From assembly GCA_944385795.1 (NCBI GenBank), contig CALWYP010000032.1:1-55525 (forward strand): a stretch of DNA of 55,525 nucleotides, read 5' to 3'. This stretch comes from an uncultured Oscillospiraceae bacterium. Its GTDB lineage: Bacteria; Bacillota; Clostridia; Oscillospirales; Oscillospiraceae. Position numbers and translations under genes: made by a program. The notes beneath the pieces were generated by a model, which had not been told where the DNA came from, ran no database searches, and saw only the letters and a list, made by a program, of their open reading frames with translations. Shown here in pieces: positions 1 to 55,525 of the stretch (the first letter of the stretch is position 1; each line of letters starts with the position of its first letter).

Positions 1-186
1 ATAGGCGAGTTCTTCTCCAACTTCTTCGGCGCGGCGGGAAGCACGCTGACCGTGTCCCTCTACGTCTACGCCAAGGAGCGCGCCGACTTCGACGAGGCCT
101 TCGCCGTCGCGGTCGTGCTGCTCGCCATCGCCTTCGTCATTAACCTCGCCGCCAAGCTGGCCGGCAGGAAGCTCAAGAAAAACTGA
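1..186 (+). CDS. pstA: PstA, phosphate ABC transporter permease (C-terminal end only)
   Basis: The window opens inside an open frame that reads to a TGA at 184-186. The 61 visible residues have a loop resembling the conserved end of PstA ([14 protein letters not shown]) and a last hydrophobic helix ([20 protein letters not shown]) ending in a basic tail. PstA is one of the two membrane subunits of the high-affinity phosphate importer. pstB follows after 20 bp and phoU after that, the standard pstSCAB-phoU order. The start and most of the protein lie outside the window, so the call rests on the tail and on context. Confidence 0.88.
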
Positions 187-206
187 GTGCAGGGAGAATA
201 GAAGTT

Positions 207-1004
207 ATGAGCGAGATCGTGAACAATAACCCCAACGGCGCCGGGAACGAGCGCACCATAATATCCGCAAGCCATCTCAACCTCTACTACGGCGACAACC
301 ACGCCCTCAAGGACATCAACATCGAGATACCCGCCAACCGCATAACCGCCCTCATAGGCCCCTCCGGCTGCGGCAAGAGCACCTTCCTCAAGACCCTCAA
401 CCGCATGAACGACCTCATAGACAGCGTCAGGATAGACGGCGAGGTGGTCTATAACGGCGAGAACATCTACGGCAAGGACGTAGACGTCACCCGCCTGCGC
501 AAGCAGATAGGCATGGTCTTCCAGAAGGCCAACCCCTTCCCGATGAGCATCTACGACAACATCGCCTACGGCCCGCGCACCCACGGCATACGCGGCAAGG
601 CGAGGCTCGACAACATAGTGGAGCGCTCGCTGCGCGACGCGGCGATCTGGGACGAGGTCAAGGACAGGCTCAACAAGAGCGCGCTCGGCCTCTCCGGCGG
701 ACAGCAGCAGCGGCTTTGCATAGCCCGCGCCCTCGCCGTCGAGCCCGATATCCTGCTCATGGACGAGAGCACCAGCGCCCTCGACCCCATCTCCACCGGC
801 AAGATAGAAGACCTTGCCATGGAGCTCAAAAACCGCTATACTGTCATCATGGTCACGCACAACATGCAGCAGGCCGTGCGCGTCAGCGACAAGACGGCCT
901 TCTTCCTGCTCGGCGAGCTTGTCGAGTACGGCGACACCGAAAGGATTTTCTCACACCCGCAGGACAAGCGGACGGAGGACTACATTACCGGGAGGTTCGG
1001 CTGA
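207..1004 (+). CDS. pstB: PstB, phosphate ABC transporter ATP-binding protein
   Basis: A 265-residue ABC ATPase that powers phosphate import through PstC/PstA at the cytoplasmic membrane. It has Walker [10 protein letters not shown] near residue 50, the PstB-typical [11 protein letters not shown] that follows it, the Q-loop segment [17 protein letters not shown], signature LSGGQQQRL, Walker [14 protein letters not shown] and the switch histidine in MVTHNMQQA. Length is normal. The Walker B proline usual in PstB (DEPTSALD) is serine here, a mild deviation. The ATG has a GGGAGA-type SD about 10 bp upstream. phoU begins 1 bp after the stop, so the two are almost certainly co-translated. Expression is expected to depend on the PhoP/R pair just downstream. 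Confidence 0.97.
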
Positions 1005-1005
1005 T

Positions 1006-1659
1006 ATGCGCATTAAATTTGACGAGCAGCTTGCCCAGCTCAACCACGAACTCATCGCCATGGGCGCCCTCTGCGAGGAGGCCATCGCCACCACCAGCCG
1101 CGCCGTCATGGACAACGACCGGAACCTGAACGCCCGCGTGCGCGAGCTCGAGAACCAGATAGACCAGAAGGAGCGCGAGATAGAGACGCTCTGCCTCAAG
1201 CTCCTCTTGCAGCAGCAGCCCGTGGCGGGCGACCTGCGCCTCATCTCCGCCGCGCTCAAGATGATAACGGACATGGAGCGCATCGGCGACCAGGCCCTGG
1301 ACATCTCCGACACCGCCGGCTTCATGGGCCCGCTCGCCCCGGAGGACGCCGGCCTGCTCGGCGACCTCGCGCGCTGCGTCGTCGGCATGGTGACCGACAG
1401 CGTGGACGCCTTCGTGCGCCAGGACCGGGCCTTCGCGCTGGCCGTCATCCGCCGCGACGACGAGGCCGACGCCCTCTTCGACCAGATCAAGCAGGGCATC
1501 ATCAACCGCCTCGCCAACAGCCGGGGCGAGGGCGAGTACGCGCTCGACCTGCTGATGATAGCCAAGTACCTCGAGCGCATAGGCGACCACGCCACCAACA
1601 TAGCCGAGTGGGTCGAGTTCGCCGGGACGGGCCTGTATAAGGGCGGCGAGGTAATTTGA
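1006..1659 (+). CDS. phoU: PhoU, phosphate signalling/transport accessory protein
   Basis: A 217-residue, almost entirely helical protein made of two PhoU repeats. Each repeat carries the metal-binding E/D-x3-D-type motif: MERIGDQALDISD near residue 90 and LERIGDHATNIAEWV near residue 190. PhoU links the Pst transporter to the PhoR-type kinase and dampens phosphate import when phosphate is plentiful. The start is ATG 1006 because a GGAGG (991-995) lies 10 bp upstream and the pstB stop is 1 bp before. A longer frame from 814 is only the antiphase overlap with pstB. A GC stem-loop and the response regulator gene follow. Confidence 0.96.
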   Translation: MRIKFDEQLAQLNHELIAMGALCEEAIATTSRAVMDNDRNLNARVRELENQIDQKEREIETLCLKLLLQQQPVAGDLRLISAALKMITDMERIGDQALDISDTAGFMGPLAPEDAGLLGDLARCVVGMVTDSVDAFVRQDRAFALAVIRRDDEADALFDQIKQGIINRLANSRGEGEYALDLLMIAKYLERIGDHATNIAEWVEFAGTGLYKGGEVI

Positions 1660-1660
1660 G

Positions 1661-1677
1661 GGGCCGGCGGCCGGCCC
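1661..1677 (+). other. GC-rich stem-loop between phoU and phoB
   Basis: GGGCCGGC (1661-1668) can pair with GCCGGCCC (1670-1677) directly after the phoU stop. No T-run follows, so this is more likely an mRNA-processing or stability hairpin than a terminator. It may separate expression of the transporter genes from that of the regulators. Confidence 0.4.
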
Positions 1678-1719
1678 GTTCGTTAAGGCGATCAACTGCG
1701 TTAAAAGGGGAGTAATACA

Positions 1720-2400
1720 ATGATTTACTGCGTAGAGGACGACGCGGCCATCCGCGACATAGAGGTCTACGCCCTGCGCTCCACCGGCTTTGAGGCCGAG
1801 GGCCTGGGCTCGGGCGAGGAGCTTTTCGAGGCCATGAAGAAGCGCGTGCCGGAGCTCGTGATCCTCGACGTAATGCTGCCCGGGGAGGACGGGATTGAAA
1901 TACTCAAGAGGATACGCTTTTCCGCCCTGACCCGCGGCGTCCCCGTCATAATGGCCACGGCGCGCGGAGAGGAGTACGACAAGATAACCGGGCTGGACTC
2001 CGGCGCCGACGACTACCTTGTAAAGCCCTTCGGGATGATGGAAATGGTCTCGCGGGTGCGGGCCGTGCTGCGCCGCTCCGGCGGCGGGCCAGGGCGCGGC
2101 CCCGGCCGGCTCGAGCTGGGCCCCATCGCCCTCGACCCCGCCAGCCACACCGTCGCCGTCGGCGGCGAGGGCGTCACGCTCACGCTCAAGGAGTTCGAGC
2201 TCCTGCGCACGCTCATGGCGAAGCCCGGCGTGGTGTTCACGCGCGACAGGCTTTTAAGCGAGGTCTGGGGCACAGACTACGACGGCGAGACGCGCACGGT
2301 CGACGTCCACATCCGCACCCTGCGGCAGAAGCTGGGCGAGGCGGGCGCGCTCATAGGCACGGTGCGCGGCGTCGGCTACCGCATGGAGGCGCAGCCATGA
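1720..2400 (+). CDS. phoP: OmpR/PhoB-family response regulator (phosphate response)
   Basis: A 226-residue response regulator. The receiver domain (about 1-118) has the acidic pair EDD (6-8), the phospho-acceptor Asp50 in ILDVMLPGEDG and the switch lysine in LVKPF. The C-terminal winged-helix DNA-binding domain (about 130-225) ends in the family hallmark RTVDVHIRTLRQKL and GVGYRM. It should activate pst genes when phosphorylated by the adjacent kinase, with which it overlaps by ATGA. A GGGGAG SD sits upstream of the ATG. The symbol phoP (phoB in proteobacterial naming) follows from the adjacency to pstB-phoU. The receptor domain alone would not distinguish it from other OmpR-type regulators. 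Confidence 0.93.
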   Translation: MIYCVEDDAAIRDIEVYALRSTGFEAEGLGSGEELFEAMKKRVPELVILDVMLPGEDGIEILKRIRFSALTRGVPVIMATARGEEYDKITGLDSGADDYLVKPFGMMEMVSRVRAVLRRSGGGPGRGPGRLELGPIALDPASHTVAVGGEGVTLTLKEFELLRTLMAKPGVVFTRDRLLSEVWGTDYDGETRTVDVHIRTLRQKLGEAGALIGTVRGVGYRMEAQP

Positions 2401-4046
2401 CGAGAAGGATTTTCAGGAGCGTATTTTTGGCGAGCCTATTGGTCTTCCTGGCCGGGCTCGCCCTTGTCGTAGGCACGATGTACAACTATTTTTCCTCGCG
2501 CCAGACCAACCAGCTCGCGGTAGAGGCCCGCCTCGCCGCCCGCGGCGTGGAGAACGAGGGCCTTGAATACTTCGAGGGCCTGGACGACGGCGAAATCCGC
2601 CTCACCTGGATAGACGCCGGCGGCGAGGTCATCTACGATACGGACGCCGACGCGGGGACGATGGAGAACCACGCCGGGCGCGAGGAGTTCCGCGAGGCGC
2701 TGAGCGGCGGGGTCGGCACCGGCGAGCGCACGAGCGACACGCTCTCGGAGAAGACGGTGTATTACGCGATAAGGCTTTCGGACGGCACGGTCCTGCGCAC
2801 GGCCGAGTCACACTACACCCTGCCCACGCTGCTGCTCGGGATCATACAGCCCCTCGTACTCATACTCCTGTTCGCCCTGGGCCTCTCGTTCTGGCTGGCG
2901 GGCCGCCTGGCCCGGCGCATCGTAGGCCCGCTGAACGCGATAGACCTGGACAGGCCGCTGGAGAACGAGTCCTATGACGAGCTCAGCCCCCTGCTAACCC
3001 GGCTGGAGCGGCAGCAGCGGCAGATAAGCGCCCAGGTCGAGGAGCTCGCCCGCCGCAAGGAGGAGTTCTCCGCCATAACGGATTCTATGAGCGAGGGCCT
3101 CATCCTGCTCGGCCCCGATGGGAAGGTCGTGAGCATAAACCCCAGCGCCAAGGCCATCTTCGGCGTAAACGGCGAGAGCGAAGGCCGCGACGTGCTGACC
3201 GTGGACCGCAGCCCGGAGCTGCGCGAGCTGCTGGAAAAGGGCGGCGGGGAGCAGCGCGCCGAGCGCCATATAAACCGCGGCGAGCGCGAATACCTGCTCA
3301 CCGCCAGCCCGGTCGTGAGCGAGGGCGTAAAACGCGGCACCGTGCTGCTCGCCGTGGACGTGACGGAGAAGATGCGCGCCGAGCGCCTGAGGCGCGAGTT
3401 CACGGCAAACGTCTCCCACGAGCTCAAGACGCCGCTGCACTCCATCATGGGCGCGGCGGAGCTGCTCCAGGACGGGCTTGTAAGGCCGGAGGACCAGAAC
3501 CGCTTCCTCGGCCGCATCCGCTCCGAGGCCGCCCGCCTCGTCGGGCTGGTGCAGGACGTCATAAACCTCTCGCGCATAGACGAGGGCGAGGAGTTCCCGC
3601 GCGAGGACACGGACATGCTCGCGCTCGCCCGCGAAGCGGCCCGCGCGCTTGAGAGCGAGGCAGGGCGGCGCGGCGTCGGGCTCGAGGTCACGGGCGCGGG
3701 CGGGAGCGTGCGCGGCGTGCGCCAGCTCCTGTGGGAGATAGTCTGGAACCTCGCGGACAACGCCGTGAAATACTCGAAGCCGGGCGGCTCCGTCCGCATA
3801 GACGTCTCGCCCCTGGGCGGCGGGCATGTGCGCCTCACCGTCAGCGACAACGGCGTGGGCATTCCCAAGGACCAGCAGGAGCGCGTGTTCGAGCGCTTCT
3901 ACCGCGTGGACAAGAGCCACAGCCGCGAGACGGGCGGCACCGGCCTCGGCCTCTCCATAGTAAAGCACGCCGCGCAGTACCATAACGCCCAGGTCGCCCT
4001 GGACAGCGAGCCGGGCCGCGGCACGACGGTAAGCGTAACCTTCTGA
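2397..4046 (+). CDS. phoR: PhoR-type sensor histidine kinase
   Basis: A 549-residue membrane histidine kinase overlapping the regulator stop by 4 bp (ATGA). Order of parts: TM1 (about 8-28), an extracellular segment of about 115 residues, TM2 (about 145-168), a short HAMP-like linker, a PAS domain (about 220-320, SMSEGLILLGPDGKVVSIN), the dimerisation/phospho-acceptor box VSHELKTPLHSI with the His near residue 341, and HATPase_c with N-box NLADNAVKYSKPGG, G1 DNGVGIP and G2 GGTGLGLSIVK. This is the normal PhoR layout for Gram-positive bacteria, where signalling goes through the PAS/TM region and PhoU-PstSCAB. Nothing appears degraded. Confidence 0.95.
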   Translation: MTRRIFRSVFLASLLVFLAGLALVVGTMYNYFSSRQTNQLAVEARLAARGVENEGLEYFEGLDDGEIRLTWIDAGGEVIYDTDADAGTMENHAGREEFREALSGGVGTGERTSDTLSEKTVYYAIRLSDGTVLRTAESHYTLPTLLLGIIQPLVLILLFALGLSFWLAGRLARRIVGPLNAIDLDRPLENESYDELSPLLTRLERQQRQISAQVEELARRKEEFSAITDSMSEGLILLGPDGKVVSINPSAKAIFGVNGESEGRDVLTVDRSPELRELLEKGGGEQRAERHINRGEREYLLTASPVVSEGVKRGTVLLAVDVTEKMRAERLRREFTANVSHELKTPLHSIMGAAELLQDGLVRPEDQNRFLGRIRSEAARLVGLVQDVINLSRIDEGEEFPREDTDMLALAREAARALESEAGRRGVGLEVTGAGGSVRGVRQLLWEIVWNLADNAVKYSKPGGSVRIDVSPLGGGHVRLTVSDNGVGIPKDQQERVFERFYRVDKSHSRETGGTGLGLSIVKHAAQYHNAQVALDSEPGRGTTVSVTF

Positions 4047-4054
4047 GCGCCCGG

Positions 4055-4099
4055 GCCCGTTCCCAGGGGCCGCGGCCCCTGGGAACGGGCAAAAAAAAA
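4055..4099. repeat. Near-perfect 36-bp palindrome followed by A9
   Basis: Arms of 17 bp at 4055-4071 and 4074-4090 around a 2-bp centre, followed on the plus strand by nine A (4091-4099). It lies right after phoR. Because the homopolymer is A on the coding strand, it is not a classical terminator for phoR. On the minus strand a T9 run precedes the hairpin, downstream of the candidate ncRNA 3' end. Confidence 0.7.
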
Positions 4100-4133
4100 T
4101 AAGCCGCGCGCCGCGCAGCCGGAAAAGGGCATA

Positions 4134-4690
4134 AAAAAACATCTGACCCTCACTTTTAGTCGATCCCGTCGTCTTCGGCCTGGACCCTTACTATGCGGAC
4201 CATACATATCCGTATCGTTAAGGTGTATAAATTTGCCTTTGACGTCCTCTTTTCAGCCTCGCCCTTAAAACCTTTACGGATAAACCAGCTCTGACCTGCC
4301 TATCCATGCTTTCCGGTTCTTGCTGGAACCGTGTAAAACTTTTAAGATTTGGCTTACCGAGAGTTCACCGGGACGACCGTGAGGGTCAGATGCGGTGATT
4401 CTTGGTATCTAACATCAATTTAACCTCTCTTTCTGCTGATTTCGGTTTGCCGTGAGAACTGTGCCTGCGCCGGAATTTACATATCCTGAGTCCCAACTTG
4501 GATGCAGCCCAATTACCGTCTTTTCTCGACTTACTTGCTTTTCATAGCCTGTGCTCTCTACAATGGCTGCTCAAAAACTGTCTTCCGCGCTTCACTGTAA
4601 TTCGGCGGGTTTCCGATACCCGTAACCTCCGGCTTACGGAAGTTACTTAAAGGCGTTGGCTTTGTTTTGCCTTCGTCTTTATCTCTCTGG
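4134..4690 (-). ncRNA. Candidate large structured non-coding RNA (about 550 nt)
   Basis: No frame in this roughly 550-bp block looks protein-coding: stops interrupt every frame and the base composition is visibly AT-richer than the flanking genes. On the minus strand a good sigma-A promoter (4695-4723) points into it. The far end carries a 14-bp long-range inverted repeat, 4379-4392 with 4140-4153, immediately followed on the minus strand by seven T (4134-4140). That is the signature of an RNA closed by a long stem that doubles as an intrinsic terminator. Local hairpins include CCGTAA/TTACGG (4620-4625/4634-4639) and GGTTC/GAACC (4315-4319/4326-4330). The landmark boxes of RNase P RNA, tmRNA, 6S RNA and group II domain V were looked for and not seen. 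The size fits large RNA classes such as OLE or ROOL, but I cannot assign one. A decayed mobile element is the main alternative. Confidence 0.6.
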
Positions 4691-4694
4691 TCAT

Positions 4695-4723
4695 AATATA
4701 CCACTAATCAGGGGAAATGTCAA
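4695..4723 (-). promoter_or_regulatory. Sigma-A promoter for the candidate ncRNA
   Basis: Read on the minus strand: -35 TTGACA (4718-4723), exactly 17 bp, then -10 TATATT (4695-4700). The predicted transcription start is near 4688, and transcription runs away from the C39/SH3 gene into the gene-free block. Confidence 0.8.
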
Positions 4724-4839
4724 TATAAAATGTACTCGTTTCACAGTTTTGGCGAACTTAACGAAAAATTAACGCGCGCGCATTTTACACTTGCGCTTTT
4801 GCGGCATACTGTGATAAAATAAATAACTGGCGGGGCAAG

Positions 4840-4882
4840 GCCCCGGAAACCGGCCCTGGACGACAGCGTCCGGGGCTTTTTT
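4840..4882 (+). terminator. Intrinsic terminator-like hairpin upstream of 4957 gene
   Basis: GCCCCGG (4840-4846) pairs with CCGGGGC (4870-4876), followed by six T (4877-4882). No plus-strand gene lies immediately upstream, so it may insulate the downstream promoter from phoR read-through. Confidence 0.65.
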
Positions 4883-4889
4883 CGTATAC

Positions 4890-4918
4890 TTGACATCTAC
4901 AGCCACGATGGTTATAAT
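4890..4918 (+). promoter_or_regulatory. Consensus sigma-A promoter for the C39/SH3 gene
   Basis: -35 TTGACA (4890-4895), 17-bp spacer, -10 TATAAT (4913-4918): a full match to the housekeeping consensus. It starts just after the terminator-like hairpin and 39 bp before the TTG start of the next gene, so that gene is probably monocistronic and strongly transcribed. Confidence 0.88.
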
Positions 4919-4956
4919 CCGTATTACATAGATTAGTACAGTCAGGAGGCGGGGTT

Positions 4957-6225
4957 TTGGCGCCCTACGATTATTACGACGGTTATTACCCGCCGCGGCG
5001 CCGGCGCAGGCGCAGGCCGAGGGCGGGGCTTATCATCTTCGCGCTGATACTCGTACTCGCCCTGGTGTTCGTGTGGCGCTTCACCGAGGGCTTCACGAGC
5101 TTTGCCGGGCCGGAGCTGAAGAACGTGCGCGCGGAGCTCAGCTATTCCCTGGAGACGCTCGCAGGGGAGATACGCCCGGAGATGCGCGTGGACGAGTGCG
5201 GCGTGAGCTATCTGGCGGAGCTCGACAGCCTGGCCGCGGAGGAGCCGGATATGGCCGAAAGGCTGAACTTCATAGCCGACCATCTGGAGATCTATACGGA
5301 GGACGCGGTGAAGACCGCGCTCGCCGGGGAGGAGAAGCTGGACTTCGCGCTGCTCATGCCCTTCAGGGGCGTGGACGCGGGCGGCGAGAACGCCGTAATA
5401 ACGGTGGAGGACGGGGAGATACCCTATCTCATACAGTACGACACGCGCTGGGCCTATCACGGCTACGGCAGTTCCGTCATGGGCGTCACGGGCTGCGGCC
5501 CGACCTGCCTCTCGATGGCGGCCATAGGCCTGACGGGCGACGCCTCGCTCACGCCGGCGCGCGTGGCCGGATACGCGGAGTCGGCGGGACACTATGTGCC
5601 CGGCGCGGGCACGGCCTGGACGCTCTTTACCACGGGCGCCGCGGACATGGGCCTGCGCGGCGAGGCCATCGCGGCGGACGAGGAGGACATGAAGGCCCGG
5701 CTGGACTCCGGCCAGGTCCTCGCCGCGAGTATGCTCCCGGGCGACTTCACCACGACGGGCCATTTCATACTCATAGTGGGCCACGGCATGTTCGGCTTCA
5801 GCGTCTACGACCCGAACAGCGTGGAGCTCAGCCGAAAGGCCTGGAGCTTTGAGAAATTGCAGCCCCAGATCGCCCAGCTCTGGGCGCTCAGCGCCGCGCC
5901 GGAGTCCCAGGGCCAGGCCCAGGCCGGCAGCCGCTGGTACGCGGAGTGCGAGGAGTTCATAACCCTGCGCGCCGGCCCAGACGTGAACGAGGCCGCCGTC
6001 GCCACCATACCCGCCGGGGGCGAGATGATTTACATAGGCCCCGCCGGCGACTTCGCCTGCGTCGAGTATAACGGCCAGCGCGGCTACGTCCTCGCCAGCT
6101 ATATCCGGCCCGTGGAGGCGGAGGGGCCCCCGGCCGGGCCTGAAGCGCAGGAGACGGGGGACGGCGGAGGGCTCGGCTCCATAGTAGAGGGCGTAAAGGA
6201 CTGGCTCTCGGAGCGGCTGGGCTGA
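4957..6225 (+). CDS. Membrane-anchored C39-like peptidase with C-terminal SH3 domain
   Basis: A 422-residue protein starting at TTG 4957, chosen for the AGGAGG at 4944-4949. After a Tyr/Arg-rich cytoplasmic tail comes one transmembrane helix (about 25-48), then an extracellular region. Residues about 150-310 form a C39-like (peptidase_C39_2) papain-fold domain with the nucleophile segment TGCGPTCLSMA, histidine in TGHFILIVG and the DPNS turn. Residues about 325-390 are a bacterial SH3 domain (ITLRAGPDVNEAAVATIP ... GYVLASYIRP), which usually binds peptidoglycan. It is probably a cell-wall-facing thiol peptidase or amidase. It is not part of an exporter, unlike the C39 domain of the ABC protein at 31248. 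Flanking terminators suggest a single-gene unit. Confidence 0.85.
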   Translation: MAPYDYYDGYYPPRRRRRRRPRAGLIIFALILVLALVFVWRFTEGFTSFAGPELKNVRAELSYSLETLAGEIRPEMRVDECGVSYLAELDSLAAEEPDMAERLNFIADHLEIYTEDAVKTALAGEEKLDFALLMPFRGVDAGGENAVITVEDGEIPYLIQYDTRWAYHGYGSSVMGVTGCGPTCLSMAAIGLTGDASLTPARVAGYAESAGHYVPGAGTAWTLFTTGAADMGLRGEAIAADEEDMKARLDSGQVLAASMLPGDFTTTGHFILIVGHGMFGFSVYDPNSVELSRKAWSFEKLQPQIAQLWALSAAPESQGQAQAGSRWYAECEEFITLRAGPDVNEAAVATIPAGGEMIYIGPAGDFACVEYNGQRGYVLASYIRPVEAEGPPAGPEAQETGDGGGLGSIVEGVKDWLSERLG

Positions 6226-6247
6226 GCCGCCCATTTGAATAAAAATT

Positions 6248-6307
6248 GCCGGGAAAGGCGTTTTGCCTTTCCCGGCGTCTTCCGCCGCCCGGCCGGGCGG
6301 CTTTTTT
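6248..6307. terminator. Two back-to-back intrinsic terminators between convergent genes
   Basis: Hairpin 1: 12-bp stem 6248-6259/6265-6276, followed on the minus strand by a T-rich tail, terminates the MFS operon. Hairpin 2: GCCGCCC/GGGCGGC (6284-6301) followed on the plus strand by six T (6302-6307), terminates the C39/SH3 gene. Confidence 0.85.
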
Positions 6308-6311
6308 ACGC

Positions 6312-7559
6312 TTATTTTGCCCTGCGGCGGGCCCTGGCCTTGTCGTTGAAGCAGACGACGCTCATGACGCAGGAGATCGCGCACACGGCGATGGACAGCA
6401 GGAAGGAGATGTTGTAGCCCGCGGCGGGGGAGGAGGCGCCGTCGATGACGATGCCGACCAGGGCGGAGGCTACGAGCATACCCATGTCCATGAGGAAGTA
6501 GAACGCGGCGTTCGCCTGGCCGTTGCGGCCCTTGGGCGAGTCGCCCACGGCGACCGCGTTGAGCGAGGGCATAATCGTGGCGAGGCCTATGCCGTAGAAC
6601 ACGCCGGAGGCCAGGAACAGGACGTAGCTGTCCTTGGAGAAGTAGGCGAGCAGCACAAGCGAGATTATGTGGCACAGGTGGCCGGGGACGAGTATGACCG
6701 GCGCGCTCACGGTGTCGGAGAAGCGGCCGAAGAGCAGCCTGACCACGAGCACGGTGATGGACGAGACGGTGAAGTAATAGCCGATGCGGCTGTTGTCCAT
6801 CAGCAGGATCTCGCGCGCGTAAACGGCGAGGAAGATGAGGATGATGCCCGTGGAGAAGAAGTAGAGCACATAGTTGAAGGAGGCGGCGAGCGCCTTTTTC
6901 TCTATGAGCTTCCAGATGCCGCGGTACTCGGCCTCGGGCTTGCCCTCCTCGGGCTGCTGCCTCTCGGCCAGCTTCTGGCGGTAATCGTCGTCGCTCTCGT
7001 ACTTGACGCCGAAGGCGGACACGCCGGCCATCAGGTAGGCGACGGCGCAGATGGTGAACATCATCACATAGTTGCCGGTGGCGGTTATGGCTATGCCGAG
7101 CACGGGGCCGAGCGCCTTGGGCAGGGTCTGGCTCATGTTGTAGAGGCCCATGCCCTCGCCGAGGCGGGAGGTGGGGATGATGTCGGAAACCACGGAGGCC
7201 GCGGCGACAGAGACGAGGCCCTTGGCGCAGCCCTGGATAAGGCGGGCGGCGAGGGCGACGGAGCGGTAGGGCACCTGCGCCATGACGAAGGTCGGGATTG
7301 CGAACACGACGGTGGCGATGACGTAGCACCTCCTGCGCCCGAACTTGTCCACGATGCGGCCGCTGAAGAAGGCCATGATTATGCTGCCCGCGTTGAAGAA
7401 GGAGGTGAGATAGCCGCCCATCTGGTTGGAATCCCATGTGTCGCTCGCGTAGAGCGAGAGCGTGCTGTCCAGCATGCTCATGCACATGCTGGTACACATG
7501 GCGGCCAGCATAATCAGTATGAAGTATTTAGACCAGATCTTATCTTTGACTTTGCTCAT
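6312..7559 (-). CDS. MFS transporter
   Basis: A 415-residue major-facilitator protein with about twelve hydrophobic helices and a charged central loop (about 185-215, KLAERQQPEEGKPEAEY). The MFS signature between helices 2 and 3 reads GRIVDKFGRRRCYV, and a second-half counterpart is GRFSDTVSAP. Substrate cannot be read from sequence. It is the last gene of operon A (MBL-CocE hydrolase, ACP, two acyl kinases, phosphotransacylase) and starts 3 bp after the upstream kinase stop behind a GGAG SD, so it is likely to move the substrate or the carboxylate end product of that pathway. A strong terminator follows. Confidence 0.9.
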   Translation of the reverse strand: MSKVKDKIWSKYFILIMLAAMCTSMCMSMLDSTLSLYASDTWDSNQMGGYLTSFFNAGSIIMAFFSGRIVDKFGRRRCYVIATVVFAIPTFVMAQVPYRSVALAARLIQGCAKGLVSVAAASVVSDIIPTSRLGEGMGLYNMSQTLPKALGPVLGIAITATGNYVMMFTICAVAYLMAGVSAFGVKYESDDDYRQKLAERQQPEEGKPEAEYRGIWKLIEKKALAASFNYVLYFFSTGIILIFLAVYAREILLMDNSRIGYYFTVSSITVLVVRLLFGRFSDTVSAPVILVPGHLCHIISLVLLAYFSKDSYVLFLASGVFYGIGLATIMPSLNAVAVGDSPKGRNGQANAAFYFLMDMGMLVASALVGIVIDGASSPAAGYNISFLLSIAVCAISCVMSVVCFNDKARARRRAK

Positions 7560-7562
7560 CCG

Positions 7563-8681
7563 TTATTCTCCGTCCTTAAACCCCTGCCAGACGGGGACGC
7601 CGGTATAGACCTTGGGCTTCTCCTCGCCTGTCAGGACGCGCATGACTCCGGCCGCCATGGCCTCCATCTCGAACTCGCCGGGATAGGCGTAGACCGGGGC
7701 TATCCAGGAGCACTTGGCGTTTATGTAATCTACAAGCTCTTTGCTGTGCACCATGCCGCCGCCGAGCAGTATGCCGTCGACCTTGCCGTCGAGCACGCCG
7801 GCCATGGCGCAGATGTATTTGCTGGTCTGGTATAGCATGGCCTCCCAGACGCGCCCGGCCGCCTTGTCGCCCTTCGCGGCGCGCCCGGTGACCTCCAGGG
7901 CGTCGCTCGTGCCGAGGTGGCTGACGAAGCCGCCGGATTTCTGGCACAGGCGGATCATATCCTTCTCCGTCGCGCCGGGGGCGAAGCACATGCGTATGAC
8001 CTCGGCCGCGGGCAGCGAGCCGCAGCGCGTGGGCGCCATCGGGCCCTCGCCGCCGACTATGTCGTTGCCGTCTATCATCCTGCCGCGCCTGTGCGCCGAG
8101 ACGGACAGGCCGCCGCCCATATGGCAGACCACGAAGTTGCAGTCCTCGTAGCGCCTGCCCATCCTTTTGGCGTGGCGGATAGCCGTCTCCTTGAGGTTGA
8201 GCGCGTGCAGGTGTACGGCGCGGTACACGCCCTTCAGGCCGGTCATCCTGGCGACGTCCTCCAGCTCGTCGGTGTCCGGCGGGTTGACGACGAAGGCCAG
8301 CTTGTCGTAATGCCGCGCGAACTCGTTGGCGAGCTGCGGGCCCAGGTTCGCCGGGTGGTGGACGCCGTTGCGCGCCGTCCTGGCGTGGTCGAGCATGATG
8401 TCGTTTATCGGGTAGACCCCGCCCTCCATCGAGAGCAGGCCGCCGCCGCGGCCGACATAGGCGTCTACGTCCTCGAGCGAAACCCCGGCCTCCCTGAGGG
8501 AGTCGAGTATCATGTCGCGGCGGTAGGCGAGCTGGTCGCTGATCTCGGGGAAGCGCGCAAGCCCGGCGGCGTCATGGTTGACGGTCCTGGAAAACAGCCT
8601 TTCCTCGCCGCGGAACAGGGCTATCTTGGTGGAAGTGGAGCCGGGATTTATCGCAAAAATCCTGTAATCCGTACCGCTCAT
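7563..8681 (-). CDS. buk: Butyrate kinase-type acyl kinase (copy 1)
   Basis: A 372-residue ASKHA-fold kinase that makes ATP from an acyl phosphate and ADP (butyryl-P in the founding family; branched or other short acyl phosphates are possible). Seen: phosphate-binding INPGSTSTKIALF at the N-terminus, HMGGGLSVSAHRRGR in the second domain, and TGRAAKGDK and LLGGGMVHSK near the ATP site. Normal length for Buk. The ATG has a GGGAG SD. It lies between a phosphotransacylase gene (7 bp upstream) and the MFS gene, the expected substrate-level-phosphorylation pairing. A second, clearly related copy sits on the other side of the phosphotransacylase, so the two may differ in chain length preference or form a heteromer. 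Confidence 0.93.
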   Translation of the reverse strand: MSGTDYRIFAINPGSTSTKIALFRGEERLFSRTVNHDAAGLARFPEISDQLAYRRDMILDSLREAGVSLEDVDAYVGRGGGLLSMEGGVYPINDIMLDHARTARNGVHHPANLGPQLANEFARHYDKLAFVVNPPDTDELEDVARMTGLKGVYRAVHLHALNLKETAIRHAKRMGRRYEDCNFVVCHMGGGLSVSAHRRGRMIDGNDIVGGEGPMAPTRCGSLPAAEVIRMCFAPGATEKDMIRLCQKSGGFVSHLGTSDALEVTGRAAKGDKAAGRVWEAMLYQTSKYICAMAGVLDGKVDGILLGGGMVHSKELVDYINAKCSWIAPVYAYPGEFEMEAMAAGVMRVLTGEEKPKVYTGVPVWQGFKDGE

Positions 8682-8687
8682 GCCGGC

Positions 8688-9689
8688 TTACTCCCTGTGC
8701 TGGGCGCGGACGGCGGCCATGGCGATATTGCCGACGAGCTCGCTGACCGGCGCGCTGCGGGAGCAGTCGCAGACAATCTTGGAAAAGCCCTGGAGCAGGG
8801 GGCCGTAGGCGTCGGCGTGGGCGAACTGCTGCACGAGCTTGACGCCGATGTTGCCGGCGTTGATGTCGGGCCAGATGATTATGTTGGCGCGGCCGGCCAC
8901 GGCGCTCTCGCGCTTGACCTTCTTGGCCGCGACGGAGGGGACTATGGCGGCGTCGAGCTGGAACTCGCCGTCTATGAGCAGGTCGGGGCGCTGTTCCCTG
9001 GCTATGCGCACGGCTTCGCGCACCTTGTCCACCATCTCGCTCTCGGCGCTGCCGTCGGTGGAGTAGGAGAGCAGGGCGCAGCGGGGCTCCCAGTCCATGA
9101 GCTCCTTGACCGTATTGCAGGCGGAAATGGCGATGCTGGCCAGCTCCTCGGGGCTCGGGTTGGTGCAGACGGCGCTGTCGCCGAAGGCGAGCAGGCTGCC
9201 CTCCGGGCCCTCGTGGCCGGGGATGTCGAAGATGCCGATGCTCGAGGGGGTGACGACGCCCTGCTTGAGCCCGACGATGAGGTTGCCGGCGGAGATAACG
9301 TCGCCCGTGGTGTGGACGAGGCCCGCGAAGGAGCAGTCCACGCGGTCGAGAGCGAGCAGCAGCATGGCCGTGAACATGGGGTCGGCCTTGGTCTTGCGCT
9401 TGAGGCTCTTGGCGCTCAGCACCTGGCTGCGCTCCAGGTAGGCGTTGATGAGCTTGTCCATGGCGGGCTCGTCGGTGGTGTCGAAGAACACGGCGCCGTC
9501 GAGGCCCAGGCCGGCCGCGGCGGCCGCCTCCTTAATCTGGGCGGGGTCGCCGACAAGGACGGGGACTATCAGGCCGCGGTCGAGGCACTCCTGCACGGCC
9601 TGGAGTATCTTCGTCTCGGTGCACTCGGAAAACGCTACGCGCTGGGGGTTGCTGCGGGCTTTCTCGTAGATTTGGCTCATTATATCCAT
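8688..9689 (-). CDS. pta: Phosphate acetyl/acyltransferase (Pta family)
   Basis: A 333-residue protein of the Pta/Ptb superfamily, converting acyl-CoA plus phosphate to acyl phosphate plus CoA. The Pta-type signatures are YSTDGSAESEMVDKVREAV, DGEFQLDAAIVPSVA and IIWPDINAGNIGVKLVQQ. These fit phosphate acetyltransferase better than the shorter phosphate butyryltransferases. Context (a butyrate-type kinase on each side) suggests it works on a non-acetyl acyl group. The start at ATG 9689 follows AAAGGACG with 6-bp spacing; a second ATG lies three codons in. Gene order kinase-Pta-kinase within operon A implies ATP recovery from the acyl product of the pathway. Confidence 0.9.
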   Translation of the reverse strand: MDIMSQIYEKARSNPQRVAFSECTETKILQAVQECLDRGLIVPVLVGDPAQIKEAAAAAGLGLDGAVFFDTTDEPAMDKLINAYLERSQVLSAKSLKRKTKADPMFTAMLLLALDRVDCSFAGLVHTTGDVISAGNLIVGLKQGVVTPSSIGIFDIPGHEGPEGSLLAFGDSAVCTNPSPEELASIAISACNTVKELMDWEPRCALLSYSTDGSAESEMVDKVREAVRIAREQRPDLLIDGEFQLDAAIVPSVAAKKVKRESAVAGRANIIIWPDINAGNIGVKLVQQFAHADAYGPLLQGFSKIVCDCSRSAPVSELVGNIAMAAVRAQHRE

Positions 9690-9708
9690 AAGAATCGTCC
9701 TTTCTTGC

Positions 9709-10839
9709 TTATTCGCTCTTTTCGTCCTCAGGGCGGTCGAAGCCGCTCCAGACGGGCACGCCGGTGTATTCGCGCGCGGGCTCCTCGCCCTTGAGCACGC
9801 GGATGGCGCCGGAGGCGAGGCCCTCCATCTCGAACTCGCCGGCCTGGACGACGACGGGGGCGATCCAGCTGACGGAGCTGGTTATGGCGTCGACAAGGTT
9901 TATCTCGTGCGCCATGCCGCCGGTGAGGATGATGGCGTCCACCTTGCCCTTGAGCACGGCCGCGCAGGCGCCTATCTCCTTGCAGACCTGGTAGGCGAAG
10001 GCGTCGTAGATGAGCTTGGCGTACTTGTCGCCGGACTGGATGCGGCGGACGATCTCGCGTGCGTCGCTGGTGCCGAGGTGGTCGACAAAGCCGCCGCTCT
10101 TGGTGATGCGGCTGTACATCTCGGCCTGGGTGTACTTGCCGGAGAAGCACATGTCCACGACCTTGGTGGCTGGCAGCCAGCCGGCGCGGGTCGGGGCCAT
10201 CGGGCCGTCGCCGTTTATGGCGTCGTTGACGCAGCACATGCGGCCCTTGCGGTGCGCCGCGACGGTCACTCCGCCGCCCATGTGGCAGATTATCAGGTTG
10301 AGGTCCTCGTACCTGCTGCCTATATTGGCGGCGTAGCGGATGCCGTTTTCCTTGTGGTTGAGCGGGTGGCCGCGGCTCTCGCGGCTGAATTCATGGAAGC
10401 CGCAGACGCGCTCTTCCTCGTCCAGCTCGTCGACGTCGGGCGGGTTGACGGTGAATATGTTCTCAATGCCGTACTCCTCCGCCAGGGCCCTGGCTATCTG
10501 GGGGCCGAGGGTGTTCGGGTGGCGGACGGTGAGGCACATCTTGGAGTGCTGGTAAAGCAGGTCGTTGATGCGGTAAACGCCGCCGGTCAGGCTCATGAGC
10601 CCGCCGGAACGGGTGGAAATGGCGTCCACGCCGTGCAGGTCGACGCCGTGCCTGGCCAGCTCGGAGCGTATGGTCTTCAGGCGGAAGGGGAGCTGGTCGG
10701 GGATGGTGGGGCAGGAGGCGAGCTCGGCCGCGTCGTGGTCGACGTTCACGCCGAAGAGCTTGTCCGCGTCCTGAAAGAGGGCTATTTTCGTAGAGGTGGA
10801 GCCCGGGTTTATGACGAAAACTCTGTAGCTGCTTTTCAT
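9709..10839 (-). CDS. buk: Butyrate kinase-type acyl kinase (copy 2)
   Basis: A 376-residue paralogue of the kinase at 7563, with the same INPGSTSTKIALF phosphate loop, ICHMGGGVTVAAHRKGR and LTGGMAHEINLVDAI. I start it at ATG 10839 (MKSSYRVF) because AAAGGAGAGG lies 3-10 bp upstream; the in-frame extension to 10887 runs into the intercistronic hairpin. It ends 20 bp before the phosphotransacylase. Two butyrate kinases flanking one Pta in an operon with an acyl carrier protein is not the standard ptb-buk arrangement of butyrate producers. Confidence 0.92.
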   Translation of the reverse strand: MKSSYRVFVINPGSTSTKIALFQDADKLFGVNVDHDAAELASCPTIPDQLPFRLKTIRSELARHGVDLHGVDAISTRSGGLMSLTGGVYRINDLLYQHSKMCLTVRHPNTLGPQIARALAEEYGIENIFTVNPPDVDELDEEERVCGFHEFSRESRGHPLNHKENGIRYAANIGSRYEDLNLIICHMGGGVTVAAHRKGRMCCVNDAINGDGPMAPTRAGWLPATKVVDMCFSGKYTQAEMYSRITKSGGFVDHLGTSDAREIVRRIQSGDKYAKLIYDAFAYQVCKEIGACAAVLKGKVDAIILTGGMAHEINLVDAITSSVSWIAPVVVQAGEFEMEGLASGAIRVLKGEEPAREYTGVPVWSGFDRPEDEKSE

Positions 10840-10860
10840 GGTCCTCTCCTTTTCTGAAAA

Positions 10861-10899
10861 GGCGGCTCCTTTTTGCAGTCCCTGCAAAAAGGAGCCGCC
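10861..10899 (-). other. 18-bp perfect intercistronic stem-loop
   Basis: Arms 10861-10878 and 10882-10899 pair perfectly around a 3-nt loop, between the acyl carrier protein gene and acyl kinase 2. On the minus strand only TTTTC follows, too short for a clear terminator. It probably causes partial termination or protects the upstream mRNA, giving ACP a different level from the kinases. Confidence 0.65.
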
Positions 10900-10922
10900 T
10901 CGCTTTCATGGGCAGATATTAC

Positions 10923-11171
10923 TTACTCGCCAAGCATCTGCGCGATGTAGTCGGCAGCCTCGGCGAAGGTCTTCTTCCGGCGGAACTCCATGAAGGGGAC
11001 CTCCACGTCGTACATGTCCTCGAGCATGGCGCTGAACTGGACGAAGTTGACGGACTTGGCGTCGAGGTCCTCTATAAAGCGGGTCTCCGGGCCGTAGTCC
11101 TCGGGCTTGGTGTTGAAAAGATAGGCGGATTTTTCGGCAAGGGCCTTGACGACCTCTTCTCTTATTGTCAT
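10923..11171 (-). CDS. Acyl carrier protein
   Basis: An 82-residue free-standing acyl carrier protein. It has the expected acidic four-helix pattern, with the probable phosphopantetheine-bearing serine in EDLDAKSVNFVQF (an AKS variant of the usual DSL) and the helix III segment SAMLEDMYDVEVPFMEF. The start is ATG 11171 behind AAAGGAG. Longer in-frame versions lack an SD. It is not near fatty-acid synthesis genes. It lies between a CocE-like hydrolase and an acyl kinase, and an AcpS-type phosphopantetheinyl transferase gene lies 2.9 kb away, so it may carry an acyl intermediate of the pathway encoded here. Confidence 0.88.
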   Translation of the reverse strand: MTIREEVVKALAEKSAYLFNTKPEDYGPETRFIEDLDAKSVNFVQFSAMLEDMYDVEVPFMEFRRKKTFAEAADYIAQMLGE

Positions 11172-11191
11172 AGTAGATTCTCCTTTAACGT

Positions 11192-13864
11192 TTAATCCTC
11201 GTAGACGTAATCGCCGCTCTTGTACTTGGGCGGGATGAAGGGGATCTGCAGGTAGCTGGCGTACTTGCCGCCGGTGTGGATTACGCACTGGGAGCCGTTA
11301 TCCACGTCGAAGGCCATGCTGTTGTCCTCGTACCAGTCGGTGCGGATGAACTGGCCGGCGATCTCGAGGCGGATGATCTCGCCCTTGTGCCAGACGCGGC
11401 TGTGCGGCCAGATCTCGACGTCGACTTCGTATACCTTGCCGGGCTCCATGGGCTCCTCCTTGCGGTGGGCCTGGACGGGCTGGAAGTCGCTGGACCACTT
11501 CGGGTCGAGCTCGCGGTGGCTGCAGCGCATATAGCCCCAGGCGCCGCGGTAGTTCTCCTTCATGCAGTGGACGGGGACGTATTCGCCGTCGGCGTTGTAC
11601 TTCTTGACCCAGACGAACATGTCCATGTTGGTGTGGTCGCGGGCCTCGACGAAGGCGTGCAGCTTCATGTAGCCGGTGATCTCGGTCTCTTCCTCAACCT
11701 TGAACTCGAAGTAGCTGCGCTCGGTTTCGGGGTCGTAGACGGCCTCGGCCTCCTGGGTGAAGGGGCTGTAGGACATCTTGGCGCTGTCGGCGTCGAGGTA
11801 GAGCTTGCGGTACTCGGTGCGGGCGAGGGGGAACTCGTCCTCGGGGCGGTTGACCTTCTTGCTGTAGCCGTAGGCGTCCATGACCTCTACGCGGACCTTC
11901 GGGGTGAACTCCCAGCCGTTGCGGATGCCCTTGAGGTAGCGGTCGTAGAAACGGCGCAGGTCCTCGAGGTTCTCGGGGTTGTAGGTGTCGGGCCACTCCA
12001 TGTCGCGGTGGGCGCGCATCCACTTCTTGGGGGAGCGGATACGGCGGAAGCCTTCGAAGGAGCCGCGCAGGTGGAAGTGGCACCAGCCGGCGCAGACGTA
12101 GGCGGGTATGCGGATGTTCTCCCAGCGGGGGATCTTGGACTCCCAATACTCATTGATAAGAGGATTGGTGTAGAGCATGTTCGGGCCTTCCTCGACGTAG
12201 GTCTTGTTGGCCAGCGAATTCATGATGCCCTCGTTGAACTGGGCGGAGGGGATGCCGCCGAAGGCGAAGCTCTCGCGGTACATGTCGCCGGTGGCCTCCC
12301 ACGGGGCGATGCAGGTGAGGTGGGGCGGCTGCTCGGCGGCGATGCGCCACTGGGTCATGCCGACGCCGGAGTTGCCGAACAGGCCGACGCGGCCGGAGCA
12401 CCAGGGCTGCTTGGCGGCCCATTCGATGAAGTCGTAGCCGTCTTCGCCGTCCTGCAGGCCGAAGTTGCTGGTGTCGCCCTCGCTGTTGGCGATGCCGCGG
12501 GAGTCGGGGTTGGCGACTGCGTAGCCGTAGTGGCACCAGTAGGCGGGGTCGGCGGACTCGAACTTGGCGAGCTTGGAAACGGTGTGCGGGGGCACGCCCA
12601 TGAGCTTCCAGTTCTCGGCGCCGTCGGCCGGCTTCTTGCCGAAGGGGCTCCAGCAGACGATCAGAGGCATGGGCCACGGGGTGTCCTTGTGGTAATAGAC
12701 GTCGGTGTAAAGCGTGGTGCCGTCGCGCATGAGCACGGGCAGGTCGCGCATACGGATGATGCCGTCCTCTTCCTCGTTCATGCCGGGGTCGAGCTTGGCC
12801 GCGTACTTGAAGTTGGAGGGCGTAATGCCCTGGGCGCGGGCGGCGTCCATCTCCTCCCTGGTCAGGCCGGGGACGCCCTTGCGGTAGAGGACGTCTATCT
12901 CCTTGCCCTTGAACTCCTGCTTCTCAACCTTCCAGCGGTCGTTGCCCGGCTCGTAGCGCGGCGGGGGCGGCTTGATCTCCTTGCGGCCTTCGGCGTGGAC
13001 GGTTACGGTCTCCTGGAATTCCTTGATTTTTTCTACTGCGCCCATAGTATTGCTCCTTTCGGTCTTATTTCGGCTGTATACGACGACGGCACAGTCCGTG
13101 GGGTCGTCGGGTGAGACATAGGTGTATTTGACCCCTTCGTAGTCGCGGAAAATGGGGTCGTGGAAGACATGGCCCCTGCCCGTGGCCGCGGCCTGCATGG
13201 CGCAGTCGCGGAAGACGGCCAGGTCCTTTTTGGTGAATACGGAACCGCTGTGCGCGCAGAGCAGCGCGTCGAAGCGCCTGTCGCGCAGAAGCCTTTCCAG
13301 TATGCGGATGTGCTCGCCCAGCGTGCAGGACTCGCCGAAGAACAGGTAGGTCATCGGCGCGGCGGCGTCGCCGGAGAGCAGCAGCCTCCGCTCCAGGCAG
13401 ATGTAGCCTGTGGAACCCGGGGTATGGTTCGGGAGCGGGACGGACTGCACCGTCTCTCCGCCCAGCTCGAAGCGCGCGCCGGGGGCCATGGCCACGGCGT
13501 TGGCCAGCCCGTAGGAGAGGTAGGCGCCGGCGTCGAAGCCCTCGGGGATTTCCGGGGCGAGCTCCAGCAGCCGCCGCCTGGGATAGGGCCCGGAGTTTAA
13601 AAGCGCGGCGGAGAAGTCGGCCTCGGGTATGAGCACCCGCTCGAACTGGTAGTCCCCGCTTATGTGGTCCACATGCCCGTGCGTGTTCACAACCGTCAGG
13701 GGCCTGTCCGTGAGCCCCTCCACAACGCCGCGGAGGTCGCCGAGCCCGGAGCCGGTGTCCACCAGCAGGGCCCTGCGCGAACCGACGATAAGCGTCGAAT
13801 AGACGCCCAGAGGGTCGGAAATGTGGTAAACCCCGTCCATAATGCGCACGGATTTATAGCTCAT
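11192..13864 (-). CDS. Metallo-beta-lactamase-fold hydrolase fused to CocE/NonD-type alpha/beta hydrolase
   Basis: One uninterrupted 890-residue frame. Residues 1-270 are an MBL-fold domain with the zinc motif THGHVDH (61-67), a further histidine in NHTPGS, the bridging Asp in LSGDAAA and CAHSG. Residues 274-890 are an X-Pro dipeptidyl-peptidase/CocE-type esterase: N-terminal cap, GMNEEEDGIIRMRDLPVLMRDGTTL, the nucleophile elbow GNSGVG near residue 495, and a C-terminal jelly-roll (HKGEIIRLEIAGQF). Such enzymes cleave esters or amides of small molecules. Methionine 274 (ATG 13045) has its own SD (AAAGGAG, 13053-13059), so a separate 617-residue CocE protein is probably also, or mainly, made. 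It is the first gene of operon A, downstream of a promoter and the shared palindrome. It may process the incoming substrate. Confidence 0.88.
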   Translation of the reverse strand: MSYKSVRIMDGVYHISDPLGVYSTLIVGSRRALLVDTGSGLGDLRGVVEGLTDRPLTVVNTHGHVDHISGDYQFERVLIPEADFSAALLNSGPYPRRRLLELAPEIPEGFDAGAYLSYGLANAVAMAPGARFELGGETVQSVPLPNHTPGSTGYICLERRLLLSGDAAAPMTYLFFGESCTLGEHIRILERLLRDRRFDALLCAHSGSVFTKKDLAVFRDCAMQAAATGRGHVFHDPIFRDYEGVKYTYVSPDDPTDCAVVVYSRNKTERSNTMGAVEKIKEFQETVTVHAEGRKEIKPPPPRYEPGNDRWKVEKQEFKGKEIDVLYRKGVPGLTREEMDAARAQGITPSNFKYAAKLDPGMNEEEDGIIRMRDLPVLMRDGTTLYTDVYYHKDTPWPMPLIVCWSPFGKKPADGAENWKLMGVPPHTVSKLAKFESADPAYWCHYGYAVANPDSRGIANSEGDTSNFGLQDGEDGYDFIEWAAKQPWCSGRVGLFGNSGVGMTQWRIAAEQPPHLTCIAPWEATGDMYRESFAFGGIPSAQFNEGIMNSLANKTYVEEGPNMLYTNPLINEYWESKIPRWENIRIPAYVCAGWCHFHLRGSFEGFRRIRSPKKWMRAHRDMEWPDTYNPENLEDLRRFYDRYLKGIRNGWEFTPKVRVEVMDAYGYSKKVNRPEDEFPLARTEYRKLYLDADSAKMSYSPFTQEAEAVYDPETERSYFEFKVEEETEITGYMKLHAFVEARDHTNMDMFVWVKKYNADGEYVPVHCMKENYRGAWGYMRCSHRELDPKWSSDFQPVQAHRKEEPMEPGKVYEVDVEIWPHSRVWHKGEIIRLEIAGQFIRTDWYEDNSMAFDVDNGSQCVIHTGGKYASYLQIPFIPPKYKSGDYVYED
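13053..13059 (-). promoter_or_regulatory. Internal ribosome binding site for the CocE-type domain
   Basis: AAAGGAG on the minus strand, 7 bp before ATG 13045, inside the MBL-CocE frame. Its quality equals the SDs of the neighbouring genes, which argues for independent initiation of the second domain. Confidence 0.6.
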
Positions 13865-13900
13865 AGTATTTTTCCCGCCAATATTACAGCTTATAAAAGC

Positions 13901-13929
13901 ATTATATTTGTCTTAAAATAAACAAGCAA
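13901..13929 (-). promoter_or_regulatory. Promoter of operon A
   Basis: Minus strand: -35 TTGCTT (13924-13929), 17 bp, -10 TATAAT (13901-13906), 37 bp before the MBL-CocE start codon. The weak -35 fits activator dependence. Confidence 0.65.
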
Positions 13930-13965
13930 TGTGTACACGTTCAATCAACTGTGCGGCTCGACCTG

Positions 13966-13991
13966 TATCTTTGTGTGCGCGCACAAAGATA
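13966..13991. promoter_or_regulatory. Palindromic operator upstream of operon A
   Basis: Arms TATCTTTGTG (13966-13975) and CACAAAGATA (13982-13991) around 6 bp. The core TTGTG-N6-CACAA is at 13971-13986. It sits 41 bp upstream of the operon A -35 box, an activator-type position, and a close copy occurs at the same distance from the operon B promoter (24502-24517). Likely ligand: the PucR-type regulator encoded at 14480. Confidence 0.7.
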
Positions 13992-14006
13992 AACGGCGCC
14001 GGATTG

Positions 14007-14035
14007 TTGCGAAAATGACGGCGTTGATGTAAAAT
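14007..14035 (+). promoter_or_regulatory. Possible plus-strand promoter toward the PucR-type gene
   Basis: -35 TTGCGA (14007-14012), 17 bp, -10 TAAAAT (14030-14035). If used, transcription would cross acpS in antisense before reaching the regulator gene at 14480, and the palindrome at 13971-13986 would lie 20 bp upstream of its -35. Confidence 0.35.
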
Positions 14036-14062
14036 AGTATAAATTAGACGGCTATAATGCAA

Positions 14063-14434
14063 TTAATTACTGCAAATTACCACAGCTGCCGAGTATTTGC
14101 CATCGAAGGATGCGGAAGCGAAGATATACTTTACCCCGAGCGTGTCAGCCGCCGTGCGCATAGCCTTGTACAGTTGGACAACGGGCCTTCCGCCAGGCTC
14201 GTTGAGAACCTCTATCATGTTGAAGGCAGCGCCGGCGTCCGACACGTTCAGCGCTTTAAGGGCGGCCTCCTTGATTGAGAACTTCGTGCACAGGTGCATG
14301 AGGGGGTTTTCCCTCGAGAGCGCCTCGTCCAGCTCGCGGGAGGTGAAGGCTCGGGAGAAGAACGGGTCGCCGGGCAGCTCAAGCGCGGCCAGCCGGGTTG
14401 TATCCATGAGGTCCATACCGACGCCAAGTATCAT
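14063..14434 (-). CDS. acpS: Holo-ACP synthase (AcpS-type 4'-phosphopantetheinyl transferase)
   Basis: A 123-residue AcpS-family protein, which transfers 4'-phosphopantetheine from CoA to the serine of an acyl carrier protein. Seen: the N-terminal magnesium motif GVGMDLMDTTRL (D8), the catalytic helix TKFSIKEAALKAL and the C-terminal FASASFDGKYSAAVVIC strand. Its length is typical of AcpS. SD AGGA precedes the ATG. It lies between the two catabolic operons and diverges from the PucR-type gene 45 bp away. Because the nearest carrier protein is the one at 10923, it may be dedicated to it, although a housekeeping role cannot be excluded. Confidence 0.9.
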   Translation of the reverse strand: MILGVGMDLMDTTRLAALELPGDPFFSRAFTSRELDEALSRENPLMHLCTKFSIKEAALKALNVSDAGAAFNMIEVLNEPGGRPVVQLYKAMRTAADTLGVKYIFASASFDGKYSAAVVICSN

Positions 14435-14479
14435 CTTTCTTCCTCATTTCTGCCGGAATCACGTCAACGGAGGGATTAT

Positions 14480-16093
14480 ATGACATTCTTTGAGGCTGTA
14501 AAAATGGTGAATTCCCTTGCCATGACAGCGTACACCATCGCGGACGGCAACTCTGAGCTCAACAACGTGGAGTTCATAGACAGCAGCTCCGACATCCTGA
14601 GGGAAGACACCCTGTATTTCTGCGAGCCGGAGACCCTGCCGCGCTATCTGCCCGAGGAGCAGCTCTACTCCTTCTTTGTCTTCGGGACGCTGAACGCCGC
14701 CCCGGCGCAGTTCCGCGCGCTGAGGGTCAACCTTGTGACCATAGACCGAACGATCGACCAGGTAACGGTGATGAACGGCCTGAAACGCCGCCTCCACGAG
14801 GAGGCGCAGCTGCGCAGCAACGTCATGAAGCTCACGAGCGCGCTTTTCAGCAACCGCGGCCTGCAGCATATAATAAAGGCGGCCTACGATATACTGAAGA
14901 ACCCCATAATAGTCTGGGACAACGGCGAGAACTGCCTGGCCAAGGAGATAGGGGACACGGCCGTGGACCCGTCGAGCAACTTCGCGTATTTCCTGAAGAC
15001 CGAGGCCCCGGACCCGGACGAGGACGCCAAGGCCGTCGACTATGTGAAGAGCCTGCCCGTCACGGAGGATTCGCCCGTGGAGGACCCGGTGACCTCGCGG
15101 TATAACGAGTACTTCGACCTCGACCAGATGGTGGGCTGCGTCAGGGTGTCGGGCGTGACGGTCGCAAGGGTGTCCATGTTCTCCTATAACCACCCCTTCA
15201 CCGCCGCGGACGAGCGCATGTTCCGCGAGCTGCTGCCATTTATCGGCCAGGAGCTGCAGAAGAACACCCAGTTCAAGAAGAACCGCAACGAGAACAAGGC
15301 CTATTTCCTCAACGCGCTGCTGAGCATAAACAACATCACGCAGCCCGCGATAGACCGTATGCTGCTCTTCCGCAACATAGCGAATATAAAGGACAAGTTC
15401 TACGTCGTGGTCGTAGAGCCCAACACCCGCTCGGAGCAGATAGACCCGATGATATTCCAGACCGTGGCCCAGCAGCTCAAGCCTGTGCTCAGCGGCAGCT
15501 TCTACCTGATCCGCGACACGGAGCTCGTCATACTCCTGAACCTGCCCAACAACAGGCACATACAGGGCTTCATAGACGAGGCGCTGGTGAACCAGGTGAG
15601 GACGAACAACCTGCTCATAGGCGTGAGCAACATGTTCCGCGACCTGACGGAGACGAGGAAGCACTACCGCCAGGCGAAGGACGCCATAGACCTCAACGTG
15701 GCCTACCACAGCTGGGAGGTGGCGTATTTCTCGATGATAGCGCCCGTCCGCGTGCTGCACATAGTCCGCGAGCACGACGACCTCCTGAGCTTCTGCACGC
15801 CGCAGCTGCTCGACCTGCTGCGCGTCGACGAGCAGTCCAACCTCGACTATATGATTACCCTTTACTATTACCTCGAGTGCTTCGGGAGCTCCTCGGCCGC
15901 GGCGGCGAAGCTGCATGTGCACAAGAACACGCTGCTCTACCGCCTCGGCAAGATAAAGGAGATCATAGGCTGCGACCTCACCAAGGGCGAGGACATCTAC
16001 AAGTTCATGATGGGCTTCCGCATACTGCGCACGCTGAACATGTTCAAGCTGCGCGAGTACGAGGGGCGCGAATGGGAGCCGCCGCTGGCCTGA
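14480..16093 (+). CDS. PucR/CdaR-type transcriptional regulator
   Basis: A 537-residue regulator starting at ATG 14480 (GGAGGG at 14469-14474). The N-terminal part (about 1-110) resembles PucR-type N-terminal domains, the middle (about 110-430) probably holds the ligand-sensing region, and the C-terminal HTH_30 domain reads SSAAAAKLHVHKNTLLYRLG followed by KIKEIIG. Family members activate catabolic operons (purine, sugar-acid and others). It is the only regulator in the 6312-24377 region, lies between the two operons that share the TTGTG-N6-YACAA palindrome, and converges with operon B, ending 1 bp before it. The longer frame from 14294 is antisense to acpS and is rejected. Confidence 0.9.
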   Translation: MTFFEAVKMVNSLAMTAYTIADGNSELNNVEFIDSSSDILREDTLYFCEPETLPRYLPEEQLYSFFVFGTLNAAPAQFRALRVNLVTIDRTIDQVTVMNGLKRRLHEEAQLRSNVMKLTSALFSNRGLQHIIKAAYDILKNPIIVWDNGENCLAKEIGDTAVDPSSNFAYFLKTEAPDPDEDAKAVDYVKSLPVTEDSPVEDPVTSRYNEYFDLDQMVGCVRVSGVTVARVSMFSYNHPFTAADERMFRELLPFIGQELQKNTQFKKNRNENKAYFLNALLSINNITQPAIDRMLLFRNIANIKDKFYVVVVEPNTRSEQIDPMIFQTVAQQLKPVLSGSFYLIRDTELVILLNLPNNRHIQGFIDEALVNQVRTNNLLIGVSNMFRDLTETRKHYRQAKDAIDLNVAYHSWEVAYFSMIAPVRVLHIVREHDDLLSFCTPQLLDLLRVDEQSNLDYMITLYYYLECFGSSSAAAAKLHVHKNTLLYRLGKIKEIIGCDLTKGEDIYKFMMGFRILRTLNMFKLREYEGREWEPPLA

Positions 16094-16094
16094 G

Positions 16095-17318
16095 TCAGCG
16101 GCGCGCGGCCATGCGCCGGTAGACCAGCGTGAGGGCGAGGCCCAGCACGGAGAGCGCCGCGGCAATCAGGAAGGCGTTCTGGTACGCGCCGGTGTCCTGG
16201 TAGACGCCGGACATGATGGTCGGGCCGAAGTAGCCGGCCAGCGCGAAGCCTATGAACATGATGCCGTAGTTGACGGAGTTGTTCTTGGAGCCGAAGCTGG
16301 CGGCGGTGAAGCTCGGGTACACGCCCATGAGCGAGCCGAAGCAGACGCCGGTGAGCGACATGCCCACATAGAAGAGCGCCGTCATGCCCTCGCGGCAGAA
16401 GTATAGCGCCGTGAGCGCGGCCGCAGCCACGGCGAAGACGAGCGAGAAGGTGCGGACATAGCCGATTTTATCGGAAATCACGCCGGAGCCGATGCGCCCG
16501 GCGGCGTTGAAGAGGGCGAGGACGGACACGACCACGGCGGCCTCGCCGCTCGTCATGCCCATCATGCCCTGCGCGACCGGGGAGGCCTGGGACACGGCCA
16601 TGAGCCCGGAGAAGGCGCCGCACAGCAGCATGAGAATCATCACATAGAAAACCCCGCTTGAGAGCATACCGCGCCAGTTCTTGTCCGCGGCGCCGGCGCC
16701 CGGGCCGGCGGCGGGAGGGGTCCAGCCCTCGGGCGCGAAGCCCGCGGGGCATTTGCTTATGAAGAACGCGCTGACGCAGATTATGGCCAGCATGACCGCG
16801 CCGAGGATGATGAAGGCGTAGGAGACGCCGAGCCCCGTTATGAGCGCGTTGCCGATGGGGGGTATCAGCACGGAACTGATGCCGTAGGAGGCCGTCGTGA
16901 GGCCCCCGGCCAGGCCCTTGCGGTCCGGGAAGAATTTTACGCTGTTGGAGACGGTGCAGCCGTACACCATGCCCATGCCGAGGCCGCAGAGCAGGCCGTA
17001 GCCGGCCATGAGCATTGCGAAGCTCGTCGCCAGGCCGCTGAGTATCATGCCCGCGCCGAACATGAGCCCGCCTATGAAAACGACCCATTTGGGCCCGAGC
17101 GTGTCGTTGAAATAGCCGCCGCTTATCATAGTGATGGGGCCGACGCCGTTGGCGACGGTGAAGACTAGGGAGATCTGGGCGACCTCACGGCCGGTTATCT
17201 CAAAGAGGCGCTCGGCCGCCGGGCCGGAGAAGATGCTCCAGGAGTATATGGAGCCGATGCAGATATTTACGAAGCAGCTTGCGGCTAGGATTATCCATCT
17301 TTTCTTGCTAAGGCTCAT
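16095..17318 (-). CDS. MFS transporter, oxalate/formate antiporter-like (OFA family)
   Basis: A 407-residue MFS carrier with about twelve helices. The family look comes from WSIFSGPAAERLFEITGREV after helix 1, SGGYFNDTLGPKWVVFIGG, and GYGLLCGLGMGMVYGCTVSN, typical of oxalate/formate (OFA) antiporters and monocarboxylate carriers. Start ATG 17318 was chosen for GGAGG 5 bp upstream; the frame extends eight codons further without an SD. It is the last gene of operon B and the third MFS gene of the regulon. A carboxylate substrate or product is likely, but the exact one cannot be read. Confidence 0.9.
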   Translation of the reverse strand: MSLSKKRWIILAASCFVNICIGSIYSWSIFSGPAAERLFEITGREVAQISLVFTVANGVGPITMISGGYFNDTLGPKWVVFIGGLMFGAGMILSGLATSFAMLMAGYGLLCGLGMGMVYGCTVSNSVKFFPDRKGLAGGLTTASYGISSVLIPPIGNALITGLGVSYAFIILGAVMLAIICVSAFFISKCPAGFAPEGWTPPAAGPGAGAADKNWRGMLSSGVFYVMILMLLCGAFSGLMAVSQASPVAQGMMGMTSGEAAVVVSVLALFNAAGRIGSGVISDKIGYVRTFSLVFAVAAAALTALYFCREGMTALFYVGMSLTGVCFGSLMGVYPSFTAASFGSKNNSVNYGIMFIGFALAGYFGPTIMSGVYQDTGAYQNAFLIAAALSVLGLALTLVYRRMAARR

Positions 17319-17340
17319 ACCGACCTCCGAATATGGCGGC

Positions 17341-17372
17341 ACGGAGCCGCGAGCCTGGACCCGCGGCTCCGT
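17341..17372 (-). other. Intercistronic 11-bp stem-loop
   Basis: Arms 17341-17351 and 17362-17372, between the flavoprotein and the OFA-type transporter of operon B. No T-run on either side, so probably an mRNA stability or processing element. Confidence 0.5.
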
Positions 17373-17403
17373 GCTGAAAGAAATATGACGAGAACGGAAG
17401 TAA

Positions 17404-18864
17404 TTACTCCTGGTCGAAGACGTAGTCGGCCGCGCGCTCGCCGGCCATACGCCCGGTGTTCACGGCGAAGCCCATGGTGTTGCCGGGCAGGTAGAACATG
17501 TAGGTGCCGTCGTAGGTCTCGTTGATGTCGGTGCCGGCGCCGTAGAAGCCCGGGATGGGCTTGTACTCGTCGGTGATGACCTGGAGCTTCCAGTTGGTCT
17601 TTATGCCGCCCAGGGAGCCGTAGGCGCCGCAGGTCTTGGCCAGGGCGTACCACTTCTTGCCGCGGTAGGCCTTGAGGTACTTGCGGGGCTTGCAGAAGTA
17701 GTCGTCGAAGTTGGCGTCGCAGGTGTCGTTGTACTCCTCAAGGGTCTCGAGGAAGTTCTGGACGTCGACGCCCATCTTCTCGGCCAGCTCCTCGGGGGAG
17801 TCGGCGATGCAGCAGTACTTGGGATAGTTCTCGGCGGCGTCGGCGATGCTCTCCTCGAAGTTCTCGGTCGGGTCGAAGTGGCGGACCTCGCTGGCGATGT
17901 CGAGGCCGTGCTTGCGGTAGTACTTGACCAGCTTGTCGTCAAGGATGTGCCAGACTATCTTGTCCTGCTGGTAGTCGGTGATCTTGAAGGCGATGGCGGT
18001 GTTCTGCATGACGCTCTCGTCGCAGATGCGGTAGCCGCTCTTGTTGACGACGAGGTTGCACTGGGTGAAGAGGTCCATGAAGTGGTAGGTCTGCATGGGC
18101 AGGAACTGGCCGTCTATGCCCTCCATCTCCATACGGCCGTGCTTGGCGCCGACTTCCCAGGCCATGCGTATGCCTTCGCCGACGACGTCGGGGCCGCAGA
18201 GCGGGAACATGTCGGTGCCGGTCTGGAAGCCGGCGTACTGGCGGACCATCTCGGGGTTCGCGCCGAAGCCGCCGGTGCAGACGATGACGGCCTTGCTCTC
18301 GAGCTCGTACTCCTCGCCGGTGGCGGTCTCGACGGCGTAGAGGCCGTGGACGCCGTTCTTGTCGCCGAGTATCTTCTTGACCGGGGTGCCGAAGTGGAAC
18401 TCGACGCCCAGCTCGACCGCGCGGTTATAGATGACCTTGGTCATGGAAGCCGCGGCACGGCCGCCGGGACGGGAGCCGTCGTCGGGCTGCACGACGTGCC
18501 AGGTCTGCTCGGAGTCGGGGGAGTAGCGCATCGGGCCGAAGAAGTTGACGCCCATGTCCTCGAGCCAGTCTATGGTGTCGCCGCTCTTCCAGTAGTATTC
18601 GCGCATGAGCCTCGCGTCGCTGTGCCAGTGGACGTAGTTCATGAAGGTGCGCCAGGCGTCCTCCTTGGTGATGCCTATCATGTGCTCCTTCTGCTGCCTA
18701 GATTCCAGGCCGAGGGGACCCATGCCCATGTTGGCGGTGCCGCCGGCGTTGGCGGCCTTTTCAAAGACGACGACGCTCGCGCCCTTCTCGGCGGCGGCGA
18801 CTGCGGCGCACAGGCCGGCGGGGCCGGCGGCGATGATGCCGATATCGGCAGTAAGTTTCTGCAT
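17404..18864 (-). CDS. FAD-dependent fumarate reductase/ketosteroid dehydrogenase-like flavoprotein
   Basis: A 486-residue soluble flavoprotein of the FAD_binding_2 (fumarate reductase, urocanate reductase, ketosteroid dehydrogenase) superfamily. Seen: an N-terminal Rossmann loop reading GIIAAGPAGLCAAVAAAEKG (an A replaces the first G of GxGxxG), FEKAANAGGTANM, the CTGGFGANPEMVRQY motif and the C-terminal FAD motif GFYGAGTDINETYDGTY. No heme or Tat signal is present, so electrons must come from partner proteins. Candidates are the Fe-S flavoproteins upstream in the operon. Probable role: cytoplasmic reduction of an activated C=C bond or the reverse oxidation. The substrate is unknown. Confidence 0.88.
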   Translation of the reverse strand: MQKLTADIGIIAAGPAGLCAAVAAAEKGASVVVFEKAANAGGTANMGMGPLGLESRQQKEHMIGITKEDAWRTFMNYVHWHSDARLMREYYWKSGDTIDWLEDMGVNFFGPMRYSPDSEQTWHVVQPDDGSRPGGRAAASMTKVIYNRAVELGVEFHFGTPVKKILGDKNGVHGLYAVETATGEEYELESKAVIVCTGGFGANPEMVRQYAGFQTGTDMFPLCGPDVVGEGIRMAWEVGAKHGRMEMEGIDGQFLPMQTYHFMDLFTQCNLVVNKSGYRICDESVMQNTAIAFKITDYQQDKIVWHILDDKLVKYYRKHGLDIASEVRHFDPTENFEESIADAAENYPKYCCIADSPEELAEKMGVDVQNFLETLEEYNDTCDANFDDYFCKPRKYLKAYRGKKWYALAKTCGAYGSLGGIKTNWKLQVITDEYKPIPGFYGAGTDINETYDGTYMFYLPGNTMGFAVNTGRMAGERAADYVFDQE

Positions 18865-18895
18865 AATTTTCCTCCTGCTTAATTAATCCCGAATC

Positions 18896-18923
18896 GGGCA
18901 GCCCGGCAACGGCCGGACTGCCC
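18896..18923 (-). other. Intercistronic stem-loop between MFS and flavoprotein genes
   Basis: GGGCAG/CTGCCC with inner CCGG/CCGG (18896-18923). No T-run follows on the minus strand. One of three hairpins of this kind in the two catabolic operons. Confidence 0.5.
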
Positions 18924-18944
18924 GTCGGTATTTTACTGTTTGTT

Positions 18945-20264
18945 TCAGGCCTTGATCTTGCCCTCGTCCATGAGCTTCTTGATGTCCTCATCGGTGCGTC
19001 CGACGAATTTCTCTTTGATGCAGGCGATGATGATCATGTCGATCACGGTGATGATGGCGAGCGCGAGATAAGCGGTGGAGTAGCCGCCGGGCAGGTCGGC
19101 GAGGGCGCTGACAAGGTAGGCGCCGAGGCCGGAGACCAGCTTGCTGATGACGAAGATGACGGTCCAGGCGTTGACGAAGTCGTAGCGGCCGTAGATGGAG
19201 CTGGTTATGGACATCGTCATGTTGTTGCCGGCGCTGGTGGAAGACATGGCCAGGCAGATGCCGACCACGACGGCCCAGCTGTACTGGTGCAGGAACGCGA
19301 CCATCAGGCAGCCGATGATCGCCGCGATGCTGACGAACCAGAGCGTGGCCTTCCTCGGGCCGTACTTGCCGTCGAGCACGCCGCCGAACCAGCTGAAGAC
19401 CAGGGCGGGCGGGAGGATGACGATGAGGAAGACGTTGATGTAGGCCGCGTCAAAGCCGAAGCTCAGCATGGCGGGGAAGACCTGGCCGTTGATGCCGCTG
19501 CCCATGAGGTTGACTATGCCGAAGCCGATACCGATGAGCCAGGCGTTGCGGTCGCAGAGCATCTTCTTGATGGTCCAGGGGCTGGAGGCCTTGTACTGCT
19601 GCGCGGCGGCGAGTATCTTGGCCTGCTCCTCGTGGTCGAAGTTGGAGTCGTTGTCGGGGAAAGCGTTCTCGTCCTCGGGGTAGTTGTGGATTATGGTCAT
19701 CGTGACGATGAGCATAATGGCATAGAGCGCCGCGGCAGCGTAGAAGTAGGAAGAGGCGCTGCCGAAGGTGTTGAGAAACCAGCCGAAAACGGCGTTGATG
19801 AACGTGAGGCTGATAACCAGGCCCATGGTGCAGATGCCCATGTACAGGCCCTTCTTCTTGGGGAACCAGTTGGAGCCGAGCAGCTGGATGCCGAAGCTGG
19901 TGACAAAGGCCATGGAGACGTAGTTGACGACGCAGGCCAGGGCGAACATGGCGAAGCTCTTCAGCGTGGCCATGATGACGCACATGATTATCTGGCCGAT
20001 GAAGCCTATTGCCATCATCTTCTTCGCGCCGAGCTTGTTGGCGAGCGCGCCGCAGACGATGACGGTGAGCATGCTGCACCAGGTGCCGATGGTGACCCAG
20101 AGGGCCATGTTGGTCCTGGGCCAGCTGTACAGGCCTTCGTAGTAGCCGTACAGCGAGTTCATGCTGTCGGTCAGTATACCGCCGAAGGAGTAGCACAGGA
20201 GTGCGAATATAACGACTTTCCAGCCTTTGGCTCCGAAGTCATGGGTTTTTAAGAATCCGTTCAT
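18945..20264 (-). CDS. MFS transporter (operon B)
   Basis: A 439-residue MFS protein with about twelve helices. It carries SMNSLYGYYEGLYSWPRTNM after the first helix, GALANKLGAKKMMAIGF in the 2-3 loop, a charged mid-loop with YPEDENAFPDND and WFGGVLDGKYGPRKAT in the second half. The ATG is preceded by AGGA. It is only distantly similar to the other two MFS genes here. Its position between the Fe-S/flavin redox genes and the flavoprotein makes it the best candidate for import of the operon B substrate. Confidence 0.9.
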   Translation of the reverse strand: MNGFLKTHDFGAKGWKVVIFALLCYSFGGILTDSMNSLYGYYEGLYSWPRTNMALWVTIGTWCSMLTVIVCGALANKLGAKKMMAIGFIGQIIMCVIMATLKSFAMFALACVVNYVSMAFVTSFGIQLLGSNWFPKKKGLYMGICTMGLVISLTFINAVFGWFLNTFGSASSYFYAAAALYAIMLIVTMTIIHNYPEDENAFPDNDSNFDHEEQAKILAAAQQYKASSPWTIKKMLCDRNAWLIGIGFGIVNLMGSGINGQVFPAMLSFGFDAAYINVFLIVILPPALVFSWFGGVLDGKYGPRKATLWFVSIAAIIGCLMVAFLHQYSWAVVVGICLAMSSTSAGNNMTMSITSSIYGRYDFVNAWTVIFVISKLVSGLGAYLVSALADLPGGYSTAYLALAIITVIDMIIIACIKEKFVGRTDEDIKKLMDEGKIKA

Positions 20265-20337
20265 TTAATTAATCCTCGCCTTCTTTTAATATGGCTGCGG
20301 AATTTTTTTGCCGCGCAGTTGGATCTGTGCCGGGGAT

Positions 20338-21312
20338 TTACCTTTCGGGCTTGGTGGAGGGGATCTCCTTCATCATCTCGCGCGCCCAGGCGTCGGCCTC
20401 CTTGCGCTCCTCGGGGGTCGGGTAGCGCTTCGGCTGGCCGGGCATCGGCTTGCCCTTGCCGAGCAGGTCGAGATAGTGGATCTCGCGGCCCGTGTCGGTG
20501 AGGTGGGAGGTCTCGATGGCCTCGTCGGTGAAGTGGGCGACGGCCTTGCCGTCCTTTATCTCCATCTTGCCTATCATGCCGCAGAGGGCGCAGGTGCACT
20601 CGTCGGTGCCCGGGGTCATGAGCATGACGTTGTTGTGGCAGACGGGGCAGAGGCTGTCGGGGCCGTTGTAGTACTGCTCCTCGAAGGGGAGCTGGGCCAT
20701 CTTGGCGAGGTGGCGGCCCATGGCCTTCATGCGCTCGACGCGGTCCTCATAGCAGAGTATGCCGCGGTTCCAGTTGAACTGCTCGCGGTCGACGACCTTG
20801 AGGCCGAGGCAGATGGCGGGGATGCCGAGGATGGGGAAGCCCATGTAGGACCATTCGCTGCCGCCCAGGCCGAAGAAGGCCGCGGGCCTATGGGTGAAGT
20901 AACGCGGGTCGTAAACCGGGTCGATGCCGGCCTCGACGCGGGCGTCGTAGATGTGCTTGATGAACGCGACGTCGTGGGAGGGGCCGAAGCGGTCGCACAT
21001 GGCCTTGTAGGCGGCCGGGGGGGACTGCTCGTACATCGGGGCGCCGAAGAGCAGGGCGTCGCTGGAGCAGATCTGCTCGTCGAGCCACTCCATGTCGTCG
21101 TCGTGCTGCGGGCAGGGGGTGAGGTTCAGGGGCTCGCGCAGCCTGCGGCTGCAGACGCCGCAGCCTATGCAGGGCTTGATGGTCAGGTCGCCGAGGTTGA
21201 TGAGCTCGACGTCGCAGCCCTCTTCCTTGGCCGCCATCAGCGCCACGCGGGCGGCGCGCTCGGTCTCGCCGTTCTTACGGCCGCAAACGATTGCCAATAC
21301 TTTCTTTTTCAT
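20338..21312 (-). CDS. Flavodoxin-fold (NADPH-dependent FMN reductase-type) iron-sulfur oxidoreductase
   Basis: A 324-residue protein. The N-terminal 200 residues are of the NADPH-dependent FMN reductase/iron-sulfur flavoprotein type: MKKKVLAIVCGRKNGETERA at the phosphate loop, a four-Cys cluster CIGCGVCSRR plus a later Cys, and LLFGAPMYEQSPPAAYKAMCDRFGP. The C-terminal part (about 220-275) adds a zinc-ribbon-like CPVC...CALCG pair. Likely an FMN plus 4Fe-4S electron carrier between the upstream Nuo-like proteins and the reductase at 17404. The C-terminal ribbon extension is unusual for this family. Confidence 0.85.
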   Translation of the reverse strand: MKKKVLAIVCGRKNGETERAARVALMAAKEEGCDVELINLGDLTIKPCIGCGVCSRRLREPLNLTPCPQHDDDMEWLDEQICSSDALLFGAPMYEQSPPAAYKAMCDRFGPSHDVAFIKHIYDARVEAGIDPVYDPRYFTHRPAAFFGLGGSEWSYMGFPILGIPAICLGLKVVDREQFNWNRGILCYEDRVERMKAMGRHLAKMAQLPFEEQYYNGPDSLCPVCHNNVMLMTPGTDECTCALCGMIGKMEIKDGKAVAHFTDEAIETSHLTDTGREIHYLDLLGKGKPMPGQPKRYPTPEERKEADAWAREMMKEIPSTKPER

Positions 21313-21369
21313 TTCTTCGCCTTCTTTTCTTAGATTTAAAAGACAGCCTTGCTATCTTGAGGTACAGGT

Positions 21370-22260
21370 TTACTTGCCCTTCCAGGCGCCGACCCTTGTG
21401 AGGCGCTCGGGGGTGCGCGGCTTGACCGCGCCGGCCATGACGATCGCGCCCTCCTCGCAGGCGTCCATGCAGGCGCCGCACTTGACGCATTCGTCGTTGT
21501 CTATCATGTAGATGAAGCCCTTCTTGCCCTCGATGGCGTCCTCGTCGCACTCGTCGGCGCAGTCGCCGCAGCCGATGCACTTGGAGCCGAGTATGTGGTA
21601 GGTCACATAGGCGCGGCAGACGGCCGCGTCGCAGCGCTTCCTCTTGATGTGGTCGTCGAACTCGCCCCTGAAGCCGTTCACCGCGCTGAGCACCAGCGCG
21701 CCGGCGGCCCGGCCCAGCTCGCAGTAGGACGCCTCGCTCATCGCCTCGGCGACCTCGGTCATAAGCGTCACGTCCTCGGCGCTGCCCTTGCCGGACACGG
21801 AGGCGTTGAGCGCGTAGAGCACCTGCTTGATGCCCTCGCGGCAGAAGACGCAGCGGCCGCAGCTCTCCGCGCGCAGCCCGCCGAGCAGGCTCTGGAGATA
21901 GTTCAGCACGCAGGTCTCGCCGCCGCAGACCCGTATTTCGGTGGAGCCCCAGGCGGCGTGGCCGCTTACCGCTTCGCCCAGCTTCGTCTGGGCCAGGTCG
22001 TCCGCCTTGACGAAGACGCCGAGCGGCAGGCCGACGTGGACCAGCTTCACCTTGCCGCCGAAGCCGGAGGCCTCGACGACCTTGTCCAGCGTGTCCTCCG
22101 GGGAGAAGGAGGCGGACTTTTCGCCCTCGGGCGTCCGCAGCAGCACGGAGATGGCGCCCTTGGCGCTCTGGACGCCGATATCGTCGGCTATCTCCTCAAG
22201 CGCGTGCTTGGGCTCCTCGGCGATTATGGATTCAAACCCGTCTTTTTTTCTGTATCTCAT
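21370..22260 (-). CDS. NuoF-like iron-sulfur protein lacking the FMN/NADH domain, with ferredoxin tail
   Basis: A 296-residue protein starting at ATG 22260, overlapping the previous stop (ATGA). It contains an SLBB-type stretch (KVKLVHVGLPLGVFVKADDL), then the NuoF 4Fe-4S domain with ESCGRCVFCREGIKQ plus a later Cys, then a two-cluster ferredoxin, CIGCGDCADECDEDAI and CVKCGACMDACEEGAI. The FMN/NADH-binding part of NuoF (GRGGAGFPTG region) is absent. It probably receives electrons from the adjacent FAD/NAD(P) protein rather than directly from NADH. Frame extension upstream of 22260 overlaps the neighbour and is rejected. Confidence 0.88.
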   Translation of the reverse strand: MRYRKKDGFESIIAEEPKHALEEIADDIGVQSAKGAISVLLRTPEGEKSASFSPEDTLDKVVEASGFGGKVKLVHVGLPLGVFVKADDLAQTKLGEAVSGHAAWGSTEIRVCGGETCVLNYLQSLLGGLRAESCGRCVFCREGIKQVLYALNASVSGKGSAEDVTLMTEVAEAMSEASYCELGRAAGALVLSAVNGFRGEFDDHIKRKRCDAAVCRAYVTYHILGSKCIGCGDCADECDEDAIEGKKGFIYMIDNDECVKCGACMDACEEGAIVMAGAVKPRTPERLTRVGAWKGK

Positions 22261-24377
22261 GCTTCCTCCCTGCCTTCGCCCGCAAAGCTGCTCCAAAGCC
22301 GCTGCTTGCAGATCTGCGTGCGCAGGTCGCACTGCAGGCAGCGCCCGGCCTCAAACCTGGCCGCGTCCTCGGCAAAGCAGCTCTCAACCGGCTGCATGTT
22401 GCGCACGCGCCCGCCCGGCTCCTGCGCCTCGGGCCTGAGCCGCATAAGGCTGCAGAAGCCCTGGTATTCCCCGATCTCCTTGGGCAGCGGCTCGTCCGGG
22501 GCCAGCTTCTCGGAGATGTCCCCGTCGCCGCCGAGGAAGAGGTCCACCGCGGAGGCGGCCTTCTTGCCGCCCGCGACGGCCTCGATGACGTTCCTGGTGC
22601 CGGTTACGGCGTCGCCGGCGGCGAACACGCCCGGCTCGCTGCAGCGCTGGTCCCCGTCGACCTCGAAGTACGCGCCGCGCTTGAGCGCCACGCCAAAGGC
22701 GTCCGCCCCGGCGGGCTTCTGGCCTACGGCGAAGATGACGTTGTCCACGGCTATCGTCTCGAGGGAGTCCGGCTCCTTCTCGATGACCGCGGCGCCGTTG
22801 GCGTCGAAGCTGAAGGACTTGACCTTCTCGAGAGTCATGCCTGTGACGTGCCCGTCGCCCTCTATGCGCACGAAGCTGCGGCCCGGGTGTATCAGCACGC
22901 CCTCCTCGAGGGCCTCGGCTATCTCCTCCGGCCGCGCCGTCATGACGTCGCGGGCCTCGAGGCAGGCGACATGCACCTCCTCGGCGCCCAGGCGGAGGGC
23001 CAGGCGGGCGCAGTCGAAGGCGACGTCGCCGCCGCCGGCGACTAGCACGCGCTTGCCTACCGGCATGGGCTCGTCAAGGCGTGCCGCGCGCAGGAAGTCT
23101 ACGCTCCTGTAAACGCCCTCGTTGCCGCTCCCGTCGAGGGGCAGGGCGGAGGCGGCGTGCGTGCCTATGGCCAGCACCACCGCGTCGTAGCCGGCGGCCT
23201 TCAGCTCGGCGGCGCTGGTCACGCGCTCGCCGGTCTTGATCTCTACGCCGACCTCCTGTATGTCGGCTATCTCCTTGCGCACCACGTCGCGCGGCACGCG
23301 GTATTCGGGTATGCCGTAACGGGTCATGCCGCCGGCCTCGGGCAGGGCCTCGAAGACGGTGACGCTGTGCCCCTGCTTGGCGAGGTAGTAGGCGCTCGTC
23401 AGGCCAGCGGGGCCGCCGCCGACGACGGCTACGCGCTTGCCGGTGGGGGGCAGCTGCTTGCGCCTGGCCTTCCAGGCGTCGCTGCCATAGGTCGCGGCGA
23501 AGCGCTTGATGTTGCGGATGGAGACGGGCTCGCTCACAAACTCGCGGCGGCAGGCCGTCTCGCAGGGGTGCATACACACATAGCCGAGCAGCTTCGGGAA
23601 CGGCACGGCCTCGCGTATGACGGCGAGGGCGTCGTCATAGCGCCCCTCCTTGACGTAGCGCAGGTAGCGCGGCACGTCGGTGTGGGCCGGGCAGGTGGCG
23701 CGGCAGGGCACAAGCTCGTCGGCGGGCGCGGTGCCCTCGGGCAGACGGAAGGTCTCCGGCTTGTCCTGGAGCGCGCCGGTGGGGCAGACGGCCACGCAGG
23801 CCGTGCAGTAGCGGCACATGTCCGTCTCGGTGAGGGTGAGGTCGTTCTCAACCACGACGTCGCCGTTCTTATCCCTGTGGTAGTCCAGCGCGTTGGCCTT
23901 GCGCAGGGCGCGGCAGGCGCGCACGCAGCGCCCGCACTTTATGCAGCGCGCCATGTCGCGCACGAAGAGGGGGTTGCCGGTCTCCTTGCGCATGATCTGG
24001 CCCGTGCTGCGCATCCTGCCTCCGGTGACGCCAAGGTACTGGAGCATGGACTGAAGCGGGCAGCTGCCGAATTTGGGGCAGCCGCTGCAATCGTTGGGGT
24101 GCTCCGCCAGCATGAGCTCGAGGGAGAGGCGGCGGAGGCGGTCGATGTGTTCGCTCGTCGTCTTCACGACCATGCCTTCGCGGACTATGGTCGAGCAGGA
24201 CTCCTGCGGCCCGTCCTCGCCCTCTATCTCCACAAGGCAGAGGCGGCAGGCGCCGTAGGGCATAAGGTCGGGGTGGTGGCAGAGGTTCGGGATGAATATC
24301 CCCGCGTCAAGGGCGGCGTCCAGGACGCTCTGGCCCTCCTTGGCGGATATCACCTTTCCGTCTACGGTAATTTGCAT
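22257..24377 (-). CDS. NuoG-like Fe-S domain fused to GltD-like FAD/NAD(P) oxidoreductase
   Basis: A 706-residue fusion. In order: a [2Fe-2S] ferredoxin domain (about 1-80, NLCHHPDLMPYGACRLC), the NuoG Cys box EHPNDCSGCPKFGSC, two 4Fe-4S clusters (CIKCGRCVRAC, CRYCTACVAVC), the GltD-type N-terminal Cys domain, FAD loop GGGPAGLTSAYYLAKQG, NAD(P) loop GGGDVAFDCARLA and a C-terminal FAD segment with GVFAAGDAVTGTRN. It should take electrons from NAD(P)H and pass them through Fe-S clusters, possibly to the reduced NuoF-like partner and the flavoproteins downstream. The start is ATG 24377 with AAGGAAGG; a TTG nine codons earlier is the alternative. First gene of operon B. Confidence 0.88.
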   Translation of the reverse strand: MQITVDGKVISAKEGQSVLDAALDAGIFIPNLCHHPDLMPYGACRLCLVEIEGEDGPQESCSTIVREGMVVKTTSEHIDRLRRLSLELMLAEHPNDCSGCPKFGSCPLQSMLQYLGVTGGRMRSTGQIMRKETGNPLFVRDMARCIKCGRCVRACRALRKANALDYHRDKNGDVVVENDLTLTETDMCRYCTACVAVCPTGALQDKPETFRLPEGTAPADELVPCRATCPAHTDVPRYLRYVKEGRYDDALAVIREAVPFPKLLGYVCMHPCETACRREFVSEPVSIRNIKRFAATYGSDAWKARRKQLPPTGKRVAVVGGGPAGLTSAYYLAKQGHSVTVFEALPEAGGMTRYGIPEYRVPRDVVRKEIADIQEVGVEIKTGERVTSAAELKAAGYDAVVLAIGTHAASALPLDGSGNEGVYRSVDFLRAARLDEPMPVGKRVLVAGGGDVAFDCARLALRLGAEEVHVACLEARDVMTARPEEIAEALEEGVLIHPGRSFVRIEGDGHVTGMTLEKVKSFSFDANGAAVIEKEPDSLETIAVDNVIFAVGQKPAGADAFGVALKRGAYFEVDGDQRCSEPGVFAAGDAVTGTRNVIEAVAGGKKAASAVDLFLGGDGDISEKLAPDEPLPKEIGEYQGFCSLMRLRPEAQEPGGRVRNMQPVESCFAEDAARFEAGRCLQCDLRTQICKQRLWSSFAGEGREEA

Positions 24378-24432
24378 AGGCAGCGCACCTTCCTTTTGCA
24401 ACAAAGCTGGATGTGTTCATGATTTGTCAAGA

Positions 24433-24461
24433 ATGATATAGCTTTAACAACGGCGCTACAA
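24433..24461 (-). promoter_or_regulatory. Probable promoter of operon B
   Basis: Minus strand: weak -35 TTGTAG (24456-24461), 17 bp, -10 TATCAT (24433-24438), 56 bp before the ATG. The poor -35 suggests an activator. The shared palindrome at 24502-24517 is 40 bp upstream of the -35, nearly identical to operon A. Confidence 0.5.
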
Positions 24462-24501
24462 TGTGTGACCGACTTATTATTTATGACGAAAAACTGAAAT
24501 A

Positions 24502-24517
24502 TTGTGTCCGCATACAA
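24502..24517. promoter_or_regulatory. TTGTG-N6-TACAA palindrome upstream of operon B
   Basis: TTGTG (24502-24506), six bases, TACAA (24513-24517). It matches the operon A operator except for one arm base and has the same spacing to its promoter. Candidate binding site of the PucR-type regulator. Confidence 0.6.
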
Positions 24518-24727
24518 CCCGCCCAAGTGTTGAATAATTTAGTATGTGAGATTTCACAGTTTTGGCCGGGCGAAATTTTACGCGCGTAATGAAAAGGGAA
24601 ACAGTGGAAGCCATCGGACATGACAAAATTGATGAATATAGATGAATAATTTTAATGATTGCCGGTTATTGTTACTGATTTCAGGGCAAAATAACCTGTT
24701 TAAGGATATGCCGCCGCACAATTTGCG

Positions 24728-24743
24728 TTGTGCGAACGCACAA
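24728..24743. promoter_or_regulatory. Second TTGTG-N6-CACAA palindrome
   Basis: Perfect arms TTGTGCG/CGCACAA (24728-24734/24737-24743). An extra inverted half-site GCACAA lies at 24716-24721, so three half-sites occur in 28 bp. It lies 226 bp from the operon B proximal site and about 200 bp upstream of the plus-strand promoter at 24943. It could be a distal site or could serve the other direction. Confidence 0.5.
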
Positions 24744-24785
24744 TAAAAGCGGGCGAAAGAGCCAATTATTGCCGCGGCATATGGG

Positions 24786-24818
24786 AAAAGCCCGCGCCCT
24801 CGAACAGGGGGCGCGGGC
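24786..24818 (-). terminator. Minus-strand terminator-like hairpin in the 24.4-25.0 kb intergenic region
   Basis: Arms GCCCGCGCCC (24790-24799) and GGGCGCGGGC (24809-24818), followed on the minus strand by TTTT. No gene reads toward it on that strand, so it may block spurious transcription into operon B. The rest of 24421-25000 is AT-rich and holds only the promoters, palindromes and repeats listed. Confidence 0.5.
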
Positions 24819-24897
24819 CGGAACTCGCGCTTACATATAATGTAGGAGGAGGGCGCGAAGGGCGGGGACGGCGGGCCGGGCGGTCGCGCCGCCTACC

Positions 24898-24930
24898 AGT
24901 TTGTCCCCGATTGCTGCAAGTTTGTCCCCG
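24898..24930 (+). repeat. Two direct repeats AGTTTGTCCCCG upstream of the STAS-led locus
   Basis: Identical 12-mers at 24898-24909 and 24919-24930, start-to-start 21 bp (two helical turns), ending 12 bp before the candidate -35. This is the classic layout for a regulator binding in tandem on one DNA face. Confidence 0.55.
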
Positions 24931-24942
24931 CGCGCTTGTGCA

Positions 24943-24971
24943 TTGCGCGTGGACATTGTATTCTATATAGT
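24943..24971 (+). promoter_or_regulatory. Candidate promoter of the STAS/MATE/NHLM locus
   Basis: -35 TTGCGC (24943-24948), 17 bp, -10 TATAGT (24966-24971), 41 bp before the STAS start codon. Imperfect hexamers plus the tandem repeats just upstream suggest regulation. Confidence 0.5.
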
Positions 24972-25012
24972 GAAAAACTGTCGGGCGAAACAGCCCGTTT
25001 GGAGGCAGCCTT

Positions 25013-25309
25013 ATGACTATAGACAAGAACCTCTCCGGAAGCGCCCTCACCATCGCCCTCACGGGCCGCCTGGACACGGCGACCGCGCCCCAGCTCGAGA
25101 GCGAGCTCAAGCGCTCCGTGGCGGGCGTGACGGAGCTCTGCTTCGACTTTTCCGGGCTCGAGTACATATCCTCCGCCGGGCTGCGCGTGCTGCTGAGCGC
25201 GCAGAAGGTCATGAACCGCCAGGGCGCCATGGTCATACGCAATGTGAACGAGGTGGTTTCGGAGGTCTTCGAGGTCACCGGGTTTTCGGACATCCTGACC
25301 ATTGAGTGA
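25013..25309 (+). CDS. STAS-domain anti-anti-sigma factor-like protein (SpoIIAA/RsbV type)
   Basis: A 98-residue single STAS domain. In partner switching such proteins bind an RsbW/SpoIIAB-type ATPase when unphosphorylated and are switched off by phosphorylation of a conserved serine. That serine is seen here in FSGLEYISSAGLRVLLSA (the SSAG motif). N-terminal LTGRLDTATAPQLESEL is also typical. SD GGAGG (25001-25005) precedes the ATG. It is the first gene of the locus and overlaps the MATE fusion gene. The same run also encodes a cognate-looking phosphatase (28092) and two RsbW-like domains (in 25302 and 28092), but no sigma factor. Confidence 0.92.
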   Translation: MTIDKNLSGSALTIALTGRLDTATAPQLESELKRSVAGVTELCFDFSGLEYISSAGLRVLLSAQKVMNRQGAMVIRNVNEVVSEVFEVTGFSDILTIE

Positions 25310-27086
25310 GGCGGGCTCCGGCGGCCTGAGGCGCAACGGCTTTTTCCTCAGCCGCGTCTACGGGAAATACCTCGCCGCGAGTGTGCTGAGCATGCTGGCG
25401 ACGAGCGTGTCCGGCATGATAGACACCGTGCTCTCCGGCCGGTTCCTGGGCGAGGACGGCCTCGCGGCCATGTCGCTCACGGGCAGCGTGGGCCTCGTCT
25501 ACTTCACCGTGGGCGCGGTCATAGGGATGGGCGGCTCCATCGCCGGCAACCTCGCCATAGGCCGCGCGGACTACAAGCGCTACCGCGAGCTCTTCACGCT
25601 GACCACGCTGGCCATGGCCGCGGCGGCCGCGCTCATGACGGCGCTCGGCCTAATCTTCCTCGACGGGCTCGCCGCCGCGCTCGGCGGCGAGGGCAGGGCG
25701 GGGGAATACGCGCGGGAATACCTATATTGGTACATCCTCGGCGGGGCCTGCACGCTGTTTATCTATGTGCCTATAAATTTCTGCAAGATGGACGGCCTGC
25801 CGCGCGCGGCGAGCTTCCTCTTCGTCCTCTCCAGCGGGCTGAACGTGGCCTTCACCTGGCTGTTCATGAGCCCGGCCTGCGGCCTCGGCATCGCCGGGGC
25901 GGCCATAGGCACGCAGCTGAGCATGGGCCTCTCTGTGCTTGTTGGCGCGCTCATACTTGCAAAGCGCGCCAAAAACACCCGCTTTACCTCCCTGCGCGGG
26001 GTGAAAATATGGCGCTCGCTGGGCGAAATCCTGCTCTGCGGCAGCCCCAACGGCTGCAACAACCTCTTCAACGCGCTCAAGATAATGCTAATGAACGGCG
26101 TCATACTCGGCCTCGGCCAACAGGCATACCTTGCGAGCTTCTCGCTTGTAAAGAGCGTGGGCGACCTGCTCACAGGCGTTGTCAACGGCGTCGCCGGCGC
26201 GCTCATGCCCATTGTGGGCGTCTACTTCGGCGAGCGCGACTGGGGCAGCATACACGGCGTGTGCCGCCGCGCGGCGCGCATGGGCGGCGCCATAACCGCC
26301 GCCTTCGCCATCGCCGCGGCGCTGCTGTCCGGGGCGCTGTGCGGGCTTTTCAACATCACGGACCCCGCGGCGGCCGCGGCGGCGCGGCGCGGGCTCGCCT
26401 GCCTCGCGGCGAGCTTTGTCTTCGGCTTCGTGAACCTCATGTGCTCCGGCTACTTCAACACAGTGCGCCGCCCAATGCTCTCGAACCTCATCCTCGGCCT
26501 GAGGACGCTGGCCTGCCTGGCGCCCTGCGCGGCGCTCCTGGGCCGCGCGCTCGGGATCGGCGGCGTGTGGCTCGCGCTCATCGCGGCGGACGCGCTGACC
26601 ACGCTCATAATCCTCGCCGCGGCCGCGATCATCAGGCGCGGCAACCCGGGCCTGGACTCGCTTCTGCTCGACAGGGGCCTCCTGCCCGAGCGGGAGATCA
26701 GCTTTTCCGTGGAGAACACGGTGGACGCCGTGGTCTTCGCCTCGGAGAAGATCTCCGGCTTCTGCGAGGACGCCGGGCTCGGCGCGCGGCGCGCCATGCG
26801 CGTTTCCCTCGCGCTCGAGGAGCTGCTGGGCGTTATCCTGCAGCGCTGCCTGGGCGGCGGGAAGCGCAGCTATGTGGACATACGCATCTTCACCGCCGGG
26901 GGCGGCGTGTACCTGCGCTTCCGCTGGGCCGGGCGCATTTTCGACCCGCTGCGCTGGTACGAGGACAACAAGTCCGACCCCGAAATGGCCGAGAGCACGC
27001 TGGGCGTCAAGCTCGTCGCCGCCCAGGCGGAGGAGATAAGTTTCCGCGAGACCTTCGGCACTAACAACCTGCTGGTGCGCTTCTAA
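25302..27086 (+). CDS. MATE-family transporter fused to an RsbW-like ATPase domain
   Basis: A 594-residue protein starting at TTG 25302, overlapping the STAS stop by 8 bp (translational coupling; no good SD of its own). Residues about 15-450 form a MATE/MOP-type multidrug exporter with about twelve helices (SGMIDTVLSGRFLGEDGLAA; TDPAAAAAARRGL). Residues 466-594 resemble the HATPase_c_2 domain of anti-sigma kinases: LALEELLGVILQRC at the N-box position, WAGRIFDPL at G1 and STLGVKLVAAQAEEISF at G2. The N-box Asn is Gly/Val and the G1 Asp is Ala, so kinase activity may be lost while binding is retained. A transporter joined to a partner-switch domain next to its STAS partner is unusual. Confidence 0.85.
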   Translation: MSEAGSGGLRRNGFFLSRVYGKYLAASVLSMLATSVSGMIDTVLSGRFLGEDGLAAMSLTGSVGLVYFTVGAVIGMGGSIAGNLAIGRADYKRYRELFTLTTLAMAAAAALMTALGLIFLDGLAAALGGEGRAGEYAREYLYWYILGGACTLFIYVPINFCKMDGLPRAASFLFVLSSGLNVAFTWLFMSPACGLGIAGAAIGTQLSMGLSVLVGALILAKRAKNTRFTSLRGVKIWRSLGEILLCGSPNGCNNLFNALKIMLMNGVILGLGQQAYLASFSLVKSVGDLLTGVVNGVAGALMPIVGVYFGERDWGSIHGVCRRAARMGGAITAAFAIAAALLSGALCGLFNITDPAAAAAARRGLACLAASFVFGFVNLMCSGYFNTVRRPMLSNLILGLRTLACLAPCAALLGRALGIGGVWLALIAADALTTLIILAAAAIIRRGNPGLDSLLLDRGLLPEREISFSVENTVDAVVFASEKISGFCEDAGLGARRAMRVSLALEELLGVILQRCLGGGKRSYVDIRIFTAGGGVYLRFRWAGRIFDPLRWYEDNKSDPEMAESTLGVKLVAAQAEEISFRETFGTNNLLVRF

Positions 27087-27098
27087 AGGGGCGAAGCT

Positions 27099-28082
27099 AT
27101 GGTATTCACAAACCGCAAAACGGGCGAGAGCGTCCCCGTCGTGTTCCGGCCCTTCGCGCCGGGCGACGAGGAGGGCTTCCGCGCCTGCATAGAGGCCTAC
27201 TACGGCGCTGGCTACCCCTATCCCGAGTACTTCGAGCCCGGCTTCCTCGCCGGCAAGTGCGCCGCCGGGGAGATGCTTGTGCTCTGCGGCGCGCGCCCCG
27301 ACACCGGCGAGATCGTCAACACCTGCGCAATACGCCTCGACGGGGAGTTCCCCGGCACGGGGCTCATGCTGCTGCGCGGGGTGAAGCCGGGCTACCAGGG
27401 CCTGGGCATAGGCCGAGAGCAGGAGAGGGTGCAGCTCGAGTACGCGAAAACGCTCCGCGCCGCCTCGCTCTACGCCGACGTCATGACCCAGGACTGCGTC
27501 AGCCAGCACGGCCTGGAGAAGAACGGCTTCGCGCTCACCGGCCTGCGCCCCGGGCTCTACGACGCGGCAGTGATGCTGCCCGGCTTTGAGTGGCGGCCCG
27601 GCGCGAGGCTCAGCCAGGCGGTCATGTGCCGCCGCTGGGCCCTCTCCGACGCCGGGGAGATCTTCTGCCCCGCGCGGCACAGGGCGGCGGCGGGGCGCGT
27701 CTACGCCGCGCTGGGCGCCACGGTGCGCTTCGCGGACTCCGTCCCCGGCGCCGTGCGCGCGGAGAGCGGGATAGATGAGGAATACGACCCGCGCCACCGC
27801 GGCCGCGTCCTCATCGTCCGCGCCGTGGGGGAGGATTTCCCCGGGCGGCTCGCCGCCCTGCCCGCGGACGACGCCGCGGCGGTCTGCTATTTGAACCTCA
27901 AGAGCCCCGGCGCGGAGCGGGCTTACTCCGCGCTCGCGGAGGCGGGCTTTTCCTTCGCGGGCTTCAAGCCGCTCGGCCCCGGCGAGGAGTACATGCTGCT
28001 CGCCCGCGCCGCGTGCGAATGGCGCGGCACGCTGCATTTGACGGAGGGCGGGCAGTGGCTCGCGGACTACATTGGATTGTGA
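27099..28082 (+). CDS. GNAT-family N-acetyltransferase
   Basis: A 327-residue protein. Residues about 10-165 form a GNAT domain with acetyl-CoA motif A LRGVKPGYQGLGIGREQERV and the following helix VQLEYAKTLRAASLYADV. The second half (about 180-327) is weakly similar to a second, degenerate GNAT-like fold (LNLKSPGAERAYSALAEAGF) without a clear motif A. Lies 12 bp after the MATE fusion and 9 bp before the phosphatase, so co-transcribed. Substrate unknown: a small molecule exported by the MATE protein, or the exported peptides, would both fit the context. Confidence 0.82.
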   Translation: MVFTNRKTGESVPVVFRPFAPGDEEGFRACIEAYYGAGYPYPEYFEPGFLAGKCAAGEMLVLCGARPDTGEIVNTCAIRLDGEFPGTGLMLLRGVKPGYQGLGIGREQERVQLEYAKTLRAASLYADVMTQDCVSQHGLEKNGFALTGLRPGLYDAAVMLPGFEWRPGARLSQAVMCRRWALSDAGEIFCPARHRAAAGRVYAALGATVRFADSVPGAVRAESGIDEEYDPRHRGRVLIVRAVGEDFPGRLAALPADDAAAVCYLNLKSPGAERAYSALAEAGFSFAGFKPLGPGEEYMLLARAACEWRGTLHLTEGGQWLADYIGL

Positions 28083-28091
28083 GGCCAAGGC

Positions 28092-30767
<2,676 letters not shown>

Positions 30768-30779
30768 GGAGGTAAGGCA

Positions 30780-31244
30780 ATGGCTGAGGGAAGCGGGCTT
30801 TTCCGCGAAAAGAGCATGGGGCGCATAAGCTCGCCCGAGCAGCTGGACGACTATATGCGCGTCGCCAACCCCGGCGTGTGGACGCTTTTGGCGGCCGTTA
30901 TTGTGCTGCTGGCAGGCGTTTGCGTTTGGGGCGTGTTCGGCCGGCTGGACACCGTTGTGGACGCCGCCGTCGTCTCCGACGGCGAGCGGGCCTGTTGCGT
31001 CGTGCCGGCGGAGTACATGGACGGCGCGGCCGAGGGCATGGAGGTGGAGGCGCAGGGAGAGCGCTTCACCGTCGCGTACATAGAGAGCGGCGGGGGCGTC
31101 AGCTCCGAGGCCGCGTCTATCGCCGGCGTGGGCGAGGGGGAGCCCTACGCCCTGGCCGCGCTCTCCGGCGCGCCCCCCGCCGGGGTGTACGCCGCGAAGC
31201 TCGTCGTCGAGAGCGTCGCGCCCATGAGCTTCGTGCTCAACTAG
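30780..31244 (+). CDS. Miniature HlyD-like protein of an NHLM peptide-export system
   Basis: A 154-residue single-pass membrane protein. The N-terminus FREKSMGRISSPEQLDDYMRVANPG followed by a TM helix (about 38-58) and GVFGRLDTVVDA matches the start of NHLM-system HlyD/secretion proteins (the LSSPEQLDxLM motif). Those are usually about 400 residues with a coiled coil and lipoyl/barrel domains. Here only a short beta-rich tail remains and it ends in AAKLVVESVAPMSFVLN. Context is the two NHLM-type ABC genes directly downstream. I infer an adaptor subunit of a Gram-positive exporter that needs no long periplasmic bridge. Confidence 0.78.
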   Translation: MAEGSGLFREKSMGRISSPEQLDDYMRVANPGVWTLLAAVIVLLAGVCVWGVFGRLDTVVDAAVVSDGERACCVVPAEYMDGAAEGMEVEAQGERFTVAYIESGGGVSSEAASIAGVGEGEPYALAALSGAPPAGVYAAKLVVESVAPMSFVLN

Positions 31245-31247
31245 GCC

Positions 31248-33425
31248 ATGGCTGAGCGCGTTCCAAGCCCCGTCCGGCACGGGAGGGCAAAGGTGCCGGT
31301 GGTGATGCAGATGGAGGCCCCGGAGTGCGGCGCCGCCTGCCTCGCCATGATACTCGCATACTACGGCAAATGGGTGCCGCTCGAGCAGGTGCGCGCCGAC
31401 TGCGGCGTCTCCCGCGACGGCTCCAACGCGAAGAACATCCTGCGCGCGGCGCGCAGCTACGGCCTCGAGGCCTCCGGCTGGCGCTACGAGCCGGAGGCGC
31501 TGCTCGAGGAGGGGAGCTTCCCGTGCATCGTACACTGGAACTTCAACCACTTCATCGTCCTCACCGGCTTCAAGGGCGGCCGCGTCTATGTGAACGACCC
31601 CGCCCGCGGCGGCTGCGCCATGAGCTTCGAGGAGTTCGACCGCGGCTTCACCGGGATCTGCCTCGCCTTTGAGCCCACGGAGGCCTTCGTCCCCGGCGGC
31701 AAGCCCAAGAGCGTCTTCGCCTACGCCGCCGCGAGGCTGCGCGGCGCGGGCGCGGCCGTGGCCTTCGTCACGCTGACGACGGTCATATCCGCCCTCATCG
31801 GCATAATCAACCCCGCGTTCTCGCGCGTTTTCCTCGACCGGCTGCTGACGGGGGTGAACCCGGGCTGGCTCACGCCCTTCATCCTCGGCCTCGCGGCGCT
31901 CGGCGTGGTGCAGATAGCCGTCGCCTGGGTGCAGGCCGTCTACTCGCTCAAGATAAACGGCAAGCTCGCCGCCCTGGGCAGCACGGAGTTCATGTGGAAG
32001 GTGCTGCGCCTGCCCATGGAGTTCTTCGCCCAGCGCGTCGCCGGCGATATACAGAGCCGGAAGGACACCAACGCCGGCATCGCCAACACCATCGTCAACA
32101 CCCTCGCGCCGCTCGCGCTCAACATGGCGATGATGGCCTTCTACCTCGCCGTCATGCTGCGCTACAGCCCCATGCTCACGCTCGTAGGCGTAACGGGCAT
32201 AGCCGTCAACCTCATCGTCTCGCGCGTCATCTCCAAAAAGCGCATAGACATAGCGAGATTGCAGACGCGCGACGCCGGCAGGCTCGCCGGGGCCACCGTC
32301 TCCGGCATAGAGATGATAGAGACGATAAAGTCCGCCGGCGCGGAGGACGGCTGGTTTGAGCGCTGGGCCGGCTATCAGGCGGGCGTCAATACGCAGCAGG
32401 CGCGCTTCGCCAGGCTCAACCACTATCTCGGCCTCGTCCCCAGGATAGCCGCCTCCGCGGCCAATACCGCCGTGCTCATGCTCGGCGTCTGGCTCACGGT
32501 GCAAGGCGAGTTCACCGCGGGCATGATAATGGCCTTCCAGGGCTTCCTCGCCTCCTTCACGGCCCCGGCCGCGCAGCTCATCACCTCGGGCCAGACCATA
32601 CAGGAGATGCGCACGCAGATGGAGCAGGTGGAGGACGTGCTCAGCTACCGCACGGACCCGAACTGGCGCGACGACCCCGTCGCGGAGGGCGGCGGGTACG
32701 ACAAGCTCTCCGGCGCGGTGGAGCTGCGGCACGTCACCTTCGGCTACTCCCGCCTCGCCGAGCCGCTTATAGAGGACTTCAGCCTCAGCCTCAAGCCCGG
32801 CAGCCGCGTGGCCCTCGTCGGCGAGAGCGGCTGCGGCAAGAGCACCATAGCCAAGCTCGTGAGCGGGCTGTACGAGCCCTGGAGCGGCGAGATACTTTTC
32901 GACGGCAAGCCCATAAAGGAGATAGACCGCAGCGTCTTCACTGGCTCCCTCGCCGTGGTCGACCAGGACATAATCCTCTTTGAGGACAGCGTCTCCGCCA
33001 ACATCAAGATGTGGGACAGCTCGATAGAGGACTTCGAGGTCATCCTCGCGGCGCGGGACGCCGAGATACACGAGACGATCATGCAGCGCGACGGCGGCTA
33101 CAACGCCCGCGTCGCCGAGGGCGGCCGCGGCTTCTCCGGCGGCGAGCGGCAGCGCCTAGAGATAGCGCGCGTGCTGGCGCAGGACCCCACGATAGTGATA
33201 CTCGACGAGGCCACCAGCGCCCTGGACGCGCGCACGGAATACAACGTCGTGCGGCATATACGCGAGCGCGGCGTCACCTGCATCGTCGTGGCCCACCGCC
33301 TGTCCACCATACGCGACTGCGACGAGATAATAGTCCTCGACCACGGCCGCGTCGCCGAGCGCGGCACGCACGAGGAGCTCCACGCCAAGGGCGGGCTCTA
33401 CGCCGGGCTCGTCGCCAGCGAATAG
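31248..33425 (+). CDS. NHLM-type peptidase-containing ABC exporter (PCAT)
   Basis: A 725-residue PCAT. Residues 15-140 are a C39 leader peptidase with oxyanion Gln21, catalytic Cys27 in PECGAACLAMI, His in FNHFIVLTGF and Asp in VNDPARGG. Residues about 165-450 are the six-helix transporter domain. The ATPase (about 480-725) has Walker A GESGCGKST, signature FSGGERQRLEIAR, Walker B IVILDEATSALD and H-loop VAHRLST. Such proteins cut leaders after a double glycine and export the core peptide. It starts 3 bp after the HlyD-like stop without a strong SD (coupled). Best matches the NHLM bacteriocin ABC1 family (peptidase/ATP-binding). Five GG-leader genes downstream are the obvious substrates. Confidence 0.94.
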   Translation: MAERVPSPVRHGRAKVPVVMQMEAPECGAACLAMILAYYGKWVPLEQVRADCGVSRDGSNAKNILRAARSYGLEASGWRYEPEALLEEGSFPCIVHWNFNHFIVLTGFKGGRVYVNDPARGGCAMSFEEFDRGFTGICLAFEPTEAFVPGGKPKSVFAYAAARLRGAGAAVAFVTLTTVISALIGIINPAFSRVFLDRLLTGVNPGWLTPFILGLAALGVVQIAVAWVQAVYSLKINGKLAALGSTEFMWKVLRLPMEFFAQRVAGDIQSRKDTNAGIANTIVNTLAPLALNMAMMAFYLAVMLRYSPMLTLVGVTGIAVNLIVSRVISKKRIDIARLQTRDAGRLAGATVSGIEMIETIKSAGAEDGWFERWAGYQAGVNTQQARFARLNHYLGLVPRIAASAANTAVLMLGVWLTVQGEFTAGMIMAFQGFLASFTAPAAQLITSGQTIQEMRTQMEQVEDVLSYRTDPNWRDDPVAEGGGYDKLSGAVELRHVTFGYSRLAEPLIEDFSLSLKPGSRVALVGESGCGKSTIAKLVSGLYEPWSGEILFDGKPIKEIDRSVFTGSLAVVDQDIILFEDSVSANIKMWDSSIEDFEVILAARDAEIHETIMQRDGGYNARVAEGGRGFSGGERQRLEIARVLAQDPTIVILDEATSALDARTEYNVVRHIRERGVTCIVVAHRLSTIRDCDEIIVLDHGRVAERGTHEELHAKGGLYAGLVASE

Positions 33426-33436
33426 GGGGTGAGCGC

Positions 33437-35629
33437 ATGGGTTGGTTTGACGAACAGATACGAAGCCGCAAGCTGAGCGACGACGAGGCCTTCGCCGGGG
33501 CCTTCGCCGACATCGCCGGGGCAGTGCTGGGCCCCAAGGCAGCGGCGGCCTTCCGGGACGAGCGCCGCGCCTCCCGCGACGCGATAGAGGAGATACTGCG
33601 CTTCTACCGCGTGGACTCCCGCCCGCTCCCGCCCGAGCTCAAGACAACGGAGGAGCAGCTCGAGTACCTCCTGCGCCCGCACGGGATAATGCGCCGCACG
33701 GTGAAGCTCAGAGCCGGCTGGCACAAGGACGCCGTCGGCGCCATGCTCGGCGTGCGCCGCTCCGACGGGGGCATAGTGGCCCTCGTGCCCGGCCCCTTCG
33801 GCGGCTACAGCTTCCTTGACCGCGAGAGCGGCAGGCGCGTGCGCGTGACGGACGCCACGGAAAAGCTCTTCGAGGAGGACGCCGCCGCCTTCTGCGTGCC
33901 CTTCCCGCTCAAGAAGCTCTCGCTGGGCGAGCTGGTCCGCTACATAATGCGCTGCCTCAGCGCGGGGGACTTCGTCCTCTTCGCGGCCGTGACGCTTGCG
34001 ATAACCCTCGTGGGCCTGCTCCCGGCCAAGCTCAACAACATAATCTTCTCCCAGATAGTCGTGAGCGGCGGCGCGCGCGTCATCATCGCCATGGGGGTCT
34101 TCCTCCTGTGCGTGAACGTGAGCTCGCTCATACTCCTCGTCGTGAAGAGTATGCTGCTCACGCGCGTGAACGCGAAGATGGACGCCGCCGTCAGCGCCGC
34201 GGCCATGATGCGCATAATCTCGCTGCCCGCGGACTTCTTCCGCGGCTTCGCCTCCGGCGAGCTCGCCGGGCGCGCGCAGAACATCAGCGCGCTCTGCGAC
34301 CAGCTGGTGAACGTCCTGCTCTCCACGGGCCTCACGGGCGTGTTTTCCCTCGTGTACATAGCGCAGATCTTCAACTACGCCCCCGCCCTGGCCGGCCCCG
34401 CGCTGGGCGTCATTGCGGCGACCGTGCTCTTTTCCGCCGTATCCGCCTGCGTGCAGATGCGCCTGAGCCGCCGCAGCATGGAGCTGGACGCCAAGGAGCG
34501 CGGCATGAGCTACGCGCTTATAGCCGGGGTGCAGAAGATAAAGCTCGCCGGGGCCGAGAAGCGCGCCTTCGCCCGCTGGGCGAAGCTCTTTGCCCGCGGC
34601 GCGGCCGTCACATATAACCCGCCGCTCTTCATAAAGCTCAACGGCGTCATCATGACAGCGATAAGCCTCGCGGGCACGATCATCATGTACTACGGCGCGG
34701 TCAAAAGCGGCGTCAGCGTCGCGGACTACTACGCCTTCACCGGGGCCTACGGCATGGTCTCCGGGGCCTTCTCCTCCCTCGCGGGCATAGCCCTCACGGC
34801 GGCGCAGTTCAAGCCCATATACGAGCTCGCGCGGCCCATACTAGAGACTGTCCCCGAGACGGGGGAGGGCCGCGAGATCGTGACGCGCCTCTCCGGCGCG
34901 GTGGAGCTCAGCCACGTCACCTTCCGATATACGGAGACGATGCCGCCCGTGCTCGACAACCTCTCGCTCAAGATCCGGCCCGGCCAGTATGTGGCCATAG
35001 TCGGGCCCACCGGCTGCGGGAAATCGACGCTGCTGCGCCTGCTCCTGGGCTTCGAGACGCCGCAGAAGGGCGCGGTGTACTACGACGGGCGCGACATTGC
35101 GCGCCTCGACCTCAAGAGCCTGCGCCGCAGGATGGGCGTGGTCATGCAGGACGGGAAGCTCTTCCGCGGCGACATCTATTCCAACATCGCCGCCGCGTCG
35201 CCGGGGCTGAGCATGGACGAGGCCTGGGAGGCCGCGGAGGCCGCCGGGCTCGCCGAGGATATCCGCCGTATGCCCATGGGCATGTTCACCATGCTCTCCG
35301 AGGGCGGGGGAGGCATTTCCGGCGGCCAGCGCCAGAGGCTTATGATAGCCCGGGCCGTGGCCGGCAAGCCGCGCATACTCATGTTCGACGAGGCCACCAG
35401 CGCCCTGGACAATATCACGCAGAAGCGCGTCAGCGAGGCGCTCGACGCCCTCAAGTGTACGCGCATAGTCATAGCCCACCGCCTCTCCACCATACGCCGC
35501 TGCGACCGCATACTCTACCTGGAGGGCGGACATATAGTCGAGGACGGCAGCTACGGCGAGCTCATGGCCCTGAAGGGCAGGTTCGCCGCCCTTGTGGAGC
35601 GGCAGCAACTCGCGCCGGACGCCGGATAA
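33437..35629 (+). CDS. NHLM-type ABC exporter, second subunit (no C39 peptidase)
   Basis: A 730-residue ABC protein starting at ATG 33437 (SD GGGGGTGAG). The N-terminal 150 residues, in place of a C39 domain, correspond to the soluble N-terminal region of NHLM ABC2 proteins (IEEILRFYRVDSRPLPPEL, LLRPHGIMRRTVKL ... GWHKDAVGAMLG). Next come a six-helix transmembrane domain (about 170-460) and the ATPase with Walker A GPTGCGKST, signature ISGGQRQRLMIAR, Walker B ILMFDEATSALD and H-loop IAHRLST. It probably forms a heterodimer with the peptidase-bearing subunit just upstream. It looks somewhat shorter than typical NHLM ABC2 proteins. The longer frame back to 33011 is antiphase to the previous gene. 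Confidence 0.93.
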   Translation: MGWFDEQIRSRKLSDDEAFAGAFADIAGAVLGPKAAAAFRDERRASRDAIEEILRFYRVDSRPLPPELKTTEEQLEYLLRPHGIMRRTVKLRAGWHKDAVGAMLGVRRSDGGIVALVPGPFGGYSFLDRESGRRVRVTDATEKLFEEDAAAFCVPFPLKKLSLGELVRYIMRCLSAGDFVLFAAVTLAITLVGLLPAKLNNIIFSQIVVSGGARVIIAMGVFLLCVNVSSLILLVVKSMLLTRVNAKMDAAVSAAAMMRIISLPADFFRGFASGELAGRAQNISALCDQLVNVLLSTGLTGVFSLVYIAQIFNYAPALAGPALGVIAATVLFSAVSACVQMRLSRRSMELDAKERGMSYALIAGVQKIKLAGAEKRAFARWAKLFARGAAVTYNPPLFIKLNGVIMTAISLAGTIIMYYGAVKSGVSVADYYAFTGAYGMVSGAFSSLAGIALTAAQFKPIYELARPILETVPETGEGREIVTRLSGAVELSHVTFRYTETMPPVLDNLSLKIRPGQYVAIVGPTGCGKSTLLRLLLGFETPQKGAVYYDGRDIARLDLKSLRRRMGVVMQDGKLFRGDIYSNIAAASPGLSMDEAWEAAEAAGLAEDIRRMPMGMFTMLSEGGGGISGGQRQRLMIARAVAGKPRILMFDEATSALDNITQKRVSEALDALKCTRIVIAHRLSTIRRCDRILYLEGGHIVEDGSYGELMALKGRFAALVERQQLAPDAG

Positions 35630-35641
35630 GGAGGTAACAGT

Positions 35642-35956
35642 ATGGACGACAGGAAAAAACCCGCCCCGGAGGACGACGAGGCCCTGGCCTCCGTCACCGG
35701 CGGCGCGGGCAAGCGCGGCGGCGGGCACATACTCTGCCCCTACTGCGCGTGCGAGCTTGTGAGCCTCCAGGGCATACGCGCGCACTACGGCGTGGAGTAT
35801 TTCTGCCCGGGCTGCGGCGAACGCTTCGCGGGCTACAACGACCAGATGGTGCGCAAGCAGATAGAGTACGCCCGCCGCCTTGTGCACACGCTGGGCGCAA
35901 GCGCGGCCAAGGAGCAGCTCAAGGAGAGCAAAAACGGAGTAAAGGACCTGCTCTGA
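35642..35956 (+). CDS. GG-leader zinc-ribbon protein 1 (candidate exporter substrate)
   Basis: A 104-residue protein 12 bp after the exporter gene, with SD GGAGG. The first 21 residues end in EDDEALASVTGG, a short form of the double-glycine leader. Then comes a basic glycine linker and a four-Cys ribbon, CPYC...CPGC (about residues 32-35 and 53-56, 17 residues between the pairs), followed by a roughly 45-residue helical tail rich in Arg/Lys. It differs from the next four genes in its leader (no LSEAEL stretch) and in the helical tail. It could be a cargo, a leader-recognition helper, or an ancestral member of the family. No modifying enzyme is nearby. Confidence 0.75.
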   Translation: MDDRKKPAPEDDEALASVTGGAGKRGGGHILCPYCACELVSLQGIRAHYGVEYFCPGCGERFAGYNDQMVRKQIEYARRLVHTLGASAAKEQLKESKNGVKDLL

Positions 35957-35977
35957 GCAGGAAAAGGAGGAACAGCC

Positions 35978-36166
35978 ATGTCTGAAGAAAAGAAAAACGT
36001 CCCCCTGAGCGAGGCCGAGCTCGACAAGGTCGCCGGAGGCTATACCTACTGGCCCGAGGGGAAGCGCGCCGCAGGCCAGATGATCTGCCCCAACTGCCTG
36101 TGCATTTTCGACAGCCCGAACGGGGACGTCACCTGCCCCGCCTGCGGCTATCCGGAAAAACGATAA
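35978..36166 (+). CDS. GG-leader peptide 2 with zinc-ribbon core
   Basis: A 62-residue precursor-like peptide. Leader MSEEKKNVPLSEAELDKVAGG (21 residues) has the LSEAELxxVAGG pattern of Nif11/NHLP-type leaders recognised by PCATs. The predicted core of about 41 residues has four cysteines as two knuckles (ICPNC and TCPACGY), a probable Zn site. SD AAGGAGG. Leader nearly identical to those of the following three genes while cores diverge, as in families of exported peptides. Confidence 0.82.
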   Translation: MSEEKKNVPLSEAELDKVAGGYTYWPEGKRAAGQMICPNCLCIFDSPNGDVTCPACGYPEKR

Positions 36167-36180
36167 AGGAGGCTTAAACC

Positions 36181-36393
36181 ATGTCCGAGGAGAAGAAAAA
36201 CGCCTTGAGCGAGGCCGAGCTCGGCGAGGTCGCCGGTGGCACCGGCCTTATACCCAAGGAGCCGACGTATTCCTACGCGCCCAGCGTGTGCAGCAAGTGC
36301 GGCGCGCCCATGATGGAGACGGTGACCAGCGCGATGTGCACCAAATGCGGCTGGAGCGTCAAGATCCAGCGCAACGTCCCCAAATTTGTCTGA
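36181..36393 (+). CDS. GG-leader peptide 3 with zinc-ribbon core
   Basis: A 70-residue precursor. Leader MSEEKKNALSEAELGEVAGG, core of about 50 residues with CSKCG and CTKCGW knuckles 14 residues apart and a basic C-terminal tail (KIQRNVPKFV). Lies 14 bp after the preceding peptide with its own AAAGGAGG SD. One codon (Val-Pro to Ala) is lost in the leader relative to its paralogues. Confidence 0.82.
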   Translation: MSEEKKNALSEAELGEVAGGTGLIPKEPTYSYAPSVCSKCGAPMMETVTSAMCTKCGWSVKIQRNVPKFV

Positions 36394-36407
36394 CAAGGAG
36401 GAAAAAC

Positions 36408-36605
36408 ATGCCCGAAGAGAAGAAAAACGTCCCCCTGAACGAGGACGAGCTAGGCAAGGTCGCCGGCGGCGCCATCATAGCCGACAACGACCTCTTCCCA
36501 GACGAGTCGATCTGGCCCGACTGCCCCAGATGCGGCACCCACGTCGGGCGCTACAACGGCGTGGAGTACAACTTCGTCTGCCCGAACTGCGGCTGGAAGG
36601 CATAA
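36408..36605 (+). CDS. GG-leader peptide 4 with zinc-ribbon core
   Basis: A 65-residue precursor starting at ATG 36408 (AAGGAGG SD). Leader MPEEKKNVPLNEDELGKVAGG, core with DCPRCG and CPNCGWKA knuckles. The C-terminal CPNCGWKA end is also recognisable, frameshifted, after peptide 5. A frame that begins earlier at 36288 overlaps peptide 3 and is rejected. Confidence 0.82.
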   Translation: MPEEKKNVPLNEDELGKVAGGAIIADNDLFPDESIWPDCPRCGTHVGRYNGVEYNFVCPNCGWKA

Positions 36606-36624
36606 TAAAAAAGGAGGAAAAACT

Positions 36625-36834
36625 ATGTCCGAAGAGAAGAAGAACGTCCCTTTGAGCGAGGATGAGCTCGGCGAAGTCGCCGGCGGCGGCGTCATAGCCA
36701 CCTCAGTCGGAGCCGTGCCGGAAGCCATGGAGGTCATATTGAACTCCGTCGCCGACGAGCCGACCGCCATGGAGGTCATACTGAACTCCGAGAGCCTCAG
36801 CCCGACTGCCCCAACAGCGCCGCCGAAACGATAA
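36625..36834 (+). CDS. GG-leader peptide 5, cysteine-free core caused by frameshift
   Basis: A 69-residue frame with an intact leader MSEEKKNVPLSEDELGEVAGG and its own SD. The core has no cysteine and contains a duplicated AMEVILNS block from a 24-bp direct repeat (36724-36747 and 36766-36789, offset 42 bp, in frame). In the -1 frame the following bases encode PDCPNS...CPARGWRMA, which aligns with the ribbon of peptide 4 (PDCPRC...CPNCGWKA). So the reading frame left the ancestral core after the duplication, and two of four cysteines have also mutated. Either a decaying gene or a recently made new core that is still exportable. Confidence 0.7.
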   Translation: MSEEKKNVPLSEDELGEVAGGGVIATSVGAVPEAMEVILNSVADEPTAMEVILNSESLSPTAPTAPPKR

Positions 36835-36887
36835 CCCGCGCGAAAGGCAAGCTCGCCTGCCCCGCCCGCGGCTGGAGGATGGCCTGA
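36801..36887 (+). pseudogene. Frameshifted remnant of the zinc-ribbon core of peptide 5
   Basis: Read in the frame of 36801, this stretch gives a degenerate ribbon ending at TGA 36885-36887. The first pair CPRC has become CPNS and the second pair CPNC has become CPAR, while flanking residues (PDCP, GW) are kept. It overlaps the end of the peptide 5 frame and continues past its TAA at 36832-36834. Together with the intact leader this dates the decay as recent. Confidence 0.7.
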
Positions 36888-36956
36888 GCCCGCGAAGCCT
36901 AGGAAAACCCAAGGCCCGCCCGGAATTGAACGGCCCAGGTAAAACTGGGCAGCAAA

Positions 36957-36996
36957 ATACCCCCTGATGCAGCCTGTTTCCTGCGTCAGGGGGTAT
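36957..36996. terminator. Strong hairpin between peptide cluster and GH13 gene
   Basis: Arms 36957-36972 and 36981-36996 (one mismatch). On the minus strand the stem is followed by a T-rich tail, so it terminates the GH13 gene ending at 37015. It can also stop plus-strand transcripts leaving the peptide genes. A smaller stem, GCCCAG/CTGGGC, lies at 36933-36950. Confidence 0.8.
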
Positions 36997-37014
36997 TATC
37001 ATGAGGGATTACGC

Positions 37015-38679
37015 TTATTCAAAGAGGTACACCCTCAGCTCGTAGGGCCGCGCGGTAAAGGCGTTGCCGACGACCACGTTCAGGTCGTGGTTCTTGAAGA
37101 TGAGCTCGCCGTCCATGAGGTCGAAGCCCTCGGGGCAGGTGAAATAGGTCTCGCGCGGCACAAGCGAGGCTATGACCAGCAGCCTCCGGCCCTCGTGCTC
37201 GCGGCAGTAGCAGTAGAAGTTCGGGCTCTGCGGTATGAGCTCCGTATAGCTTCCATACCTGACTATGGGCTCGCTCTTGCGGAAGGCGATCAGGGCGCGG
37301 TAAAAGTTGAGCAGGCTGTCCTCGTCCAGCTCCTCGGCCGCCGCGTTCACGCTGCGGTAGTTCTCGTTGACGTAGAACCAGGGCTCGCCGGAGCTGAAGC
37401 CGGCGTTGGCGCTCGCGTCCCACTGCACCGGCGTGCGCGAGTTCTCCCGCGCGGACTCCTGCGTCCAGCGCAGCTGCACGGACTCCGGCAGCCAGTTCCT
37501 GACCTTCAGCAGCTGGCCGCGCGTCATGACGTCGGGGTACATGTCCTTGCTGGGCAGGCGCAGGTTGGTCATGCCCAGCTCCTGGCCCTGGTAGATGAAG
37601 GGCGTGCCCTTGAGCAGCATATAGCACGCCGCCAGGGCCTTCCCGCTCTCTACGCGGTAGTCCTCGCTCCCGTAGCGGCTTATTATGCGCGCGTGGTCGT
37701 GGTTCTCCAGATACAGCGCGTTCCAGCCGCGGCCCTCCAGGGCGGCCTGCCAGGCGCTCAGCGCGCGCTTGAAACGCTTTACGGAGAATTTCCTGCGCAC
37801 AAAGTCTGTCCCGCGGCAGTCGGCGCGCATGTGGTCGAAGGTGAACATCATGTCCAGCTCCCCGCTCTCCAGGAAGGCGGCCGCCTTGGCCGAGCTGATA
37901 TTGTCGGCCTCGCCAATCAGCACGGCGCCGTACTTGTCCGTGACGCTGCGGTAATAGCGCAGGTAATCGTGCAGGTTGGGCCCGTCGGTATACTTTTTAA
38001 GCCCGTTGGCCGCGGGCCGCCTCGGGAACTCGTCGGGCAGGCCCTTGGGCTTGGAGATGTACACTATCGCGTCGGCGCGGAAGCCGTCCACGCCCAGCTC
38101 CAGCCAGAAGCGCATGACCTCGGCTATCTCCTGTCGCACGGCGGGGTTGTCGTGGTTCAAATCCGGCTGCTGCTTGGCGAAGACGTGCAGGTAGTATTCG
38201 CCCAGCTGCTCGTCGTACTCCCAGGCCTCGCCGCCGAAAAGGCTGTCCCAGTTGTTCGGCTCCTTCCGCGCGCCGTTCCTCGCGCGGCGCGGCTCGCGCC
38301 AGAAGTAGTAGTCGTGATGCGGGTCGGCCCTGTCCCGGCTGAGCTTGAACCACTCGTGCTCGGCAGAGGTGTGGTTCACCACCAGGTCCATAACTACCCT
38401 CATGCCGCGCTCATGCGCCCCGGCGAGGACCTTCTTGAATATCTCCATGTCCCCGTACTCGGGGTTTATCGCCCTGTAGTCCGCCACGTCGTAGCCGAAG
38501 TCGAAGTTCGGCGAGGGGTATAGCGGCGAAAACCATATCGCGTCCGCGCCGAGCCCCTTTATGTAGTCCAGCTTGGAGTAGACGCCGTAGAGGTCGCCTA
38601 TCCCGTCGCCGTTGCCGTCGCAGAAGCTGCGCGGCCATATCTGATAGAACACCGCGTCCTTATACCAGTCGCAACTCAT
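37015..38679 (-). CDS. GH13 alpha-glucosidase (oligo-1,6-glucosidase/trehalose-6-P hydrolase type)
   Basis: A 554-residue intracellular glycoside hydrolase of family GH13. Seen: N-terminal WYKDAVFYQIWPRSFCDGNG and GDGIGDLYG, region I DLVVNHTS, region II GFRADAI with the nucleophile Asp, region III LIGEADN with the acid/base Glu, region IV LENHDHAR with the third acid, and SRTPVQWDASANAGF near the end, typical of oligo-1,6-glucosidases and trehalose-6-phosphate hydrolases. No signal peptide. The start is ATG 38679 with GGGAG 8 bp upstream; a GTG three codons earlier is less likely. No sugar transporter is adjacent, so the in vivo substrate is open. Confidence 0.92.
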   Translation of the reverse strand: MSCDWYKDAVFYQIWPRSFCDGNGDGIGDLYGVYSKLDYIKGLGADAIWFSPLYPSPNFDFGYDVADYRAINPEYGDMEIFKKVLAGAHERGMRVVMDLVVNHTSAEHEWFKLSRDRADPHHDYYFWREPRRARNGARKEPNNWDSLFGGEAWEYDEQLGEYYLHVFAKQQPDLNHDNPAVRQEIAEVMRFWLELGVDGFRADAIVYISKPKGLPDEFPRRPAANGLKKYTDGPNLHDYLRYYRSVTDKYGAVLIGEADNISSAKAAAFLESGELDMMFTFDHMRADCRGTDFVRRKFSVKRFKRALSAWQAALEGRGWNALYLENHDHARIISRYGSEDYRVESGKALAACYMLLKGTPFIYQGQELGMTNLRLPSKDMYPDVMTRGQLLKVRNWLPESVQLRWTQESARENSRTPVQWDASANAGFSSGEPWFYVNENYRSVNAAAEELDEDSLLNFYRALIAFRKSEPIVRYGSYTELIPQSPNFYCYCREHEGRRLLVIASLVPRETYFTCPEGFDLMDGELIFKNHDLNVVVGNAFTARPYELRVYLFE

Positions 38680-38749
38680 TCTTATCACTCCCAGGGCCAG
38701 TATATCAGAGTGCGGCGGAAAATCCTAGCCCCAAATTTTTCGCCCGGGC

Positions 38750-38778
38750 TTGACAGGGCTACGGCAGTATTGTATTAT
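38750..38778 (+). promoter_or_regulatory. Sigma-A promoter of the GntR-ABC operon
   Basis: -35 TTGACA (38750-38755), 17 bp, -10 TATTAT (38773-38778), 36 bp before the GntR start. Confidence 0.85.
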
Positions 38779-38798
38779 TAGCTTAGTACAATAATACA
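38771..38798 (+). promoter_or_regulatory. Inverted repeat overlapping the -10: likely GntR/YtrA operator
   Basis: TGTATTATT (38771-38779) and AATAATACA (38790-38798), separated by 10 bp. It covers the -10 and start region, the usual position for repression, and precedes a YtrA-type GntR gene, so autorepression is the simplest reading. Confidence 0.7.
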
Positions 38799-38814
38799 GA
38801 AGGCGGGTTTTAAA

Positions 38815-39195
38815 ATGGACTGGCAGCTCGCTTCGAACATGCCCATCTACTCCCAGCTCGCGCGGCTGATGCGCATAGAGATAGCCTCGGGCCGCTGCGC
38901 GCCCGGCGCGAAGCTCGAGAGCGTGAGGGAGCTGGCGTTGTCCGCCGGCGTGAACCCTAACACGATGCAGCGCGCGATGGCCGAGCTGGAGCGCGAAGGG
39001 CTGGTTTTCCCGCAGAGGACCTCCGGCCGCTATGTTACGGAGGACGCCGGGGCCATAGCGCGCTCCCGCGAGCGCCTGGCCCTTGAGGAGACCGAAAGGT
39101 ACATGCGCGCCATGGAGGGGCTGGGCTGTACGCCCGGCGAGATACTGCGCCTCATAACCGGGCGCGTGAAGGAGGATGGAAATGCCGGTACTTGA
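38815..39195 (+). CDS. GntR-family regulator (YtrA subfamily)
   Basis: A 126-residue regulator: N-terminal winged helix (IYSQLARLMRIEIASGRCAP, LESVRELALSAGVNPNTMQR, GLVFPQRTSGRYVTED) and a short C-terminal tail without a ligand-binding domain, the size and shape of the YtrA subfamily. These usually repress an adjacent ABC exporter operon. The downstream ATPase gene overlaps it by 14 bp. A strong promoter with an overlapping palindrome precedes it. Confidence 0.93.
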   Translation: MDWQLASNMPIYSQLARLMRIEIASGRCAPGAKLESVRELALSAGVNPNTMQRAMAELEREGLVFPQRTSGRYVTEDAGAIARSRERLALEETERYMRAMEGLGCTPGEILRLITGRVKEDGNAGT

Positions 39196-39883
39196 GTGCA
39201 GGGAACTTAAAAAGCGCTTTGGCGGCACGGAGGCGCTCGCCGGCGCGACGCTCAAGCTCGAGCCCGGGCGCGTGGCGGGCCTGCTCGGCCCGAACGGCGC
39301 GGGCAAGACCACGCTGATAAAGCTCCTGTGCGGCCTGCTCCAGCCGGATTCCGGCGAGGCGTCCATATGCGGCCTCGCCCCGGGCACGGAGACGAAGAAG
39401 CTCGTGAGCTATCTCCCCGACCGCCTGGCCCTGCCGGAGGCCATGCGCGCCGGGCGGCTGCTGGACTTTTACGGCGACTTTTTCGCCGACTTCGACCGGC
39501 CCAGGGCCGAGGGGCTCCTGTCCCGGCTGGGCGTGGACCCGGCGAAGCGCGTGAAGCAGCTCAGCCGCGGCGAACAGGAAAAGGTGCAGCTTGTACTCGC
39601 CATGTCGCGCCGCGCGAAGCTCTACCTGCTGGACGAGCCCATGGGCGGGGTAGACCCGGCCTCGCGCGACTATATAATCTCGACCATAATGGCGAACTGC
39701 GCGCCCGGCTCGTCCGTGCTGATCTCCACCCACCTCATACAGGACGTGGAGCGGGTGCTCGACGACGTGTTCCTGATAGACCGGGGCCGGATAGTCATGG
39801 CCGGCGCGGCCGACGGCCTGCGGGAGCGCTATGGCAAGAGCGTAGACGGGATTTTCAGGGAGGTGTTCCGCTGTGCTCAGTAA
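39182..39883 (+). CDS. ABC transporter ATP-binding protein
   Basis: A 233-residue ABC ATPase starting at ATG 39182 (GGAGG at 39171-39175; ATG two codons earlier is an alternative). Walker A LLGPNGAGKTTLIKLL, Walker B LYLLDEPMGGVDPASRD, signature QLSRGEQEKVQL (LSRGE rather than LSGGQ, common in YtrB-like exporters) and H-loop STHLIQDVE. Pairs with the permease that overlaps its end by 11 bp. Family members with a YtrA repressor are typically linked to cell-envelope stress or acetoin; the substrate here is unknown. Confidence 0.92.
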   Translation: MPVLECRELKKRFGGTEALAGATLKLEPGRVAGLLGPNGAGKTTLIKLLCGLLQPDSGEASICGLAPGTETKKLVSYLPDRLALPEAMRAGRLLDFYGDFFADFDRPRAEGLLSRLGVDPAKRVKQLSRGEQEKVQLVLAMSRRAKLYLLDEPMGGVDPASRDYIISTIMANCAPGSSVLISTHLIQDVERVLDDVFLIDRGRIVMAGAADGLRERYGKSVDGIFREVFRCAQ

Positions 39884-40742
39884 GCTGATAAAATGGGAGT
39901 TTGCCGCCACCTGGCGCGTCATGCTCGCCCTCCTAGGCGGCCTGCTCGTGCTCTCGCTCGCGGCCTGCCTGGGCGTGACCTTCCTGGACCGCTCGCCCGG
40001 CCTTGTGATAACGGGCGCGATAAGCGTCGTCGCCTACTTCCTCGCCGTCATGGCTGCGGGCACGGCGACGGTGGTGCTGCTGGTCTACCGCTTTTACAAG
40101 AGCCTGCTGTCCAACGAGGGCTATCTCAGCTTCTCCCTCCCGGCAAGCGTGCACGCGCAGCTCTGGGCCAAGCTGATAACCGGCGCCGTGTGGATAATCG
40201 CGGCCTTCCTCGCCATAGTGCTGAGCATAGTCGTCGCCGCCGCGCCGATGCACGTCGCCGGCTCCGTGCTCGGCGCCCTGCCGCTGCTGCTGGAGCATCT
40301 CGCCGCCGCCTGGGGCGTCGGCCCGGTCGAGCTGGCGACGCTTGCGGCGGGTATTCTGCTGGCCGCCTTCCTCTCCTCCGTCGGACTGTGCCTGAGCTTC
40401 TACGCGGCCATGGGCGTGGGCTTCGGCTTCAGCGGGCACAAGGCGCTGGCGAGCGTGCTCGTCTTCCTCGGCATCGGCGTTATCACTCAGATAGCCACGA
40501 CCGCCGTCGCGGCCGGGGCCGCCCTGGTCTTCTACCAGTCCGGCGGCGGCTATTCCGTCTTCCATGTCCCGGGCGGCTTTGCCCTCGAGCTCACGGCCGC
40601 CGTAGGCAGCCTGCCCGCCGCGGGCTATGTCCGCATCTTCTCCCTCGCGCTGTTCGCCGTGACGGCCTGTCAGGCGCTGTACTGCGCCGCGCTCTACGCC
40701 CTCGCGGCCTGGTCGCTCAAGCGCCGGCTGAACCTGCCCTGA
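39873..40742 (+). CDS. ABC transporter permease, YtrA-linked
   Basis: A 289-residue membrane protein with about six helices, starting at GTG 39873 inside the end of the ATPase gene. Pattern of an ABC-2-type permease: cytoplasmic LSKLIKWEFAATWRVML, then paired helices with SLLSNEGYLSFSLPASVHAQLWAKLITG, a sequence often seen in permeases next to YtrA regulators. A terminator follows, shared with the convergent ribosomal operon. Confidence 0.88.
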   Translation: MLSKLIKWEFAATWRVMLALLGGLLVLSLAACLGVTFLDRSPGLVITGAISVVAYFLAVMAAGTATVVLLVYRFYKSLLSNEGYLSFSLPASVHAQLWAKLITGAVWIIAAFLAIVLSIVVAAAPMHVAGSVLGALPLLLEHLAAAWGVGPVELATLAAGILLAAFLSSVGLCLSFYAAMGVGFGFSGHKALASVLVFLGIGVITQIATTAVAAGAALVFYQSGGGYSVFHVPGGFALELTAAVGSLPAAGYVRIFSLALFAVTACQALYCAALYALAAWSLKRRLNLP

Positions 40743-40749
40743 GCGGCGC

Positions 40750-40786
40750 AAAAAGGCCCGCCGCCCCGTTATCGGGGCGGCGGGCC
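40750..40786 (-). terminator. Terminator of the infC-rpmI-rplT operon
   Basis: Perfect 14-bp stem (40755-40768/40773-40786) with TTAT loop, followed on the minus strand by five T (plus-strand A at 40750-40754). A second stem, AGCGGGCCGG/CCGGCCCGCT (40805-40828), lies between it and rplT; on the plus strand that stem precedes a short T-run and may serve the ABC operon. Confidence 0.85.
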
Positions 40787-40836
40787 TTGCCATGGCATAG
40801 CGAAAGCGGGCCGGCAAACCGGCCCGCTCCTGCTTT

Positions 40837-41190
40837 TTAGAGGGCGGCCTTCGCCTTGTTGCACAGCTCGGTGAACGCGGCGGGGTCGTGGATGGCGGTC
40901 TCGGAGAGCATCTTGCGGTTCATGTCTATGCCCGCGAGCTTGAGGCCGTGCATAAAGGTGGAGTAGTTCATGCCGTTGAGCTTGCAGCCGGCGGAAATAC
41001 GGGTGATCCAGAGGCTGCGGAAGTCGCGCTTCTTCTGCTTGCGGCCGACGTAAGCATAGCGGCCGGACTTCATAACCTGCTGCTTGGCCATCTTGAAGTG
41101 GCGGGACTTGTTGCCCCAATAGCCCTTCGCCAGACCGAGCATCTTATTCCTTCTCTTGCGCGTCATCATCGCGCCCTTAACTCTGGCCAT
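40837..41190 (-). CDS. rplT: Ribosomal protein L20
   Basis: A 117-residue bL20. The full family sequence pattern is present: [51 protein letters not shown] segment ([18 protein letters not shown]) and [20 protein letters not shown]20 binds 23S rRNA early in 50S assembly and, in Firmicutes, represses its own operon by acting on the leader. Last gene of the operon, 14 bp after rpmI. Confidence 0.99.
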
Positions 41191-41204
41191 TGCTGCTTAC
41201 CTCC

Positions 41205-41402
41205 TTATTTATACGGGATCATGCGCTTGATCGCGGAGACGTTCGTCTCGTCCGCGTAGGCGCCCTGACGGAGGCCCCTCTTGCGCTTGGTGTCTTTCTT
41301 GGTGAGAATGTGGCTCTTGAACGCGTGGCCGCGCTTTACCTTACCGGTCTTGGTGAGGTTGAACCTCTTCTTCGCGCCGGAATGCGTCTTCAGTTTCGGC
41401 AT
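41205..41402 (-). CDS. rpmI: Ribosomal protein L35
   Basis: A 65-residue bL35: [36 protein letters not shown] and a basic C-terminus ending RMIPYK. Start ATG 41402 is set by the family N-terminus and an AAGGAGA SD; the longer open frame upstream overlaps infC and is not coding. Standard position between infC and rplT. Confidence 0.98.
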
Positions 41403-41430
41403 GGTATTTGTCTCCTTCCTTGCTTGCTTC

Positions 41431-42018
41431 TTATGCTTGTTCGCCGGAGGCCTGCGGCTCAGGCTCCTTGGGGGCCTTGGGCGGCTTGGCCTTCTTGGCG
41501 GGGGTCTGCGGCTTGGGCGAGAGGAAGATGGACATGTTCCTCCCCTCCAGCTTCGGCTGCTTGTCGAGATTCGCAATCTCGGCGCACTTGTCCGCGAAAT
41601 CGCGCAAAAGCTGCTCGCCTATGTTCGTGTGGGCCATTTCGCGCCCGCGGAAACGCACGGTGACCTTGACGCGGTCGCCGTCGGAGAGGAACTTCTGTCC
41701 GTTGCGCAGCTTTACGAGGAAGTCGTTCTCGCCTATGCTCGGGGACATGCGTATCTCTTTGATTTCAATCACGCGCTGGTTCTTGCGCGCCTCCTTCTCC
41801 CGCTTGCTCTGCTCGAAACGGTACTTGCCGTAGTCCATTATCTTGCAGACGGGCGGGTTGGAGCCCGGCGCGATCTTGACCAGATCCAGATCCTTCTCAA
41901 TGGCTATCTGCATGGCCGCGGCGCCGGACATGATGCCGAGCTGCTCGCCGCCCTCGCCTATGAGACGCACCTCCCGGTCGCGTATCTCCTCGTTGACCTG
42001 ATAATCTGTGACTGCTAT
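41431..42018 (-). CDS. infC: Translation initiation factor IF-3, probable AUA start
   Basis: A 195-residue IF-3. N-domain: [21 protein letters not shown]-domain: [37 protein letters not shown] Pro/Lys-rich tail of about 25 residues extends beyond the usual length. There is no ATG, GTG or TTG at a suitable place: GGGAGG at 42028-42033 (minus strand) is followed after about 9 bp by ATA at 42016-42018, just before [10 protein letters not shown]. Non-standard AUU/AUC/AUA starts are the rule for infC because IF-3 rejects them, which gives autoregulation. A frame extending to 42093 runs through the attenuator and is rejected. Confidence 0.95.
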
Positions 42019-42050
42019 TAAAGACACCTCCCGCGAAATAGCTCGTGCGC

Positions 42051-42083
42051 AAAAAGCGCGGACGCTTATGACAGCATCCGCGC
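42051..42083 (-). promoter_or_regulatory. Leader attenuator of the infC operon
   Basis: Minus strand: GCGCGGATGC/GCGTCCGCGC stem (42056-42065/42074-42083) with five T directly after (plus A at 42051-42055), lying between promoter and infC. A small stem CCTCA/TGAGG is at 42101-42114. This is the position of the L20-responsive transcription attenuator in Firmicutes. The details of an L20-binding site cannot be confirmed by eye. Confidence 0.75.
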
Positions 42084-42190
42084 AAATAACCATAAATAGC
42101 CCTCAGGCATGAGGTCAATCTTAACCGCGGCGCGCCCTGGGCGGCCGGGTGAGTCCGGCGGATACCGTCCTGCTTTGTTTTAGCTTATGT

Positions 42191-42219
42191 ATTATATACG
42201 CCGCTATGACATTTGTCAA
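42191..42219 (-). promoter_or_regulatory. infC: Consensus sigma-A promoter of the infC operon
   Basis: Minus strand: -35 TTGACA (42214-42219), 17 bp, -10 TATAAT (42191-42196). The predicted leader of about 165 nt contains the attenuator. Confidence 0.92.
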
Positions 42220-42241
42220 GCAATATTTACGCCGGCGGCGC

Positions 42242-42376
42242 TTAAAACGCCTCGTAGATAAAGGCGCCGTGGCCGGTGAAGTAGGCCAGCACCATGAGCA
42301 GCATCAGGGCGTAGGCCGCGGCCTCTATAATCTGGCCGGGCGCGGTATCCTCAAGCCAGGCCCTTATTTTTTTCAT
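42242..42376 (-). CDS. dltX: DltX-like small membrane protein
   Basis: A 44-residue single-pass protein. It starts at ATG 42376, overlapping the stop of the preceding gene (ATGA), with one hydrophobic helix (about 17-33, AAAYALMLLMVLAYFTG) and the C-terminus GAFIYEAF. The ending matches the FxYxxF terminal motif of DltX microproteins, whose tyrosine has been described as an acyl carrier between DltB and DltD. In known dlt operons dltX is first; here it is last. Very short, but the overlap, the position and the terminal motif support it. Coding through to TAA at 42242-42244. Confidence 0.8.
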   Translation of the reverse strand: MKKIRAWLEDTAPGQIIEAAAYALMLLMVLAYFTGHGAFIYEAF

Positions 42377-43260
42377 GAGAGCAGCCATTCGTCCAGCACC
42401 TCCGTAAAGACCACGGCCCCGTGGTCGTATTCCATATGCCCCGTATCGTAGAAGCAGTCCGCCGGCAGGGCGTCCGTCATGTCGTAAAACTCCACGCCCG
42501 CGGCCTCGCAGGCCTCGCGCGCGGCCTCGCGCACGGCGAGATCCACCTCGTCCGCCGGGGCGGCAGGGTTCTCGGGCAGCCAGAGCGCGCGAACCCTTAC
42601 GCCGTTTTCCGCGCAGAAGGCGAAGGCCTCGTCCAGGGCGGCGATATTTTCCTCGAAGTCGGCGAGCCCGCCCGTGAGATAGAGCTCGTGGAGCTTTTCG
42701 ACCCGCCCGGCGAGCTCGGCCCCGTCCATGTGGCCGAAGTAATAGGCCTTCGTCTGCGTAAGCCACTGCCTCGCGCGCGGCTCCCCGGCGCGTATCAGCG
42801 CCTTGAAGCCGTCGGTGACGAAACCGGCTATGCGGTCGCGCTGGAAGTAGACGTAGGGCTCGTACCACTTCCTGTGCCACTCGTAGGTCGGGTTCGTGTC
42901 CATAATATCGCTCAGCGCGCCCCAGTTGAGGGCCAGGACCAGCTCGCTGCCCAGCTCTATGTGCCCGCCCTCGAGTATCTCGACGAGGTCGCATATGGTG
43001 GCGTAGTCCATGCCCATGTTGACGTAGCCGCTCCGGCTTATATCCTCGCGGTAGCCGCTGGTGAGCTCGCTCGAGCCGTATATGACCCGGTCCCACACCT
43101 CCTCGGGGTGGTCGCGGCGCGTCAGCTCGAAGTCGTCGAGCCAGAAGTAGCCGCTCGACTGCACCCAGCCGGAGGCCGCGAGCAGCGTGTCCAGGGCTAT
43201 CGCTATGACGAGGGCCAGGGCTATAAGCCCGCCCTTTTTCATAAAACCTGCAAATTTCAT
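42373..43260 (-). CDS. DltD-like SGNH acyltransferase
   Basis: A 295-residue membrane-anchored protein: N-terminal helix (about 8-27), then an extracellular SGNH-type fold with nucleophile motif RVIYGSSELTSG and the catalytic pair near the end, DTGHMEYDHGAVVF (D-x2-H). DltD-type enzymes complete transfer of D-alanine onto teichoic acids outside the cell. SD AGGAGG. It is shorter than classical DltD (about 400-420 residues) and somewhat AlgJ/AlgX-like, so the acceptor polymer may differ. Located between the MBOAT gene and the DltX-like gene. Confidence 0.78.
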   Translation of the reverse strand: MKFAGFMKKGGLIALALVIAIALDTLLAASGWVQSSGYFWLDDFELTRRDHPEEVWDRVIYGSSELTSGYREDISRSGYVNMGMDYATICDLVEILEGGHIELGSELVLALNWGALSDIMDTNPTYEWHRKWYEPYVYFQRDRIAGFVTDGFKALIRAGEPRARQWLTQTKAYYFGHMDGAELAGRVEKLHELYLTGGLADFEENIAALDEAFAFCAENGVRVRALWLPENPAAPADEVDLAVREAAREACEAAGVEFYDMTDALPADCFYDTGHMEYDHGAVVFTEVLDEWLLS

Positions 43261-43272
43261 CCCGCGCCCTCC

Positions 43273-44418
43273 TTACAGCGTCACGAAGCCGCGCAGCACG
43301 TTGGCCAGCTGCTCGGGGGTGAGCGTATAGAATATGGCGGTGAGCGAGAATATGAGCGCCGTCACGGCCCGGCGGAAGTAGAGGTACGGCTTCTTCGCCT
43401 TCCGGCTGACCGTGGTGATGCCGCAGAGGTTCTCCACGGCGAGGATGGAGCCGTTGAAAAGGCCCTCTACGATGAACTGGGGCGTGAAGCCGTGCCAGAA
43501 GCCCATGACGAGCATGGTGCCGAAGCCTATCAGCGCGCCCTGGTATTTAGTGAGGCGCTTGCCGTTGAGCACGACGAAGATATGCTCGCGTATCCAGTCG
43601 GTGAGCGAGACGTGCCAGTTGCGCCAGAACTGCGTAAAGGAGGCCGCTTTAAGCGGCTTTTTGAAGTTCTCCGGCACTTTTAGGCCCATAAACCCGCCCA
43701 TGGCTATGGCTATGTCCGCGTAGCCGCTCATGTCCAGCCAGAAGAGGAAGTAGCTCACGAAGCAGGCCGCGAGGCTCCACCAGGGCCGCGGCGAGGCGGC
43801 CGCGAGCTTGTTCAGCAGCTCCGTCACCAGGGCGAGGACGACGGCCTTCTTGAAGTAGCCGCGTATGAGCCGCTTGAAATCCCGCGTCAGGCTCTCGCCC
43901 GTGATGGGCATGGGGCTGTTGAGGCTCGCCGCGAAGTCGCGGTAGCGTAGCACGGGCCCGGCGGTTATGACCGGGAAGAAGAGCATGTAGTTGGCGTAGG
44001 TCACAAGCGGGATACACTCGTCCGTGTAGTGGACGTAGTATACCGCGTCCACGGCCTTGAGCATGTTGTAGGCTATGCCGGTGAGGGCGAAGAGCATGGG
44101 CAGCTCCGGGAAAACCTCGCTCACGCGCAGGTAGAAGAAGGGCGCCGCGCAGACAAGGCAGCAGAGCACGAAGCAGAAGCTCTTCGCGCGCCTGAAGCGC
44201 CGGACGGCGTTGGCTATGAGCCAGGTCACAAGTGTGTAGCCCGTGTAGAAGACGGCCAGCCACTCGCTCACATAGGCGATAAGCGCTATGTCCACGAGTA
44301 CCAGGAAGCGGTCGAACTTGGCCTGCGACCAGTATCTGCGCGCGAAGAAAGAGCCCGCCGACCACAAAAGCGAGGCGGCGAGCATCCGCACGGCCGTATC
44401 GGCCTCAAGAAACCACAT
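43273..44418 (-). CDS. dltB: DltB-like MBOAT acyltransferase
   Basis: A 381-residue polytopic MBOAT protein. Seen: LFFPVITAGPVLRYRDFA, FWLDMSGYADIAIAMGGFMG, FTQFWRNWHVSLTDWIREHI and the catalytic His in MVMGFWHGFTPQFIVEGLFN. It passes the acyl group from the carrier protein across the membrane to the extracellular enzyme. The start ATG 44418 is 1 bp after the stop of the carrier protein gene, indicating coupling. Length matches DltB. Confidence 0.9.
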   Translation of the reverse strand: MWFLEADTAVRMLAASLLWSAGSFFARRYWSQAKFDRFLVLVDIALIAYVSEWLAVFYTGYTLVTWLIANAVRRFRRAKSFCFVLCCLVCAAPFFYLRVSEVFPELPMLFALTGIAYNMLKAVDAVYYVHYTDECIPLVTYANYMLFFPVITAGPVLRYRDFAASLNSPMPITGESLTRDFKRLIRGYFKKAVVLALVTELLNKLAAASPRPWWSLAACFVSYFLFWLDMSGYADIAIAMGGFMGLKVPENFKKPLKAASFTQFWRNWHVSLTDWIREHIFVVLNGKRLTKYQGALIGFGTMLVMGFWHGFTPQFIVEGLFNGSILAVENLCGITTVSRKAKKPYLYFRRAVTALIFSLTAIFYTLTPEQLANVLRGFVTL

Positions 44419-44421
44419 ACC

Positions 44422-44673
44422 TCAGCAGAGCCCCTTCTTGCGTCCCACTACCGCCGCTATCTCGTTGACCGTGTTCATGGGGTAGAGCGTTATGTCCTTC
44501 TGCGATATCTCCACGCCGAAGGCCTGCTCGGCGAAGGTTATCGTCTCCACCGCGCCCATGGAGTCCATGAAGCCGGTGTCGAAGAGGTTCACGTCGAGGC
44601 CATAGTCCGGGTCGTCGCCCACGTCGCAGCGCTCGCGTATAAATTCGTCCAGCCTGGAGGTTATCTCGTCCAT
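44422..44673 (-). CDS. dltC: DltC-like D-alanyl carrier protein
   Basis: An 83-residue acyl/aminoacyl carrier protein with the phosphopantetheine serine in FDTGFMDSMGAVETITFAEQ and an acidic helix pattern. DltC receives D-alanine from DltA and feeds DltB. It has its own near-consensus promoter (44709-44737) in the 69-bp gap after dltA and an AAAGGAG SD. Differs from the ACP at 10923 in its DSM motif and context. Confidence 0.9.
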   Translation of the reverse strand: MDEITSRLDEFIRERCDVGDDPDYGLDVNLFDTGFMDSMGAVETITFAEQAFGVEISQKDITLYPMNTVNEIAAVVGRKKGLC

Positions 44674-44708
44674 TATAAAAACGCTCCTTTTGTCCTTGAA
44701 TCTTTTGA

Positions 44709-44737
44709 ATTATAGCACTCCCGGCCCCGCCTGTCCA
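44709..44737 (-). promoter_or_regulatory. Internal promoter before the dltC-like gene
   Basis: Minus strand: -35 TGGACA (44732-44737), 17 bp, -10 TATAAT (44709-44714), 36 bp before the carrier-protein start. It would allow dltC-B-D-X to be made without the lipoprotein and dltA. Confidence 0.75.
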
Positions 44738-44742
44738 GCGCT

Positions 44743-46254
44743 TCAGTTCTCCTCAAGCCAGCGGGCGAGATAGACGCGGTCTATCTTGTCGTTGGCGTTA
44801 TGCGGGAGCTTTTCCATCGTCACCACGCGGCCGGGCATCATGTAGGCGGGTATGGCCCCGCGCAGCTCCTTCCTGACGGCGCGCATCGTTATCTCCTGCG
44901 CGGCCTCGAGGAAGAGGACTATCTCCTGCCTGGGCCTGTCGAAGACGGCGCAGACGTTCTCCGCCCCGGGCAGGAGGCGCGCCGCGGCCTCGATCTCGCC
45001 GAGCTCTATGCGGTTGCCGCGCAGCTTTATCTGCCCGTCGCGGCGGCCCGAGTACATGAGCTCCCCGCGCCCGTTCCACCAGCCGAGGTCGCCCGTGCGG
45101 TAATAGCGCGTGGGGTAGGCGGCGTTGTCGGGGTCGGGGACGAGGGCCTTGGCGGTCTTCTCCGGGTCGTTCCAGTAGCCGAGCAGGATGCCGGAGCCGG
45201 AGACGCAGATTTCGCCCGTCCCGCCGGGCTTGACGGGCCTTCCGTCCTCGCCGAGGAGCAGGACGCGCATGTCGGGCAGGGGCGAGCCTATGGGCAGGGG
45301 CTCGGCGTCCGAAAAATCCCTGTCCACGATATAGGCCGTGCAGACGTCCGTCTCCGTGGGGCCGTAGAGGTTGGCAAAAACCCTCCCGGGCAGGGCCCGG
45401 CGCCAGACGTTGAGCTGCTTGTTGGGCATGACCTCGCCGGCGAAGGCGATGGTCTTCAGCGCCGGGAGCTCCACGGAGCCCAGCGCGCCGGAATTGGCTA
45501 TGTTTATCATGACCGTCGGCACCCAGTAGATATGGGTGACGGCGTTGTCCGCCAGGAACTCGGGCAGCTTGTTCGGGAAGTGGAAGAGCGCCTCGGGCGT
45601 GAGTATGAGCTTGCCGCCGCAGCGCATCGCGCCGTAGACGTCCATGACGGAGACGTCGAAGTAGAGCGGGGCCTGGTTTGCTATGACGGTCCTGTCCGTC
45701 CAGCCGAAGGTCTTTTCGGCCCAGCGCGCGAAGAGCAGCACCCCGCGGTGCGGTATGGTGACGCCCTTTGGCGCGCCGGTGGAGCCCGAGGTGTACATGA
45801 TATATATGGGGTCGGAGTCCGTGACCGTGCCGAGCGCGGCGTCTATAAGCCTGCCGTCGGCCTCGCCGCGCGCGAGCGCGTCCATCGTAAAGACCCTGTA
45901 GCCGCCGGGTATGCCCTCCAGGTTCCCGGCCAGGGCTTCGTTGGTGACGACCGCCGAGGGGGCGAGGTTGGCTATTATCTTCTCCAGCCTCCCGCGCGGC
46001 GCGGCGGCGTCCGTGGGGACGTAGGGCCGCCCGGAGTACATGGCGGCGCAGAAGCCGGCCACCATGTCCGCGCTCTTGGGCAGGTAGACCATCACAGGCG
46101 CGCGGGATATGCCGGCGCGCATCAGGCCGGTCGCGGCGCGGCGCGCCCTGGCGCGCAGAGCGGCGTAGGTGTATTCAACCTCCCCGTCGCTGACGGCGGC
46201 GTTGTCCGGATACAGCTCAAAGGCCCGCTCGAGCAGGCATACGGCGCTGTTCAT
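44743..46254 (-). CDS. dltA: DltA-like D-alanine:carrier protein ligase (adenylation enzyme)
   Basis: A 503-residue ANL-superfamily adenylating enzyme. Motifs: P-loop YIMYTSGSTGAPKGVTIPHRG (A3), ANLYGPTETDV (A5), YRTGDLGWWNGRGELMYSGR (A7), GRRDGQIKLRGNRIELGEIE (A8) and the catalytic lysine in LPHNANDKIDR (A10). It activates an amino acid as the adenylate and loads it on the carrier protein. DltA is the best fit from length and neighbours, but a different amino or acyl substrate cannot be excluded by eye. It starts 4 bp after the lipoprotein gene stop. Confidence 0.88.
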   Translation of the reverse strand: MNSAVCLLERAFELYPDNAAVSDGEVEYTYAALRARARRAATGLMRAGISRAPVMVYLPKSADMVAGFCAAMYSGRPYVPTDAAAPRGRLEKIIANLAPSAVVTNEALAGNLEGIPGGYRVFTMDALARGEADGRLIDAALGTVTDSDPIYIMYTSGSTGAPKGVTIPHRGVLLFARWAEKTFGWTDRTVIANQAPLYFDVSVMDVYGAMRCGGKLILTPEALFHFPNKLPEFLADNAVTHIYWVPTVMINIANSGALGSVELPALKTIAFAGEVMPNKQLNVWRRALPGRVFANLYGPTETDVCTAYIVDRDFSDAEPLPIGSPLPDMRVLLLGEDGRPVKPGGTGEICVSGSGILLGYWNDPEKTAKALVPDPDNAAYPTRYYRTGDLGWWNGRGELMYSGRRDGQIKLRGNRIELGEIEAAARLLPGAENVCAVFDRPRQEIVLFLEAAQEITMRAVRKELRGAIPAYMMPGRVVTMEKLPHNANDKIDRVYLARWLEEN

Positions 46255-46258
46255 GCTT

Positions 46259-49252
46259 TTATTCCTCCCCCAGGTTTATAACTATGGTGCGCGGCTCGCT
46301 GCCGTAGCAGGTGAAGACCGTCTCGCCCGCCGCGCTCTCGCTCACGGCCCAGCCGGCGGCGTCCGTGGAGGCCTCGCCCATAACGGCCACCTGCATCATG
46401 CCGGCGTCCTTGAACTGCACCGTGGCGTAGCCGTCCTCAACAAGCACGGCCGCGGGCAGGTTTATGCGAGTGAGGTGCGCCGTCGCGGCCGGCTCGCCGC
46501 TCACAAGGCGCGCGGGCCGGGCGAGGGAGACGTATATGTCGTTCCCGTCGCGCCGCCAGACGCAGGCCTCGACGGCTATGTCCTCCTCCGCGAAGGCCTC
46601 GCCGAGGCTGACCCTGACGCCCGTGGAGCTCTGATAGTCCCCGTCGTACATGGCCGAGCGGTTGTGCTCCGCCCCGGCGCTGATGGTGACGTCGAGGCCG
46701 CCGCCGGAGCCGGCGTTCTCCACATCGGCAGTCATGTTGCAGGCCGCGGCCGAGGCGTACATGAGCTGGTCCTCCATCACGAAGTTGTAGCTGTGCTCCT
46801 GCCTGAAGGCCTCGACCTTCTCTATGGCCTCGCGCGTGCCCGCCTCGTCCGTCGCGGCGAAGTCGCAGTGGTAATAGACCGCGACGGGCATGTCCCAGCG
46901 GGCGGAGATGTCCGTCCAGGCGCTGTCCGAGTAGGGCAGGGTGGAGCAGTTTTGCAGCAGCATCGTGCGCTCGCCCTCCTCCGTCGTGAGGTAGAAGGGC
47001 AGGCTTATGACGTTGCGCGCGCTGGTCTGCGGGTACGGGTCCGGGTCGCCGGGCGCGGCGAAGCCGGTGTTGAAGAGTATGCCCGCGTCCCAGAGCGAGA
47101 CGAAGCTCTGCGTGGGCGAATTGGAGCTCGTGTACCAGGTGTGCTGGTTCGCGCCTATCCCCGACGTGTCCAGGCCGTAGGAGCGCATGGCCTCCAGATG
47201 GCGGCCGAGCTCGTAGGCCTCGCGCTCCGCCGAGGCGTAGCGGTTGGTGTAGAAGTGGACGCCGACGTAATAGCCCTGCTCCTTGAAGTAATCTAGCTGC
47301 TCCTGCAGCCCCTCGCGCGCGGGGAAATACTCGCTGTCTATGGGGTAGTTCACGCCGTATTCCAGGCAGCCGCAGACGAGGTCGGCGAGGCCGTCGCCGT
47401 CCAGGTCCGCGAAGCGCGGCACGCAGTTCGTGCCGAATTTGGCGTTGTAGTTGCCCTTGTAATTCATCTCGTCGAGCTCTATATAGCCCGCGCCGTCGAA
47501 GCCGGAACCGTTATTGATAAAGCGGGCGACATAGCCGTCGGAGGTGCCCACGGCCAGGTCGGCGAGGCCGTCGCCGTTCAGGTCGGTTATGCAGGGGGCG
47601 AGCCAGCTGCCCTCCACGGCCATGCCGGCGGGCTCCCCGGCGGTGCCCACTTCGAGGCCCCCGGCCGCCGAGCCGTAGTAGACGAGCAGGCGGCCCTCGT
47701 TGCTGCCCACGGCGAGGTCGGCCCGGCCGTCGCCGTCCAGGTCGCCTATGTCGGGCAGGGCCTGGCCCTCGAGCCCCGTCTCGAGCCAGAGCTCGGGCGG
47801 CGCGAACTCAAGGCCGCCCTCGCCGCGCAGGAGGTAGAGCTTGCCGTCCTGCGCGCCGCAGAGGATGTCGGTCACGCCGTCGCCGTCCACGTCGTAGGCC
47901 ACGGGCGCGCTGTACGCCTCCACGGAGCCGAGCTTCACGGCCTCCTCCGTCTTTATGCGCCCGTCGTAGCCGAGGCCGCGGAAGAAGTATATGCCTCCGT
48001 CCGCGCTGCCGGAGATTATGTCGGCGAGGCCGTCGCCGTCCAGGTCCGCCAGGCAGGGGTAGGCGCGCTGGTCGTATTTCGCATCGTCGATGAAGTAGCT
48101 GCCCCCGTCTTCCACCTCGTAGAGCGTGAGCCACTCCGCCCCGGCGGCGGCGTGCGTGCCCGAGGAATAGGCGCTCTCGTCCATGTCCATCTCAAAGCCC
48201 ATCGCGCCCTCGCCCTGGGCGAGCAGGCTTGTCACCGTCTCGGCGCGCAGGAACCAGGTATAGCTGTTCCGGATGAGGGTGTAGCTGGGGATTTGCAGGT
48301 AATCGCGCAGTATCTCGGCGAAAACGGCGCCGGAGCCGTTTTCAAAGCCCGTTATCTCCTCAAAGTGCAGCTCCCAGCTCATGGCCGGGCCGCCGTGGCT
48401 GCCGAAAACGCGCCAGACGCTGTAGCCGACGGAGCGCTTGAGCACGAAGGAGGCGAAGGCGCTCTCCAGTATCCTCGCGGCGGAGAGGGCCGTGTCGGAG
48501 AGGAAGCGCTGGCCGTCCGTGCGGTTTTCAAGCGTGGTGCCGAGGGTATAGTAGGGGTTGGGCAGCAGGCCCGAGCAGAAGAAGACCCAGCCCTCGCCGT
48601 AGCTGTTCACGGCGCTGAGCGCGAGGCCGTTCTTGGCGGCGATGGTCACCGCGGTGTCCGGCTCCATGCCCACTCCGCGCTCCAGGCCCTCGATCTCCGG
48701 GAACTCGGCGTAGGCCTCGTAGAGCGTGTAGAAGTCGCGGGTTATGTCCTGTATCTCGCTCAAATCCTCCCCGACCTCGGGGTATACCATGTGGTAGGGG
48801 TATTCCTCTACGGACGCGAAGCCCTTTGCGCCGAAGAATTCGGCCGGGAAGAAGTCGTAGAAGCCGTTCGTGCAGAAGACCGCGCCGCCGCTTCCGGCGA
48901 ACTCCGTTATACACTCCGCCAGGGCGGCGGCGTTGCGCGCCGTCATGATGCTCTCGTCGGGGTAGAGTATGTCGTACTCCTCCGCGAGCGCGCCGGAGCC
49001 CAGGTCCAGCGTGGAGACGTCCACCGCCTCGGCCTCCAGGCCCAGCAGCAGCGCCTGGCCGAAGCGGGAGAGCGTGTCGGCCCAGAGCCCGTCGTTGTTT
49101 TCGCCGTTATAGAGCACCGCGGCCCTGAGGCCGTAGTCCCCGCCGGCGGGCTCCGCCTCCGGCAGGGCGTTTTGCTTCACGCCGGACGCTCCGCAGCCGG
49201 CGAGGGATATGATGAGCGCGCAGGTAAGCGCGAGGGCAGCCAACCTTTTCAC
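46259..49252 (-). CDS. Large lipoprotein with FG-GAP/VCBS beta-propeller inserted between flanking domains
   Basis: A 997-residue secreted lipoprotein starting at GTG 49252 (AGGAGG 6 bp upstream; ATG eight codons earlier lacks an SD). Signal peptide ALALTCALIISLAGC with lipobox LAGC. The N-terminal region (about 40-260) is GATase-like in look (VLYNGENNDGLWADTL, DILYPDESIMTARN). About 270-390 follows as an uncharacterised domain. Five DxDGDGxxD repeats at about 400-625, with 50-60 residue spacing, form a beta-propeller. The last 370 residues contain YYVGVHFYTNRYASAEREAY, GANQHTWYTSS and MPVAVYYHCDF, suggesting a barrel-type carbohydrate-active domain, and a C-terminal beta sandwich. First gene of the dlt-like operon. 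Function not recognised. Confidence 0.82.
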   Translation of the reverse strand: MKRLAALALTCALIISLAGCGASGVKQNALPEAEPAGGDYGLRAAVLYNGENNDGLWADTLSRFGQALLLGLEAEAVDVSTLDLGSGALAEEYDILYPDESIMTARNAAALAECITEFAGSGGAVFCTNGFYDFFPAEFFGAKGFASVEEYPYHMVYPEVGEDLSEIQDITRDFYTLYEAYAEFPEIEGLERGVGMEPDTAVTIAAKNGLALSAVNSYGEGWVFFCSGLLPNPYYTLGTTLENRTDGQRFLSDTALSAARILESAFASFVLKRSVGYSVWRVFGSHGGPAMSWELHFEEITGFENGSGAVFAEILRDYLQIPSYTLIRNSYTWFLRAETVTSLLAQGEGAMGFEMDMDESAYSSGTHAAAGAEWLTLYEVEDGGSYFIDDAKYDQRAYPCLADLDGDGLADIISGSADGGIYFFRGLGYDGRIKTEEAVKLGSVEAYSAPVAYDVDGDGVTDILCGAQDGKLYLLRGEGGLEFAPPELWLETGLEGQALPDIGDLDGDGRADLAVGSNEGRLLVYYGSAAGGLEVGTAGEPAGMAVEGSWLAPCITDLNGDGLADLAVGTSDGYVARFINNGSGFDGAGYIELDEMNYKGNYNAKFGTNCVPRFADLDGDGLADLVCGCLEYGVNYPIDSEYFPAREGLQEQLDYFKEQGYYVGVHFYTNRYASAEREAYELGRHLEAMRSYGLDTSGIGANQHTWYTSSNSPTQSFVSLWDAGILFNTGFAAPGDPDPYPQTSARNVISLPFYLTTEEGERTMLLQNCSTLPYSDSAWTDISARWDMPVAVYYHCDFAATDEAGTREAIEKVEAFRQEHSYNFVMEDQLMYASAAACNMTADVENAGSGGGLDVTISAGAEHNRSAMYDGDYQSSTGVRVSLGEAFAEEDIAVEACVWRRDGNDIYVSLARPARLVSGEPAATAHLTRINLPAAVLVEDGYATVQFKDAGMMQVAVMGEASTDAAGWAVSESAAGETVFTCYGSEPRTIVINLGEE

Positions 49253-49286
49253 GGGGCACCTCCTGAGAAATTCCACAATCTATAGT

Positions 49287-49315
49287 ATTCTATCACGTCC
49301 CGCGGCTTATTGCAA
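49287..49315 (-). promoter_or_regulatory. Promoter of the lipoprotein-dlt operon
   Basis: Minus strand: -35 TTGCAA (49310-49315), 17 bp, -10 TAGAAT (49287-49292), 34 bp before the GTG start. Confidence 0.75.
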
Positions 49316-49343
49316 CGAACTTGCGCTCCGCCGCCGCGGGCGC

Positions 49344-49372
49344 TTGTATATGACGGCCCGGCGTGGTAAAAT
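49344..49372 (+). promoter_or_regulatory. Promoter of the flavodoxin/ferredoxin gene
   Basis: -35 TTGTAT (49344-49349), 17 bp, -10 TAAAAT (49367-49372), 30 bp before the ATG. Divergent from the lipoprotein promoter. Confidence 0.6.
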
Positions 49373-49402
49373 GTTGCCGACAACGCTTCTGGAGGGACCA
49401 GC

Positions 49403-50167
49403 ATGACATTAAATTCCGTATCCGCGCTGTATTTCTCCCCCGGCGGCTCCACCCGCGCCGCCGCCCGCGCCGTCGCCGGAGGGGCCGGCGGCGAGTACCG
49501 CGACTGCGACTTTACTTCCCGAGCGGACTCCCTGGGCTTCGGCGAAAACGACCTCGTCGTCTTCGCCGCCCCCGTCTTCGGCGGGCGCATACCCGCCCCC
49601 TTCGCCGGCTTCCTGGACTCCGTGACCGGGCGCGGCTCCCCCGCCGTGGTCCTAGCCGTCTACGGCAACCGCGACTACGACGACGCCCTGCTCGAGCTGG
49701 CCGGCTGCGTAAAGGCCCGCGGCTTCAGGGTCGTCGCCGCCGGCGCCTTCATCGCCCGCCACTCCATGGTGCCGGAGATAGCCTCCGGCCGCCCCGACGC
49801 CGCGGACAGGGACGCCATGGCCGCCTTCGGCGCGGCGGTGCGCGCCAAGCTCGCCGCGGACGATTTCTCCGAGCCCGCCATCCCGGGCGGCCGCCCATAT
49901 AAGGAGTACAACGGCGTGCCGCTGCACCCGTCCGCCAACAGGCAGCGCTGCGTCAAGTGCGGCAAATGCGCGCGCGAGTGCCCCGTCGGGGCCATACCCG
50001 AGGACGCGCCGTACAGGACCGACAACAAGAAGTGCATAACCTGTATGCACTGCGTCTGCGCCTGCCCCAACTACGCGCGCGGCCTCAACCCCTTGATGCT
50101 CGCCGCCACGCGCACGATGCTGAAAAAGGCCTGCGCCGCGCGCAGGGAGCCGGAAACCTTCATATGA
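49403..50167 (+). CDS. EFR1-type flavodoxin/ferredoxin fusion protein
   Basis: A 254-residue cytoplasmic electron carrier. Residues 1-160 are a flavodoxin-like domain (ALYFSPGGSTRAAARAVAGG phosphate loop; VFAAPVFGGRIP). Residues 180-230 carry two 4Fe-4S clusters, CVKCGKCARECPVGAI and CITCMHCVCACPNYARGL. Single gene with its own promoter, SD GGAGGG and a palindromic terminator. Partner enzyme unknown; such fusions are common in anaerobic Clostridia. Confidence 0.92.
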   Translation: MTLNSVSALYFSPGGSTRAAARAVAGGAGGEYRDCDFTSRADSLGFGENDLVVFAAPVFGGRIPAPFAGFLDSVTGRGSPAVVLAVYGNRDYDDALLELAGCVKARGFRVVAAGAFIARHSMVPEIASGRPDAADRDAMAAFGAAVRAKLAADDFSEPAIPGGRPYKEYNGVPLHPSANRQRCVKCGKCARECPVGAIPEDAPYRTDNKKCITCMHCVCACPNYARGLNPLMLAATRTMLKKACAARREPETFI

Positions 50168-50173
50168 GCAAAC

Positions 50174-50201
50174 AAGCCGCCGGGAGGCCTCCCGGCGGCT
50201 T
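50174..50201. terminator. Bidirectional palindromic terminator
   Basis: A perfect 28-bp palindrome between convergent genes. The T content on either side is modest, so efficiency is uncertain. Confidence 0.65.
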
Positions 50202-50211
50202 TGTGCTCCGT

Positions 50212-50826
50212 TCATTTGTTCAGCTCGGCCACTATGTCGGCCACTATGTCGGCGCAGTGGTCCACGCCCAGGCGGCCCGAGTCCAGGGTGATGTCGTAAT
50301 TCTCCGCCGCGCCCCAGATCTTGCCCGTGTAGTGCCGGTAATAGGTGCGGCGCTTGTCGTCCTTCTCCTTGAGGCGCTTGGCCGGCTTATCCAGCGTCTC
50401 GCCGTAGAGGCGGACGATGCGGTCGGCGCGGAATTCCTGGCTGGCGTGGACAAAGATGTTCAGCACGTCCGTCCTGTCGCGCAGGATGTAGTCGGCGCAG
50501 CGGCCGACGACCACGCAGCGGCCCTTCTCGGCGAGGTCGCGGATGACGTTGTTCTGCACTATGTAGAGCTGGTCGGAAACCGGCAGGGTGCCGGGGTTGC
50601 GGCCGCTCTCCGCGCTCATGGCCCAGTTGAAGAGGAACGAGTTCGTCGAGCAGGCGTACTCCCCGCTGTCGAGCACATAGCTCTCCGCAAGGCCGCTCTC
50701 TGCGGCTATCTTCTTTACCAGCTCCTTGTCGTAGTAGGCCCAGCCGAGCTTCTCCGCCACAAGTTTGGCGACGCTGCGCCCGCCGGAGCCGAACTGGCGG
50801 CTGACCGTGATTACCTTGATACTCAT
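50212..50826 (-). CDS. Cytidylate kinase-like P-loop protein
   Basis: A 204-residue P-loop kinase of the cytidylate-kinase-like family often found in Clostridia. Start ATG 50826 (MSIKVITVSRQFGSGGRSVA). The P-loop reads SRQFGSGGRSVAKLVAEKLG, followed by YDKELVKKIAAESG, a GRCADYILRD segment and a basic lid (KPAKRLKEKDDKRRTYYRHY). True CMP kinases keep the same fold, but this family is distinct and its substrate is not established. SD AGGAGG, promoter at 50850-50877. Confidence 0.88.
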   Translation of the reverse strand: MSIKVITVSRQFGSGGRSVAKLVAEKLGWAYYDKELVKKIAAESGLAESYVLDSGEYACSTNSFLFNWAMSAESGRNPGTLPVSDQLYIVQNNVIRDLAEKGRCVVVGRCADYILRDRTDVLNIFVHASQEFRADRIVRLYGETLDKPAKRLKEKDDKRRTYYRHYTGKIWGAAENYDITLDSGRLGVDHCADIVADIVAELNK

Positions 50827-50849
50827 TGTAACTCCCCTCCTTTGCATCC

Positions 50850-50877
50850 ATTATAACACAGTCCGCAGCTTTTTCAA
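50850..50877 (-). promoter_or_regulatory. Promoter of the cytidylate kinase-like gene
   Basis: Minus strand: -35 TTGAAA (50872-50877), 16 bp, -10 TATAAT (50850-50855). Confidence 0.75.
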
Positions 50878-50907
50878 ATAAAAACGCTCCTGAACGGAAA
50901 TTTCCCT

Positions 50908-50936
50908 TTGCCGGGGCGCGGATTTTGTGGTATTAT
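50908..50936 (+). promoter_or_regulatory. Promoter of the CarD-like gene
   Basis: -35 TTGCCG (50908-50913), 17 bp, -10 TATTAT (50931-50936). Transcription would start near 50943, immediately before the leader hairpin. Confidence 0.65.
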
Positions 50937-50953
50937 GTATGTGTAATAGAGCT

Positions 50954-50981
50954 CCGGGGCCGGCGGCCCCGGCGAATTTTT
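50954..50981 (+). promoter_or_regulatory. Terminator-like hairpin in the leader of the CarD-like gene
   Basis: CCGGGGCC (50954-50961) and GGCCCCGG (50965-50972) with a 3-nt loop, then AATTTTT (50975-50981). It lies between promoter and SD, so it could act as an attenuator or as a 5' stabilising stem. Confidence 0.55.
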
Positions 50982-51000
50982 GTAAATGGAGGCGCTTTCG

Positions 51001-51504
51001 GTGTATTCAGTGGGGGACTTGTTGGTTTACGGCGGCACGGGCGTGTGCGAGGTCGAGGCGGTCGAGGCCAGGCGCGGCGCCGACGGCTCGGCGCGCAGCT
51101 ATTACCTGCTCCGGCCCCTTTACCAGAGCGGCACCATCTCCGTGCCCGTGGACGGCAAGGTCTTCATGCGCCCGGTAATCTCCCGCGGCGAGGCCGAGGC
51201 CATCATCGACGCCATGCCCGGCATGGAGGCCGAGGACATACACGAGCGCAACTTCACCCAGCTCGCCGCCCATTACCAGCAGCTGCTGTGCTCGCACAAG
51301 TGCTCGGACATAGCCGGGCTGGTGGTCAGCATCCACGCCAAGAAGCGCGCCGCCGAACGGGTGGGCCGCCGCTTCGGCCAGGTGGACGCCCGCTTCATGA
51401 AGCGGGCCGAGACGCTGCTCTACGGCGAATTCGCCGCCGCTCTCGGCATCCCCTACGAGGATGTGGAGGGCTACATAACGGACAGGGTGGCGGGAACAGA
51501 GTAA
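51001..51504 (+). CDS. CarD-like transcriptional regulator
   Basis: A 167-residue protein starting at GTG 51001 (GGAGG at 50988-50992), giving the family N-terminus YSVGDLLVYGGTGVCEVEAV of the CarD/TRCF RNA-polymerase-binding Tudor domain. The C-terminal helical part (about 75-165, RNFTQLAAHYQQLL, KKRAAERVGRRFGQVDARFM) is like CarD and may touch promoter DNA. Clostridial CarD-like proteins of this size modulate transcription initiation. The ATG at 50986 overlaps the SD and is rejected. Followed by a terminator and the hairpin array. Confidence 0.9.
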   Translation: MYSVGDLLVYGGTGVCEVEAVEARRGADGSARSYYLLRPLYQSGTISVPVDGKVFMRPVISRGEAEAIIDAMPGMEAEDIHERNFTQLAAHYQQLLCSHKCSDIAGLVVSIHAKKRAAERVGRRFGQVDARFMKRAETLLYGEFAAALGIPYEDVEGYITDRVAGTE

Positions 51505-51512
51505 AAAACGAA

Positions 51513-51536
51513 AAAGGACGCCGCGAGGCGTCCTTT
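51513..51536 (+). terminator. Terminator of the CarD-like gene
   Basis: AAAGGACGCC/GGCGTCCTTT, 10-bp stem with GCGA loop (51513-51536). The same hairpin recurs at 51774-51796 with a T5 tail. Confidence 0.75.
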
Positions 51537-51796
51537 CAGGCTGTCTAAAAGGCCTCGACGGCCTTTTTAGACAGTAGCGTCCCCTGGCCCGCAGGGCCAA
51601 TGGAGACCGGCGCTGCGCTCTGCGCCTCGGTTGCCCGGCAAAGCCGGGCAATTTGACGCTCGCTTCGCGCAAAGTATTTTCGGCGACGTACACGCCGCCG
51701 CCGAAAATGGACTTAATTTTCTTTCGCCGCAAAGCGGCGAAACTCAAGCGAGGCTTTTTCGACAAACTGAAGGGGACGCCGCGAGGCGTCCTTTTT
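51513..51796. repeat. Dense array of at least seven palindromes bracketed by a repeated hairpin
   Basis: In 284 bp without a gene: hairpins at 51513-51536, 51541-51574, 51585-51599, 51631-51651, 51676-51708 (ATTTTCGGCG/CGCCGAAAAT), 51722-51742 (TTTCGCCGC/GCGGCGAAA) and 51774-51796. The first and last are the same GGACGCC-GCGA-GGCGTCC hairpin in direct orientation, like boundaries of a repeat element. No frame looks coding. Could be a REP/MITE-like intergenic element or a structured RNA. Confidence 0.75.
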
Positions 51797-51818
51797 CCAT
51801 ATCCGCCGGCCGGGCGTA

Positions 51819-53369
51819 TCAATACCTCGCCATGACGGCCTCGGCGACGCGCAGCCCGTCCACGGCGGCGCTGGTTATGCCCCCGGCCCAGCCCGGGCCC
51901 TCGCCGCAGGGGTAGAGGTTCTTCAGCGCGCACTGGCGGTCGGCGCCGCGCGGTATGCGCACGGGGCTGGAAGAGCGCGTCTCCGGGCCGGTCAGCACGG
52001 CGCCGCCCTCGGCGAAGAGCGGGAGCTTTTTCGCAAGCAGCGGCAGCGCGGCGGCCAGGGAATCCGTCACAACCCCGGGCAGCACCTCGCGCAGGTCGCC
52101 CCAGGACACGCCGGGCAGGTAGCTCGGCCGCACCGGCCCCGGGGCCGTGCTCGCGCGGTTTTCTAGGAAATCGCCCACGAGCTGCGCGGGCGCGCGGTAG
52201 TCCCCGCCCGCGTACTCGAAGGCCCGGCGCTCTATCTCCCTCTGCCACTCCACGCCGCCGAGCGGGCCGGGATGGGGGAAGTCCTCCGGCCTCACGCCCA
52301 CCAGCAGGGCGCTGTTGCAGTTGGGCATGGCGCGGCCGGAGTAGCTCATGCCGTTCGTGACCACGCCGCCCGGCTCGCTGGCCGCGGCGATCACCTCGCC
52401 GCCCGGGCACATGCAGAAGGTGTAGACGCCGCGCCCGCCGGGCAGATGGACGGAAAGCGAATAGTCGGCGGCGGGCAACGCCCTGCCGCGCGGGACGCCG
52501 TACTGCGCCAGATCGAGCGCGGCCTGGCTGTGCTCGATCCGCGCGCCTAGGGAAAAGGCCTTGGGCTCCATGGGGACGCCGCCCGAGAGCAGCATCTCAA
52601 AGGTGTCGCGCGCGCTGTGGCCCGTGGCGAGCACCAGCGCGGAGCATTTTTCAACGTACTCCAGCCCGCCGGAGACGACTCCCGCGCCCACTACCTCGCC
52701 CATTGCGCCGGTCACGAGGCCGGCGAGGCGGGAATTGAAGCGCAGCTCGCCGCCGAGGGAGATTATCTCCTCCCGTATGGACTTCACCACGCGCGAGAGC
52801 ACGTCCGTGCCCACATGCGGCTTGGCGTCGTAGGTGACGGAGCGCGGCGCGCCGTGCAGGTAGAATTCGCGCAGGACCTGCGTTATCCGCCTGTCGTGCG
52901 TACCCGTGTTGAGCTTCCCGTCGGAGAAGGTCCCGGCCCCGCCCTCGCCGAACTGCACGTTGCACTCGCTATCCAGCGCCCCGCCGGCGCGGAAGGCGGC
53001 GACCTTCGCCGCGCGCGTCTCCACGTCGGAGCCGCGCTCGAGGACTATGGGCTTCAGGCCCGCGCGGGCGAGGGTGAGCGCGCAGAACATCCCCGCCGGG
53101 CCGAAGCCGGCGACCACCGGCGGCGCGCCCGAGGGCGCGAGGCGGGGGATTTCGTATTCGCCGGGCGGCTCGGCCGATTCGCCGCGCAGGCGCACGTCGA
53201 CGGTGTAGACGTATTTAATCGCGCCCTTGCGCCGCGCGTCCAGGCTGCGCCGCTTGATTTGCAGCTCCTCTATGGCCCCGGGCCGGACGCCCAGCTTTTT
53301 GGCCGCGAGGGAATAGAGCGCGCCCTCGTCCGCGCCGGGCGCGAGCGTGAGATTTGGTACGGTTTTCAT
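51819..53369 (-). CDS. FAD-dependent oxidoreductase (NAD(P)/FAD-type dehydrogenase)
   Basis: A 516-residue flavoprotein. Start ATG 53369 (GGGGAG SD) overlaps the upstream stop (ATGA). An N-terminal extension of about 85 residues (GVRPGAIEELQIKRRSLDAR) precedes the FAD loop VVAGFGPAGMFCALTLARAG, then LDSECNVQFGEGGAGTFSDG, LATGHSARDTFEMLL and the C-terminal YPCGEGPGWAGGITSAAVDG. This layout is that of widespread uncharacterised bacterial FAD dehydrogenases (YtfP/FixC-like neighbours). Substrate unknown. It forms a two-gene unit with the YhiN-like gene. A much longer frame to 54656 is overlap noise. Confidence 0.9.
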   Translation of the reverse strand: MKTVPNLTLAPGADEGALYSLAAKKLGVRPGAIEELQIKRRSLDARRKGAIKYVYTVDVRLRGESAEPPGEYEIPRLAPSGAPPVVAGFGPAGMFCALTLARAGLKPIVLERGSDVETRAAKVAAFRAGGALDSECNVQFGEGGAGTFSDGKLNTGTHDRRITQVLREFYLHGAPRSVTYDAKPHVGTDVLSRVVKSIREEIISLGGELRFNSRLAGLVTGAMGEVVGAGVVSGGLEYVEKCSALVLATGHSARDTFEMLLSGGVPMEPKAFSLGARIEHSQAALDLAQYGVPRGRALPAADYSLSVHLPGGRGVYTFCMCPGGEVIAAASEPGGVVTNGMSYSGRAMPNCNSALLVGVRPEDFPHPGPLGGVEWQREIERRAFEYAGGDYRAPAQLVGDFLENRASTAPGPVRPSYLPGVSWGDLREVLPGVVTDSLAAALPLLAKKLPLFAEGGAVLTGPETRSSSPVRIPRGADRQCALKNLYPCGEGPGWAGGITSAAVDGLRVAEAVMARY

Positions 53370-54571
53370 AAAAGACTCCCCGCGAGATAACCGCTGGACC
53401 AGGCCCATTGGAGGTTGAAGCCCCCGCAGTCGCCGTCTATGTCCAGCACCTCGCCGCAGGCGTAGAGCCCGGGTACGAGGCGGCTGCGCATTGTGGCCGG
53501 GTCGAATTCCGAGGTCTTTATCCCGCCCGCCGTGACCTGAGCCGTGTCGAAGCCCCCGGTGCCGCGCACGGGCAGGGCGAAGCCCTTGGCCGCGCCCGCC
53601 AGAGCCTTCAGCGCGCGCGCGTCGAGGGAAGCGGCGGGCGCGTCCTGCCTGAGCCCGGCGTACTTGGCGAGCATACGCGCGAGGCGGTTCGGCGCCGCGC
53701 CTATGAAGAGCTCGCCCGCCGCCAGCTGCGGCGCGGCCTCGACCCGCGAGCGCAGGTAGCCGAGCGCCTCGCCGAAGCTGTAATCGCGCAAAAAGTCGAG
53801 CGCCAGCGTGAGTTCCCCGCCCTCCGTGGACACCGCGCGCGCCAGGTCGAAGGCCGCGGGGCCGGAGACGCCCGTCTCCGCGAAAAGCGCCTCGCCGGCG
53901 CTCTCCGCCAGCACGCCGCGCCCGCGCATGAGGCGCATGGCGCAGTCGGCCTTGACGCCCTTGAGCGAGCGGGGGAATTCCGGCGCGGTGTTTATCTGCG
54001 CGAGGGCGGGGTAGAGCGCCGTGCGCGTGTGCCCGAGCGATTTCAAAAGCTCGTAGCCGTCCTTCCCGCCGCCGAGCTTCTCGCCCGCGAGCCCGCCGCA
54101 GGCGACTATGGCCGCCGCGCCCTCGACGCGCGCGCCGCTCTCGGTCGAAACGGCGAAGCCCTCCGGCGTGCGGCTGAGCGCCCTGACGCGGTCGCCGCTC
54201 ACGAGCCTGACGCCCTCGGCCTCGAGCGCGAAGCGCAGCGTGTCCGTGACGGAGTTGGCGCTGTTCGAGAGGGGATACACCCTGCCGCCGTACTCCTCGC
54301 GGGCCAGCAACCCGATGCCGCGGAAGAGCGCGAGCGTGTCCGCGACGGGCAGCGCCGAGAGCGCCGGGCGGACGAACTCCGGGTTTTCGCCGTGGTATCG
54401 GCTCACATCCGCGCCGGTATTCGTAATATTGCAGCGGCCGTTGCCCGTGGCGGCGAGCTTGCGCCCGACGCGGGCCTGGCGCTCGAAGAGCACGGCTTCG
54501 TGGCCAGAGCGCGCCGCGCTCAGCGCCGCCATCATCCCCGACGCCCCCGCGCCTATTATGAGTACGCGCAT
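53366..54571 (-). CDS. YhiN/HI0933-like FAD-binding protein (aminoacetone oxidase family)
   Basis: A 401-residue flavoprotein starting at ATG 54571 (GGGAGG 8 bp upstream). MRVLIIGAGASGMMAALSAA, FERQARVGRKLAATGNGRCN (the family signature GRKLxxTGNGRCN), and C-terminal GLYACGEVLDIDGDCGGFNL. The HI0933/YhiN family is very widespread and of uncertain physiological role. Co-transcribed with the next flavoprotein by 4-bp overlap. Confidence 0.93.
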   Translation of the reverse strand: MRVLIIGAGASGMMAALSAARSGHEAVLFERQARVGRKLAATGNGRCNITNTGADVSRYHGENPEFVRPALSALPVADTLALFRGIGLLAREEYGGRVYPLSNSANSVTDTLRFALEAEGVRLVSGDRVRALSRTPEGFAVSTESGARVEGAAAIVACGGLAGEKLGGGKDGYELLKSLGHTRTALYPALAQINTAPEFPRSLKGVKADCAMRLMRGRGVLAESAGEALFAETGVSGPAAFDLARAVSTEGGELTLALDFLRDYSFGEALGYLRSRVEAAPQLAAGELFIGAAPNRLARMLAKYAGLRQDAPAASLDARALKALAGAAKGFALPVRGTGGFDTAQVTAGGIKTSEFDPATMRSRLVPGLYACGEVLDIDGDCGGFNLQWAWSSGYLAGSLL

Positions 54572-54599
54572 GGCGAACACCTCCCGAGTAAAAAAGGCC

Positions 54600-54632
54600 G
54601 GCCGCCGGGGCGGCCAGCCGCGTTTTTATTTT
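54600..54632. terminator. Terminator between pnp and the flavoprotein pair
   Basis: GGCCGGCCGCC-type stem (54606-54629, one bulge) with T-runs on both sides, so functional in either direction. Located just upstream of the YhiN-like gene. Confidence 0.65.
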
Positions 54633-54673
54633 ATCATCCGCCGCCGCGCGCGTCAATGGAGCGCGCGCGGGCG

Positions 54674-54704
54674 AAAACCGCCCCCCGGTTTGTTTCCGGG
54701 GGGC
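54674..54704 (-). terminator. Terminator of pnp
   Basis: GCCCCCCGG (54680-54688) pairs with CCGGGGGGC (54696-54704). On the minus strand GGTTTT follows, 19 bp after the pnp stop. Confidence 0.7.
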
Positions 54705-54722
54705 GCGCTTATACGTTTGTTT

Positions 54723-55525
54723 TCAGTCCTTGAGCCCCATGGCCTCGCGCTCCTTGAGCGCGTCCTTGCGGCTGAGGTTGACGCGGCCGCGGTCGTCGAT
54801 CTCGGTGACCTTGACCCAGGTCCAGTCGCCGATGTTGAGGACGTCCTCGACCTTCTCGGTGCGCTTGAACTCGAGGTCCTTGATGTGGATCATGCCGTCC
54901 TTGCCGGGGGCGAGCTCGACGAAGGCGCCGATCGGGATGATGCGCACGACCTGGCCGTAGTAGAGCTTGCCGACCTCGGGCTCGAAGACGATGTTCTCTA
55001 TCGTCTGGCGGGCGGCGCGGCAGGCCTCGATATCGGCGCTGGCGATATAGATGTTGCCGGAGTCCTCGATATCTATCTTGCAGCCGGTGTCGGCGCAGAT
55101 CTTCTGGATGGTCTTGCCGCCGGAGCCGATGACCTCGCGGATCTTGTCGGGGTTGATGGTCATCTTTATCATCTTGGGCGCGGTCTTGGCCAGCTCGTGG
55201 CGCGGCTCGCTTATGCAGGGGAGCATGATCTCGTCGAGGATCTGGTAGCGGGCCTCGCGGGTCTTGGCGAGGGCGTCCTTGATGATGGCGTGGCTCAGGC
55301 CGTCGTTCTTGAGGTCCATCTGGATGGCGGTTATGCCGGCCTTGGTGCCGGCGACCTTGAAGTCCATCTCGCCGTGGAAGTCCTCGACGCCCTGGATGTC
55401 GATGAAGGTGGTGAACTCGTCGCCGTCCTGGATGAGGCCGCAGGAGATGCCGGCGACAGGGGCCTTTATCGGCACGCCCGCGTCCATGAGGGCGAGGGTG
55501 CTGCCGCAGATGGAGCCCTGGCTGG
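54723..55525 (-). CDS. pnp: Polyribonucleotide nucleotidyltransferase (C-terminal part)
   Basis: The frame continues off the window edge; 267 codons are visible. They cover the end of the second RNase PH domain (SQGSICGSTLALMDAGVPI, DFKVAGTKAGITAIQMD), the KH domain (DKIREVIGSGGKTIQKICAD) and the S1 domain (GKLYYGQVVRIIPIGAFVEL, GMIHIKDLE, DRGRVNLSRKDAL). PNPase degrades mRNA 3' to 5' with phosphate. The short C-terminal tail after S1 is normal. The start lies outside the window. Confidence 0.98.
   Translation of the reverse strand, partial: SQGSICGSTLALMDAGVPIKAPVAGISCGLIQDGDEFTTFIDIQGVEDFHGEMDFKVAGTKAGITAIQMDLKNDGLSHAIIKDALAKTREARYQILDEIMLPCISEPRHELAKTAPKMIKMTINPDKIREVIGSGGKTIQKICADTGCKIDIEDSGNIYIASADIEACRAARQTIENIVFEPEVGKLYYGQVVRIIPIGAFVELAPGKDGMIHIKDLEFKRTEKVEDVLNIGDWTWVKVTEIDDRGRVNLSRKDALKEREAMGLKD

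What the first reader, a model, noticed from the sequence alone, without database searches (positions are those of the whole stretch)
25013..36887. Candidate new system: partner-switch module wired to NHLM-type export of zinc-ribbon peptides
Seen: an uninterrupted plus-strand run of STAS protein, MATE-RsbW fusion, GNAT, dCache-SpoIIE-RsbW receptor, mini-HlyD, C39-PCAT, second ABC subunit and five small GG-leader genes, all with short gaps or overlaps. Known: SpoIIE/STAS/RsbW modules switch partners in general stress and sporulation control; NHLM PCATs cut GG leaders and export. Inference: an extracellular signal read by dCache controls, through STAS phosphorylation, either transporter activity or cargo export directly, because no sigma factor is encoded. 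The combination of this switch with unmodified zinc-ribbon cargo is not one I recognise.
Basis: partly seen in the sequence, partly recalled or inferred. Interest (0 to 1): 0.93.

Follow-up and report, generated by a model that had tools for sequence, protein, structure and literature searches.

The report
Partner switch joined to peptide exporter
Twelve same-strand genes in a bacterium related to Oscillospiraceae put a phosphorylation-switch gene set, predicted to control a transporter through a kinase-like tail that lacks its catalytic motifs, next to a peptide export machine that would secrete small zinc-ribbon proteins; related bacteria carry similar tails on other transporters.

Summary
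In detail: 25013-36834 is one plus-strand run of STAS, MATE with RsbW-like tail, GNAT, dCache-HAMP-SpoIIE-RsbW, mini-HlyD, NHLM-type PCAT, second ABC subunit and five GG-leader genes (four with two CxxC pairs). Switch and exporter do co-occur: 16 of 68 short-HlyD NHLM loci have two or three kinds of switch domain within 9 kb, against 0 of 25 long-HlyD loci; all 70 domain hits around 96 PCATs lie on the exporter's strand. But this STAS type mostly lies elsewhere (17 of 128 hits near a PCAT), and a sister cassette in the same genus stands alone (L173). The switch is a separate cassette joined to NHLM several times. Its likeliest target here is its own MATE: the tail is predicted to fold like SpoIIAB, yet 0 of 31 MATE-tail rows keep all seven catalytic-motif positions, against 24 of 24 SpoIIE-fused RsbW domains. 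No switch domain was found on PCAT, ABC2 or HlyD. Binding, phosphorylation, signal, transcript and export are untested. Verdict: real and recurrent, not found described; direct wiring to the exporter not shown.

The parts
25013..25309 (+). STAS protein (anti-anti-sigma type) with the acceptor motif ISSAGLR
   Evidence: PF01740 4.7e-17; TIGR00377 72 bits, cut-off 53; SSxG motif in 82 of 83 STAS hits of my loci, the exception a 30-aa fragment
25302..27086 (+). MATE transporter with RsbW-like tail
26682..27083 (+). RsbW-like tail without N-box Asn, DxG Asp or the GG of GGLG (candidate pseudokinase)
27099..28082 (+). GNAT-type acyltransferase, variable enzyme of the cassette
   Evidence: PF00583 at its cut-off; other cassettes carry LPG_synthase_C, GH3 or ATP-grasp enzymes
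28092..30767 (+). dCache-HAMP-SpoIIE phosphatase-RsbW kinase receptor
   Evidence: Pfam; all seven RsbW motif positions; four PP2C acidic motifs, as in 38 of 41
30780..31244 (+). mini-HlyD (154 aa), N-terminal anchor part of the NHLM HlyD
   Evidence: TIGR03794 positions 1-47, 1.2e-07
31248..33425 (+). NHLM PCAT: C39 peptidase-permease-ATPase
   Evidence: TIGR03796 931 bits, cut-off 853
33437..35629 (+). NHLM second ABC subunit
   Evidence: TIGR03797 699 bits, just below its cut-off of 709
35642..35956 (+). GG-leader peptide 1, core with CPYC and CPGC
   Evidence: sequence
35978..36166 (+). GG-leader peptide 2, core with CPNC and CPAC
   Evidence: sequence; five database relatives besides itself
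36181..36393 (+). GG-leader peptide 3, core with CSKC and CTKC
   Evidence: sequence
36408..36605 (+). GG-leader peptide 4, core with CPRC and CPNC
   Evidence: sequence
36625..36834 (+). GG-leader peptide 5, no Cys in frame; relative L042 has a longer gene with two CxxC pairs
36956..36997 (.). hairpin after the run, probable terminator
   Evidence: -31.4 kcal/mol, z -5.5, 0 of 200 shuffles as stable

Best explanation
The window puts, in one same-strand run, a partner-switch cassette that likely gates its own MATE transporter through that transporter's RsbW-like tail, which lacks catalytic motifs, next to an NHLM-type exporter predicted to cut and export zinc-ribbon GG peptides. Shown: gene content and order, domains, the conserved acceptor serine, intact phosphatase and kinase motifs in the receptor, loss of kinase motifs in the tail, recurrence of the join in other genera, and cassettes without NHLM. 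Inferred: an extracellular ligand read by dCache shifts the balance between the SpoIIE phosphatase and the intact RsbW kinase of one receptor; unphosphorylated STAS leaves the active RsbW and docks on the tail of the MATE, changing its activity; phosphorylated STAS does not. The GNAT probably makes or modifies what the MATE moves. The NHLM genes would be tied to the switch by co-transcription and a shared occasion, not by a docking site of their own.
Against: No binding, phosphorylation or transport data; loss of kinase motifs does not show STAS binding. Four of 16 locus MATE tails keep the N-box Asn (L055 twice, L122, L176). ABC tails are often not beside this STAS type: 10 of 22 hits within 10 kb, but seven of those ten built the model; of the other 15, 3. 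Three of 19 MATE-tail hits have no such STAS nearby. Only 6 of the 16 NHLM loci with two or more kinds of switch domain have a MATE with tail (one more, L043, is cut by the contig end), so elsewhere the target must be something else. SigF/SigG of the host could be a target in trans. The genome is a draft, 111 contigs, 87% complete, 5% contaminated.
Confidence: 0.47

Rival explanations
1. Classic transcriptional switch: an RsbW domain (of the receptor or the MATE) holds a sigma factor encoded elsewhere, and STAS phosphorylation decides whether that sigma factor transcribes the operon.
For: The switch proteins are of the sigma-control type. The own genome has 9 matches to TIGR02980 (SigBFG), one over the cut-off. 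17 of 96 operon walks around NHLM PCATs hold a sigma-70-type gene.
Against: No sigma gene among the twelve genes. The two best matches look like SigG, and SigF beside a SpoIIAA-like STAS gene. A second, motif-less RsbW domain fused to a transporter is not needed for a sigma switch.
Confidence: 0.22
2. One reading: the switch acts directly on the NHLM exporter or its cargo.
For: Repeated joining on one strand; two or more kinds of switch domain in 16 of 68 short-HlyD against 0 of 25 long-HlyD loci (Fisher p 0.005, loci not independent; 11 of 51 against 0 of 20 PCAT clusters). A STAS protein that binds an ABC ATPase is known, MlaB on MlaF (PMC7367683, abstract). Ten of the 16 loci have no MATE with tail, or are cut before it.
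Against: No STAS or RsbW-like domain found on PCAT, ABC2 or HlyD; 40 of 68 short-HlyD loci show no switch gene within 9 kb, some on short contigs; cassettes without NHLM.
Confidence: 0.18
3. Neighbours only: two modules share a favoured place in these genomes and their adjacency has no functional meaning.
For: This STAS type is mostly elsewhere (17 of 128 hits near a PCAT), and NHLM linkage is hardly clustered on the phosphatase tree (11 changes, shuffled mean 13.6, 47 of 500 shuffles as low).
Against: Same strand in 70 of 70 domain hits, gaps of 3-21 bases, and proximity above chance: 17 hits, or 9 without the eight loci that built the STAS model, against about 0.15 by my rough estimate (128 hits, 39 PCAT loci of 20 kb, 300 genomes of about 2.2 Mb).
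Confidence: 0.12

Closest known systems
SiaABCD of Pseudomonas aeruginosa (PMC7647112, abstract read)
   Same: A PP2C-type phosphatase and a kinase balance the phosphorylation of one STAS-like protein by a partner switch that controls biofilm formation
   Different: Separate kinase, threonine acceptor; output linked to a diguanylate cyclase (SiaC-SiaD: PMC8457831, listing only); no transporter tail or exporter mentioned in the abstract
SypE/SypA of Vibrio fischeri (PMC8256260, passages read)
   Same: One dual serine kinase/phosphatase acts on one STAS protein that is active unphosphorylated
   Different: Target unknown, biofilm locus; the word MATE does not occur in that review (find)
MlaB-MlaF (PMC7367683, abstract read)
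   Same: A STAS protein binds a transporter and is proposed to regulate it
   Different: Binds an ABC ATPase directly and stabilises it; no RsbW-like tail or SpoIIE phosphatase in the abstract
RsbW3 of Mycobacterium smegmatis (PMC10950880, passages read)
   Same: An RsbW homolog that is not itself the anti-sigma factor and acts by protein binding
   Different: Free protein of a sigma switch, forms a heterodimer with RsbW1
NHLM/NHLP export systems (Haft et al. 2010, PMC2887384, passages read)
   Same: Same PCAT and second ABC families and leader-peptide cargo
   Different: HlyD here is reduced to its anchor; leaders are short GG leaders without an NHLP or Nif11 model match; the terms SpoIIE, anti-sigma and phosphatase do not occur in that paper

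Membership tests
Partner-switch module (RsbU/RsbV/RsbW type) | STAS protein with acceptor serine | tested here: met
   PF01740; TIGR00377 above cut-off; SSAGL motif
Partner-switch module (RsbU/RsbV/RsbW type) | SpoIIE/PP2C phosphatase and RsbW kinase with intact motifs | tested here: met
   Pfam; seven of seven RsbW positions; PP2C motifs. Activity not tested
Partner-switch module (RsbU/RsbV/RsbW type) | Switch of STAS between partners by phosphorylation | not testable with these tools
   needs biochemistry
Sigma-factor switch (SigB/SigF type) | Cognate sigma factor in the operon | tested here: not met
   No sigma gene among 25013-36834
RsbW/HATPase_c_2 kinase (for the MATE tail) | RsbW fold | tested here: met
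RsbW/HATPase_c_2 kinase (for the MATE tail) | N-box Asn, DxG and GGLG motifs (role in ATP use recalled) | tested here: not met
   3 of 7 positions in the window; PF13581 not listed for the window protein at E 0.001
NHLM export system | PCAT of TIGR03796 | tested here: met
   931 bits, cut-off 853
NHLM export system | Second ABC subunit of TIGR03797 | tested here: inconclusive
   699 bits, cut-off 709
NHLM export system | Full HlyD-type protein of TIGR03794 | tested here: not met
   Positions 1-47 of 421, 31 bits, cut-off 156; I therefore write NHLM-type exporter
NHLM export system | NHLP or Nif11-type precursor leader | tested here: inconclusive
   No such NCBIfam match up to E 1 for the five peptides; weak CTB bacteriocin hits below cut-off for two
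Zinc-ribbon proteins | Two CxxC pairs and a Pfam zinc-ribbon match above cut-off | tested here: inconclusive
   Two CxxC pairs in four of five peptides; all Pfam matches below cut-off; zinc binding not tested
RiPP (modified peptide) | Modifying enzyme in the operon | tested here: inconclusive
   No lanthipeptide, YcaO or radical SAM family among the listed matches of the seven larger genes; the GNAT could act on cargo

The most novel reading that the evidence does not exclude
A further kind of output for bacterial partner switching: transporters of unrelated families carry a dead RsbW domain as a built-in receptor for the unphosphorylated STAS protein, so that an extracellular signal gates transport directly; in this lineage the device was joined to a zinc-ribbon peptide exporter so that transport by the MATE and peptide secretion answer the same signal.
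Probability: 0.38. Interest if true: 0.88.

Novelty: new variant of a known kind. Interest (0 to 1): 0.72.

Why it matters
If true, part of the SpoIIE/STAS/RsbW signalling in gut Clostridia, usually read as sporulation or stress control, would be transporter control, and SpoIIE and STAS genes without a sigma factor would have a testable target: the tailed transporter next door. It would also give short-HlyD NHLM exporters of Oscillospiraceae and Lachnospiraceae an identifiable signal input, and mark zinc-ribbon GG peptides as a recurrent cargo type.

Tried and rejected
Direct switch-exporter docking: no STAS or RsbW-like domain on the three exporter proteins by Pfam or by my own profiles (NCBIfam lists were capped at 25); kept as a rival because domain search cannot exclude it.

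Single origin of the joined operon: the phosphatase tree (42 rows, 17 linked) needs 11 label changes, at least 5 on well-supported branches, and puts the window's receptor with L042 and L043 next to the unlinked L173 of G004, same genus. Rejected, with the caveats that gains and losses are not told apart and that row L135 (the host's other phosphatase) has a very long branch.

Zinc-ribbon cargo tied to the switch: on my by-eye list of 11 loci (from; L044 and L114, with fewer pairs, not counted) 9 have a switch gene against 19 of 57 other short-HlyD loci (p 0.005), but 12 of 25 when only loci with a called GG peptide are compared (p 0.08), and 6 of 8 against 15 of 43 clusters at 80% PCAT identity (p 0.05). 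A tendency, not a rule: L036, L039 and the long-HlyD loci L077-L079 have similar cargo without it.

Switch and sigma factor as exclusive alternatives: rejected, both lie within 9 kb in L032, L055, L087, L097, L105, L113 and L127.

General rule 'every ABC tail has a STAS neighbour': not borne out (3 of 15 hits outside the model's own loci).

RsbW hits on proteins of 425-473 aa in L113, L127 and L128 (and others tagged HK) are LytS-type histidine kinases by sequence and were not counted. A first cargo pattern was wrong and replaced. The columns labelled E and N are one off; one search is the corrected count. In the full-length MATE model the tail was not covered by structural matches, so it was folded alone. 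Rfam: nothing at gathering score in 22000-38000.

Rows left out of the 96-locus table: L033 and L040 (same contigs as L042 and L043), L041 (no C39 hit), L071-L073 (two distant C39 transporters and one hit without C39), L135 and L136 (loci of the host's other SpoIIE-family matches); L001-L030, short stretches, were not used. The 96 loci are not independent (72 PCAT clusters at 80%), several are cut by contig ends, and those were found with patterns from the window's own PCAT; the 47 short-HlyD loci from the model searches alone (with the window) give 20 with any and 10 with two or more kinds.

Papers: ten searches in an open-licence library; I saw titles and openings of abstracts in lists that were mostly capped, and none describes a partner switch joined to NHLM or an RsbW-tailed transporter. 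That is not proof of absence from print.
Full report
What is there. The window comes from a draft genome in the same genus as G011, whose contig C263 matches a record of Candidatus Scatomorpha merdipullorum by length and sequence (inference). Between 25013 and 36834 twelve plus-strand genes follow each other with gaps of 3 to 21 bases or an 8-base overlap: STAS, MATE with an RsbW-like tail, GNAT, a dCache-HAMP-SpoIIE-RsbW receptor, a 154-residue HlyD, an NHLM PCAT, the second NHLM ABC subunit, and five GG-leader genes. About 600 bases without a convincing gene precede the run, and a strong hairpin follows it. Plus-strand terminator-like hits inside it lie within genes. Four of the five peptides have a core with two CxxC pairs; the fifth stops before its CxxC-like part, which is out of frame, whereas relative L042 has a longer version with both pairs.

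Does it recur? I searched for the NHLM PCAT in 60 relatives, 391 genomes of the class and 300 of the family (overlapping sets; 37 of the 300 have one), and scanned a named genome collection, then read up to about 10 kb around each PCAT where the contig allowed. In the table of 96 loci, 68 have a short HlyD (203 residues or fewer), 25 a long one (266 or more) and 3 none called. Of the 68, 28 have at least one STAS, SpoIIE or RsbW domain within 9 kb, 16 at least two kinds and 10 all three. Of the 25, the numbers are 2, 0 and 0. All 70 domain hits are on the strand of the PCAT. After clustering PCATs at 80% identity the short-HlyD figures are 21, 11 and 7 of 51 clusters, the long ones 2 and 0 of 20. 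The closest copies of the full arrangement are L042 and, cut by the contig end, L043 in the same genus, L123 in another genus of the family and L045 in Lachnospiraceae; L104 carries the cassette after the exporter. Of the 16 loci with two or more kinds, 6 have a MATE with tail (WIN, L042, L045, L055, L104, L123).

Is the switch part of the exporter? No. The STAS subfamily has 128 hits in 87 of 300 family genomes (E 1e-24); 17 lie within 10 kb of one of the 39 PCAT loci on the same strand, at 15 loci, although the model was built from 12 STAS proteins of PCAT loci, eight of them in this sample. One further hit (G614) lies 9.2 kb away on the other strand. Forty of the remaining hits, mostly high-scoring ones, were fetched with their surroundings. 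Twenty-five of these stretches have a SpoIIE phosphatase and 29 an RsbW-type domain. L173, in the window's own genus, has STAS, MATE with tail, GNAT and receptor in the window's order, while that genome's NHLM operon lies on another contig without switch genes (L034). In L182 a cut-off NHLM operon starts divergently beside such a cassette. On the phosphatase tree the window's receptor, with L042 and L043, is sister to that of L173, and NHLM linkage needs 11 changes, at least 5 on well-supported branches. The join has therefore arisen, or been lost, several times.

Mechanism. I read this as a switch whose active kinase and phosphatase sit in the receptor and whose output, in this cassette, is the transporter that bears a dead copy of the kinase as a docking site. 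Unphosphorylated STAS would choose between the active RsbW and the tail; ligand binding outside would tip the balance. The steps from ligand to transport are inferred. In other loci STAS is fused to enzymes: an AMP-binding ligase (Pfam for L048; L118 by similarity), an APH-type kinase, and a protein that looks like a methyltransferase but has no Pfam match outside STAS, which suggests that the same docking could recruit enzymes. The enzyme of the cassette is a GNAT, LPG_synthase_C, GH3 or ATP-grasp protein, enzymes that form acyl or amide bonds by family knowledge; the MATE may move their product. The NHLM exporter shows no docking domain and would follow by transcription.

Sigma factor? None among the twelve genes. 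The host genome has 9 matches to the SigBFG model, one over the cut-off; the best two look like SigG, and SigF near a SpoIIAA-like STAS gene, the others like housekeeping and sporulation sigma factors (my reading). No further SigB-like gene stood out, in a genome that is 87% complete. A sigma factor in trans is a rival, not excluded.

Known and new. Partner switching with a non-sigma output is known (SiaABC, PMC7647112, abstract), a dual kinase/phosphatase on a STAS protein too (SypE/SypA, PMC8256260, passages), and a STAS protein bound to an ABC transporter as well (MlaB/MlaF, PMC7367683, abstract). In ten searches of an open-licence library I saw no paper on RsbW-tailed transporters or on a partner switch in NHLM operons (titles and abstract openings, lists mostly capped). 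I file it as a new variant of a known kind, with a case for a new output class. Zinc-ribbon GG cargo recurs in eight short-HlyD PCAT clusters of my by-eye list, six of them with a switch gene.

Noticed in passing
L144, L145, L149, L152, L155, L158, L160, L175: ABC transporters of amino-acid type (SBP, permease and ATPase in one chain in L160; 1132-1480 aa where the frame is whole) end in a degenerate RsbW-like tail and lie beside STAS genes, mostly with SpoIIE phosphatases nearby.
   Followed up: yes
L157, L164, L166, L176, L179: Proteins of 517-557 aa that hold STAS, APH-type kinase and an intact RsbW domain in one chain (Pfam checked for L164).
   Followed up: partly
L048, L118 (STAS with AMP ligase); L106, L107, L133 (STAS with methyltransferase-like part): STAS domains fused to enzymes beside NHLM exporters, acceptor serine kept.
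   Followed up: partly
L046, L049, L053, L055, L104: HlyD of these NHLM operons is reduced to 55-76 residues, little more than a membrane anchor.
   Followed up: no
L035, L115, L116, L117: GG-leader cargo with LysM-like cores (by eye) in place of zinc ribbons.
   Followed up: no
L087, L105, L113, L124, L127, L128: Tiny GG/GA-leader peptides with a core like G(D/N/S)P(F/W) followed by prolines; in L105, L113, L124, L127 and L128 together with a protein of 1381-1685 residues (Calx-beta domain in L127).
   Followed up: no
G546:C22:47300-49423: The PCAT lies in an open frame of 1472 aa, apparently fused to the second ABC subunit.
   Followed up: no
window 24405-25012: About 600 bases upstream of the run without a convincing gene; no Rfam match at gathering score.
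   Followed up: partly
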